A stretch of DNA of 64,000 nucleotides from positions 28,453,029-28,517,028 of the forward strand of contig OX467083.1 in assembly GCA_950106755.1 (NCBI GenBank). The letters are read 5' to 3'. Within the stretch, counting starts at the first letter, position 1. Each line of letters opens with the position of its first letter. The DNA is from Climacium dendroides (Eukaryota > Streptophyta > Bryopsida > Hypnales > Climaciaceae). The position numbers were made by a program, and so were the translations under genes. The notes under the pieces are model-generated. The model made no database searches. It was not told the DNA's origin and saw only the letters and a program-made list of their open reading frames with translations. Below are positions 1 through 64,000 of this stretch, in pieces.

Positions 1-345
1 ACATTTTAGAACAATAGAAACCAATGTTTTTACAATTACTATGATCGACTGTTAGCTTCCGAAGTAGAGTTTTCATTTTTTGGCTTGGGCGCTTAGGATA
101 AAAAAATACCATCATAAAAGATACACATGCTTTTCGGTGGTTCTCGTAAGATATTCTGGATAGAGTTTAAATTTGTCTGAAAGCCCCAAATTCCTACAAA
201 TCGTTCAGGAGGTGCTATAGGAGGATTTTCAGCGTCCACTCAGTTATGTCCAAGTTCCGACACAAGCCAAGGGGGCATGCAGACGTGAGATTACAATTTA
301 TTCTAAAGATGTAACAAATAACCGGATCGCGTGATGCTGAAATAC
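1..345 (-). other. ARC6: Intron of ARC6, running off the left edge
   Basis: The last ARC6 exon seen ends at a CAG/GTATTT donor at 346. The reading frame leftward to 215 loses all family similarity, so this is read as intron. The exons for the C-terminal intermembrane-space domain should lie left of the window. Confidence 0.6.
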
Positions 346-3300
346 CTGAAATAGAAACGGGGTTGTTAGACTCGAGCAGGTGCTGGAGAGTGTGTATTTG
401 AGTAGCTACTCGAGGATGTAGTGGCAGGTAACGCAAACTCGCCATAACCAAGGCTCCAAATACCAGACCACTGCAGGCGATCTGGATAGCTCCTGGATAA
501 CCTCCGCAAATAGAAACTTCATCGGTTGATTTCCAGTCCTTTCTAGAAAAGATACCTTCCTGCTCTATCTCACCGTCCTCCCAATTTCCACCGTCAACAA
601 CTGTTGCCATACTTGGATCTCGGGCATCGCCATCAGTACCTTGGTGTGTCACAAACTGCTGGAAGTCTCGTCGTGGAAGCTCGACTGGATTCTCAAGGTC
701 AGCACTTGTTATCAAGCCCTCACTGTTTCCAATGGGAAAGACTCTCTTGAGAGTGGCCTTCAAAGCAGCACCTGCTCCTGCTCCAACGCGCACTATTGCA
801 GCAGCTGCAGCCATATGCGAGTCGTTCCCTTTTTCCAAACCTTCCAGGTAGCTGAGTACACTTGGATCGTCAAAGTAGTCGCTGAGTTTGACATAAAGGG
901 ATTCGGTATCCCTGAACCTCGGGAACACCATCTCCGTCAACCAGCCTTCCAGTAATTTACACAACCCAGGCAGGGAATCGGTCTCCGCACCTTCTTCTGA
1001 GTACGAATACACGTAATTTACAATCGAAGGTTCCCGGAGTGGTGAATTTTCGTCGTCTAAACCCAGCCATGCTCGACAATCCGCAACCTCCCCAATTAGT
1101 AAAGCACAAATTCCCCTCTCTAAGGTAAATTCAAGCGGAGGTTCGCTGAGGTCAGTCAGAGAGGCGCTGTTCTGTTGGAGTTGGAGAAATAAATCATCTG
1201 CTTCTTGAATCAATCGGGGTGTCTTTGAAAGAAAGCCTTCAGCCACATGCGCTAGTGCTGCCGCGTACACTTCAGAACTGTTGGCAGGAATGTTGTTAGG
1301 CGTTGTTGTAAAAAGGGCCACCTGAAATGCCAGTCAGTTAACGGTTTATAACTCTGACTCGCTGAAAAAAAATTGGAAGGTTATTTAATATGCTAGTCTT
1401 TGAACCGACAAACATATCTTAGCCCAGTAATCTGCTTGCTATCATCTCTATCGCCGTCACAGTATTGCAACATGCGATTCTGCCCTGGCATTTTTACAGT
1501 ATGGAAATTTGGCAAACATTGTAAGTGAATGTACCTGCTCTGCAGCAGTCATAAGAGAAAACGCCTCCTTAATCAACGACTCACGAGTTAACCCACCCAC
1601 AGGAGGCCTATTGCCATCTGCATCCAAGTTCCACAACAGTGCCCGTAATCCCTGGAGCCCCTGCGCCCGCTGATGTTCGTAGTCCTTGTCAAGAGGAAGG
1701 GCAAGAAGTTCCAAAATGCAACGACCGGCGAGCTCATCAAGTGTCCCTTCGATCTGCTCTTGTAGGTCTAGAGCCAATGCTCGCCCGCTCACTTCCTGCA
1801 TGAACACCAGCGTTCCTAACTTTGATGATAACAACATGGTGCACAGTAGAAATAAGTGATCAATGCAGTAAGTTGGTACATAAGTAATCATCTCACAGTA
1901 GTGTCCACAGTCTATTGCATTGTGAACCTACCCTTAGAACCTTCAAAGCAGACTCCAGCAGCGAACAACTCTTTACAACAGCTGGGGGTGACTCAGCCAT
2001 TGCTTCTCGCGATAGTTCCACAAAAGAAAGGGCCATAGCGAGCACCACATCTCGGTTCAAAGTGTTTGGGAGATTCTCTTGCTGCGTTAACAAAGTCTGT
2101 CCGGCCTCCAGTACCACCTGCGCCTCGTGAACCTCGTGAAGTAAACAAAGAGCTCCCCCAACCTGATGCATCAGTTCTCCACTGTTTCAGTGCAAATGAC
2201 AGACCCGGGCATAAAGCGTGTAAGGTAGAGGATTCTAAAACCAATACGGACCTGATCCCACCTCCTACACGAACCCCAGTTACCAACAGCAACTCATAGA
2301 CTCGGGTTTCACTCCTTAGCAAGCGGCGTAAGCAGACCTGGCTAATGTCTATGGCCACTCATCTTAGAAAGGACATGGGGTTGCCCACTATCATGTAAAG
2401 TGGTCAACAACCTCCCATCTTGAACTTGGATGAAAAATTCATAGAGTGATAAAATTTTGATCTGAACAGATTTGACACTTGTACCCAAAGTGATCCTCCT
2501 CAGCTCCATAGTGATCTCCAATGAAACCACACATATGATAAATTGCTTAAAGCAACGATATCATCTTCTATATCATCTCCTTAGGTCAAATTCCAGTTCG
2601 TTGCAAACCAGAAATTCAAAATAAAATACATTAAATCCTGCTTTTCAAAGAGAGAAAATACTGGCAACCCTCGTGATGAAAGACACAATTACTCACCTTA
2701 GTCCATGGAACGTCGAGATTAAGGGTGTCCACCTCGTCTTCGGCAAGCGCCTGATTATACTCTGCCCTGAGTTCTGGGTCGGCGAGGGAATCACGCGCTC
2801 CTCTCAAGATCTCAAGCCGTGCAAGAAGCGCCTGTTGACTGAAGCCCTCTCTGGGAGAGTTGTTCACCCGGGACTCAAATGCACGTACTACAGCATCTCC
2901 CAGGTACCGTGGTTCGGCTCCCAATATCTGTCACCACGAGTCCACGACCTCGTTAAGCTTCATAACAATTTCGGGATCTTCGTAAAGCCATTCCAATATC
3001 CACAACCAGCATTGGCTACTTGAGCAATGTAGAACCACATCAGGGACATGTCCTTGTCCCAGTCGGACATTCGTAGCGTAGCACTTCCAAAATTGACTTG
3101 GGAGTAGGAACTGATCTGAGGCAAGCCGAAACACGGTAGAACCTGAATAGCAGACGTCTGAGATACGAGAATGGTGAGTCTAATTACTCTTAAAAATTGA
3201 CCTCCCAAAGCTCTGCCAGAACTCTCGGGTTTCAGTTACCATTGCATTTCTCAAGAACCGGCTTACATCTTCCGGCAGAGCTTATAAAGGTCATCAATGC

Positions 3301-4242
3301 CACACAATAGGAGTGCCAATCCCATAGGGCAACAAAGTACACCCGGGAGAAGACTGACTCTGTGAAATTCTACGTCTCGGTGATACGCATTCTAAGCCAC
3401 CCAGCGGCGTTGCGATTACATTTCACAAAGTATCAACTGCTAACCAATGCTCGAGAAAATATTCTTCCCTGCAACATTCATCCTTCTCCGGATGCACTCT
3501 CTTGCTCAGCGCAACCTCATAACCACAGCAGACTCACCCATTTCTAACTCACCACAGCAGACTAACAGCATTTCTCCCTCCAATCGCTCCAGAAAAGAAC
3601 AGAAGATACAAATCCAAGTGCGTCTCTCAAGAATGTCATACTATGCTGAACCAGTCGTTACTATTCAAATCGAAAAGGAAATTCAATCGTTGCCGAAAAT
3701 TATCACATGGAGCTACGAAAATTCTAAAGAACGAAGAACATAACATTGCAAGGACAGACTACCACGAGTTCAAGATTGTGTCCCAAATAAACCCAGACTC
3801 TTTCTCATGAGCACTTCCAAGGGCGTTAAGGCAGTTCCTCAAGAATGCTATGGATCCAAGAAATTGAGAGGCCAAAGCATGACCTGACCTCAACAACAGA
3901 GCCTCCACAGCAATCCTAAAGACACAAGCGCACGCAACAATCAAGATCCCACGCACTGCGAAACTAACTCACCTGGTAATAATCAATGGGCAACCGAAAT
4001 GTCCTCTCCGCTTGCGCAACCACAGCTTGAACACAACCAACCTCCGCAATACTCCCTCTTATGTCTTTCCCATTCTTCAACACATATACGCTACCCCTCC
4101 GCGTACAATCCCCACGACCCCTTGCCGCAACCTGAAAGACTCTCCCCAGCTGCGTAAACGCAACAGCGTTTTTGCCGACCCCACTTTGGCAATGACGAAG
4201 ACGCACCAACCCCAAACAGTTCACCGCCAACATCGTCTCCAT
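346..4242 (-). CDS. ARC6: ARC6-type plastid division protein (J-domain-like, inner envelope), 3' end missing
   Basis: ARC6 is an inner-envelope chloroplast protein that anchors and stabilises FtsZ filaments and recruits PDV2 for plastid division. I read five minus-strand exons: 3973-4242, 2697-2927, 1932-2162, 1535-1795 and 346-1321. All introns are GT-AG and all visible junctions are phase 0 except the last. About 656 residues are visible. Residues 1-90 hold a transit-peptide-like leader ending LPIDYYQ. Residues 91-167 are the J-like region (ILGAEPRYL, REGFSQQALLARLEIL, VPWTK). The middle matches ARC6 by recall (GGALCLL, ELLALPL, GGLTRESL, TAAEQVALF, PGLCKLLEGWL, VFPRFRDT). A hydrophobic segment at about 608-629 fits the single ARC6 membrane span. 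The match is to ARC6 rather than to its paralogue PARC6/CDP1. The start is the first in-frame ATG (4242), downstream of an in-frame TAA. The C-terminal PDV2-binding domain is outside the window. No stop or frameshift is seen, so the gene looks functional. Confidence 0.93.
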
Positions 4243-4600
4243 CGCATTCTCCTCTCGCAATGTTCTACATCTTTTTATAATGGGAGCTTCCGAAGTGACG
4301 AATCTTTGGGAAAGGATGCGACAGCTTTGGCTTGCAGGATGTATGAGAAAGAGTGGTTCTGGGGTTGGGTATTCGAAATTTTTCTTATGGGATTTTTCTT
4401 ACGGGATTTTTCTTTTGGGTTTGAATTTTTTTTGCTTTTGGCGTCATTGGGGAAGGTTGCGGTCGTGATCGCGTGATTCAAACTGGCGATGGCGGGGTGG
4501 TTTTGAAGGAGTCCTCGAGTTCGAGCAGGCGCGCTTTCTGCCCGCCCGTGGAAATTTCTGCAAGCTGCCCACCTGGAATTTTTCTCTCCCCTTTGATGAT
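4243..4600 (-). promoter_or_regulatory. 5' leader and probable promoter of ARC6, with a start-stop uORF
   Basis: This stretch directly upstream of the ARC6 start is richer in G+C and CpG than the repeats to its right. At 4265-4270 the minus strand reads ATG immediately followed by TAG, a one-codon uORF about 25 nt before the main ATG. Whether it lies in the transcript is unknown. Plus-strand frames here look like chance. Confidence 0.35.
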
Positions 4601-6499
4601 GAAGAATTTAATTAAGAGGATACATATCAATACTATTCAAACCAATACTAATTCTAAGAGGAGATCTCCATACACAAATTTGGTCAAAAATATTCATTGA
4701 GATAAAAAATTTATAACAATTTAAAATGAATTAGTGTGTTCATACTAAATTTCATTATTAATGTACTTTGGACTAAAAAAAATCATGAATTTTTTTCTAC
4801 TCAAAGTTAGGCAACGACCATAAAATAGTTGTATAGGCACTTAGAGATTAAACCTTTAAATGTCCAATCAACCATTTTTAATGTGACCATCTTCAAAGAC
4901 ATTTTACAACCTATTCTCACTTGCCACACTATCATTCTCTATAGCACACTTGTTCCACATTTGAACTATTTGATTAGTAATATGATTGTGGCATTCAACT
5001 ACATTGATTTGTCTTAATAGTGAGGGGGGAGATTAGCATGATTTAGAAAATTAGAATCAATTCAAAAATTTATTTTTGTTGAAATTGATGTATATAAGAA
5101 TATTTCAACTTGTAATAATTTAAAATAGTGTGACTTCAGTATGTTAGTGTTATATGCATTATTAGGACAAATATAATTAGTTGAATTATCCCCTAAAGGA
5201 CCACTGTCCCTTCGAGGGACATATGGGATTTCAGACAAGTACTTCCAGGCTGAATTCTTATCATAATTTTTTGAAATTTTTTTTGAAGATAGAAAAATTG
5301 ATTAGATTCATAGAAAAATAATCTTTTTTTCAATTGGTGCTTGAGAAGTGAGAACAAAAGTTATGCCCAAATAAACTCAAAATAGGGGAAAGGGGCAACA
5401 AAAAAAAATTTAAAATTTTAACTTTTAAAAAAAATTCTCATAGATTATATCTTTGTCTAAATGAAATGATTTTATTCATTCCATTTGGATTTGTTATGAG
5501 AAAGTTATGGACAATCTTATTTTGGGGGCAATTATAGCATCTTCCTGTAAAAATAATTTGTAGGATTCATTTCTAAATGCAATTTTTACAATTTAAAAAA
5601 AACATTTACACTACTTAGTTTGTTTCCTAGAACAATCTCACCATTGGAATTAGTGCGTTTTAATTCCATTTTAGAGATATTAATAATTTAAATTTTTTTT
5701 CTATCTCATATCTACTTCTAATACTTAATAATTTAAAAACAATGAAAATCAAGTTTTCTTAAAAATTATTTTTTTTCCTAGGCTCTCAATTCAATTCCCC
5801 ACCATAAAAATTTAAACCTCACAACTTTTTATTGCAAAAGAATTTAAGTTATGAAGGTTCAAAGTAAAACTTATTAGTCTCGCACTGTATTGAAAAACTT
5901 GTTTTTTTCATTTTTGATGTAGATATCTTGCAATCTATGTGGTCAAAATATCTGAAATTTTTTCCACACATTCTCATAATAGTTATGTATAAGATCATAT
6001 GGTTAGATGTGCAAAAACAAAATTCAAATTTTTTACTCTTTACTATAGAAATGACAATTTTAAGTGTTTTTTGGCAGAGAAAAGGCCTTGCTCTTTTAGG
6101 GGCTAAAAAGGGGGAGAGTATAAATGTTTAAGCCTAGCATGTTCTCTAAGGTTGCTAAAAAGCAAATCTATGAGCTTATAAGCCTGCAAGTCTAAAAATA
6201 TATATTTTTAATTTAAAAGAAAGATTTAATATTTGATTGTCTTATAACAAAGGAAAAAATGTGCCATCTGTGTTAATTAGTCTACAATAATATTTATGGT
6301 AATAAAAATATTCAATGGTATTAAGGCAATAATGAAATCCATAGAAACCAAAGACCATAGTCTATGGTCGTAGAAGTCTATATAGTTGATGTCATAAATT
6401 CTTGAATCTTAAACAAGTACTACAAGAGAGCAAAAAGTTTTTGCCAACCTTCCACATTTAACGCCACCAAAAATCTTGAGATATAAATTCTATTATCTT
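4601..6499. other. AT-rich intergenic DNA, no gene seen
   Basis: No coding similarity seen on either strand. It contains purine runs at about 5024-5034 and 6110-6119, like retrotransposon polypurine tracts. It also has two short hairpins: 5206-5220, and 6353-6369 (8-bp arms around one base). It is probably very old transposon debris. Confidence 0.4.
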
Positions 6500-8560
6500 G
6501 TTGAACTCAAAAAGTTCAACAATGGAAAATTATGACAAGTTTGAAGAACTTAAAGGTGTAAAGAACTCTTTGAAATATACAAATGTTCTTTAGAATACAT
6601 GAGGTTATGCAAAAATTGAGCCCAAAACTTGAATTTGTTGTAGTTGTTATATGAGCAATGCTTGATGTTAAGAACTAGAGGATCTAAAGTCAATGTTGTA
6701 CGGACTTGGTCAAAAAATGGAGAGTCACTATGCATTTTTATAATCAATCATACACAAAGTCAAAATTGCTCAAGTTTAAATAGAACCATCTATGTTGATT
6801 GTATATTATTTCTATTTCTCTTAGCATTAGATATGATCTCCTAGACAAAGCATTTGATAGTCCTTGTTTTCTAGGATGATATGCAATGATAAAGTTGAAA
6901 CAAAATAGTAGCATGTTTCAATGAGCTTTGACAATGATTCAAAATGCAAGCAAATATGAAATATTCAAGATTCTTGTAATCTGTGTTATAATCATCCTAT
7001 GAGAAGCACCTTCAAGTATATGACAACATTTTCTAAATGAGTCCACAATAGCCAAGGGGTACTTATTATGAATCTTATAGTTGATTTTAGTAGCTAAAAA
7101 CTTCTTTGAGTAGAATGCATCTAAATGAAGTCTTTTTTTCTCTCAAATTTGAAATAGAACTATCTTTAATATAAAGTCTAAAGCATCAATTTCCATATAG
7201 AATGGCTTAGAAAATTTTGAATGAACTAAAATCCTAGGTACTTTAGTATACCTTATAATCTATATATGCAAGTATTGATTTTTTTTATTATGGAGCTATT
7301 TAGCTATTATTTTATAATCTATATATGCAATTATTGATTTTTTAAATTATGGATATATTTAGCTATTGTTTTATAATATATATGCTTATTTTTTTATTTC
7401 TATTTTTCATTCATTTTCCTATAGCCTATGGTAGTTAAAATTGAAATTTGATGCATTTAAACATGTCCCCATTGTAATTCAAAAATTTATACCTAACTTT
7501 AAGGTTGATTAATACATGTATATATTAATTATTGTTGAATATAAACAATGCTTATTCAAATATCATATATCAAACAATTCATATAAATAAATTATACAAA
7601 TGAATTATGTAGGAAAAATAGAAAAAATAACCACAAGAACTTATAATCCCACAAGTAGTATTATATTGGCTAAATTTGACTCATGTATCTACAAATGCAA
7701 TGGTTTAGAATCCCAAAACTTTCAAAATGTGCTAGCAAGTAGACTAGTTTTAGAGTTTTGGGTTCAAAGATAAATGGATAATACAACAATAACTTTTATC
7801 TAGAAAAAAACCTTGATCATACATATACACAAACCAAAATGAGATGTTGTTTAGTAATATGTCTATTGATAGATGAAATAGAAGCTCTTTATGCAAGTTG
7901 TGTAGATTTACAAATTATGCATTGTGAATCATAACAATATATTATATAGTAGTTGTAATACAATATGCTTCAAAAAAATAATGCTATAATAACTTGAATG
8001 TTTTTTAAATTCTTAGCTCCAATATTTAAAATATATCCTATAATAAGTCTCATGTTGAAATGCCCATTCATTCTTTTCTTTTATGAGTATCAAAATATAT
8101 ATTCTACAGAGGTTAATCTCAATATAAATCTTGACTTGTCTAAATTGATCAAGAAGAGTCTAGTTATGAATGACAATATGTAATGATTTTTTACTATTAT
8201 CTTATTTAGTCCTTAGTAATCAACACACATTCATAAGGAATAATATTTTTTCTTAACAAAGAAGATCAATACAAAGAAGATTGATGTTCTTATGGAAGTC
8301 TTGAAATGCCAAATAAAGATTTTGCCAAAGTTTTCTTTGATATAATCCTTTAATGCAAAAAGTTTGTTCTATACTAAATTATAAATTGAACCAAATGATG
8401 GGTGGGCCCTATCTTGAAGATCAAAAGTACTATCATATGAATGATTTTTCAGATTGGTTAGATGTCTATAATAGGATTGGAAGAGGTCTTAATAATATTA
8501 AATACAACTAAACTACTATGTCCATTAAACAAAACCTCTAATGGCGTAATTCAGGGGTTT
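6500..8560 (-). pseudogene. Decayed Ty3/Gypsy pol fragment (RT to integrase zinc region)
   Basis: Read on the minus strand, 7990-8560 parallels the reverse-transcriptase region of the better-preserved Gypsy at 45.0-45.75 kb. The part at 6550-6747 parallels that element's segment before the integrase HHCC motif; both share phrases such as LVLNIK and a Y-x-K-x-x-L-x-I motif. The frames are broken throughout. No LTR could be assigned to it. Confidence 0.6.
7253..7386. repeat. 59-bp tandem duplication (two copies and a partial third)
   Basis: The string ttataatctatatatgcaa begins at 7253 and recurs at 7312. A shortened copy begins at 7371. The copies differ by a few substitutions. It lies inside the Gypsy fragment. 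Confidence 0.8.
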
Positions 8561-8759
8561 TCCTATTGAATACATTTTTGGGTTTTGGTGTTGAGTTGTT
8601 TGTTTGATGTTGCATGTTGTATATGATGAGTATTAGTCATATACAACGGACCTACAATTGCCCTACTCGAGATCGCCGATTTGAAGTTTTCTATCCAATG
8701 GGCAATCCTATATAGAAAACCTAAACCACGTCACCATAGGCTACTAAGGGGGGCACGAC

Positions 8760-8975
8760 CATAAGTGAGGGTAGAGCGACCGCAAGTCCAAAGCATGAGG
8801 TGACTGTGGGTCCAAAACGCTAGGCGACTGTGGGTTTAGGAGCAAGGGTGGGTGATTGTGGTGGAAGGGCTTGTGTAAATTTAGAACAACTTCAGGTGCT
8901 TGTATAAAATGACTGCGGGTCCAATATATTAGAAGACTGCGGGTTTAGGGCAACTACGACTATTTTTGTAAGGCA
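8760..8975 (+). repeat. Degenerate short repeat array with core gactgYgggtYYa
   Basis: At least four diverged copies of a unit around gactgtgggtccaaaa are visible. A related stretch (gactacgag...gacgattgcaggtcc) resumes at 10532-10565, right after copy A. So A seems to have inserted into this array. Confidence 0.5.
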
Positions 8976-8982
8976 ACAACAG

Positions 8983-10515
8983 TGTTGTGTTGTAAATTTG
9001 CACCGATATATTGTTATAATAAGATTTTATGATTTGGAAAGAAAAAACTTGTTGATGACGCTTCTAGTAGCTTCAACGTGATGCTTATAACTGACAGAGA
9101 ATGATACAAAGAGTTCAACCTTGAATTAGCTTCATCAATTTGAATTAGTCTTCTTAATTCTATAGAATTTGTGATTTGTTGTGAAGTTCAATTCTTAAAT
9201 GTTGAACTAAAGGGATTTTATGGAGTCGCAAAATCCCAAGTTTCAACCAAAAGCAAAGCTTTCTTTGTCTCAACTGCTAAATTAGTCAGCCCAGTTGATG
9301 TTAACGATATCGCAACAAATCCGTTCACAAGAAGAAAGTGAACCTTCTCGGCCACTAAAATAATCTCGTGTAGAGCAGTGTTAGCATGACAATCTTCAAA
9401 AAGATGTTTGTGCTCTGATGATTTTATTTCAAATTAGTTGTGTTGAACTAAGCACTCAAGATGTGACTTTAAAAAATAGTTTTGAAGGCCTTAATGAAGA
9501 GCAGTATTATTGCATGGTTAAGCCAATTAGAGGAAGTTTTGGCTACAAATGTTGATTGAAAGGGCAAGTAAATCCTTTAACAAAGGCCAAACATACAAAT
9601 TATGTGGCTGCTACTGTCTGGCGCATTTTGAAGTTCTTGCAAATGGAGTAGTATTCTTCTTCGACTTCAATTTTTACCTGTGTTTGTCTTTTATTCTAAA
9701 GTAGTGATCATTTCATATTTTGTAGTTCATCTATATGTTTAGAATTGAAGGATAAAGGTTTAAATGAGATTTATTTACTAGAATTTAATTTTGGTGGTAG
9801 TTTGGGCCATTGGAGGTGAATTAAAACTTTTAAAGGACTTTCCATGACCAATGAGGGTTTAAAAACCCATGATGATTGTACATGGATTGTCCCTCCCACC
9901 CTAGGATCTATTTGATAGGTAGGTTCCATTTTTTGTATTTCTTGCTTAAGTGTTGTTTGGAAAAGAGAATATAGTGTGGAATTCTTGATTTTTGTCTTGG
10001 TACCTTTTTTCATGGAGAACTTTGTTCCGTTTTATATTTATGGTTGGGCGCTTTCAATTTTTAGTTGTATCGTGACCATGAGGTCGGATTAATGGCCGGC
10101 GAGATCATTGAGTGTGCACCAAGTGGGCGGTGCTAGTTTCCCTTTATGAAGAGGCTGAAGTAATGACCAACAGACCGTAAGGTCTGGTAGTAATACGGGT
10201 GTAGATGCAAGTTGTCTTTATCCTGTAGATAGTTGCAGATATTGAAGTAGTCATCAAAATTATTTGGAGGTGTTTATATTTGAGGCTTTGGGTTGGTGAT
10301 AGATACCAATAAAGCTTGTAAGCCTAATCGGCATTAGATACTACTAAATGCCTTGGGTCTTAAGTGCAAATATGATTGTTAGTTGAAGATAATCTATATT
10401 TTGAAAATAAGATTAGTCTAAGGAGAAGTTATTTTTTTCATCTTCCAATCTCGTCATTTTTAATTGTAGCCAAATATTCCGTGTATTTTTTAAGGAAATT
10501 TTTCTTATCCCAACA
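8983..10515 (+). mobile_element. Copy A of the TGT...ACA repeat family
   Basis: It starts TGTTGTGTTGTAAATTTGC and ends CCCAACA. It is collinear with copy B (16499-18493) over its whole length but lacks an internal block of the 3' half. It carries the shared frame at 9220-9651: 143 codons from ATGGAGTCGC to TAG, with TAG, TAA, TAG and TGA stops inside but no frameshift. The flanking 4-mers are ACAG and ACGA, an imperfect duplication. It is a solo LTR or a non-autonomous unit. Confidence 0.75.
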
Positions 10516-12319
10516 ACGAGTCAAGTAGAATGACTACGAGTATCCTAAGGGACGATTGCAGGTCCTTATATACCATGCCTACTTGTCCTCACCCTCCAAA
10601 TGTACCCGAGGTTGCCCTACCCGCACTTGCTTTGTACTTAAGGTTGTCTAAACTTACATGCGTCCTCGTGCCACATAGCAGCCATGTGGCCGACGGGCAT
10701 GCCAAATTTTTTGTTGAAAAGTAAAAAAAAATTTAACCTTATTAGATAGACAAGGGATAAAATTCATATCTTGTTTGTCATGTTTGTCGTGTTGTTGATT
10801 TGTCAGGACAAACAACCATGACGTAATTTAGCAAGTAATATCTTATGAAGACAAGGATTGATCATCTATGACTTCTACTTATACAGGGTGTAATAGGTAC
10901 AAAAGATATAAGACATTGAAGACAAGGCAAAAAAAATTCTAGATAACAAGCATTACAAAAAGTTTGAGCCCTGTAGAAGGCTGTTAAGAACATTTGTTGA
11001 CCGTCATTAGTGGTTTTCAGAAGTGCACCATTGCCTTATAGGCTTATACCCGCTCAATTTGAAAGACGGATAGTGCACGATCGGGCTCAAGAATGGACCG
11101 TCTAGATGAAATCACAAATCTTACTGGCCCCACAAGTCCAGAATTCCTAAACCATACTGACAACAATTGATTCACTTCTACACATCGCATTCAATAACAA
11201 TAAGAACTACCTTCCCTTAAACAAAATGATGTGGAATATTTCACACCATTTCATCCCAAAATGATATGATGTGGAATATTCTACACTCATTGAAACTAAT
11301 GCTTTAGTTTCCTCATTGTGATTTGAACAACTTTTATGATTTGTGGATCAAGAGTGAGAAGACAAATCTTTATATACATTTGGGGTGGTAGGAGGCAAAA
11401 TAAACAATGTGGGATAAATAAATTAAAGTTAGTAGGAGCTCAACCACTCATAGGAAAGTCAAATTAAAGCAAAAATTCTATTTAAAGTAAAATTTCACAC
11501 CTCATTTAGTCATAGTAAAATAGAAAATTTCAAAAAACTTTAGACTAAAAAAGTTGGGAAACCTATTTAAATTTCATCTCCAAAAATCCGTTTCATATTT
11601 TAAGACTCCAACCAAAAGTTATGGACATTTCAAAGAGGGGTTGGAAGGGACATTTTACATCTTGAAACATCTTCTTTAAATTTTTTCCATAACTTTTGAT
11701 TGAAGGTTTGAAATATGAAACGGATTTTTGGAGATGAAATTTAAATAGATTTTCCAACTTTTTTTAGTCCAAAGTTTTTTGAAAAAAATTCTTCTATTAT
11801 GACTAAATGAGGTTTGAAATTCTACATAAACATAATTTTGACATTTTGACAATAAGCGGTTTAGTACTCATTTTCAAATTATCCCATATTCTTTGAGGAT
11901 TCATGGTGAAAACTCAATTTCAATATAAAAATGACATCTCCAACCTTCACTCCCTCAAATGTTTCTTGTTCAGTTCCTTCATAGGTCTACCAAAATATTT
12001 TTTGGATGGGTTAAATGACATTGGAATTTTGATTCAAAGGATTCTCATGATATTTGGCATATCATTTTAATGTTTTCTTGAATATTTGTTTGGTTGGTTT
12101 GAGATTTATAAGGGAAAAAAATGTAAACCATATGTCTACTGTCATTGATAGTCTTGGTACGTGGGGAATTAAAGAATCATAGGATTTTGAACTTTCCAAA
12201 GTTGTGCTAGCACAAGTAGTGCCAACTCGGACATGCATGGGCAATCAACGGGCTGGCACTGTAAATCATTCCACCACCCCCAAGTTAGCATCCTTCCCGT
12301 GACCTCATTTTTTTTCTAA
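10516..12319. other. Repeat remnants, no gene
   Basis: A stretch near 10900-10955 resembles the sequence just inside the right LTR of the minus-strand Gypsy (32160-32208), so some of this is old LTR-retrotransposon leader. A long inverted repeat lies at 11475-11838. No coding similarity was seen. Confidence 0.4.
11475..11838. repeat. Long inverted repeat, about 150-bp arms
   Basis: The left arm (about 11475-11640) and right arm (about 11668-11838) are reverse complements with scattered mismatches and a short spacer. Shared blocks include cctcatttagtcata, aaatttcatctcc and aaaatccgtttcatat. It would fold into a near-continuous hairpin. It may be a foldback element or a MITE. Confidence 0.8.
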
Positions 12320-12718
12320 TGATTCAATAATAGAGTTAAAGAAATATAATACTAAAGCTAGAATCACAAGGTAAAATTGAAGAATTGTGTTCAAAAGAAC
12401 AAGAAGATAGGGAATAAGGATTTAGATCTAGAGCTAAGACTAAGAGTTATGAATTGTACATTAGAGTAAGTTGTCAAGATTAAGGAACCTTTTGATCTTG
12501 ACTTCTATATAAATTTAAGAATCCTAAGCTATTTCCACAAACCTAGAAGTTTTTTGAGCTATTTCTACCAAGTAAGTTGCTCTTAAAAAAATTTCAATGA
12601 TCTTCTAAGAACTTCTATAAGCTTTTAGGAACTTCCATGAGCTTCTAGATCCTTAGAAGTTGCTTGAGTTTTTTCTGTCTAAGGAGAAGTTTCCACAATC
12701 TTTTTGTCATCCATGACA
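12320..12718 (-). repeat. 3' LTR of the minus-strand Gypsy
   Basis: About 400 bp, starting TGATTCAATAATAGAG and ending CATCCATGACA on the plus strand. It is similar throughout to 32209-32594 and to the LTRs at 42.2-42.5 and 49.7-49.98 kb. The minus-strand purine tract AGAAAGAGAGGTAA abuts it at 12719-12732. Confidence 0.7.
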
Positions 12719-12811
12719 TTACCTCTCTTTCTAGCGACAATTTTCAACAAAAGCACAAGTAATCTATACATTACATTTTTAGGAATTCAAGAATTTGATG
12801 AAGAATATCCA

Positions 12812-13021
12812 CGACATAAGCCACCCATTGTTGTTATGACAAAAAATGGACAAGACTTCTCAACTAATGGTTGTAACTATGACTTCCTTCCACATGACAA
12901 AACCATAGATATTGCTCGACATAAGCCACCCATTGTTGTTATGACAAAAAATGGACAAGACTTCTCAACTAATGGTTGTAACTATGACTTCCTTCCACAT
13001 GACAAAACCATAGATATTGCT
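12812..13021. repeat. Exact 105-bp tandem duplication
   Basis: Copies at 12812-12916 and 12917-13021 appear identical base for base. The length is 35 codons, so the open plus-strand frame at 12704-13030 reads through both. That frame has no known similarity. Identity inside old, decayed DNA implies a recent event or an assembly error. Confidence 0.9.
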
Positions 13022-13591
13022 CAATATTAGGAACTTCAAAACATCCTTGGAAAGTAACTCTTAGGCCTTTAGATTCAAACTAAGCTTCCAACATGCAATA
13101 AAATCATTAAAGCTTGAGTGTCGGATTGAAGATTATCTTGCCATGGCTAATTGATACAAGGTTGTTTTCATTGTGTTAAAAGATTTTGCCTTCATCTTAA
13201 AATCAAGGTGGCAAAAATTTTGAAGGTTGCAATGGTTGGTTTAGGAATTGTGGTATGAAATACTCAAATTTGGACTTAATATTTTGCTCAGAATTTAAGA
13301 AGTTTCTAAAAACCCTTCAATTAAAGATATTGAAGTATTCACAGAAATTAAATAAGGACTATTAAATTTTCTTGTGACTAAAGTGAAGACTTGTTTTTTT
13401 TATCAACTCTCTTCTCTTTGTATTAGGCTTTGCCAAGAAACTATTGCCATGGTTTATTATGATAGAATTGGTGAGACTCATGTACCTTTTGCGATGCATA
13501 ATTGATTAGGTTTATTATTGATTCCTATGTGCATTCATTGATGTTGTATCCATGTCAATGTATCAAGTACTTCAACTTTCCATGTTGGCGT

Positions 13592-14194
13592 TGTCATGAT
13601 GTGGGCTATTTATAGTTTGAAGATACCATCTTAGTAAAAAAGTTGTTGGTTCCAAAGATTATAAATAGCCTTGCAAAGAAGGTCAGAGTTTTTTAGGTAG
13701 TTTTGTTGGGAGGTTTCAAGGATCATTATTCCATATTGTTGGTAGGGTGGACTCCTTCCTTGGGGTATTTAAGGCTTGACCTTCATTGTTGTTGGTACCT
13801 TATTTTCTACTTGTACTTTTGGCTTTAGAAACTTGAAACCATATTTTTTGTTGAGCAATTGAATTTGTGGTTGTATTTTGTAAGGGTTTATTTTACTTTT
13901 ATGTTTTGAGAGGTTTCTACTCAGTTCTACAAGAATTTAAATAGCTAAACTTGAGAGGGCTTTGAGTGCTACCATCAGTTTATAGGTTTGAGTGTAGAAA
14001 TCTAGGTTAGGATGAGAGAAACTACTAAAGCAAAAGTAGTGACTTCTTTTAGTTGGAAGCTATTTTTTTTTTACTTTTGTGACCAATTTAGGATTTGTTT
14101 TAGGGATCTTTTTGTCTTTTAACTTTTTATTTCATAGCTTTTGTCACAACCAAAAGTCTTGTGCTTTTTTAGATAGACCACAAATCTTATGACA
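13592..14194 (+). repeat. 5' LTR of the plus-strand Gypsy
   Basis: It starts TGTCATGATGTGGGC and ends CTTATGACA, collinear with 29227-29709. It carries about 115 bp extra near its start (around 13610-13725) absent from the other LTR. Confidence 0.8.
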
Positions 14195-14259
14195 TCTTTG
14201 GTGAACTCGACATGAAACTTCTGAAGTGGTAAAAGTTTGTGAGTTGTGTGAGGTTTGAA

Positions 14260-15139
14260 GGGTATGATGGATCATGAAGGTGTTGAGAGTAAAGGACCGC
14301 CAAATGGTCAATCTAGAGGTCCAGTTGAAGTACTAGATGTTGGTATATTGAGGATGTTTGAAGCAATGAATTTGTTTTTGTGACAGTATCAAGTTGCACA
14401 ATAAAAGAAGGCGTAGGTGATGAAGGTGTTGCATTCTATTGTAAATTGAATGGACTAGTTCAATGGGTATAATGTGTCAAGATACATTTGCTTTTATATG
14501 TAGAAGATGGAGTTAAATAGGATTTTTGTTGTAAGCTTTGAATTCATCATGATACTTGAAATCCGTAGATGAGTAAAGAAGTTGTAGAAAAGTGATGGAA
14601 GAAGACGGCAAATTTTTGTTCAAGCGCTGAAGGAAGAATAATTTATGGAAGATTAAGAGAAGGTAACCAAAAGAATATTTTTAAAGTAGGTTGCATACTT
14701 AAACAGGATTTTTCAACAAATGAGCTATTGAGGGAGTTTGAGCGACAATTCATGTAGTTGATAGGGATTGAAAGAACAACTTTAGAGGTGGAGAAGACAA
14801 AGTTATTTATATAGGTAGCAGATTCATGGTTGCAAAAAAATCTTGAATTATTTTTAGAAGATTGTAATGAAAAATGTAGAATGAAATTTGACTGGAAAGA
14901 TGTTGAAGGAGTTGTATTATTATTTAATAAGAGACAATGGAGGAGAGATAAGTCTGTGGTGAGTGATGTGAAGGTAGAAATATCAGCTATAGAGTACTCT
15001 TTTAATAATCCATCTTGTTCCAAACCTTTTTTAATTTTTGTGAAGGTTGAGGATTTAGTCATGGATGAATTAGTAAAGGGTATGTGGGATTTGAAGTTGA
15101 AGTTTACTAAGCTTGAAGAGAAAAGTTAGGTTTTGAGTA
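14260..15139 (+). pseudogene. gag of the plus-strand Gypsy (5' part)
   Basis: Capsid/gag precursor of the retrotransposon. Broken frames at 14260-14830 show gag phrases (VSRYICFYM, KMELNRIF, ALKEE, FMED). An open frame at 14830-15129 holds WRRDKSVVSDV, MDELVKGMWDLKLK and KLEEK, typical of a coiled gag C-terminal region before the zinc knuckle. Several TAG/TGA stops interrupt it. It is cut at 15140-15143 by unit C and resumes after 20747. Confidence 0.7.
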
Positions 15140-16498
15140 ACGCTGTTGAAATGAGAGGAGTTTGCTTTGGGAATATATGGGGTATTTGGCTACAACTAAA
15201 AATGACAAGGTTGGGAGATGAGGAAAAAAATAAATTATCTTAAGACCAATCTTGTTTTCAAAACACAAATTGTTCTTGACTAACAATCCTATTTGCACTT
15301 AAAACCCGATTCATCTAGTAGTAGCCAATGCCAATTAAACTTACAAGCCTCGTTGGTATCTATTGTCAACCCAAAGCTTCAAATACAAACACTTCCAAGT
15401 AATTTTGATGACTACTTGAATACTTACAACTATCTACAAAATAAGGGCAACTTGCACCTACATCACCATCAAACCTTATGATCTACTAGTCAACACTTCA
15501 GCTTCACCACAAGAGAAAATTAACACTGCCCATTTGGTGCACACTCAATGATCCCGTTGGCCATTAATCTGACTTTACTACTACGATATAGTTAAAAATT
15601 TAAAGTGTCTAACCATGAACATGAAGCGGGACAAAGTTCACCATAGGAAAAGATACCAAGACAAAAACCAAGAAATCTACACTAGATCTTTTTTTCCAAA
15701 CAACACTTAAACAAGAAATAAAAAAAATAAGATACACCAAATGCATCCACCTGCAAACCTCACCCAAACTCTCCAAATAGAAAGGCAGTAAACTTTCTTT
15801 CACTCAAACTCTCATAACTTTCTCTAAAATGCTCCACATGCTTTGAGAATTAAGTCTTTAGAAAGCTGTAGAAAACTATTCTAATGTTTTCAAATCTCAA
15901 AAACAAAAGTGAAAACTACAAGTCACAATGGTCGTTCAAATCTCTGCTCTTCTTCATTTGGGTGGCAAAAGACACTCTTCCACTCACTCGCTTATAACTT
16001 TTCACTCACAATTTCAAATCAAGCAACGATGGTCTTTTTGGAAGCACTAAATGGTTATGAAAAAGTCCTTTAAAAGTTCTTCAACGGCCCAAACTACCAC
16101 CAAAATTAAATTCTAGTAAATAAATCTCATTTAAACTTCTATCTTTCAATTCTAAACATATGGATGAACTACAAAATATGAAATGACCACTACTTTAGAA
16201 TAAAAGACAAACACAGGTAAAATTGAAGTCAAAGAAGAATACTACTCTATTTGTAAGAACTTCAAAATGCGCCGTATAGTAGCAGCCACATAATTTGTAC
16301 GTTCGGCATTTATTAAAGGATTTACTTGCCCTTTCAACCAACATTGGTGGCTTAGTTCAACACAAGTAATTTGAAGTAAAACCACTAGAGCACGGACATC
16401 TCTTTGAAGATTATTGTACTAACGTTGTCGTGTTGTACATATGTACATAGTATAAAAATACGTATTATTATGTTATATGAGTAGCTTCAAGGTGACGC

Positions 16499-18493
16499 TG
16501 TCGTGTTGTGAATTTGTATATATTATAAATTTACACCGATATATTATTATAATGAGATTTTATGATTCAAAGAGAAGAAACTTATTGATGATGCTTCCAG
16601 TGGCTTCAAGGTGACGCTTGTAACTGACAGTAAATGATATAAAGAGTTCAATCTTGAATTAGCTTCATCAATTCGAGTTAGTCTTCTTGAACGTATAGAG
16701 TTTGTGATTCATTGTGGAGTTTGATTTCCAAATGTCGAACTAGAGGGTTTTTATGGAGTCACAAGATCCCGAGTCTCAACCAGAAGCGGAACTGGAGCTT
16801 TCTTTATTTCAACTGCTGCATCAACCAACTCAACCAATACCGTGGCAAGTTCATCCACGAGAGGAAGGTAGACCTTCTCGACCGTTGAAACAACCTCGTG
16901 TGGAGTAGCGTTGACACGGCAATCTTCAAAGAGATGTCCGTACTTTGGTGATTCTGCTTCAAGTCGATTGTGTTGAACCAGGCACTCAAGATGTAACTTT
17001 CGAGAGCAGTTTTGAGGAACTTAATGATGAGCAATATTATTGCATGGTTAGGCCGATTAGAGGAAGTCCTGGTCATCAACGTTGGTTGAAAGGGCCAGTG
17101 AATCCTTTACCAAAGGCCAAATGTGCAGACTATGTAGCTGCTACCGTCCGGCGCATTTTAAAGTTCTTGCAAATGGAGTAGTATTCTTCTTCGACTTCAA
17201 TTTTTACCTTTGTTTGTCTTTTATTTTAGTATAGTGATCATTTCATATTTCATAGTTCATTCATATGTCTAAAATCGAAAGGTAGAGGTTTGACCAAGAT
17301 TTACCTACTAAAATTTAACTTTGGTGGTAGTTTGGGACTTTAGAGGTAGGATAAACCTTTTAGAAGGTCTTTCCGATGACTAATGAAGGTTTTGAGACCC
17401 ATGGTGATTGTACATAGGTTGCCCCCCCTACTCTAGAGTTTATTTAGTAGGTAGGTCCCATCTTTCCTTTGCCTAGTCGGATTTGTGTGTAGGAAAGGGG
17501 AATAAGATACCCATGACTTTGAGGAGTCATAACTTTTGATGTACTTTGAGTTTTGCAATAAAATTTTGAGAGTTTGCTTCTAAAGTTTGTGTGCTTCCAA
17601 AAAGACCATTCTTGTTTTATTTAGAGTTGTGAGTGAAAAGTTATAAGCGAGAGAGTAGAAGAAGGTCTGTTGCCACATAGTTGAAGAGGGGCAGAGATTC
17701 GAGCGACCACTGTGACTTGTAGTTTTTTCCTTTCTCTTTGAAATTTGAAAGCATTAGAGTAGTCTTTTTTAGCTTTCTAAAGACTCATTTTTCAAAGTAT
17801 TTGAAGTATTTTAGAGAAAGATATGAGAGTTTGAGTGAAGAGAGGTTTAGTACCTTTCTATTTGGAGAGTTTGGATGAGGTTTGCAGGTGGATGTGTTTG
17901 GTGCATCCCATTTGCTTTCAATTTTTTGCTTAAGTGTTATTTGGGAAAGAGGATCCAGTGTGGATTTCTTGGCTTTTGTTTTGGTACCTTTCCCCGTGGC
18001 GGACTTTGTTCCATTTTGTGTTCGTGGATAGGCGCTTTCAATTATTAGTCGTACCGTGGTAGTGAGGTCGGGTTAATGGCCGGCGAGACCATTGAGTGTG
18101 CACTAAGTGGGCGGTGTTAGTTTCCCCTTGTGGTGAGGCTGGAGTGATGACTAGTAGATCATAAGGTTTGGTGGTGATGCAGGTGCAGGTGCAGGTTGCC
18201 CTTACCCTGTAGATAGTTGCAGGTATCCAAGTAGACATCAAAACTACTTGGAAGTATTTGTATTTCAGACTTTGGGCTGGGTGTAGATACCAACGAGGCT
18301 TGTAAGCCTAATCGGCGTTGGATACTACTGGATGCCTCGGGTCTTAAGTGCAAACAGGGTTGTTAGTTTAGATTGATTTGTGTTTTTGAAAACAAGATTG
18401 GATTTAGGACACCTTACTTCTTTCTCCTTCTTCTAATCTCGTTGCAGCCAGATATCCCACATATTCCCGAAGCAGACCCCTCTCACCCCAACA
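16499..18493 (+). mobile_element. Copy B of the TGT...ACA family, complete
   Basis: 1,995 bp from TGTCGTGTTGTGAATTTG to CCCCAACA, flanked by a perfect duplication ACGC (16495-16498 and 18494-18497). It is the best reference copy: a leader, the shared frame at 16753-17181, then a long non-coding 3' part. I see no internal LTR pair, so it is a solo LTR or a non-autonomous element. Confidence 0.88.
16753..17181 (+). pseudogene. Shared 142-codon frame of the repeat family (copy B), unknown function
   Basis: From ATGGAGTCACAAG to TAG the frame runs 142 codons with two internal stops, TAG at 16906 and TGA at 16912. Both are one transition from a sense codon. The N-terminal part is acidic and Gln-rich (SLFQLLHQP) followed by a basic RPSRPLKQPRVE. 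The C-terminal half holds QYYCMVRPIRGSPGHQRW and ends VRRILKFLQME. Copy A keeps the same frame at 143 codons with no frameshift, and D keeps recognisable blocks. It is absent or shortened in X1 and C. I do not recognise the family. It could be a gag-like or accessory frame of the parent retrotransposon, or a captured gene. Confidence 0.65.
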
Positions 18494-19122
18494 ACGCCTT
18501 CTTATGAAAATGTAAGTCATCTGTATAAGAAAGAAGATCCACATGAAAGCTGCATCAAATTAAAGTATTGTTGTTTATTTTTCCACTTTAGTTTTAGAAT
18601 GTTGAACTGGAGGGTTTTTTCTGAGCCTCAAAATAAAAATTGTCTTGAAACTCTAGTTTTTTACCTCTAATAAACATTAGTTTGATGTTAGCACTTAAAT
18701 CCATGTTTGAAGTATTTTATAGAAATTATTTTGTTTGATTATAGTTGTAAAAGGAAAGGATAGAATTAGTTTGCCTTCTAGGTGGACTTTGAAGTGATTT
18801 TCCTTCTAAATTAAAGATAAAGAAATAGTTGTAAGGTCAAATTTGAAGACTAATAGTTGTAAATTAGCTTTAAGAGCAAGATAGGCTATTGTCCACTTGT
18901 TTTGTGTGGTAGGGAGTTGTTAATAAGGTAGAGATAAAGGTGGACTAGTCATCTTCTCTTTCATGGTAGTTTTGAGGGAAACTGAAATGTTTGGAGAGCG
19001 ATAGTGTGTGGAGTTTTCAGAATTTTGGAATGAAAATTGGAGGAATTGTGCATCATGATGTCTTGTTTCTAAATTAATATTACTTGCTTGATTTGGACTT
19101 AGCATTCAAAAGTTGTGCTTAT

Positions 19123-19680
19123 TTGAGTGGAGGAAGGTCTGTTGCCTCCTATGAAGAGGGACTGAGATTTTGACCAACCATAAAATGCGGATAGGTCTTT
19201 TGTTTGCAATGAAACTTTGAGGGAGTGTAGGAAATGTTGTTAGCTTTTTGTGAAGTTATCATGCATTCAATTTGAAACATTTATGAATGAGTTGTGAATG
19301 TGGAAGTGAAGGAGGGTCTGTTGCCCTTGATTTTAGAGGCCGAAACTTTGAGTGGCCATGAAAGATGGACAGAGTGTTAGTTTTATTTGAATTTTGAAGA
19401 GGATGTGAGAAATTTTATAATCTTTCTAAAAAGCTATTATTCAATGTAATTAGAGCATTTATGAATGAGTTGTGAGTGTAGGAGTGAAGAAGGGTCTGTT
19501 GGCCTCATTTTTAGAGGGCCAAAACTTTGGACGGCCATAGAAATTGATCAAAGTGTTTAAATGAGTTGAAATTTGGAGGAAGTGTAGAAAATTGTATTAG
19601 CTTTCCAAGAAGCTTGCAGTCATTCCATTTGGAATTGTGAAGCAGCGGTGGTATTCATTCAAAGTTCAGTTTTAGATTTG
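19123..19680 (+). repeat. About 179-bp tandem repeats inside X1
   Basis: The phrase tctgttgcc recurs at 19138, 19317 and (as tctgttggc) 19495, giving periods of 179 and 178. Each unit continues into a pair of GGCC boxes around aaaactttgga. Related single units are at 17650-17715 (B) and 47612-47680 (D), and inverted in X2 and X3. Confidence 0.75.
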
Positions 19681-20747
19681 GAGTTAGGGTGGAGTTTTGA
19701 AGTGAAAATTTGAAGTTCAAGTTGAAGTTTGAAGACATGAAGATTGAAGATTTGTGTGTTGTGGCTTGTGGCTTGTTATTCTTAACTGGATTTGGAGGCT
19801 CGTTGTCTTTATATTGTTATTCCTAGCCGATTTCGGAGGCTTGTTGTTTACTTTTCAGCATCGTAAACCAATTGCGGGCTTTGTAGGTATTCAGTATTAG
19901 ACCGGTTTTGTGTTAGTGGCGACAAAGTGGGATTGATCACCCACATGGTTGATCTTATTTGTTGTTCCCACTAGTGAAAAGTGTTTCCTAGTCACCATGA
20001 GTTTGAAGTTTAGGAGACAATCCTTCGGACGGTTAACTTGTGTTTTGGCCTTCCCGTTTTATCCGTTCGAAGCCGTGGGTTCTTATCACCTTATCTTTAT
20101 CCTTATTTTTATAGAGCCACCATAGGATAGGCCAACGGGGAAGAGTTTAAAGATATAAGACTAGAAGATTCGACAACCGTATTCAAGATTTGAAGACCAA
20201 GTTCAAAGATTCACAAACGACAATAAATTTTGTTGTCCTACGAAATCTTTCATTCCTAAGCTATATCTAGTTGCAGCTAGAATCCCTATGATTTTGCAAA
20301 GCAAACCGCTTTCAACACGACAACGCTATTCTATACGAGATTATTTTAGTGGATGAGAAGGTTCACTTTCTTCTTATGAACGGACTTGTCGCGGTATAGT
20401 TAACATCAGTTGGGCTGACTAATTTGGCAGTTGAGACAAAGAAAGCTTTAGCTTTGCTTTTGGTTGAAACTTGGGATTTTGCGACTCCATAAAATCCCTT
20501 CAGTTCAACATTTAAGAATTGAACTTTATAACAAATCACAAATTCTATAGAATCAAGAAGACTAACTTAAATTGATAAAGCTAATTCAAGGTTGAACTCT
20601 TTATATCATTCTCTATTAGTTATAAGCTTCACTTTGAAGCATTGGAAGCATCATCAACAAGTTTCTTCTCCCCAAATCATAAAATCTTATTATAATAATA
20701 TATCAATGCAAATTTATATTATGTACAAATTCACAACACGACAACGC

Positions 20748-21217
20748 AACACCAAAATCAAAATCTAAGCAAATAGGGAGGAGGTTGTTTTTCTGTTACA
20801 TGTGATGTAACAATTTTGAGCATTCATGGAGGAATTGCCTTCATTTCACTAAGGCATTGTATAATAACATTGTGTTTTTCAAAGAAAGGCGAATTCATTT
20901 GAAAGAGATAAAATTGCCATTCAAAATTAACTTTGATAAAAGGGTATAAAGGCATTAGTAGAAAATTTGTCAAAAGAGTAGACAAATGGGTATAAGCATG
21001 ATTGGGGTACCTCAATCAAAAACCAAATAACATGAATGAAATAATTTTCAATGAGCCTATTTTACAAAAAGAAATGAGATTAAATTTTTTTTAAACATCG
21101 GTTATTGTTACAACTCATATAGACAAATCATTTTCATAAATCAAAGCTTATTAAATCTTCAATTTTTTATTTTCATATTTATTAGGATTTAACAATTGAC
21201 ATCATGTCAATAGAAAA

Positions 21218-21254
<37 letters not shown>

Positions 21255-22098
21255 AGAATTTTACCATGATTTTTTTTGCTTATTTACTATTTTACAACTC
21301 ACTTTTCATGTTTCAAATATGAAATTCTAAAATATCTTCAATTTTGAATTCCTTTTAAATACAGCCCACCTTCTGATATTTAAGACAATTTGACAAATAA
21401 TAAAAAATAGTTAAATATTCCATATCAAGTTATTTATCATATTACTAAAGTTAATTATTAACATCATAAACCAACAAAGAAATTCAAAAATACTTTCTAA
21501 TAAATATTTATATTCCTTTTTGATTCTTAAAAAAAAACTGACATTGTTATAGAGTCATGAATGGGGCTACAAGAATCAAATTGATAACTTTAATCAATCA
21601 ATGACAATTTTTTTGGATGATTCCTTATTTTATTCTATTTGAAGCAAATAAATTTGAATTAAATTAAAAATTTTAAAACAAGATTTGTAACTTAATCTAT
21701 ATTAAATAAATGAATTTCAATGAATTTTATAATGTAACAACATTTATGGGGTATCCCAATCATGCTTGCACATTTATATGAAAGCAAAGGGGATTACATA
21801 TACTAGGCTTGCTTGTGACTGCGCAAGTGTGAATTTTGACCTACCAAACAAGTTTAATGGAATGTGGTCATAAGCCATGGATCTTGCTAAGGATACAGGA
21901 CTTACCACAGAGAAGTTGCATCTAACAAGTGCTTCTATTCGTTAAGTCACAGGTTAAAATGATCAAATTGATAGTCTACCTATTTATGCCTACATTGTTA
22001 GAAACTAGTATGAAACAGTGGTAGAAGAGAAGCAGAAGAGAGATGAAGCTAGTGAGGGTTCGTCAAAGAGAGCCAACAAAACAAATAAGACTCATTAA
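20748..22098 (+). other. Internal region of the plus-strand Gypsy, AT-rich, unreadable
   Basis: This continues the Gypsy after unit C and should encode gag C-terminus and linker; no open frame survives until 22099. Inverted copies of aagcatgattggg lie at about 20995 and 21757, flanking a very AT-rich 750-bp stretch with a (TA)n run. Confidence 0.4.
21214..21251. repeat. (TA)n microsatellite
   Basis: An uninterrupted alternating TA run of about 38 bp, visible directly. Confidence 0.9.
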
Positions 22099-24958
22099 AT
22101 GAAGCTAAGGCTTGAAGTATCAATGAAGGGGAAAGGCAAGGCTTCAGTTTATAAGCTGCAATCTAATATTGAGGTTGCAACAAATCTAAAGGTGTTGAAG
22201 GAGCACATTTTAAACAAAAAAGTTGAATTTACATTGGATGAAATTTTGGAAATTACGAAACGTGAGTTTCATGAGGTAATCATTGACATTATTAAGTGGC
22301 AACGACAAAATTTGGGAGATGCTTCAACATTAGAGTCATAAAGTGTGAGATTGGGTGACGACGTGGGGGATGAGGGTGATGTTGGTTGTATCCATGGAAA
22401 TGTTGCTAGGATGGGTTTGAATTTCTAGTCATTATTCTCAAAGTCATTGGATGAAGGTAACATTGGAGATATTGGTTAAGCTTGGAAATTTGAAGGAACT
22501 AGTTGTAGTACTAGTTGACCATAGGTTGGAGATCAATTTAATGTTAAAGGAGTTGTATGAGTAGGAGAAGTGACTTATTGATATAGACCACGGATGGTTG
22601 TAGGGCGTTGAACAACTTACAAGGATATTTATATGGGACCTATCTAAATGTAAGCGTGTTGATCAGAGATGTAAAGGATGAGCAAATTTTTTGTGTAGGC
22701 TAATTCTATGTACCCTGTCATTTTTAGACAACCTTATATCATAACTACACAAATGGAGATGAAAGTGATGGACAATGGATTAGTGTACACAAGGATTAGA
22801 AGTCGGGATGGGAAGCAAGTCGTGTAGTTTCTGATCATTTGTGCAAATCATTAAAGGAACCATGAGAATTTGATAATTTAACCTTTACCAAAGGTGACTA
22901 GGGAGTTTGGAAAGAGTTTTGATTATGTGAGATTGTGAGGGATTTTCACCATGTACCATTATGAGGCGAGATTGCAATGGTAAAAGGGGTGGCGGTTTCT
23001 TGTAAAATAGAAAAATAAATGAAGTTGTAGGTTTATTTGGGTATGGACCTATTTTTATACAAAAATATAAACAAATTAAAAAAAGAAGAGAGGAGTACAT
23101 CCAAAGCATTGAGACCAAGTTAAAAAAAATGGATGAACTGGAAGAAAGAGAAGGTATAATGGGGGTGTTTGAAGAATTAGGTCTAGGTGACACTATGGAG
23201 GAGTTGTATACGTTGTTGGATTTAAGTTTTGAGGATGAAGATAAAGTTGTGTATGTACACTCAAAACAATTTTGTGATGAGGTGGGAGACTTTATTCAGA
23301 TAGATATGAGGTGTGAGTTGACACAAAGTATAAGACTGTAGCAAAGAAGGTGAAACCAGTAGCATTACCGCTACCGTCGGATTTTGAGGAGAAAGTAGAA
23401 AGGATTGTAATGTAGCCAAATTTGAGAGATCCAAGAAAAATTGGGCATGAATTTACAGATTTGGTGTTAAATCACTTAGATGGAGTTAAGTTTGGAGGTA
23501 AAGATTTCTTGATGGAAGCTGAAGCAAGATGGTTCAAAGAGATGTTGCTACATCACAATATTTGAACTTCATGAGATTTGAACTTCATGAGATTGGATGT
23601 GTTGATTCAAGGGTTGTAGCACCTATGGTCATCTTTACAATTTCACACCTTCCATGGAATTTGCCACCAATATCAGTACTAAGGGCACATTTGCCACAAC
23701 TAGTAGAATTGTTCAATAAAAAAATTAAGATGGGGATTTTGGAACCTTCTATAGCACCATACTCTAATTGGTGATTCATAGTGCTTAAAAAAATGGGAAG
23801 TTGAAAATTATTCAAGATTTACAACTAGTGAACAAAGTGACGGTTAGAAAGATGGGTTTGAGTTTAATTGTGGATGAATTTGCAAAGGCATTTGTTAGAA
23901 GGGCAATTTACTCAATGGAAGATCTTTATTCAGAATATGATCAATTTCAATTGGTTATTCAAAGTAGGGACTTGCCTAAATTGAAGATTCCTTTGGATTT
24001 ATTGAAGATGTGTATATTGTCTCAAGAAGTGACAAATTCAGTAGTACACATGATGAATGCAATGGACAAGGTGTTGAACCCTAAACCCTAAACCATGTCA
24101 TTTCTTAATGATATACCTATTAAGGGTTGTATGGAGGAAGAGAAAGATGAAACATTGGATTTAAAGAGGTCCGAAAGTTTATAACAGAGTATATTAATGA
24201 TTGCGATAAGATTTTGTCAAAGCTGGAGGAGATTCACTTGACTTTGTCAAGAATTAAGTTGATGTCTGGGGTGAGATTTTGGTCATAAGACATATATTTA
24301 GGACTATGGGCCATATGGACAGAAGCCATCTATAAAAAATAGATGCAATTCAGAAAATGAAAGAATGTGAAAGCACAATAAAGGTAAGAAGGCTTTTGAA
24401 AGCATGCATATTTTATTACATTTGGATTCAACACTATGTATACATAGCAGATCTATTGTGATGCTTATTGAGAAAGGGACAAAAGTTTCAATGGAGGGAG
24501 TAGAGCAATGCAATGAAGAAGTTGAAGAAATTTCTTTCTTTACCACCTACAGTAAAGAAGATTGACTAAAAGTGCGGAAAACCAGTAGTATTGACAATTG
24601 ATGCTAGTCCAATAGGAATTGGATGGGCAATTGGAGAAGACAATGAGAGTGGAAAAAGATATAAAGTTAGATGTGGAGCAAAGGTCTTGAATTTACGTTA
24701 GCAAGTGTATGCTTAAGTTAAATGTGAGCTATAGGATATGATTACTACTATAAAGAATGAGAAGGATTATTTGATCAGAGCTACAGTTGTTGTAGAAACA
24801 AATTGTCTACCTTTACTAGGAATGATTGCTAGTTGTTCTACACTAGACTTAACATATGTTAAGCTGGATTGCCTACATCAAATATTCAAATCTATGGATC
24901 CGGAATTCAAACACATAGCAAGGAAAAACAATCTAGTTGTTGATATGTTGTCATAAAT
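22099..24958 (+). pseudogene. Pro-pol of the plus-strand Gypsy: linker, RT and RNase H
   Basis: Reverse transcriptase and RNase H copy the retrotransposon RNA into DNA. At 22099-22341 is a Gypsy linker (EFTLDEILEITKREFHEVIIDIIK). RT runs from about 23600 to 24160, with HLPQLVELFNKKIKMGILEP, then VDEFAKAF, the DQFQL box and NSVVHMMNAMDKVL. The catalytic YxDD box reads FLND (D to N). RNase H follows at 24570-24956, with LTIDASPIGIGWAIG, then DYLIRA and DPEFKHIARKNNLVVDMLS. Many stops and frame changes make it dead. An odd aaccctaaaccctaaacc string replaces the usual residues just before the YxDD box. Confidence 0.85.
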
Positions 24959-25171
24959 GAAATACAAAAGTGAAGAAGAGATGATTGATGAAGAAGAAGA
25001 TGTTAATGCAAATTTCTATTCTACTACATTGGCAAGAAGGGAGGATTTATGTTTAGCCACATAATTGGATCCATTTTTAGAGGAGTCATATGAAGGCAAA
25101 TGGATGCATATTGAGAGATATTTGAATTCATTGTAATATTATAAAGCGTAGACCATGAAAAATTCAAGCAA

Positions 25172-27877
25172 TGTTGTATAAAGAGAGGTTTGTCTTGGAA
25201 AATCATAGGGGTTTTAGTTGAGAAAAAGAATGGTTTAAGAACAAAAAAAACATTGTTGTAAACAAATCTTCAAGATCCAACATTAAATCTTCTATACCAT
25301 TATGAAACTTATTGCTCTCCATTAGTCTATTTTATTGTAGCTCTATGAGATTTAAGGATTAAGGTGGGGATAAAAAATCATAGGATACAGAATGGATAGA
25401 ATCAATGATATACCACTAGATATTGTCAATGAAAATGGATCCTAAACTTTTAAACTCCAATTGACCAATTCTAATTAGGTTCTAACTTCACCGTGAAAAT
25501 AAACAAATCTTGACTATGTGGGTCATCAATCTTACTTCATTATAATGACACAAAATGAGGCTAAGCATTAGTTTAATCCAAATCACCTCCAATAACAAAG
25601 GTATAGAAAGAAAAACATGATACAAGCCACAAACAAGTTTTCCTTCAACTTTAACTTCAAATCTCCAAGTCTCCAAGTTTCTAAGTCTCTAAGTCTCCAA
25701 CTCTAAAGCTGAATTTTGAATGAGTGTCACTATTGCTTTAGAACTTTAAATGAAATGAGTGATATCTTTTTAAGAATCTGACACAATATTCTACTCTTCT
25801 TTCAAATTTCAATTCATTCTAATACTTTGTCCATCATCTATGACCATCTAAAGTTTTGGCCTTTAAAAGTGAGGGTAGTAGATCCTTCTTTATTCCAACT
25901 CTCACAACTCACTCATATGAATTTCAAATTGAATGAATAATAACTTAGTAAAAAGCTAACATCATTTTCTACACTCCCTCAAAGTTTTATGGCAAATAAA
26001 AAACTTTTCTGTCTTTTATGGTTGTTCAAAGTCTCATTAGAGAAAATTTGGACTCTCCAGAAGGCTGTCAAGCTTTGACAAGCCACTCTATTTGGAGAGT
26101 CCTACGGAGCTAGGAAAAGAACAGCATCTTTGTCAGAGATGTTGTGTCAGCTTATGTGAACTTCATAAAAGACTATCGCTTTTACTTCTTTTTTTATGTA
26201 TAGTTGTGTGTCAGTGGACTTGTATCAGGGTATAAAAACAGGCAAGTCAGACCGCAACAAACAAGCCCGTCAATCCAAGAAACAATCAAACTAGCAACTC
26301 TCTCGCACTCCACCTCCAAACAAGCAACGAAATTGAGTATTATAGATAGCACATACCAATTCACAGATGGCAACCAATTGTGAAGAAACAGAGCACTCCA
26401 TTTACATATATTCCCAAACAATTTATCATCAAATAGAGCTCGAATTTAGAAACTAAAAAAACTTTTGCAGACAATTTTCTCTTCCAAGCTGCAGGAAGTC
26501 GATTTTCATCCTACTGACCGCAACTTCTAACTGCACGACAACATATATTTTAAAATATTAACTGCGCCCCCTCTTCCATTCAAGTAATATTATTTTTGTA
26601 ATCAATGCTCAAAACTGACAATGAGCAACAATAGGGGAAAAATCACTGTCAAGCCAAAATAAATGTAATGAAAGGGTCTCTTTCGACACTTCTTAGCGGC
26701 CTTTTGGAGAGTCCAGATTTTCTCTAATGTCTACCCCTTTTCATAGGAGGCAGCAAACCTTCCTTCCTTCAAACTAACACAACTTTTGAATGCTAACTTC
26801 AAATCAAGCAAGTTAATTTTTTTGAAAACATAACATCATGATACTTAACTTCTCAAATTTTCATTTCAAAATTCATCATACACTACACATTATGGCCCTC
26901 CAAAACTTTTGGTGTCTTTCAAACTAACAACAAGAGAAAATGAATAGTATCTATCTTATCTTCCACCTTATCACCTACTTCAACCACATAAGCAAGTGGA
27001 CATTAGCCCCTAACTTACTCACAAGGCTAACTTACAATTATTGACCACCATATTTGGTCCCACAACTATTTCTTTATCTTTATTTTTGAAAGAAAGTCAC
27101 TTTAAAGTTCATCTAGAAGGTAAATTATCACCATCTTTCCCTTCTACAACTATAATCACACTATATAATTTTTATAAAGCACTTCAAGTATAGAAATAAG
27201 GTCTAACATCAAACAAATGCCTATTAGAGGTAAAAAAAATAGAGTTCCAAGATAACCTTCACTCCATTTATAAAAACATAAAAAAACTTGATTGTCAAAA
27301 TTTAAAAACTTGTCAACCTTCACTCCATTTATGCATGATTGACTAGCCCCTCTAATCATCGTTGGTGGCCACAACTCTTTTTGATAGGCCTAACCATACA
27401 ATAATATTAGTTATCGCTTAAACCCTCAAAACATTCTTTAAATATCACTTCATGTCTATTGAATTTAATACATTCAACTTGCAACAAGATCACCAATACT
27501 TGAGCATCTCGTTGAAGATTTTTGTGCCATCGTTACTCTATACAAAGTTGTTTCGGCGATCAAGAAGGCCTAGCTTCATCTCGTAAACATTCATGTAGCA
27601 ATACAAGATCCCATGGCAAAAGAAGCTAATTCAACAATTGTTATAATAAAAGTTCAAATTCAGCCTTCAGTTTAGGCTCTTCATCTTGAGACTTAGAAAA
27701 AACCTCTAATCCGACATTAAAAATTTAAAATGACATTACTTCAATTCGATAAAGCTATTAAATGAATCCCTCTTCTTATTTAGATGATTTGCACTTCAAT
27801 AAGAAAGCGTCACCTTGAAGCTACTTGACATAATATAAAATATATATTTCTACATTATATATATGTACAATACAACA
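25172..27877 (-). mobile_element. Copy X2 of the TGT...ACA family
   Basis: On the plus strand it runs from TGTTGTATAAAGAGAGG to GTACAATACAACA and is collinear with X3 and X1 in reverse. Flanking 4-mers are GCAA and ACAA, one transition apart. Remnants of the shared frame lie on the minus strand at about 27300-27700. It interrupts the pol gene between RNase H and the integrase zinc region. Confidence 0.75.
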
Positions 27878-27889
27878 ACAAATTCGGAG

Positions 27890-29062
27890 GAAGGCCTATG
27901 AGTATTTTCTTCAAGTAGGGTTCCTGTAGAAACATCCAAAATAAAAAAATGGGATGCCCCAACAGATGATTTGCTCTTTGAAGAAACAACAAAATATCAT
28001 TAGCAAATTCCATGAAAGTTGGTGGATTGGGCATCATGGCAAATATGAAATTTTTACTAAAATAAAAAATATTGATGGAAAGGAATGTACAAAAACGTAG
28101 TGGAGTGTGTAGGTTCTTGTAAGACTTGCCATATGTATTTAAATGTACAACACAAAGATGGATTACATCCTACTTTTCCATTAACCATTCGTTACAAATA
28201 GATGGTTGATTTGGTTGCAATGCCTACAGGATTTGGACAAAAGAAAATTTTTGTGCTAGCTCAAGAAGATTTGTCGAATTAAGTGGAAGGAAAGCTTTAC
28301 AAACCAAAGAAATTGAAGCAGTTTGTTGGTTTCTATTAGAAGAGGTTATGTGCTGTTATGGTTGTGTGGAATAGGTTATTGGAGTGTTGATAGAGGGAAA
28401 TTGGATACTCAAACAACACAAAAGTTTTTTAGCAACTTGGGAATCAAACTAGCATTAATGACTACTTACAATCCGGAAGGCAATGGCAAAAGCAAGCCTG
28501 GGCATGCACCAATTGTCAAAACAATAGTGAAATCTTATAATGGCAAACCAAGTGATCGAACACAATTATTATCTTTTATGCTTGGACTAATTACACTATC
28601 TATAGTTTTATTATAGGATACATGCTTGTTGAGTTGATGTTTGGATAGAAACTAATAATGCCAGTTGAAGATGTTGTACCTATGTGGAGTGTTTTACTAT
28701 GGGAAGATGGTCTTAGTAGGAAGGATCTTTTAGCTTTACAAATTCGTCAGCTAAAGAGAAAGCCGAAAGATATTGAAATTGCAATTATGAGATTGAAAAA
28801 GGCAAGAGAAAAAAACAAGAATAGGTTGGACCACAAGCATTGATTATGTTCTCAACTAATTCAAGATGGTGATTGGGTGTTTGTATATGATAGCAATTTA
28901 GATAATCAACACAATACAATGAGGAAATTTGCAAAATGATGGTTTGAGCCATACATTGTTAAATAAATTTATGACAATGCTACTTATCTACTGCGTGATT
29001 TGGATGGATTAGAGATGAAGATTCCTAGGCAAACGCATAAAGTTGTTTTGTCATCATAGAGG
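27890..29062 (+). pseudogene. Integrase of the plus-strand Gypsy
   Basis: Integrase joins element cDNA to the host chromosome. Visible parts are a zinc region (GHHGKYE ... CKTCHMYL, near 28025-28145), a core start (YKWMVDLVAMPTGFG), the segment TTYNPEGNGKSKPGHAPIVK (28470-28520) and a C-terminal part with VGDWVFVYD and TYLLRDLDG. Stops and frameshifts break it. An acidic tail (EGAETKDNEEGDE) ends near 29156. Confidence 0.75.
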
Positions 29063-29226
29063 TGATCAATTGTTTGAAGAACTGAAAGATGACATTGAAG
29101 GAGCTGAAACTAAAGACAATGAGGAAGGGGATGAAGATCAAAAGTTTGAAGAGTAATAAATGCCATCATTTTTTTAAGGTCTAAATTAGTACATACTAGT
29201 GAATGTACAAATTTACAAGGGAAGAA

Positions 29227-29709
29227 TGTTGTAATGTGGGCTATATTGTTAGTAGGATGGATCCCTTCTATGGGGTATTTAAGGCTTGGCCTTCATTATT
29301 GTTGGCACCTTATTTTCTACTTGTACTTTTGGCTTTTTGGCTTTAGAAACTTGAAACCATATTTTTGCTGAGCAATTGAATTTGTGGTTGTATTTTGTAA
29401 AGGTTTGTTTTACTTTTATGTTTTGAGAGATTTCTACTCAATTCTAGAAGGATTTAGATAGCTAAACTTGAGAGGGCTTTGAGTGCTACTATTTTTGTAG
29501 GTTTGAGTGTAGAAATCTAGGTTTGGATGAGAGAAACTACTAAAGCAAAAGTGGTGACTTCTTTTAGTTGGAAGCTACTTTCTTTTTACTTTTGTGACCA
29601 ATTTAGAATTTGGTTTAGGGTTTTTTTTTGTCTTTTAACTTTTTATTTCACAACTTTGTCATAGCTAGAAGTCTTGTGCTTTTTTGGATAGACCACAATT
29701 CTTACAACA
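29227..29709 (+). repeat. 3' LTR of the plus-strand Gypsy
   Basis: It starts TGTTGTAATGTGGGC and ends CTTACAACA. It matches 13592-14194 apart from the extra block in the left copy. Confidence 0.82.
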
Positions 29710-29711
29710 AC

Positions 29712-29873
29712 ATTGTGAATTGAATATTTTTTTATCCCATATTCTTCATGATTGTCTATTTTGATAAAAGGTGATGGTGGTTGACTTTTTCTTGACAAAT
29801 TTGACTCTTTATATGGCTTAAGAAGATAAACATAAATGACCAGATGTACTTTTGTTGATGTTGGAAGCTTCAA
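29712..29873 (-). pseudogene. Integrase C-terminal (GPY-like) fragment of the minus-strand Gypsy
   Basis: The minus frame reads LPTSTKVHLVIYVYLLKPYK and then QPPSPFIKIDNHEEYGIKK, the usual end of a Gypsy integrase before a chromodomain-like tail. It stops where the plus-strand Gypsy is inserted. Confidence 0.7.
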
Positions 29874-30199
29874 TTGATAAGCAATAATATTAACTTACTT
29901 TAGAATAGGAAATGGCCCTAGTTGATGATGGTTTAATTTTGGATAGTTTTAATTTGTGCTGAATGAGTCAAATATTGTTACTAACTTGAAATAGAAATGA
30001 TTCTTTATGCAACGTATTTGCTAGTGTTTTGTAATAATTTTAAGCTTCTTATAGGTGAAGCTTCATAGTTTTTTGAAGTTTTGATAACCTTAAAGTCAAA
30101 TCTTGGATTGGCAAATTATTCATCAAAAAATGTTGAGTATATCAAACTTAAGATAATATCCATAGTTGGTGTAACATGGCATTTGACCAATTGAAATAT

Positions 30200-30665
30200 G
30201 GACGATATTGTTATTGTTATTATTAAATGCAAATTTTGATTTTGTAGGGGTAAGTTTTTTTTGCTACTTTTATAAAACCTTTGGCTCCAACAAATATAAG
30301 TTTGACAATTGAAGGTTATAAAGAAGATTTTGTTTTAGGGATTTTTAAGGAAAATGATAGGCTTTGTGACTTCCAATTTACTATCAGATTATATTTTTCA
30401 AACTATAGAAGTTTAAAAATCATTGGATGCGATAAAATTTTGATAATGTTGAAAACAATCATATTTTTATGTCCTTTGAATGAAACCTCTAGTGTTTTAG
30501 TTTCATGAGTGATATCCTTTGAGGATAGGGCTCAACCATCTATAGCCATTACATGTACAAGTTTGATTTTTTGACTAGAGGAATTTTATGACATTTTATA
30601 AAGTTTTCATCTAAAAAATAAACTAAAGCTCCAAAATCTAATAGAGCCTAAATTTGTAACTTTTT
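30200..30665 (-). pseudogene. Protease region of the minus-strand Gypsy
   Basis: Aspartic protease that would mature the polyprotein. The minus strand reads ALLDFGALVYFLDENF where families have LLDSGAS..FLDE, so the active-site DSG has become DFG. It continues into SSKDITHETKTLEV, a standard Gypsy protease-RT linker. RT itself is absent. Confidence 0.65.
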
Positions 30666-30829
30666 CTTGGAGCTTAAACATAAAGGTATAATAAAACAAT
30701 GAAAAAATTGGGAAGAAAGATGAAGATTTGAATTCATTTATAAAATAGAAGGCTCAAACCACATAGTCCCTATTATAGCCAAATATCCTCATTTCAATAT
30801 GCTTATACTTCTTGTCTTGAGAGGGTGTT

Positions 30830-31773
30830 GTTTTTTATTTTAATATAATAGCAATTGATTACTTTATAGCTAGAGTCTCCACAATATAGACATAAACCTT
30901 CGTCAAAACGTTGAATTTTCTCTTGCATGGTGAGTGATCCAAATCATATTGCATCAATTTCTTTGTCCTTTGGACCTTGAGAATGTATACTCATAACATA
31001 TAGTATCTTCACTGTTGATAAAAAATTTGCTTGTGAAATTGGTGCAATTTCAAGTCATCAATTTTAATGTCTATGAAATAATTGGTTGTCTCATTGTACA
31101 GCTTAGTTTATTGCTTTGTTTAGTGTTTGAGGATAAAAAAATAATAATAAATCCTTCATGTCATCTTTTAAGCATCATTGAAATTCGCTCATAAGTACTT
31201 CTTTGTCCCAGGTAATATTGCAAGCAAATTGTCAAAATTTGGAGCTATACAGCAAAGTCAAGTGTGATCCTTAATGTAGAGAATGGATCTTGATCATTGC
31301 CCAACAATTCTTGTCATATTTTCCAAATGCTTTAGCGAAAGTTGTTAGAATGTTTTGAAATTGCTTAGAATTTCAAACAAGGGTACAAACTAATACAAAG
31401 CTTGTCCAGTAAGCAAAGTTCCAACCACGCCCGCTCTTGATTCATTTGTCAAATACCGTTGAGGATGGAGAATGGTGATGAATTGAATTTGATTCACAAA
31501 CCCTAAAATTTTTAATCAGGAACCATCAAATTTATCAGGGAGACTAATCCGTGACTCTTTTGTAGTTGCAATAATTGAGTTTTGCGTAGGTTGACTTGTT
31601 TCTAAAGTTGAGGCAAATGGCATGGGTTGAGATGCCTCAAATATTATAGCATATGTATTGACTTTGGCAACAAAGTTTTCAAGAACATTTGTCTTCATGG
31701 ACAAAAAATTAATGGCCTTCAAGACAAGATATAATTTTGATTCTATCATTTTAATGCCTTTACTTCTTGCCAT
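30830..31773 (-). pseudogene. gag of the minus-strand Gypsy
   Basis: The start region (ATG at 31773) contains ISLPDKFDGS, a hallmark just before the capsid core of this Gypsy lineage. A CCHC-type zinc knuckle appears near 30870-30900 as CLYCGDSSYKVINC, with the usual histidine changed to tyrosine. Stops lie between. A collinear gag is at 48.9-49.6 kb. Confidence 0.7.
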
Positions 31774-32208
31774 TTTGATTTATTTGATAAGAATACAAAA
31801 AAGATTGATCTAATAAAAAAGAAACAATTTAGAGATGGATAATTCACAATTTCTAAATGTTAAAGTTGTTTTCAAAAAGGGCAATAGTTTGCATACAGTC
31901 AAAAAAATATTTTTTGAAAAAAAATAATACTATTTTAGAGGAGGATAATCTGCAACTTCTAAGTTATTGATGTTTTCAAGAAGAAGGATAATCCACATTC
32001 AACCAAGAAAACCAAACTCTAATATTAATTTTACCTTTGGTTTTATCAATGACTAGTACGACAAAATTTGAACTTAATTGTCACACTATCTGTTTGCTTA
32101 AGAAGTCAACCAAATTTTACAAAGCAAAATTTGAAGGGTAGTCTCAACAAACTATAATGGACACAAAAGATACAAGACAAGGTAAGAGAAATTTTGGATA
32201 ACAAGATT

Positions 32209-32594
32209 TGATATTAGAGTTGAAGAAATATAATACTGAAGCTAGAATCATAAGATAAAATTGAAGAGTTGTATTCAAGAGAACAAGAGTATAGAGAACA
32301 AGGATTTAAATCTAGAGCTATGATTGAAAGTTATGAACTATACATCAGAGTGAGTTGTTGAGATTAAAGAACCTCTCAGTTTCAACTTCTATATATACTC
32401 AAGGATCCTAAGTTGTTTCTATAAGCTTGGAAATTTCTTGAATTGCTTTTGCCAAGTAAAATGCTTTTTAAAAAGCTTCCACGAGCTACTAAGAACTTCA
32501 ACAAGCTTTTAGGATCTTGAAAGTTGCTTAAGCTACTTGTGTTAGAAGGGAAGTTTCTTAAGAAGCTCTCATAGTTTATTTGTCATCCATGACA
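32209..32594 (-). repeat. 5' LTR of the minus-strand Gypsy
   Basis: 386 bp, TGATATTAGAGTTGAAG to CATCCATGACA on the plus strand. It is similar to 12320-12718 and oriented with gag to its left. Confidence 0.72.
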
Positions 32595-32739
32595 CAAAAT
32601 ATGGTTTTTAACTAAAAGAATCTCTTGACGTCTTGTGAATTCCTCATCTAAAAACAAGATGAAACTTCAAAATATAACAATATAGACATTTGAAACTTTG
32701 GAAACCAAAAACTAGAGGTATAGTAAAACAAAGAGAAGA

Positions 32740-33040
32740 CTAATTAGATAAATGAGGACTTGAATTGGCTTGTCGTATAGAAGGCTTTAGTTGCACAATT
32801 CTTATTATGGCATCTTTATTTTATGATACACTTGTGCTTCTTGTTTTTAAAGAACATAGTTTTTGCTTCTTGTCACAATTGAAGGTCTTGTGATTAAATT
32901 CTATACATTATATATACAAATCTTTATCAAAGTGAAGTTTTTTCTTTTTTGTGGTTAGTAGCTTTTTATTATTTATAAAAAGTTCCAAGGTGTATGTCTA
33001 TAATAGTATAGATCATAAAATTTGCACAAATGTCACACTT
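32740..33040 (-). pseudogene. Fragment of another Gypsy gag (zinc-knuckle region)
   Basis: The minus strand near 32870-32930 reads CIEFNHKTFNC, the second half of a CCHC knuckle, in a context similar to 30830-30930. It is short and broken. Confidence 0.5.
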
Positions 33041-34076
33041 TCATTCACAATGACTAAGATGAAATTCTAAATGAATTATATTGATGCAAGTTGGAATAGG
33101 GTGGTTGACAAACCTTCCTTTTTGTCTTTTGTATATGACAAGGAAGATTGTTCCTCCAAAAATTATTGATCTATCTTAATTTTTTCCTAAATTATATGAC
33201 AATTTGGAATTTTTTTTAATTAACTTTGCAACTATATATGTGGCACATTCAATCCTTATTATGCTTCATATATTAAACAAGTTGATGAATTTTTTTCTAG
33301 GTAATTACACATGGTTGTCTCAACATCACTCAATCCTAAGCTCACCTAAGCCCTAAAATGTACTAAGTAGAGAAATAGTGCTTATTTAAATCCACCAAAT
33401 TGGGAGGTGTAAAAATAGTTTTCCAAAATCACTTCTTCATTTACAAATATGAGTTGCATGCCACACCAATGGATCCACAAAAATAGATAATATAGTAAAT
33501 TTATTAATTCTAAATTGAACTCTCCAAAATGAACTAATTTATGGAAAGGGGGAGGAGATTTCTTCCAATCAAACTTCATGCTTGCAATTCTAGGGTCCCA
33601 AGTATACAACCACAAGTTCTCATCCTAACATTGTTGCATGCCATCCATCATAGAAGATTAATTTTGTATTTTATGAACTTTTGTACGTAATTTGGGAGTT
33701 GTGATTCCAAATATGTATCCAAATTTTTCAAATTCATCATCCATAGTAAATAAATAGTTCTAGCATTTCTCTCAAGTGAAAATTTTAGTGCAAATGGGAT
33801 GAAAGAAACAAGCCTACTTGAATCAATTTTCTACTTGGCTCAAACTAAGATATTGAAGCCAACTATGTATTTTTTCAAAGACAGACAATTATTGAGCAAT
33901 TAGAGTTCATCATAAAGGGCTCCCCAATTTGTAATAAACTAAGAATGGTACAAAGGAAACACAACATAAAACTCCATGACATCTAGTTTTGGTGCTTCAA
34001 GAAATTTTGTCCTATGTTTTTCTCAAACTCAAACTCTTGGTCCCTCATTTCACAAACTCTACAATTAACTCGATTG
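33041..34076. other. AT-rich DNA, nothing recognised
   Basis: A 77-codon minus frame (33382-33615) is the longest here and shows no recognisable motif. It is probably old repeat DNA. Confidence 0.4.
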
Positions 34077-34170
34077 CATCATTAAAATACATTTAATTAT
34101 TTCCTTTGGATTCATGAAAATTACATCATTAAAATAGGTTTAATTATTTTCTTTGGATTCATGAAAATTG
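34077..34170. repeat. 47-bp tandem duplication
   Basis: catcattaaaata...ggattcatgaaaatt occurs at 34077 and again at 34124 with three differences. Confidence 0.85.
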
Positions 34171-34368
34171 AAGACATTTTTTTGACATCATCATATGAAT
34201 ATATCATATGAAGAGTGTTGGACATCAAACCTTCAATGCAATTGCCAAATCAACATATAGTGTAAAAGTGAAGAACATGCCCCTCAGCTTTGTGGTGCTT
34301 GGCGGTAGATTTCTATATTCAAGGCGCCTAAAATTTGAGGCAGAAAATCCAGCAGATCCATAAGAGAA

Positions 34369-35060
34369 TCATACCATGAAGTCTTTCAGATAATAGTCAC
34401 CCAACCAATCCAAAGAAACACCAATTCCCACCTCAAGAGGCTCATCACCATGTGTCTTTCCCATATACTGAAGCATTCAAACATCACTCCAGAAGCTTCT
34501 GAAATGACTATGACCATTGTCAAAACACGTAAATCTGAAATGAAAAAGATATCTTGAAGTCAGGGTTAAGTTCAAAAACTCCAAACTTATGGGAAATTTA
34601 CGTCACCAACTGCATCCAGATACAACAAGCACTACACAATAAAGAGTATGAGCTCAAACAGGCCCAAAGAGAGTAGAATACAAATTCACATCCAGAGTAA
34701 TGGCATGTGCAGTGTATATACCAAGAGCACACCAAGGGTACTATTTCCAATGCTGCATCCACCAAGAACACAAATCAGTTTCAAAAATCAGATAAATGAG
34801 AAATACCTTCAAGAAATAGTTAACTGACCAATCACAAGTGGAATGTAGAATGAAGCTGACTGGATTTAGACTTCAAGGCCCCCAGTTTGACACAGGCAGC
34901 TTGCGGCAAAGGCTTGCAACACTTCTCATTCATGTTAGCCATGTATCGGACCCTCCTGGTCATCCCTCTCCTCCTGGCTGCCATTGTTGTGGATAGCATC
35001 ACTCATCGCCCACAGGATATGCACGTTGGTGGCATCAACTTGTCACATTGTCACAAGTAA
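34369..35060. other. Gene-like segment of unknown identity
   Basis: The base composition is more balanced than in the flanking repeats. On the minus strand are exon-like pieces: a frame at 34832-34984 (MAARRRGM..., then EKCCKPLPQAACVKLGAL), a GAAG/GTATTT donor at about 34806, and after a CAG acceptor near 34540 a terminal CFDNGHSHFRSFWSDV and stop. Another frame at 34369-34467 holds DEPLEVGIGVSLDWLGDYYL. On the plus strand a 42-codon frame at 34932-35060 starts MLAMYRTLLVIPLLLAAIVV, like a signal peptide. I cannot choose between these or name a family. It could be a decayed or small gene, or long UTR. Confidence 0.3.
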
Positions 35061-35928
35061 GCAGAAATTTAGAAGCGTCATATCAACTCTACTCCACAGA
35101 ACTAGAGTATCCGGAGGACAAGTATAGGGAAAAAAAACACGCAACAACAAGAAGTCGATTGGATCAAACGAAGGCCTGGGTGGTCACACAATGGATGAAA
35201 TTTAACTACATGGTCAGAGACCCGACCTCTTAGGGTTCGTGAGACAGCACCCATGACTGAAATAGTTTAACCCTGAAATAATGAACCCATCGTCGTGATC
35301 ATCAGCCAGAAAATTATCCTGAGCCCCCAAAATAACCTCTGACAAGTTTCTACAGAAAACTTGAAAGTCGTTCACAGGACACTTTCAGTCCACACTGTAA
35401 CAGGGCTCGAGTGACAGTCTGGCAGGTGTTTGGATCCGCATCCCTCACTTGCAAACTCAAAACTCTGTAAAGGAAGACAAATCACGATCCAGGCATTGTA
35501 TCAGATAAGAATTCGATAGAAACACACACAAGCCAAGCCAGCACCATCTCTGCACTCTTCCAAACACACAATCCAGACGGCCAAACGCACGGAAACATTT
35601 GTGCACCATTCCGGACATTTAAACTGAAGTTTTTTGAAGCAGGGCTATCAAAAGAACATATCCTAAGACAATCAAGTACACCTCAGACAGCACTTGCAAA
35701 CCCAACAAGCGCAAGATTCGCAAAAGAACCCAGCCATGAATCAGGGAAGACGATGAGAGAAAGCTTGCATGGTAACAAGCCAAGCCGGTAGCACCTCTGC
35801 ACCAAACAACAACACACAACCCATGCCCACGCTCCATTCCCATGTCAAACCTTACGGACATTGAGCATCCCAACGAGATGGTGGTGTTCATAAACACCAG
35901 TTCAAATGTAAATCGCCAGGCAAGGATC

Positions 35929-37097
35929 TCACTTCCTCGTTTTCTTCGCAGCAGGTTTCGCCGAGGGGGACTTGGCCGCAGGCTTCACGCTCTTCGGGCC
36001 TTTCTTCGGCGTCACCATCTTGCGCACAGTTGGAGGCTTCCTTCCTGCCGCGGGCTTCTTCGCCGCCGCTGCTGGAGCGGCCTTCTTCGCGGGGGCTGCA
36101 ACTTTCGGCTTCTTCGCAGCGGGGACCGGCTTCTTCGCAGGAGCCGCCACTTTGGCTTTCTTAGCTGGGGGCGCACTCGCCTTGCCCACGGCCTTGCGCT
36201 TCGTCGCCGTAGTGGGCTTCGCCACCTTCGTTGGCTTCGCAGTTGCGGCCTTGGACTTCGCGACAGTCGTCCCCGCACTCTTGCTCTTCACTCGACCCGC
36301 AGCCGACGGTTTCTTGACGACCTTCGCCTTGGGCACCACCTTCGGTACTGCTTTGGGAGCACTCGGAGCCTTCGCCGCCTTCGTGGGCTTCTTCAACTCG
36401 TCAGAGAGCTTGAATGAGTTCTTCACCTTGACCAGCTTCCCCGCCTTCGTCAAGTTCCGCAACTGGATCGTCAGCATCTTCTTGAAGTTCGGGGGCAGAC
36501 CCGTCTTGTACTTGTCCTCCAAGTACTTCGCGATGGCGTACTGGCTAGAACCCGTCCGCTCCTTCAACGCGCCGATCGCCTCCACAACCATCTGCCACCG
36601 TCCACAAAGAAACATCACGTCCATCAGCGCATCAACCACCTGCTCAAACTCCATACACATTCCTAACCCTACCACGTCTATTACCATTTTCACCAAACAC
36701 GACTGCATGGAAATGGCGCCCAGACGACGATGCAATTGTCAACTAACATACACAAAGAAAGAAAGCCAACAACTCCAGCCACCATCGCAACCAAAAAGTC
36801 TCCAAACGCAAAGCACACCACCCAAACTTACACAAACACACAGCATAGCACAAAGCATCCCCCACTCACCACGAGGTACGATGGGTGCAACGCCGGCGCC
36901 TTGGGAGCCTTCTGCTTCGCCACCTTCTCCTTCGGCACCTTCACCGCCTTCTCCTTCGGAGACTTCACCGCCTTGGGCTTCAGCTCCTTGGCCATTCTCG
37001 CCTTCGTCGCCTTCGCAGGCTTCTCGTCCGCCTTGACTTCCTCCACGGACTCAACTGCAGGGGCGGGGTCAACGGCCGGGGCGTCGGAAGCGGCCAT
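35929..37097 (-). CDS. Linker histone H1
   Basis: Histone H1 binds linker DNA at the nucleosome entry and exit and compacts chromatin. Two minus-strand exons, 36870-37097 and 35929-36591, encode 296 residues, normal for a plant H1. Residues 1-69 are an Ala/Glu/Lys-rich N-tail. The globular winged-helix domain (about 70-140) reads HPSYLV/MVVEAIGALKERTGSSQ, then AIAKYLEDKYKTGLPPNFKK and GKLVKVKNSFKL. The remaining 155 residues are a Lys/Ala/Pro tail with KPKVAAPAKK-type repeats, ending KKTRK. The intron (278 bp, GTGAGT...CAG, phase 0) cuts the globular domain after HPSYLV. All long plus-strand frames over this region are shadows of the Lys/Ala-rich codons. The frame is intact and the codons GC-rich, unlike the surroundings, so the gene is probably active. 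Confidence 0.95.
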
Positions 37098-37660
37098 GGC
37101 AACAAACACAAACGCAAACTGCACGCGAACCCTAACACCACTCCCAACCACAAAAGTCGTGCTCTTTTGCGTGTAAAACCAAATCCTCCTCGTGCCGAGT
37201 TATCCGGAAGCCAAACCAGAAACAAAGCTTTCAAACTTACAACAAGGGACACACAAACCAAATTCACACCCAATTCAAAACACCAAGAGGAGCACACTAT
37301 TAACAAACGATGGCAGGAAAATCCGTGCACACAGGGACACACACACGCACACACACTATCAACAACGACGGCAAAGATACAAATCCGTCCACAGATACTA
37401 AAGTATTACAAACGGCGAGAGAGACCTTCCAAGAAGGAAAGCGCAGCAATACCACGAGAGCGCAGTGCAAGCAATCGATCAACAGGACCGCAAGGAACAG
37501 AAACGCAGATTGCGAGAACGCAAAAAGACTGGAAACGAGGTGTGAGCTCAAAGGGAGTGGAGATACCGGGAGAGACAAGCGGAGGGGACAAGAAGGAGAG
37601 GACCTGGGTGGAGGAAAAATGAGGGGGGTGGGGTGTATTTAAAGCTTTCTTCTAATCCTC
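37098..37660 (-). promoter_or_regulatory. Histone H1 leader and probable core promoter
   Basis: The minus strand has a TATA-like TTTAAATA at 37636-37643 in a C-rich context. A start 25-35 bp downstream would give a leader of about 500 nt, perhaps with an unseen intron. A short (CA)n-like run is at 37337-37360. The placement is inference. Confidence 0.4.
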
Positions 37661-37670
37661 CCTCATTTAA

Positions 37671-39020
37671 GGGGGGTGGACCTTGTTAGTGAATTTGACT
37701 TCAAAGATAAGAGGAAGATGCATCTAAGCTAAGTTGTTTTGTAATTTTGGGATCTTTGAAGAATTAGTTACAAATTTTTAAAGTCGTCATCGGGTTGGTA
37801 TGTGTCTACGTTTTGGAGCGGTGGGTGGTGGGCAGTGGCGTGAAAATGATTTACTGACAATGATCTTTGAATGAATCACGGGAAACTTAATAGTGAAATG
37901 AAGGCATGGTCGGTGTATGTTTGTGTTACTGGACAGTGGGCGGTGGTGGCAGTGAAAATGACTCGCCAACAGTGCCTTTGGAACACATGTTGGGAGACTC
38001 AGTGGTGATAGGTAGGCATGTAAGAGCTCTATCACTGTCCCTCTAAAGGGGGGTGGACCTTGTTAGTTAATTTGACTTCAAAGATAAGAGGAAGATGCAT
38101 CTAATCTAAGTTGTTTTGTAATTTTGGGATCTTTGAAGAATTAGTTACAAATTTTTAAAGTTGTCATCGGGTTGGTGTCTAGCTACGTTTCGGGGCAGTG
38201 GGCGGTGGGGTGAGATGATAGGCAGGCATGTACTAGCTCTATCACTGTCCCTCTAAAGGCGGGTGGACCTTGTTAGTCAATTTGACTTCAAAGATAAGAG
38301 GAAGATGCATCTAAGCTAAGTTGTTTTGTAATTTTGGGATCTTTGAAGAATTAGTTATAAATTTTTAAAGTCGTCATCGGGTTGGTATGTGTCTACGTTT
38401 TGGGGCGGTGGGTGGTGGGCAGTGGCGTGAAAATAATTTACTGACAATGATCTTTGAATGAATCACGGGAAACTTAATAGTGAAATGAAGGCATGGTCGG
38501 TGTATGTCTGTGCTTTTGGATAGTGGACGGTGGTGGCAGTGAAAATGACTCGCCAATAGTGCCCTTGGAACGCATGTTGGGAGACTTGGTGGTGATAGGT
38601 AGGCATGTAAGAACTCTATCACTGTCCCTCTAAAAGGGAGTGGACCTTGTTAGTGAATTTGACTTCAAAGATAAGAGGAAGATGCATCTAATCTAAGTTG
38701 TTTTGTAATTTTGGGATCTTTGAAGAATTAGTTACAAATTTTTAAAGTCGTCATCGAGTTGGTGTGTATCTATGTTTTGGGGCGGTGGGCGTGGGTGGTG
38801 GGCAGTGGCGTGAAAATGATTTACTAACAGTGATCTTTGAATGAATTACGGGAGACTTAATAGTGAAATGAAGGCATGGTTGGTGTATGTCTGTGTTTTT
38901 GGACAGTGGACGGCAGTGGCAGTGAAAATGACCCACCAACAGTGTCCTTTGAATGCATGTTGGGAGACTCAGTGGTAATATGTAGGCATGTACTAGCTGT
39001 GTCAGTGTCCTTCTAAGGGG
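37671..39020. repeat. Four-copy 375-bp tandem repeat upstream of histone H1
   Basis: Units begin at ggggggtgga 37671, 38048, 38258 and 38634, giving lengths of 377, 210, 376 and about 386. The second unit lacks about 165 bp internally. Within a full unit two related sub-blocks follow each other, each starting gtgaaaatga and ending ggcatg(t/g). So the array is built hierarchically. It lies directly on the promoter side of H1. Confidence 0.92.
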
Positions 39021-39640
39021 TGAAAATGACTCAAAGTTGTCTGCTTGGATTGGTGCTTGATTTTTCTTGAGGGTAGGAGAGATAAAGATTAATAATCAAT
39101 CATCAATGTCGGAGTAGGGGGACAAAAACAACTACCAATAATCTTTATGTGAATCTTCAAAGATTCAAGAGAGATTTGAAGGCACCTAAATGTGAAGGGA
39201 GACAAACATCAATCATTAATGTTGTAGGGGGGCAAAAACAACCACCAATAATCTTTGAGTGAATCTTGATAGATTCAAAAAAGATACCAAAACACCTTGA
39301 TGTAGAGGGTGCAAACATTAATCATTAAACGATCTTTGGATGAATCTTGAGAGACTACAAAATAGTATAAAGGAAGCTAAAATTACTAATGGGGGGAATT
39401 TTTCTTCAATGATCCTTGAATAAATTGTACAAAACTAAAAAAATGAATGAGATTAATGCAATTAAAAGTAGAAGGGGAAAACATCACTCATCATTCATCA
39501 ATGATCCTTGAAAGAATCTAGGTAGATTCAAAAATGATGTAAACATACCTAAAATCACAAGGAGGATCATTCATAAGTAAACCTTGAAGAATCTTAAGAG
39601 ACTTAAAAGATGATATGAAGGCATGTAAAATTGAATCCTT
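39021..39640. repeat. Decayed extension of the 375-bp array
   Basis: Repeated phrases aatcttgagagattcaaa, gatctttg(a/g)atgaatctt and gaaggca(t/c) recur about every 110-130 bp with heavy divergence. They match the gatctttgaatgaatcacggga sub-block of the array. Confidence 0.6.
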
Positions 39641-40216
39641 TTAGTTTCATAATGTTGATTCTTTTTTCCAAGATTTTCACTTAGATGTTATTGAAATCAA
39701 CATCTTAGATTTGGTAGGACATCAAAATTGTTTACTTTCAATGCCATGATTACAAAAAGGAACTTGTAAATCAAAAACTATCCATCCCATCAATCATGTA
39801 ATTCCAATTTATTAGTCACTAAAAATCATTATCCTTAAATTATACCAAGATGCCCTCATTTAATGAAAATTCCATTATAAGATACCATATTAGCTATTAT
39901 ATAGATGCAATTCAAAGAACAAAGATACTTTTAGGACATCCAATCTTAGCTCTATAAGTTTTCAACAAAATTCAAGGAATATTTTGGATTTGAGTTGTTT
40001 CAAGATTTTGAAAGTTTCATGGCTTTGGTGATGTTTTGTCAAAGAGGAATGTGGTAAATCTAAGCTTCAAGTGAATCCTATAATTACTTAATAATTAACA
40101 AATAACATTATATAAGTTAATGTATAAATCAATTTTGACTCCTTGCTTTTATTTAAAGGTTGTTATTGGAATAAATAAAAATATATTAATTATCCTTTAA
40201 AAAAATTTGAATCCAT
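39641..40216. other. AT-rich spacer, nothing recognised
   Basis: No frame, repeat pairing or family similarity was seen between the array and unit X3. Confidence 0.5.
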
Positions 40217-41752
40217 TGTCGAGTAAACAGAGGTTTGTCTTAGGAAATTATAAGAATTCTAGCTGCAACCAAGAATGGTTTAAAACCAAAAGAAACGTCG
40301 TCGTAAACAAATCTTTAACCTCAAATGTCAAATCTTCTATACTCTCTTGAAATTGCTCCCCGTTGGCTTATTCTATTGTGGCTTTATAGGGATCAAGGGT
40401 CAAGATGGGGATAAGAAACTACAAGAGACGGGATGGATAGAACCAACAACTTAGCATAAGATACCATTAGTGGAAATGGCTCTTAGACTTTCAAACTTTT
40501 AAACTAAATTTCAGCTTTACTGTGAGAACAAGCAAGTCTTGATTATGAGGACCATCAACCCCACTTCGTCACCATGACACAAAATGAGGCTAAGCATTGG
40601 TTTTACCCAAGCTACCTACAACAACAAATGTTTACAATGAAAGACAAGTCACAAGCCACAAGCTACAAACACAAACAAGTCTTTCTTCAACTCCAACTCC
40701 AATTCCAAAGTTGAGCTTTGAATGAGTGCCATCTTTGCTTTAAAACTTCAAATGAAATGAATGATAGTTTTTGAAAAGTTAATACAATTATCTATTCTTC
40801 CTTCAATTTCAATTCATTCTAATATTTTGTCCATCATCTATGGCCACCTAGAGTTTGGGTCTTTAAAACTGAGGGCATAGATCTTCTTTCACTCCAACTC
40901 TCACAACTCACTTATATAAACTCTAAATTGAACAAATAATATTTTTATAGAAATATAACATCATTTCCTATACTCCCTCAAAATTTCATTTTCTATAGTC
41001 GTTCAAAGTTTTTATTCCTCAAAGGAGGCAACAACCTTTCTCCATTCAAATTAGCACAACTTTTGAATGCCAATTTTAAATTAAAAAAGTGACGGTTTTT
41101 TGGAAATATAACATCATGATACGTAACTCCTCAAATTCTCATTTCAAAATTCATCATACACTATACACAATGGCCCTCCAAACAAATTTCTAAAAACTAA
41201 AACAACTCTCTGAAAAAAAGGAGAGGCAACTTCTTCTTAAACTCCACCTTCTCCTCAACTTCCATTATTTTTTTACTTCCACTATACAAATCAACTGGAC
41301 ATCCTAACACCCATTGGCCATTATTATTGACCATGCATCATTTTTTATCCTTATCAAAAAGATTTATCATCTCTAAATTCAACTAAAAAATAAATTGTCT
41401 TCATTTTCTCTTACTACAACTTCATATTTATAAATACAAATTAACTTCTACTATATAAATAAAAAAAACTAGGATCTAACATGTATCTAATAGAAGTAAA
41501 AAAATAGAATTACAAGAGAAAATCACTCCATCATCTTCTAGTTGCGATTCTTCATAAAAAAAACTCTAGTTCAACATATTGAAATTCAAAGTGAAAAATA
41601 AATTATGCTACTTTAATTTGATGAAGCTTTAGAGAGGATACCTCTTCTTATAATAGATGACTTGCACCTCAATGGGAAAGTATTACCTTGAAGCTACTCA
41701 GCATAACATAAAATATGTATTTCTACACTATGTATGTATATAGAATACAACA
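40217..41752 (-). mobile_element. Copy X3 of the TGT...ACA family
   Basis: Collinear with the outer parts of X2. It starts TGTCGAGTAAACAGAGG and ends near GAATACAACA, with a 3' part matching gaggtttgtctt...gaatggtttaa in X2. The middle with the shared frame is deleted. No clear target duplication was found. Confidence 0.65.
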
Positions 41753-42239
41753 TTGTCATGTCATGAGAGAAGCGAGGTGTAGCTTGAATGATGTAGAGCT
41801 TGAAGATATATATGAAAAAACTTGGGGACTTGAAGGTGTTTTAGCTTGGACCCTATATTTGTAACTTCTACATGGTGGTAGAGAGACTTGTCTTTTTCAA
41901 AGTTGAGTCTCTTTATGATGGAGTGGGGCATTTGCCTCATAACTTCATTCTAATATGTAGATGTTCTTCAAGAACAATGTAGACTTGACTATTATATCAA
42001 TGGGTGAAAATGTGGTGAAAAAATGACGTCTTTTGCTTCAAAAAACTAGTTTTAAAATGTTTTTGGAGTACATATTTGTATTCTAGAGTTGCAAAAAGGA
42101 CTCAAGCTTGAGACTCATAGCTCTGGTTTTAAAAACCCTAAGCCTTGATTCATATTAGTGAGATAAAAGCATTATTAGACTTGCTTTGGATGCCTAAGCA
42201 TGTTAGGGATGGACTTTGAACAAGAACAAGAGTGTTTCA
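41753..42239. other. Spacer between X3 and the second minus-strand Gypsy
   Basis: Nothing recognised on either strand. Confidence 0.5.
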
Positions 42240-42599
42240 AGAATCTCAATGAAAGCACTAGGTTGTACTTTACTAGGATTACAAGATGTATTCAAAAAAA
42301 CAAGAGTACATAGAACAAGACTCTGGATCTAAAGCTAAAGCTGAGAGTTATGAACTAGTCATCAAAGTAAATTGTCGAGATTGAGGAACCTCTAAGTCTT
42401 GGATCCTAAGTTTTTTTGTGAAACTTAGAAGTTGCTTGAGAATCTTCCACAAGATTCCACATTGTTTGAGCTGTATTTGCAAAAGAACATCTTTTTTAAA
42501 AGCTTTCACAATCTTTTGGTCATCCATAATATCACCTCTCCATTCATTAGGAGAAAATTGAATACACAAAGAGACTTTTAATTTTCTTACTAATATTAA

Positions 42600-44465
42600 T
42601 TCTAATTGAATGAACATGGGGGTGGCTACATCATCATTAGAATCACTACTTAAAATTGCTTGTGGCCACTTGGCAAGTAAAAATTTGTGAGAGACATATG
42701 CTCCATCTTCTATGATAGAACCATTATGAAATTTATGAGATCATGAAGATGGATTGGGAAATGATGATGAATTTTTGAGTTTACCATGCAATTCTTGTTT
42801 TAATTAGTGAATTAAAAAAGTTCTTTCTACCCAAAATTTTATAAGATCGTAGAGATGGATTGCATAATGATGACAATTTTTTGAGTTCATTATGAGATTC
42901 TTGGCCTAATTAATAAGTTGAAAAGGATCTGTCCATCCAGACTTTGCATTATGAAGCAACCTCATTTAGAATTTGAAGGATTTTGAAGCTACATTAGGAA
43001 AAAATTGAATTCAAAAAGAGCAGTTTATGCTATTCTGCTTCAATTACATCTTGCAGCATTTCTTGGTCCTTTTGGTTGTTGTTGATGAAATTCTTAGATC
43101 TTTAGAAGTACATTCATGAAGTTTGAAGTTGATTTTCATATACACTCACTAATTAGATATCCATGCCTATAAACAAGATATTTCACTTGACCTCTTTAAA
43201 TTTTTGAATAAAAAATGTTTTGGTTTTATATTCTTAGCATTCATTTGTCTCTATTCAAGGTGATGTATTTTCATAGATGTTGGTAATTTCAATCAATATG
43301 CAACAACATTGATATGCTTCTCAAAGCAAAACGGTCTAATTCTGTGATAGTTAAATTTATCACATAGTTGAAAAGTCTTTATATTGCATTGTAGTAGCCA
43401 CACTTTATTCCTATTTGAAACTTTGGTTTCTCCTTTCTTTTTACATCAACACATTCTTTGTAGTGAGTTTGAATTTTTCTAAGATGTTTTTTCATTGTTG
43501 TATGCAACTCTTTTAAGCAAGTTGCAATATTCTTTGCTCCAAGACTCTCTACTCTCAATAATATTTTGAGTTTCAGATTGTATTCATAGTTGATATAAAA
43601 CAAAGTTTCTTAAATTGATGTATATAGACAATTATTATATGCAAACTCTATTAGTACCAATTAAAAATGTTCAATCATCTTGTTGATAGTTTATTATATG
43701 CCACAAATATTGCTTTAAGACTTGATTCATTTGCTTGGTTTGTCCATTCGTTTGGAGATGAAATGTTGGTGAAACTTTGATCTTTACTTGTAAAATTTCA
43801 AATAACAATTGCCAAAATTTAGAAATGAATTGAGGACCATGGTCAAATATAATATCTTTAGGTAAACCATGTTAATGATAGATATTGCCAATGAAAAGTT
43901 TGGTTGTTTCTTCTCTTATGATCATCTTTTTACATGGGACAAAATGTATAATCTTTGAAAATTGGTCTACTACTTTATAAATAGTGTCAGATTTAACTAA
44001 AGGTGGTAGATCAAGTAATAAATTTATAGAAATAGATGACTGTATATGGTTGCTTTGGAATTGGTAATGGTTGTAACAATCCTTATGAAAGCTATTAGGG
44101 ATTCTTCAAACAAAAATATATGTTGTTAAAAAGCACAAATTTTCTTTACAGTTTTCTACATTTGAGACCACTAAAAATAATGAGAAATGAGTTTAAATTT
44201 TTTTTTGAATCCGAAATGTCCAATAGTTGAAAGGACATGGTAGGCTTGCAAGATTTGGAGACTCAATGGTCCATTGGGAATATGCAAGTATTTTTCAAAG
44301 TATAGAAGCTTGTCTTTAATCTTGAAATTACTAGAATCTTTAGTGCCATTGCTAAGGCGTTGTTTGATATTAAGCACAAGAGAGTCTTTAGTTGAAGTTG
44401 TTTGAATCTCGTCTAAAAATTGAAATTCATTGGAATTGAAATACAAGCCACTTGTAAACAAAGGT
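42600..44465 (-). pseudogene. Integrase of the second minus-strand Gypsy
   Basis: At 44171-44461 the minus frame reads LLYFEKYLHIPNGPLSLQIL followed by the HHCC start (AYHVLSTIGHFGFKK). Broken core sequence follows to about 43650. The frame at 43379-43603 holds the linker LKELHTTMKKHLRKIQTHYK and VDVKRKEKPKFQIG, the segment before the GPY region. Confidence 0.65.
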
Positions 44466-44689
44466 GTTTAGAATTTAGAAATGGCGCCCATTGTTGATCA
44501 CACTTTGTTTCTCTTTTTTGGGGAATAAAGTTGAATTGTCTAGATAAAACATTAGAAAAACTTTGCTGCTTTTTTAATAGATGAATGACGCCAAAATCAA
44601 ATCTAGACAAAGACATATTTCAACAAGCTTGGACATAAGTAGACATGAAATATTCAAAGTTCTTGTAATTAGTATATACTATCACTTAG

Positions 44690-45760
44690 TAAGCAACACC
44701 TTTTAATAGGTGGCATCATTCTTGAAAGGAATCCACAAATGCAAGCAATTCCTTATAGTGGATTTTGTAATTGATTTTTGTAGCACTAAATTTTAAATGA
44801 ATAGCAACAGGGTGAAATTTTTTGCCTTTTCTTAGCTGCAATGGTATGCTCTTAAGGAAAAATCCAAAGTATTTGTCTCCATAAAAAAGGTTTCTAAAAA
44901 TCAATATGGATCAATATTAGGGCTATAATGAAGGGTTTTTTTAATATTTAGAAGGCTTTTCTATTTTTTGGCTCTAATCCAAATTACCTTCACAAGTAAC
45001 ATAAAGGGAGTGACAATCTAAGAATAGTTCTTGATGAACATTTGATAAAAGTTTGTTAAGCCAAGAAAACATTGAACATTACACACCATCATTGGTATTG
45101 CCTAATTTAGAATAGCTTGAACTTTTTTAAGTCCATTGATATAACTTTGTTTAAGATAATATATTTAAGGAATTCCACTTGAGATATATGAAAAGCGCAC
45201 TTTTCCAAATTTACATATAAACCAACATTCCGAAGTTTTTTGAGGATTAATTTTATATGTTCATCATATTATTTCACATCCTTGAAATTTATAAGAACAT
45301 TGTCCAAATAACAAACAATAAAGATGTTGAAAAATTCTTGAAATACTTCATTTATCAGGTGTTGAAAAATGGCAGGCGCATTTGTAAATTCAAAAAGCAT
45401 GATGTGTTGACATTGTATTCAAAATGGCCATACTTTGTCTGAAAAACAATCTTCCATTCATCACCCTCTTTAATACGAACTAAATCGTATGTTCTTCTTA
45501 GATCTATCTTAATATAAATCTTTGTTTGGTCAAGTTGGTCAAGAAGTTCAACAATTAGTGGTAATGGGTATCAATTCTTAACTACCACTTTGTTGAAGCC
45601 TCACTTGTTAACAAGCATTTATAAGGATCCAATCCATCTTTCTTTTTCACAAAAAGAATATGAGCACTAGTTGGAGACTTCAAATAGTGAGTGAAGTTTT
45701 TAGCTAAGTTTTTGTCAATACACTACTTTAATGTTAAAAGCTCATCTTGTGATAGGTTAT
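44690..45760 (-). pseudogene. RNase H and reverse transcriptase of the second minus-strand Gypsy
   Basis: RT is seen at about 45000-45750: a KYGHFEYNV box near 45430 (usual form RYGHFEY.VMPFGL), then NIFIVCYLDNVLI near 45290-45320. The catalytic YLDD is YLDN, so it is inactive. RNase H remnants (KINYKIHYKELLAFVDSF) are at 44716-44800. Confidence 0.7.
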
Positions 45761-46208
45761 AGTCTTATAAATGGGCCCAAAACGTAGTTGTGCACATTTC
45801 TCAAGGTTGATGGCACAATTGTATGGTCGAGTTTGAAGCAATATATACGCATTCTTCTTCTTAAAAACATTTTGATTTTGATAATCTTTGTATTGCTTCA
45901 GAATTATAGTTGCATTGGTAGTTTTACTAGCCACTAGAGTTGCATAAGCTACAAATACAGCTCTAATTTTTTTAGCTTGCATGAACACCCAATCTCTAAT
46001 AAATAATGATTTCAAAATTTTTTGACAAGTTGTTTTAGGTTTTGCAAAGGGCTCTAATATAGAAGATTCACTAGGAATTGAAGGAAGGTAGTACTATAGT
46101 TTAACTAGTCAATCTGAAGATTATATTTTTTAAATAAAGAGAGTCTGAAGATAACAATACTAGAATAAAAACAAATAGCATTATAGACTATGTGGCTAAT
46201 ATGTTTTT

Positions 46209-46499
46209 CTATAATTTCTTGCAAAAGATTGAAAAAATGATTTTGTAAGAAACATTTTTTAGAGATGGTGGTCGTTCATCAATAACCTCAACATGTACCA
46301 TTGTTGTCCATTGGATTAATGAGATTCTATGCAACATGACAAATGATTCATCTATAAAATATGTTGAGGCTCTTGAATCTATTACGGCATGTGTTCCAAT
46401 TTTCTTAAAACCTAAACATACAATGGTATAACAAGGCTCAAGGTTTGTAGATAATATAGGACTTGGAATTATTAATAATGATTTAGAATCTAGCCACAC
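46209..46499 (-). pseudogene. Protease of the second minus-strand Gypsy
   Basis: The open frame holds HAVIDSRASTYFIDESF, where active proteases read DSGAS, and then VHVEVIDERPPS, the same linker as in the first minus-strand Gypsy. It ends where unit D begins. Confidence 0.75.
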
Positions 46500-46501
46500 G
46501 G

Positions 46502-48718
46502 TGTCACATTATAAATGTACACATTATCTAAAATATATGCTTATATATTTTATTTGGTTGGATTTTAATTATAATAATATAGTGCAAAAGATGACATCAC
46601 TTGGAGAGACTTCAAGGTGATGCCTTGCTACCATATCTCAAATAAACTATAAAGAGAAGGGAACTACTTTGGAGCTTCATCAATTTGATGTAGTTCTCTT
46701 TATTTTTCTCTTTGAATTTAGTATGTCAAACTTGAGGAATTTTTTAAGTCTCAATATGAAGAGCTTCAATTGAAGCCTAATTTTGAATTCTCTTTGTTTC
46801 AACTATTAGAACACTTGTTAGAACATTCTCTTCTACGACTAAATCTTGCACCACTACATGAGCATTCAAAAGAAAAAGTTGGGTCTTCTTGATTGCTTAA
46901 GCAACCTCGTGTAGAGAAACAATAAAATAGGAACTTTTAGTGTTGATAATCTTGCTATAGATTGAGTATGCTGAACTTGGTAGTAGAGAAATAACATTTG
47001 AGGGATGCTTTAAAGACTTAAACAATGATTAATATTAATTTATGGTTAAACCTATTACAGGTAGCCATGGTCATCAACATTGGTTAGGTCTGGTCAATTC
47101 TTTGACTAAGGTAGACTGTACAAATTATATTGCAGCTACCATTAAATGCATGCTTAAGTTTTTACAAGTGGAATGATACTCTTTTTGAAACTCTATCTTT
47201 TACCTTTAATAGAAATATATTAGATCCTAATTGTTTTGGTTTTGTACTTAGAAATATTTTTAAAGGTTATTTGAAGTGTTTGAAGTTGAAGGAAAAATGG
47301 ATGAGGATAGTTTACTTTTTTGTAGACTTAAGAGGTTTTGTGGCTAAATAAAGAGTTAGATAAGGCTTTAAAAAGATCAAAAGGGATAGTCAACTAGCTT
47401 AAAGGTACCCATGTAACTTAAACATAGATTGATGTGGTCCTTGAGGTTTTATAAAGAGTCAAGGTATTCTTCTTTCTCCTTCATAGTTAGTTTGAAAAAA
47501 ACATATGTAATACGAATTTGTGAAAGAAATTTGGAAAGAATGTTTTTCTTGTTATTGTGATTTCAATAGATTATTACTCTTTTTATTTGAAATTTGGATG
47601 TAAAAGTTATGAGTAATGAAGTAAGAGAGGGTCCGTTGCCTATTAGGATCGAGGATCAAAACTTTAAGCACTTGTAGAAGTTTAGTTAGAATGTTTTTGG
47701 TTTTGAGTTTTGGATGAGTTGTGTATAAAATTATTAGATTTCTATAAAGATATGGCATTTTTAGTTTGGAGTTGTTTATAAAAGAGTCATGAGCATAAAA
47801 TGAAAGGAATGTAGAATAGTTGCCAAATCTAAGACTTAGAGATAATTCCAACTTTGATGGAGTGTTGAAAGCTCAGTTTCTATTTTTTAAAACTAAGACT
47901 TTTAGAGGATGTGTATCAAAAATTTATCTTTTTAAGAAAATATGGCACAAAGTGTTCAGAGCTTCTATAGGGCTGAAGCGTATTCTAAAGAAGAGAGATG
48001 TATAATTGCCATCAAATTTGAGAGTGTAGTTTCCAACAAGCTATAACAAATGGTCAATAATTTCTTTGGCCTTGAATTTTGAAGAAATTCTACTATATTT
48101 TTTTTGGATTTTCTAAAAGCTAAAACATTCTTGATTTGAAATTTTGGAGTAGCCATGGCATACACTTAAAGTATGATTACAATTTCAAAAAATTTTGCAA
48201 AGGCTTTTGATTTTGTATATGACCTATATGGTTTAGGTACATGGTATACACATGTATTGATATTTTATTTTATAAGTACCATACATGTATTTATATTTTA
48301 TATTTATATAATATTTACATATGATATTAATAAAAATATACATACTCAATTAATATGTACCATACAAATATTAGTAAGTGATATTTATATAGTTTGTATA
48401 CAAAATTATTATATCTTGAGGCAATGCTACATTTAAGTACTTCTAGATTATTCAGTGAATTTTGGACAAACCATCCAAAGATCTTCGGATAATTACATCG
48501 GGAGCTCTTTGGATGTTTTGTATAAATCTTCCAATGTTTTGCATTATCTCCTAATGACCATTTTTTTCTCCTAGTTATTATTGTTGATTTTGGACTTTTA
48601 AAAGTCTAGAAGTAGTTAAATGTAGCGTGGTGGTATTTGCACCCTCATACCCAAAGTTAAATTTGGTTGCAACCCAAAATCCAGAGGTTTTTCAAGGCAA
48701 AAGTTTGACAAACCAACA
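46502..48718 (+). mobile_element. Copy D of the TGT...ACA family
   Basis: Starts TGTCACATTATAAATG and ends AAACCAACA. The 3' end (ggttgcaacccaaaatcc... ) parallels the X1 end. The flanking 4-mers are ACGG and ATAA, which differ only by transitions. It carries the shared frame from about 46719 to TGA at 47174, with blocks FEFSLFQLL, LLKQPRVE and HGHQHW still legible. Confidence 0.7.
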
Positions 48719-49984
48719 ATAATACCTATTGTGGTTGAATGTTGTCGTTTCCCATTGGATATTTGCGCTTCAAATTTGGGATGTGTGTTGTCTTATTTTC
48801 AGGCAATTGTCAATCTTGTAGCCATACTTTCTATAGTAGAGATATAATTTTTTTATAGACATTTTTTTGCTTGTTTGGTTAGAAGTTTGAATTGGACTAC
48901 ATCAATTTGTATATTTTTTACTTTGAATTATATTACTTGAAATGGTTATTGAAGAAGTATCAGAGTAATTGGTATGCAATCATGGTGCAGTCTATGCATG
49001 TTTTTCTTGTTGTCTCTCAAATAGACAATTATCACATTTGATGGCTTAACTAATTGCTTCATTAAATATTAAAGGATTTAGAAAGGATAATAATAAATCT
49101 TTTACTTCATTGAGTAAGCCATAATAGAATTGGCTTACCAAAGCTTGTTTGCCTCTATCAAATTTGCATGCTAATTGACAAAAATCTAATGCATATATTA
49201 TTGTCGAGCGCCGACTTTGTCGCAAGTTTTAAATCTTTATTGTTCCAAAATGAATCTTATCATGTTTGGTAAAAAACCCTTCTAAAAGTTGTTAGAAATG
49301 CTTCAAAATTCTTGAGGGCTCAAAACTTCATCTAAAAAAGCTGTGCAAACAAAGAGAATATTTGTTTTAATAGCAAAGTCCCCACCAAATGGATACAAGC
49401 CGCATCTGTTGAATATTACTGTAGTTATAGAAACATACTAAGTTGCATTTTGTTGACAAAACCTTAGAACTTAAAATGTATGTTATCGAATTTCTTTAGA
49501 AAGATGATATTAGATTTTGTTGTTGTTGTTGGGAAATAAACTTGATGCTTGTAACATTGAATTCAAAGAAGTATTGACTTATAATATTGGCGTATGAATT
49601 TGTTCCATTAGTTGTTGTTGCTTTGCTTCTAAGCTATAGAACCTTGAATTCAACTTCAAAATAATTTTGTTTACTTCCCTAATTTAACAAAAAGACATAA
49701 TACTCTAATAATACACATATATAAATACTATGCAATTTTCAAGGACTGAGATGATAAAGGAAGTAAGCAAAGATAAAAATGCTTCAAATATAGCTACACT
49801 AAATTGGCATACAAATGCTTATTTAAATTTTTGCTTTGATTTGTTAACAATACAAATGTCAACGTTGGAATCAAATTCTCGAACATGTAGCTTAAGGTCC
49901 ATAAGCTTAAAAGTTGCTTGAGTTATTTCCATCAAAAAGAAAGCTTTTTAAGAAGTTTTTACAATCTTTTGGTCATCTATAACA

Positions 49985-50429
49985 AAGCGCATGGATCAAT
50001 CTGAAAATGTCAATGAAGTACTAGCAATTGGAGACACTTACAAGTTCTTGGAAATTGGAACCACAGAGAAGAACAATGGTTGTATCTTTCAAAAAGTCAA
50101 CATCTACATGTACAAACTTGATTGATGTAGTTCCTTATAAGTCAAAGGATGAAAAAAACAATTTTTTGTCTTAAATGATTAAGATTTCAAATACAATTTA
50201 TTCATAATAATTGGAGCTAAACAACTAGCGTTAGTTGTACATGTCATCTATAATTGAAAAGAGACAAGTCGTATTTGAAATTTGAGGTTGTAGAAAAATG
50301 GTTGCCTCAAATTAAATTTAATGTTTCAATGATCAACATAAATGAAAAGATGTGAACACTTGATACATAGTATCATTTGGGCACTACAAAGTTACCAATA
50401 TTTTCCTTCAATGCTACATCTTGTCATTG
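49985..50429. other. Spacer right of the second minus-strand Gypsy
   Basis: No coding similarity seen. It may contain the 3' terminal part of the mariner-like element to its right. Confidence 0.4.
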
Positions 50430-51300
50430 TCCGTGTGCAATAATAGATAGTGATTGCCACCATCCAATAGGACGATTGACTTAGATTAATCATTGGTGCT
50501 AATGGAGGAAAATGTTATTGAAGGTTTTTTTTGTCCATGTTCCATAAATTTTTTGTTGTGGTATTAATCAAAGAATCAATGTCCTTTAGTAGAAGTTGAT
50601 ACTACAACAATTGAATAGCACTAAAGAAACTTAAATCAAGAACATTCATATTGGAGTAGTTGGAAGGTTGGTAGGTCATCATGATATCAAAATCGTCTTG
50701 CTTTAGGGCATCTGCCAAATCAAGTTCATTGTTGTTGGAATGGAGCTTAGCATTGTTGAATGATAATGTTGTTGCCAATTGTGGTCTTACTAGGCTACAT
50801 GTGTAGACATTTATTTTGGATTGTGAAGAAAAGCTTTGTGATCCACTTTGGTAATGTTCTTGATAATACAGGTTTGGTTTCTATCGTATCATGTGCCCCA
50901 TTAAAGAGGAGCCACAATTGTAAAGAACATATTTTTGGGAATAAAATGCTTATTTTTCATAGCTCTCAATGGTGGTCCTCTTCAAGCATCAAGTAAAAGG
51001 TTACCTTCATATGAATGAGGTAAAAACAACTTCTCGTCAATGTAGATCAAGTTCATTATGTCTTGAAACTGTGATAGATGGATTGGACTTTGTAAGATGC
51101 AAAACTCAAAACAAACAATTTTGTTTTGCTTTGTCAAAAATGTCTTGATTGCATTTGAGTAACACTTGATATCGTCATCCTAGAATTACTGATGTCAAGT
51201 TACTTTTGAAATGTTTATATGGGCAGCAACTAAGCAAATGTTTTTATATTGGAATATAGTATCTCTTCTAGCTTACTCATATCCAAAGCCTTTTGCTTGT
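50430..51300 (-). pseudogene. Mariner-like (Tc1/mariner, plant type) transposase pseudogene
   Basis: A DDD transposase that would excise and insert a TA-targeting element. Broken minus frames show, in order, MNLIYIDEKLFLPHSYEG (first Asp, near 51035), KNKHFIPKNMFF, NNAKLH near 50745 (usual DNAKPH, so the second Asp is Asn), and ALKQDDFDIMMTYQPSN then NMNVLDLSFFSAIQLL near 50640 (third Asp). A trailing LNNIFLH near 50510 fits the C-terminus. Order and spacing match plant mariner-like elements. Stops are frequent. I did not find the terminal inverted repeats. Confidence 0.7.
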
Positions 51301-51711
51301 GCTTGAGGACAAAGCTAGTTTGCGTGCCTAGAGCGGTGAGCAGTGAATGGAGAGCATAGAGCAGAAAAAAGAATAAAATAATGAACATTTAGTGGCAGTT
51401 TACCAAAAATAGAAATAAAAAAGGTTTAGGTCCAAATTTAGTAATTATTTGGACCTATTACCGTTGAATAAGGGTGCTCCTATGACCGTGGGAATGAAAT
51501 TATTCATGCACTTTTGACCACTATTACTAATGGATGGCAGCAAAATGTGAACAAAAATGTACATACCTTTGAAATTTTCAATGTCAATGATGATTCAATG
51601 AGTAGTCAAAATGTACAACAACAACTTCGTGGTGGCCCTTTAAGTCTCACCACTGTTTCATTCAATCTAAAAAGAGAATTGTACAATGTAGCCTCGGACT
51701 CAATAGCATCT

Positions 51712-54700
51712 CTAAGTTGCTGGTTGCTTAAGTAGCACCATCTGAATAATACACTTAATTTCGTTGAAGCTGAAACTAGGAGCGTGCATAAAAACATCTA
51801 TCTCACTGTCCAATCCACAAACTACATGAAATATGTAGTACAGATGCTTACAATTTGTCCATTGTCCACGCTTTCCCAATGATTTTTCCGACATGTCTTT
51901 GAAGAAGGGGCATGAACAATTAGGAAATTGGCCAATCGTAATTAAATATTGCGAAATTTTGAGACCATTTCGGGACTCAAAGGTGATGATGCAACCCAGG
52001 GCAAGAATTGGTACCATAGAAACCTTCAAAATTTGCCCAATGACAGTAAGAGCAGATGCACAGGAATTGGCGTGTTTCGTTGAAGGTGCCTTTGGATTCT
52101 GTTTGATATACTTTCCGAATTTGCGCTTTGGAAAGTCGTTAGAGAACTCTGGGGTAGGATATTCTGACAGGTCCACCAATGACCCCTCTTCCCTGAACAA
52201 CTTCCTTGGAGAGAGCTCCAGACGTGGTGCCAATTGAAAACCAGTGTTCTCCAAGTCTAGGATCTCGTTCTGTGTAAGATTGGTGCCAATCTTGACAGAC
52301 CAAACTTCTGGAACTACAGGTTTGAAAACCACCCACTTATGACGGGTACCCTTCACGCACCTCTCAATGTTGTCGTTGCAGAAGAAGAACTGCATGCGCT
52401 CTTGTTTATTCTTCCTATTGTTGTGCATGATGCCGTTGTAAGTTGGTGCAACCGTATTCTTTCCATCCTGTACAATTCGTGCCACACATTTTTCTTGGTG
52501 ATGGCCTGTTGAACGAAGCAAGCCTTTGCTGACATCTTTGGAAGTCGCGCGATGTCTCATTCATGCTCATTGCATACTGTTTCTTGTACTCCTTCACATG
52601 CTCCATGGTTGGAACTGTAGTAGGTGTTTCTAGTTGAACCGGATTATTATGCAGGTCTTCAGTTGCTTCTTGTTGTGCGTCACCCTCTGAAGTGAGATCA
52701 TAAAATATTGTACCTCTTGCTCGCGTTTGTACCCGAGGGTGAGAGATGCTAATCTTGTCAAGTCTATGAGAGTCGAACTCCGACCCAGGAGGAAGATCTG
52801 GTTTGCGCTTGAGGGAGAGAAATATTTCCTCACCTTGAAGATGAGGCTCGCTAGTGCAAAAACCTTAAGCTCTAGGCATGTTTCGAAGCGCTTGATGAAA
52901 CGATTTCAGGTTGCCAGAACGTTGGGCGGTTCGTTGGGCGACTCGAAGCAACAATTCTTCTTTTCCAGGTCTAGTACCCGGTCTCTTACCATTCAAATAC
53001 TGGTAGTAGGCAACCATTTGCATGAAAGCACGTACGTAATCATCGACAGTTGCCACATGCAAGTCATTACCTCGTTTACCACTCTATTGAAGCCACTTGT
53101 TGTGTACAGTCTCCTCTAAATTGCATGAGGGCATTTCAGCAAGCTAGCCTCGGAAAGGGCCTGTGATGTCAAATGAATGGTAGTATAATTTAGAGTGAGG
53201 TTACAACTTCACAGAAAACTAAAAGAAAAAAGGCCCGGAGCAAAGTGTGAACTTACCAAATCCATAAAACCACCCCATTGGCGATAGCGAAAGTGCCAGA
53301 AAGCAAGCCATAGGTCAAGACGAATGACTCCTTCATTAGCCATTACCCCGGAGGAAAGCCACCATGATCTGATAGCAAGGTACCGTTCTTCAGCCTCTGC
53401 TAACGACTTGGCATTCTTGTATTGCATGCACAATTGACGATGTTGTCGTTGCAGGTCCGCCCGAATGTCAGCCTTTGTATGTTTCTCCAATGACTGGGTC
53501 CAATGGAACAAACAAGTACGTTCTTGGTCTTCCATAGGAATTGAAGCATCACCGCTACCATACACAATACGAATTGCATTCCAGTTTGCTTGCGTACTGT
53601 CTGCCATGAAGCCCTTGAATTGTACGTTAGAAACGTTGTGTTTGGCCACAACAACATTCAAGTTCTTCGAGAAGATGATTTGAGCGGCAACATCTTCCGA
53701 CTGCATATTACACACTGCAATGGTCATTACCCGACAATAGGTAGCATCATAAACATGGCAGGCCATAGAAGTCCAGCCCTTTACACGCTTTACATGGTCG
53801 AACATCATCCATGCATTCTGTAAATCTCCACCTAGCTGCATTCTTGTCACGAGATCAACTCCACTTCCTGGCCCGATCTCAGACATCTTGAAAACAAAGA
53901 CCTTGTTGGACTCAGACCCTTGGCCAAGGAATTTGTTCTTCTGGACAAATGCCCAGTAGCTAGACCCTCTAAGTTTGGTGATGCTGTCCATGACTCCAAA
54001 GCGTTTCAAGTACCGAAACGTCGTGACTTGATTCCGAATACTCGGGGAAGACATGTGTTTGAATTTATTAAACACCGGTATGAGCTCATCAAGAGTAAGT
54101 TCCTTCTGCATTGCTCCATCTGCAGAAAGAAGCAATTCACCAAGGAATTCCTTGGTGGCTTCAAGGACAATGGCAGAATTAGTTGTTGTTGGAGTCTTCT
54201 CTACTTGTTCACCAATGAGGCTCTTTATCTTCTCAGCGACATCCCTGTATTCACCAATCTTTACAGGATGACAATGGGTTCCGAGGTACACACATGCACG
54301 AGTCATATTTCCATGACCAAGAATATAATAAATCTTAGCCAAGCACCCATCTAAGCATGACGGAGAAACCTTGCAGATTTTACACATGACAGTTGAGCCT
54401 TTTGGAGGGTTAGATCCAACTTCAAAGGTGAACAAGGAGACTCCATCCCATTCGGTTTTGTTAGCTTGGGAGGACCGGTGCACACGAAATAAATAATCGC
54501 TAGCTGCGTTGGTACATTGCAAATGACCTAAGTACGAAGACATTCTAAATGTTAGACCCATGTCATTCTTGATATTGGAGGTGATGGTGCGAGTCCAAGC
54601 ATGGCCATTGTGGCATTTGTCCATGCCATGAAGAAGCTTTGCTAGTGATTGTGATGCATATTTCTCCGGCAGAGGGAACTCAAACATCACGTCGCCATCA

Positions 54701-55384
54701 AACCTAGGGGGAAGGAATTTCACTCTCTCGGGTTTTATTTTGGTAAAGTCTACTTTAGATAAGATGGACTTCGACCCTTTCCTTGCAGCTAATTTTTTGA
54801 GACAATCAACAACGCTCATATAGTCATCAATCCGTGGCGGAATCGGAGGCTTAGAAGTACTTGGATGACTACCTTGCGATGAATTTGTGTCATGCGAAGG
54901 GTGACATATTACAGTAGGATTGAGGATTGGAATAGTGGAAGACGACAATCTACTGGAGAGCGCATCTTCATAATCATCACTCAAGAGATGGATGATACGT
55001 TCGCAAGGCTCAATCTTAACCTTTCGGAGCATAGGTGTTTACAGGGTGCATGTAGATGACACCCTAGGGGTGAGGATCTTAGTGGATGCACCTTAAAGAG
55101 GATCTTTTAATCCATACACTCGGTACGTCCCCGACTTCAGAATCCAACACTGACCTTGATCATTCATAGAGGACTCATGACCGACCTATAGTGTGAAGAA
55201 GTTCTCCGGAATCAACATCAAAGACCTCCTCATCAACATGCATAGATTCTTCTAGAAATTAAAAACGAAGATGCAAATGAAGAGCACTGACTGTGCACTT
55301 TCCATCAGCTCCTACTTGAAAAGAAATAGGAACTCCTTGGCCATCAGCATGAATTAGCACCATGGGAGGATTTTGAGAATTAGC
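51712..55384 (-). pseudogene. Mutator-like (MULE) transposase, FLYWCH-like N-terminus and SWIM C-terminus
   Basis: Cut-and-paste transposase of a Mutator-like DNA transposon. A long exon at 53256-55032 encodes 592 residues. Residues 173-255 hold Cys-rich sequence and a GTHCHPV box, like FLYWCH/WRKY-GCM1 zinc fingers. The MULE core follows, with VYDATY (D429), FMADS (D478) and CLFH (C507/H510). A GTAAGT donor at 53256 joins an AG acceptor before 53143, where the frame continues LAEMPSCNLEETVHNKWL then SGKRGNDLHVATVDDYVRAF, interrupted by TAG (53084-53086) and TAA (52865-52867). A frameshift between 52560 and 52415 passes to a last frame with a SWIM zinc finger, CSC...CKH (about 51835-51920). 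A probable first exon (MANSQNPPMVLIHADG) lies at 55259-55384, but its splice to the main exon is unclear. This copy is dead. Confidence 0.85.
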
Positions 55385-55486
55385 CATTGCAATGGAGAAA
55401 GAAAAGACACGGACAACATGGGAATTGTGAATAGAATTTAAATCCAAGAGTTCTGCAGGTATATTTTGATGCAAGAGGTTATGCAA

Positions 55487-56303
55487 ATGAAGACATAGAC
55501 AGCTAGAATTAATAAAGAGGGTGATTAAGAGACGTTTTAATTAGAAAAAATGACGAGAGTCATGTATTGATGAAAAGGATATATTTTTTTAAAAGTTGCC
55601 GGCGCATGTCAAATAGGTGGATTGCTTGTAATTCTGTAAGTATAATAATAAAGGGTGTTGGCATTATGAAATAATTATACAATAGAATTGTGAATGAAGT
55701 CTAATCCATAGTATCAATAGATGGTGGTTCAATTATATAGATTTGCCATTGTTAGAGAATACATGTTTGAAAAAAGGCCTTTCATCGGGGAACTACAATG
55801 AACCATAATGTAGATGTTAGTTTGAATTACTTTTATTTATGGTGGATTTCAAATTTACAAGGACAACGAACTGGCGGCGAGTGTAAGTGTAATAGGGACC
55901 CACTAGATTTTAGTGACGGTGAGAGTTAGATTGCTAGGATAGCCTTTCTATTTATGAAAGATATGACAATCTAAATAAAATAAACAATCTTGAAAAGTAT
56001 AGACATCTAATTGGAGTATTCAAGTAGTCATAATTTACTTCAGACTTGAAGTAGAGCGTTGAATGAGCGTATTTAGGATTGTTGGAAATATTGTCAAGGC
56101 CGCTAGATTAAGCTTACAAGGTTGTACCATCGAGAGCATAAAGATGTAGAAAATGTCACTTCAGTGACTATTGAGATTCGATGTGCGTGATGATTAGTAG
56201 TATTAACAAAGATTGATATACAGAGAAAGAGTCCGTGATTGAGTATTTCAAATTCAATTGCTTGTTGTTGAGAAACGTCTGTAGTAAGGACATTGCCACA
56301 TTC
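55487..56303. promoter_or_regulatory. Intergenic region between two divergent genes
   Basis: About 0.8 kb between the MULE transposase (leftward) and the ParB-methyltransferase-like gene (rightward). No frame or repeat was seen. By position it would serve as promoter for both, as inference only. Confidence 0.35.
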
Positions 56304-56453
56304 CACTACTAGAAAATTTCGTATTTCTGTTGTTTTGGTCGCGTTGATCCGGTCAAAATCTGACAGAAATCTGTTGAAACCAACATATTTCTGTCAGATT
56401 TTGACCGGATCAACGCGACCAAAACAACAGAAAAATGAAATTTTCTAGTAGTG
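56304..56453. mobile_element. 150-bp CACTA-type foldback MITE with TTC target duplication
   Basis: Starts CACTACTAGAAAATTT and ends with its complement AAATTTTCTAGTAGTG. The arms of about 67 bp are nearly perfect reverse complements around a 16-nt centre. A perfect 3-bp duplication TTC flanks it (56301-56303 and 56454-56456). CACTA termini and 3-bp duplications are hallmarks of the CACTA (En/Spm) superfamily. Confidence 0.93.
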
Positions 56454-57558
56454 TTCTCCAACTCAATAGAAGACAGTATAGTGGAGAGCTTCATGATGTT
56501 CTATTGAGCCAAATGCAGGAGGGAGATAGGAAGAAGAAGCGGAGGAGTGGGTTTCATTATTCATCTAAAAAGCAACTAGCCACATCTAGAATGTTTAGAC
56601 AACAACTTCAACGTTCAGGCATAGACCTTACTAGTACAACTAGAACACTTTCGTATCAAGGTGCTTTGTTGAAAGAAGTTGTTGAGACTCTTCCATTGGA
56701 AGGCGAGATATCAGGATTTGCAGGATCGCGAGACAATCAACCATTCATGTCTGAGTGCGAGATTGAAGAAGAGTTGTTAAGTGAAGAACAAAGCAAAGTA
56801 AGTATCCATTGGTTGAAGAATATCTTTGATGTCCTACAAAATAATGTGGTCTGTTGCAAATCATTCTTTAGATTTTGAGCATATCGATGTTGATTGTGGA
56901 ATTAATAGTAACTGGAAGAGGATTTTGGTCCAAGCGCTCATTTACCTCCGAGTGCACTAGAATGTTCAAGCACTCTTTGCATCTTGCAGCCATATCCTCT
57001 TCCTTGGACGTCAATTGCAATATGGTTTGCTTGAGTTCCTGTTACAAGTATAATATAAGGGTGAATTAACATTGATATGTCCAATACCAAGTCATTGGGG
57101 TATAGGGTTTTGTTACTAGAAGCTCGAAAATGACGATACTTAGATCAATGTTTCAGAAGGCGGCATTAGTGTCAGAGTAGGCGCAAATAGAGGAGGCAAG
57201 TGGAGAGCAGTTTCAAAAGACCGATCAAGACAAAAATAATCATGACTACGAGCTACAACAGAACAACCAAGGCGATGAAGATCTGGACGATTGTGCACAA
57301 AGCACACCCTCAAAGGCTTCAAATACAGTAAGTCACTCCATCATTGCACTTTCATCTATTTTTTGATCTCTCTACAGACCTCAAAGGTCCTCTTCTAAAT
57401 TGAATGAATCACGTAGTTGGAATGGGGCTTCACCTCCCCTCCGCAACATTGAAGAGCACCCACGAGCAGTGGAGACCGGCTCACATGTACCAAATGTCCA
57501 CAATAAAACTAGAGTGTTTGGTTATCAAGGCTCACTATTTGATTTTTGAACCCTCACA

Positions 57559-58420
57559 ATGAAGCTTCGGTGCCGAACACTCTTTGGGGCAGGCCCGTTG
57601 CCATCTTGTTTCGAACTGTTGTCTCCCCCCTTGACGTTAGGTTGTATCCACCAACTGTAGGAGAGGGCTCAACTAAGCCTCCAAAATGAGGCTTCAGTGC
57701 CGAATCCTCTTTGGGGCTGGCTTGTTGCCATCTTTTTTTGAATTTTTGTCTCCCGCCCTTGACGTTAGGTTGTATCCACCAGTTGCAAGAAAGGGCTCAA
57801 ATGGGCACCCAAAATGAGGATTCGGCGCCGAACCCTCTTTGAAGCGGGCCCGATGCCATGTTGTTTTGAACTCTCGTCTGCCCCCGTTGTTGTAAGGTTG
57901 TACCCACCAGTTGTAGGATAGGGCTCAAATGGGCCCTCTAAATGAGGCTTCGGCGCCGAACCCTTTTTGGAGCTAGCTTAGGATTGTCTAGCCGCTTGAC
58001 AGGCCGCCCGCCCACCCACCCATCCATGCCCATCCGATTAGCCTCTCGCCCGCTTGAAATCCGCCTAACATCAATCAACGACATGTTGACCTTTTTTTTT
58101 TCTCAAAATAAGAGGCTTAAGCACAAATTTAGGGGTACCAAGTATGAAATTAAGAAAACTACTTCATTTGGCATGTCCTAAGTATGAATTTGAAGGCCTG
58201 TCCCCTACCTTTGACATCAAATTGTACCCACCAGCTATAGGAGAAGACTCAAATGAGCCCCTAAAATGAGGCTTTGGCGCCGAACCTTCTTTAGGGCAGG
58301 CTCGTTGCCATCTTGTTTTTTAAACTCTTATCCACCCAGTGACCTATGGATGCACCCACTAGTTTGAGAGGGGGGTTCACAAAAGCCTTGCAATGAGTCT
58401 TTGGTGTCGAACTCCCTAGA
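57559..58420. repeat. 127-bp tandem array with a TTCGGCGCCGAA palindrome
   Basis: atgaRgctt(c/t)ggYgccgaac starts at 57559, 57686, 57814, 57942, 58266 and 58393. The steps are 127, 128, 128, 324 and 127. The long step holds about 196 bp of unrelated insert (57970-58200). Each unit also carries aggttgtaYccaccag and agggctcaaatgggc. The core palindrome is perfect in units 3 and 4 and worn in the others. It lies in an intron of the ParB-methyltransferase-like gene. Confidence 0.88.
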
Positions 58421-59157
58421 TAACTTGGTGGAATTATATTTCGATTTTTTTTTATAATGTAAAAATTACAATAAAAAATGGCCTTTGCTAAGAATTCCAT
58501 GGGAAAGAAGTCTCAAAAATACAATTTTCTTCTATGAGATAATAGTCTAGTTTGATTTCATACTTTGTAGATGCCTACAACAAGGAGTTTTTATCGTTTT
58601 TAGAAATCCTTAGGTCAAGTGGTGTAGCATCCTCCCAAAATTTTAGCTCCAAATTCATAGTACTTCCAACTCCAAAAATTACAAGTGTAACATATGACCG
58701 AGGGTTCCTTTTAATTTATATATGTCACACTTGTAATTTTTATTTTATTTCATAAGAAAAATATGAATTATGTTTGGAGTAGTCATATGCACCTTAATTT
58801 CAAATTTCAACTTGTTTGCATTAATACTCTAAAAGTAGTGATTGAATGAAGATTGAACAAACAAGTTATGACACCAAGTAGTACAAGTCATTCTTGCATT
58901 CATCTTACAAAGTCCTAAATTTTCAAGTCTTCAACATCTCCAAGGTTTAGAAGCCGTGGTAGGAAGGTGCTAAGTACATTGGAGTTAAGTAAAGGTAGAG
59001 AGGAATAGCTCAAGGATGGGTGACCGAGGGAACTAGGTTGAAAAAACCTTCTTCTTCTCGCGGCTTCACCTGCGAAGCCCGCGGAGCTCGGGAGATTGAA
59101 AACCTAAACCCAAAACCGCCCTTGACTTGTCCGCTGCACCCTCAACTTGTCCTAGCA
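58421..59157 (+). other. Intron sequence between the two palindrome arrays
   Basis: AT-rich to 58970, then GC-richer. A 125-codon plus frame starting at 59020 runs into the second array and has no family similarity, so it is not called a gene. Confidence 0.45.
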
Positions 59158-59445
59158 AGCATTCGGCGCCGAATGCTCCCAGCGCTTGCCTGCTGTCCGC
59201 AACGCCCTCGACCGCTCGACCTATCCCAACAAGCATTTGGCGCCAAATGCTCCCAGCGCCTGCCTGTTGTCTGTGTCGACCTACTGTCCGCTGCGCCTTT
59301 GACCTGTCCCAGCAAGCATTCGGCGCCCGCCTATTGTCCTTGTCGACCTGTACATGGGCTTGTACCCGCTTGCTATTCCAACTGTTTGTATCCTTGAGCT
59401 GTTTACACCCGCCTGTTGTCCAGCAAGCATTCGGCGCCAAATGCT
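59158..59445. repeat. Second array: 20-bp GGCGCC-centred palindromes, four copies
   Basis: Copies at 59158-59177 (AGCATTCGGCGCCGAATGCT) and 59232-59251 (AGCATTTGGCGCCAAATGCT) are both perfect palindromes. They differ by a matched pair of changes. A third (59315-59327) is cut after its first half, and a fourth (59426-59445) is a mixed form. Flanks such as cccagcgcctgcctgttgtc repeat too. Spacing is 74, 83 and 111. Confidence 0.9.
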
Positions 59446-59638
59446 CCCAACCCTGATTCCACGCAACTTCTCTCACACCCTCGACCTGTCCACCTTTGGT
59501 TTGTACGTAGAATGGCTAGCTCCTCTATAGTAAGACTAAGATCCCAAACCCCTACACTCTTCAATTTGTATTCTTCAAACCTAAACCGCATATTGCTTCT
59601 TTTTTCTCAAATTACAAATGTTTTCTAATTTTGTGTAG

Positions 59639-60739
59639 GTTGTCGCGCATTCACAACTTGAGCATAAAGGTCTTCAATCTGAAGAGCAACTCGGAGTTCT
59701 TGATGTCATTCAGGTAATTCTCTTCATTCTTAACTCTTGGAAATGTGGCATAATCTTTGGGCATATATTTTTTTTGGGTATTAAATCTTTATTGTACATA
59801 GATTTTAATGAAGTATGTGCCTTGTCCAAGTTTTTTATTTCTCATGATTTGCATTGCCATTAATTGCATGCCAGAATTTGTTACTTTCTGATTCTGAGGA
59901 TTCTACTATTCCGAAATGTCCAATCGGGCTGCGAGACTCAAAGGCAGGAGAGCAAGCAAGAAGGCTTTATCAAAAGTCTGATTTTGTGAAGGTTCTCGAT
60001 AGTATGCGCATCCCATTGGGTTGATTCTATGTCCCCCTCTGTAGGATGAGTCCTCTTCCAAGAGTCCGACCAATTCAAGAGGTTGATGTCGCTACCTTGA
60101 AAAAACGATTTGAGAGGGGCTACATCGACGGTGACCGTGCATGTACATATCCATTTTTGATGACCATATGTCATCTACGGATAACACTGAGGAGCGCATA
60201 GCTTCTTGGGACCCTCATTGGCATGATGTCAATGAGCGCTTTGAAAATCAACTTCAGTCTAATCCCGACTATGTTGCATTCCAAGGGAAGATGTTTTTTT
60301 GTGTAGGATGGCAATCATAGGTTCACAGCTTGGTGGCGCCACATCAATGCTCAACATGTCGATGATCTTCGATGGCACTATTCCGTGTTTTGCATTGTTC
60401 TCGACCCCAAAGGACGTATAACATCGTTGCTCAATTGCATGCACGATGTCAATTGGTGAGCACATTTCTTTCATTTAGATTTTATTTCACTTATACTCTA
60501 TTTCATATGTTGTTTAATTCACTCTAACAACTCTATTTTTTAGGTCTACCCAACATGATCATGTCAAGACTAATTTAACTGCTAAGTTGCAACGAATTCG
60601 GTACTATGGTGGACTTAACCTTGACGATTTTAAGGACCTGCTTACCGAGGAGGAGTTCAATACATGTTTCAAAGTGAAGAAGTCGCGTCCCACCTAGTTT
60701 CCTCTTACAATTGACGTGTTCATATCTTTTCTTTACCGA
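59639..60739 (+). other. Segment coding the ParB/sulfiredoxin-like domain
   Basis: After two exons (VVAHSQLEHKGLQ...LDVIQ and LLLSDSEDSTIPKC...) the frame reads MSPLPRVRPIQEVDVATLKK and, about 70 codons on, DGNHRFTAWW at 60307-60336. A VRPI start, a spacer, then DG-x-HR-x-x-A is the pattern of the ParB N-terminal/sulfiredoxin fold, where the DGxHR box binds nucleotide phosphates. A tail NWSTQHDHVK...RIRYYGGLNLDDF follows. One extra AT at 60166-60169, a T-run slip at 60293-60300 and the TAG stops break it. Confidence 0.6.
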
Positions 60740-62739
60740 GTAAGTGATTCTATTAATTCATTATTCTTACTATATTGTCTTAAAATACATTCCTCATCTC
60801 TTGCTATTGTCATTGTGTTCTAAATTTCCTTTGCTTTTCATTTTTTCAGCAAGATATATCTTATGCTGCCGATGATGCGGCCATTGAGTATCACAGAACG
60901 ATACCAGTTGAGAAGATATCAACCGAGGGAGTTTGGGATGCTATGGCATTGGCTACAGACACTATGGTGAAAGCCATAAAAGCCAAGGACTTTGTAAAGT
61001 ATCTTGCCGTTGCAAACCCCAAGAATGGCGAGGCTTTCTTTGATGAGGTAAATTCATTATTATCTCATATCTTTCTTTTCTTTAATTTCATCGCATTCAT
61101 GGTTTTCTTTATCCGGGTTTTATTAACTCTAGTTCTCTTTCATAAACAAATCAATTCTCATTTCAACCTCTTTAAGAAGACTGAAATGACAATTGAGAAG
61201 TTGCAAAAGGTAGCAAGTGCAGCAGTTGAACCACGCTTCAAGGCGCGCTGGCTCCACTGGTGGAACTCCTTCTCCATTCTTCGAGCCTCTTTTCGCTTCT
61301 TAGTTACTGATGTCAAAGAGAGCATCTTGGATACTTGGCTCAACCAAGCTACATTCTGGGCTCAGGTACTTCCTCCACTTTTCATTTAAATACATAGTTG
61401 TCATTCTATTTGGCTCTTTACTTTTACCAATGCCACTCTATATCTAATTTTCTCTTTCTTTGTCACTACGTAGCTCGAGGAAATGTTTATTGTGCATTTC
61501 GAAGAACTTTGTGGGGGGGGCGAGCTTTTGTTGAATTGGGAGGCCTCTCCTGGATTATTGAAGCCCTCAGATTATATTGAGAGCTAGCGTATCCTGTTGT
61601 GGGAGAAAGCATTCTTTCCATTCCTTCATCCAAACATCAAGCCTCCTTTTTTAAAGAGTACCAAGCTTGACAATGTCTCATCAGCAGACCTTGCTATAAA
61701 GCGGCTACTTTACAGGTTTGTGTTTTGTTTCATCATTTGTTGGGAATTTTACTCATTCTCAATACACTACACACTTCTTATGTTTTGTATCACATTTGCA
61801 ATTGCTTCACTTTTTTCTCTGATTATTTACTTTTATTCTTATTTTCTTCTGTTTTTCTGTTGTAGGTATGTAATGAGAGAGCTCATGCCTAAGAATGCAC
61901 TTGGAGATAACAATTGCCCTCCATTCTTTGGAGCATGGATTCAGCCATCTTTAGATCTTTGCATCTTCACGCCCATGCAGTTGAGGAAGTTTTCTACTAT
62001 TCATCTCCATGGTGGTGGTTGGTATTTGGAGTACCCTGTGAACTTTACTCCGGATGAAGAGGTGGAGCTTCGCAATAGCATTGTTTGCACTATACCTCCA
62101 CCTCCAGTTCCAGATACTGAGGATGAGGTTGTATTCTTGGACTTCTCGCAGTCACCTCATGCTGCAACAGAAGATGGCACCTCCTCAAAGAGGAAGCGCT
62201 TGAGGAAGGCGGACAAGGAGAAGTTAGTTAGAGATGTAGAGGAGCAAGCTGCAGCTGTCGAGAGGGCTATGGCAAAAGCACTTGCAAAAGTGGCTGCTAC
62301 CAACGGTGTTCCTTTGCCTTCTTCTTCAGATATCTCTGTACCTGTTGATGTTTCTGGTTACTCTCTCCCTATTATGGATTCACATGCAGCAGGGTCAAGT
62401 TACATGGAGACCAGTCGAAACGTAGTGCACAATCGCATACAGCACGTACGTACTATGTCTAGGTCTTCTGCACCACTTCTTGCTACCTCTTCTGAGTCAT
62501 TCATTCAAAATGCCTCGGTGCATTCTATCATGGATTCTTTAGGAGATCCAAATGGTCCTCCTCCGCTTTGGACCCAACTGCATGACTTCATCTCCCGGGT
62601 ACTTTTATTAAACCTTGATCTACAATTTTTTCCTTCTTCTATTTTGCTAGTTCATTGATATTACAATTTTTTTTACTTCTTATTCCTAATTGTGTCATTG
62701 ATGTTCCAATTTATTTTCTAATTCAAATTTCTTTTCCAG

Positions 62740-63771
62740 GTTGGAGCAGGGAGGTCCCGTCATGTGTCTAATGACAAATGCAAGCACACTGGGATTGATT
62801 TGCTCATTGCAAACATCCCAAAGAACTTGCCAGTGCATGGGATTTCTGTACCTAGTACGGTCATTCCACCTTGGAATGTTCGACCGGAGAAGTATGTTGA
62901 TACCATCTTTGAATTTGCAAAGATTTATCTGCATGACGATGCAGCACTTCTCCTTTTCCATCCAAATGACCGCGATGTTCTTATCAACGTGGAGGAATGT
63001 GCGGAGACTTACAACTTCCGCGTGGAGTGTGATTGGTGGGGCATAAATGATCTTCCGTTGGCTTCTCCACGGAATCCATTTACTACGGTAATTGTCATCT
63101 TTATCTCTTCTTTTAGTTATCATCCATTCAGTTTTTTTCTTTAATTCTCTTTTCATTTTCTTATTTTATATTTTATATTTTATATTTATATTTTCTTATA
63201 TATACTAGTGAACATTTTCTTTTGGCAGTGCACTCGTTTTGGGGTTCAATTATTCATACGGAGTGGCAATGTCCAATCCAGATTCTCCATTGGCGAGAAT
63301 TTTGAATACCATGACTACTTCTACAACTTTGTGAGTTTTGACTCACAACTCATGCATGGGAGTGTTCCATGGCGAGGGCCTTGGGAGAAGAATCCGGAAT
63401 TCGTGAAGTCCTATATTGAGGCTCTCTCCAAAGTTGGAGATATTATATTGGATTGGAATGCCTCTACAAGTTATTTCTTACTTTCATTCTTTTTTTGCTA
63501 CAATTTTTTCAGTATTTAATCTTGCATTTCATAATCATATCATATTTGTTTTAATAGTCAATTTCTACGGCAGGTGCTTCCATTCGTGCTTGCCAATCTC
63601 TTAGCAGGCACATTTTGGCCTTTGAGGAAGACCCGGAGATCTTCAAGGCTCTTTTGGAACCCCTCATCCCCACCTCGATTCCTGCTTCTGTAGTTCAGAA
63701 GAGGAAAGCTGTACGGTGTGGCATGGGAGATCGTGCAAAGAAGAAGCTAAAACTCAACCGCTTTCCTTCTT
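62740..63771 (+). other. Segment coding the beta-class methyltransferase-like domain
   Basis: Three exons in phase. The first carries GIDLLIANIPKNLPVHG, which aligns with motif IV (usual D-PP-Y), then EKYVDTIFEFAKIYLHDDAA and LLLFHP, then the YNFRVECDWWG strand. The last two carry GDIILDWNAST/SASIRACQSL and HILAFEEDPEIFKALLEPL, like motif I (LD.F.GSG.T..AC...GR....E.D...). Motif IV before motif I is the beta-class order. Both key motifs are altered (NIPK for DPPY, WNASTS for FxGxG), so catalysis is doubtful. The family assignment is by pattern recall. Confidence 0.5.
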
Positions 63772-64000
63772 GTGAGTAAGTTCTTCCCTTACTTATGAAT
63801 TTGTTATATTTCTTACATTTTATGGTCTCAACTTGGTTTCTTATTCTTTAATTATTTTGCAAAGCTCCAGCATTACCCTCATCTCCTGCTGCATCGATGC
63901 CTATGGTGTTTACACCATCAGCCAGCCTATTTCTTCCTTGCTATGCAGCAGACGCAGCGATGGTGATGGCAGCTTTGACATCTCTACCTAAACGGCGATC

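Follow-up and report, generated by a model that had tools for sequence, protein, structure and literature searches.

Iyer 2011 and Petroll 2025 are said to be the sources on ParB-methylase accessory genes in algal transposons. The available text of PMC12477816 describes Sola1-1_Ec32 of Ectocarpus as a large DNA transposon whose 1104-aa accessory product carries ParB-like and m4C/m6A methylase domains, and green and red algal cases published for such accessory genes are cited there alongside it. In the accessible part of PMC6536676, the ParB-Tls locus of Paracoccus phages is a phage ParB-methylase fusion near terminase genes. Arabidopsis VANDAL21 carries VANA, VANB, and VANC, of which the VANC proteins are anti-silencing proteins (PMC10398659, partial text).

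The window analyzed here, a 64-kb stretch of DNA, contains an element that can be compared with each of these systems. As in the Ectocarpus transposon, an accessory gene with a methylase-type domain lies inside the ends of a DNA transposon; however, the transposase is of the MULE/IS256 type here and of the Sola1 type there, the host is a land plant, motif IV of the methylase is altered, the ParB part is putative, and the likeness to Sola1-1_Ec32, as the available text of PMC12477816 presents it, is one of description. The combination of a ParB-type motif at the N terminus with a domain of the m6A/m4C methylase type recalls the phage fusions of PMC6536676, whereas here the gene sits in a eukaryotic DNA transposon, possesses introns, and has an altered catalytic motif. 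Like the VANDALs in the accessible portion of PMC10398659, the transposon has coding capacity besides its transposase as well as tandem repeats of noncoding sequence that share a short motif and vary in extent from copy to copy; VANC is an anti-silencing factor there, whereas such a role of the accessory protein here would be a putative one. Since algal ParB-methylase accessory genes have already been published, what is new here is the MULE, the land plant, the altered motif IV, and the internal palindrome arrays. A literature search, with subscription papers mostly outside its coverage, showed no MULE or land-plant ParB-methylase case among the entries listed.

Ends, copies, and co-occurrence of the gene pair

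The window copy of the element spans 51307-64561 (13,255 bp), of which the last 561 bp were fetched past the right window edge; the first-pass annotation had placed the end of the feature at 64000. The left terminal inverted repeat (51307-51356) pairs with the right end, which runs from extended position 64561 inward (512-561 of the right-hand sequence, L010). These ends are approximately 50 bp long and imperfect, with 35 of 43 positions identical in register from position 8, and the pair was not found in the 64-kb window by itself but became visible once the right-hand extension was added. Terminal inverted repeats of MULEs are long, 100 bp or more, and non-TIR MULEs are also known. The element is flanked by a 10-bp target-site duplication (left copy 51297-51306, right copy at 562-571 of L010) in which 9 of the 10 bases are alike, and its length falls in the 8-11 bp range of MULE duplications. 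Scanning the window for Rfam families and tRNA genes produced no matches.

The transposase gene (minus strand) and the accessory gene (plus strand) are divergent, and the distance of about 1 kb given in the first-pass annotation was measured as ~1.06 kb from the transposase start to the first recognized accessory piece. Within this gap, 150 bp belong to a CACTA-type MITE hairpin with 73-nt arms (56304-56453), which is present in the window copy only, the site being empty in all 10 other copies. Terminal repeats between the two genes would have spoken for two elements, and no credible one was seen there among the best 20 inverted-repeat candidates.

Ten further copies from the same genome were fetched, the best-ranked of the 25 close copies besides the window copy, and both genes stand head to head in all of them. 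Nine of the 10 retain both ends (left end 9/10, right end 10/10), and a duplication with at most one mismatch flanks 8 of these 9. Over the 11 copies including that in the window, the 10-bp duplication is exact in six, carries one mismatch in three (the window copy among them), is absent in one, and is not assessable in one. The earlier reading of a single two-gene MULE-type element is thus borne out, as copy after copy holds the two genes side by side within common inverted ends flanked by 10-bp duplications: the two genes form one transposon, and the pair recurs in the genome.

Among the matches listed, the accessory gene lies on the expected side of 23 of the 26 close transposase matches and of 36 of 72 transposase matches overall (73 less one second piece), the random mean being 0.37 under null models in which the sizes of six contigs were rough guesses; it also lies beside two more distant transposase groups, which makes three groups altogether. 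The other match sets counted comprised at least 117 matches after omission of second-exon matches of genes already counted, 57 of 123 listed matches after omission of second pieces and of close copies already counted, and 64 of 78 listed matches after omission of first pieces. Intact accessory genes standing alone would have counted against the pairing; among the close accessory-gene matches listed, 10 of 33 lack a listed transposase exon up to 30 kb away. The two genes are not chance products, because the transposase has 204 protein homologues (120 of them listed), the accessory gene has three homologous proteins in Ceratodon, from genes M758_1G310400, 6G158200, and 9G084500, and all 18 accessory pieces have matches in each of the 10 other copies, some of these matches being partial.

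The transposase and the accessory protein

The first exon of the transposase (53212-55387, minus strand) includes an open reading frame of 609 aa at 53212-55038, and the gene begins farther upstream, near 55387, within the open reading frame 55259-55540 on the same strand; the frame is broken between 55038 and 55259. By-eye comparison with a relative (L001) assigned 52561-53125, broken and in several frames, to the second exon, and the open reading frame 51715-52560 to the C-terminal part, whose C-x-C ... C-x-H stretch we take to be SWIM-like. According to the model of a homologue, the first exon encodes ubiquitin-like, GCM-type, and DDE/RNase H-like parts, and the fold is of the IS256/MULE (DDE) type. 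Compared with the bacterial IS256-family transposase ISCth4 (PDB 6xgx), the plant protein adds the ubiquitin-like, GCM-type, and SWIM-like parts. No confirmed relative emerged from IMG/VR when the transposase, P0001, or the alignment of transposases served as query, and the only match of the transposase model below E 0.001 in a viral structure library was a bracovirus protein (E 8.9e-6).

The accessory gene comprises 18 coding pieces on the plus strand (56450-63998) and extends past the window edge; GT directly follows 8 of the 18. Pieces e01 (56450-56797) and e02 (57181-57327) are followed by e03-e09 (59639-60739), which include a DGNHR box at 60307 and are broken in the window copy, e10-e13 of the middle part (60850-61716), e14 (61867-62598), e15-e17 (62740-63773), and e18 (63867-63998), which reaches the window edge. 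Pieces e15-e17 encode a beta-class methylase-like domain. Both genes had been described as decayed, and in the window copy they are: besides the frame break in the transposase, the accessory gene is disrupted at five points by three stops and two frame shifts. Among copies, dN/dS is below 1 for both genes, as calculated from pooled, non-independent pairs of copies over pieces with >90% ungapped cover (three pairs for e14).

The first-pass annotation proposed a ParB-methylase fusion. PF01555 matches 5 of 5 joined methylase regions, that of member 1 at 26.7 bits, which equals the cut-off of 26.7; no match was obtained with the single window exons tried or with the open reading frames of the relatives L008 and L009, both of which stop inside motif I. 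PDB profiles also recognize a beta-class methylase domain, and the noted order, with motif IV ahead of the motif X/I region, holds across 62740-63773. Canonical beta-class methylases possess (D/N/S)PP(Y/F/W) as motif IV and FxGxG as motif I. The catalytic (D/N/S)PP(Y/F/W) motif is absent from every sequence read: motif IV is NIPK in the window copy, DIPE in seven and DILE in one of the 8 other copies read, DAPE in all three Ceratodon proteins, and DVPE in L008 and L009, so that D-x-P-E occupies the catalytic DPPY position in three lineages, and the motif I loop is of the ASTGAS type, not FxGxG. The domain order of a methylase therefore stands, but not an ordinary catalytic type, and because D-x-P-E replaces DPPY, ordinary methylation by the accessory protein appears doubtful.

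The putative ParB half is based on the DGNHR box, which we take to be a ParB/sulfiredoxin-like motif, and on a weak match of the ParB-like PHROG profile phrog_1033 (E 0.25) at this box in one of three members. Pfam ParB profiles (PF02195) matched none of the three accessory members, PDB searches with the ParB-type stretch returned nothing or unrelated names and no ParB match, and tblastn against phages gave one match at E 9 with this stretch and none with that of L008. The AlphaFold model of the accessory protein has a pLDDT of 31 and does not cover the ParB part.

Palindrome arrays and the possible role of the accessory protein

The long intron of the accessory gene contains a ~128-bp repeat with palindromes of the form TTYGGCGCCRAA (57555-58379) and a second array with palindromes of the AGCATTCGGCGCCGAATGCT type (59128-59454). 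Such arrays occur in 11 of 11 copies, with 3-26 sites per copy, and are placed inside the accessory gene, in its 5' half, not at the element ends. Among 50 of 345 sites listed, 22 of 23 TTTGGCGCCAAA sites and 6 of 21 TTCGGCGCCGAA sites lie apart from listed matches; 21 of 22 same-strand partners match just a part preceding the methylase domain, a count made without a null model. The arrays may be passive satellites.

A possible mechanism is as follows. The accessory protein may derive from a phage-type ParB-methylase fusion and could now act mainly as an element-specific DNA-binding protein, not as a general methyltransferase. It would recognize the palindromic GGCGCC arrays in the element, gather there, and either oppose or mark the silencing that the host imposes on its own element, as VANC does for Arabidopsis VANDALs. 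This mechanism is put forward tentatively. Its fuller version, which we regard as speculative and unlikely, is that a plant MULE lineage took up a phage-type ParB-methylase that now works without ordinary methyl transfer as an element-owned reader on TTCGGCGCCGAA arrays; these would form a parS-like expanding and contracting center that keeps the element open against silencing, VANC-like but of wholly different protein origin.

The accessory protein could instead be an active N6-adenine/N4-cytosine DNA methyltransferase, guided by its ParB-like part and writing a bacterial-type mark on the element. The Pfam and PDB profile matches of the domain, tblastn similarity to phage methylases, which is weak (best E 0.01), and the function proposed for the Ectocarpus relative in the available text of PMC12477816 point this way, but the altered motif IV and motif I loop described above make it rather unlikely. 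A transposition cofactor acting in end pairing, integration, or target choice, and not in silencing or marking, would agree with two co-mobile and constrained genes. The second gene of maize MuDR is an example of such a cofactor. The placement of the arrays inside a long intron, away from the ends, speaks against this role, which seems somewhat unlikely. The arrays might also be sites for a host factor, for instance E2F, and drive element expression in dividing cells, with the accessory protein targeting something else; TTTGGCGCCAAA, which we take to resemble the E2F consensus site, and the position in the 5' half of the gene suit this idea, but the TTCGGCGCCGAA form is common among element sites and the spread in site number suits array expansion better than it suits a promoter, so that it is considered rather improbable.

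MULEs do capture gene pieces, and a Pack-MULE-like passenger, that is, a host gene captured by chance, was considered. It was rejected as very improbable because the accessory gene accompanies three transposase groups, retains its introns, and shows dN/dS below 1; Pack-MULEs are mentioned in the accessible text of PMC12477816. Coincidental juxtaposition of two unrelated decayed elements was likewise rejected, its probability being negligible given the shared ends, the duplications, and the identical gene order in 10 of 10 copies. The anatomy alone, a 13.26-kb element with a MULE/IS256-type transposase, a divergent accessory gene, shared ends, and a 10-bp duplication, is practically certain. 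Taken as a whole with the proposed mechanism, the window feature is best explained, with moderate confidence, as a two-gene MULE in a decayed state.

Implications for ParB-methylase-type genes in transposons

A ParB-methylase-type accessory gene is now placed in MULEs from a land plant, where it is multicopy and accompanies several groups of transposases, and the class is therefore not an algal oddity. Definition of the element ends, of the copies, and of a candidate binding motif makes direct testing in a tractable plant feasible. The shared change in the catalytic motif raises the question of what the accessory protein does instead. Together with the published algal cases, the present element suggests that transposons have repeatedly used ParB-methylase-type proteins.

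Limits and recurrence of the two-gene element

With 20 kb of sequence added to the right of the window (G000:C2:28453029-28517028; searched genome, 412.6 Mb in 123 contigs), an inverted pair was found at 51314-51356 and 64554-64512, and the two element ends, compared in register, are identical at 35 of 43 positions. Comparison of copies placed the element limits at 51307 and 64561, a length of 13,255 bp, and the window copy has a 10-bp target duplication in which 9 of 10 bases are alike. In the ten best-ranked close copies fetched besides the window, the right end is kept in all ten and the left end in nine; across the 11 copies, window included, the 10-bp duplication is exact in six, carries one mismatch in three, is absent in one and is not assessable in one. 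All 18 coding pieces of the accessory gene were matched in 10/10 fetched copies, a few of them partially, with the same divergent order relative to the transposase gene. The first-pass annotation had proposed that a MULE transposase and a ParB-methyltransferase-like gene form one transposon; this pairing is supported: both genes recur in other copies between shared inverted ends with 10-bp duplications.

A protein search of the genome, in which 72 of 1300 candidates were scored and the counts are lower bounds, returned at least 26 transposases at 84-100% identity (the close group, window included) and at least 46 at 57-62%. When two methylase exons of the accessory gene were used as the query (150 scored of 1472 candidates), a methylase exon lay within 30 kb of at least 36 of the 72 transposases, always divergently, compared with a mean of 0.37 and a maximum of 3 at random; among the matches listed, these pairs comprise 23 of the 26 close transposases and 13 of the 46 others. 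In the reverse count, 65 of 117 accessory matches had a listed transposase within 30 kb (23/33 in the close, 10/16 in the middle and 32/68 in the distant accessory group, among the matches listed), and the rest may be remnants, genes with partners outside the matches listed, or stand-alone genes.

Elsewhere in the window, minus-strand ORFs at 215-1927 and 35929-36738 resemble, as read by eye, an ARC6-type plastid division gene and histone H1, respectively. Long weak inverted repeats (57-66% identity) at 40716-48171 suggest a further old element to the left of the two-gene element.

State and domain content of the two genes

The first transposase exon (53212-55038, minus strand) is a single open frame of 609 aa; alignment with homologues places the start further up, at about 55387, with the frame broken just after it. 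A second large ORF, at 51715-52560 on the same strand, is the C-terminal part of the transposase, judged by eye against the relative L001. The accessory gene occupies 56450-63998 on the plus strand in 18 recognised coding pieces (e01-e18). It is damaged at five points (three stops, two frame shifts), and at each of them 8 to 10 of the ten other copies have an open frame. A CACTA-type MITE hairpin (56304-56453; 73-nt arms, 96% complementary) is present at its site in the window copy only, the site being empty in 10/10 other copies; copy C3b has another copy of this MITE outside its element. Pooled over the copies, dN/dS comes to 0.49 in transposase exon 1 and 0.47 in the C-terminal ORF. Along the accessory gene it is 0.40 in e01-e02, 0.47 in the part with the DGNHR box, 0.65 in the middle part, 0.48 in e14 (3 pairs) and 0.61 in the methylase part. 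These values suggest that selection acted on both genes before decay of the copies set in, and less strictly on the methylase part.

Three Ceratodon purpureus proteins, with locus tags from chromosomes 1, 6 and 9, are related to the accessory protein; the relative compared with the joined window pieces shows 32% identity, and the other two share 92% identity with P0001 in the methylase region. These moss genes are the nearest annotated relatives found, and a bryophyte source is likely. L008 and L009 carry two more relatives of the accessory protein. Contigs L001, L008 and L009 of the transposon family lie inside the GTDB cyanobacterial bin AVDCRST_MAG81, which probably holds plant DNA as contamination. 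Of the proposed ParB-methylase fusion, the methylase domain is upheld: PF01555 matches the joined methylase region in 5/5 members, which represent three lineages, with a best E of 1.5e-6 and with member 1 at the cut-off. The E value was 0.034 for P0001 on its own, and the profile search gave no PF01555 match with single window exons or the cut L008 and L009 ORFs. A profile of the methylase region finds DpnA (E 0.0077) and, across nearly the whole region, CcrM (E 0.089), and motif IV precedes motif I, the beta-class order. For the ParB half, the support consists of the DGNHR box in the N-terminal part, present in the window copy and L008 (WDGN in 9/10 and WDDN in 1/10 other copies), and, besides the box, a phrog_1033 match on it at E 0.25.

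Of the eight other copies read, seven have DIPE and one has DILE as the catalytic tetrapeptide; it is DAPE in all three Ceratodon proteins, and L008 and L009 have DVPE. In the five aligned rows, x-L-P-V follows. The motif IV change is common to the relatives and is not a random loss, and the NIPK of the window copy looks like that copy's own decay. The SAM loop is ASTGAS in five aligned rows, ANTGAS in P0122, and ASTGAS (4), ASTSAS (3) or ASTGAF (1) in the eight other copies.

Partners of other transposase groups

A third transposase group (query P0075; 64 scored of 1364 candidates) has a divergent partner in 28/64 among the matches listed, against a random mean of 0.70 and maximum of 4. With a distant accessory query, a partner was found for 36 of the 46 transposases in the 57-62% group, lying divergently in 14 cases and, as a raw count without a null model, on the same strand in 22. 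In 21 of the 22 same-strand cases, the partner lies 3.9-4.04 kb upstream, and its match is confined to roughly residues 79-230 of the L008 ORF, ahead of the methylase domain (the middle part of the accessory gene); no methylase part was seen in these 21 homologues. Several transposase frames of this group are open for 1204-1259 aa in copies with a same-strand partner.

Palindrome arrays and proposed function

A long intron separates e02 from e03 and holds two repeat arrays with the palindrome TTYGGCGCCRAA (57824-59433). The 11 copies contain 3 to 26 sites each (six in the window copy) and none within their fetched flanks; genome-wide, 345 sites were counted versus 23 for a control pattern. Among the 50 of 345 sites listed, a known match lies no more than 15 kb away for 15/21 of the TTCGGCGCCGAA form, 5/6 of the mixed form and 1/23 of the TTTGGCGCCAAA form. 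The TTTGGCGCCAAA form resembles E2F sites and is probably a host matter.

In the proposed mechanism, the transposase moves the element, and the element keeps the accessory protein to serve itself. This protein could be an active methylase or a transposition cofactor, the main rivals; given a methylase-type domain whose active site is altered, and an array of palindromes in variable number within the same element, the most likely reading is that it would instead bind the DNA of its own element and act on silencing, in the manner of VANC, the anti-silencing protein of Arabidopsis VANDAL elements. VANC proteins bind noncoding motifs arranged in tandem, which expand and contract (PMC10398659). The kind of system is already known, PMC6536676 describing numerous ParB-methylase fusions in Paracoccus phages and prophages. 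As far as the literature searches go, what is new is its setting in a MULE and in a land plant, with an altered motif IV, several transposase groups and palindrome arrays.
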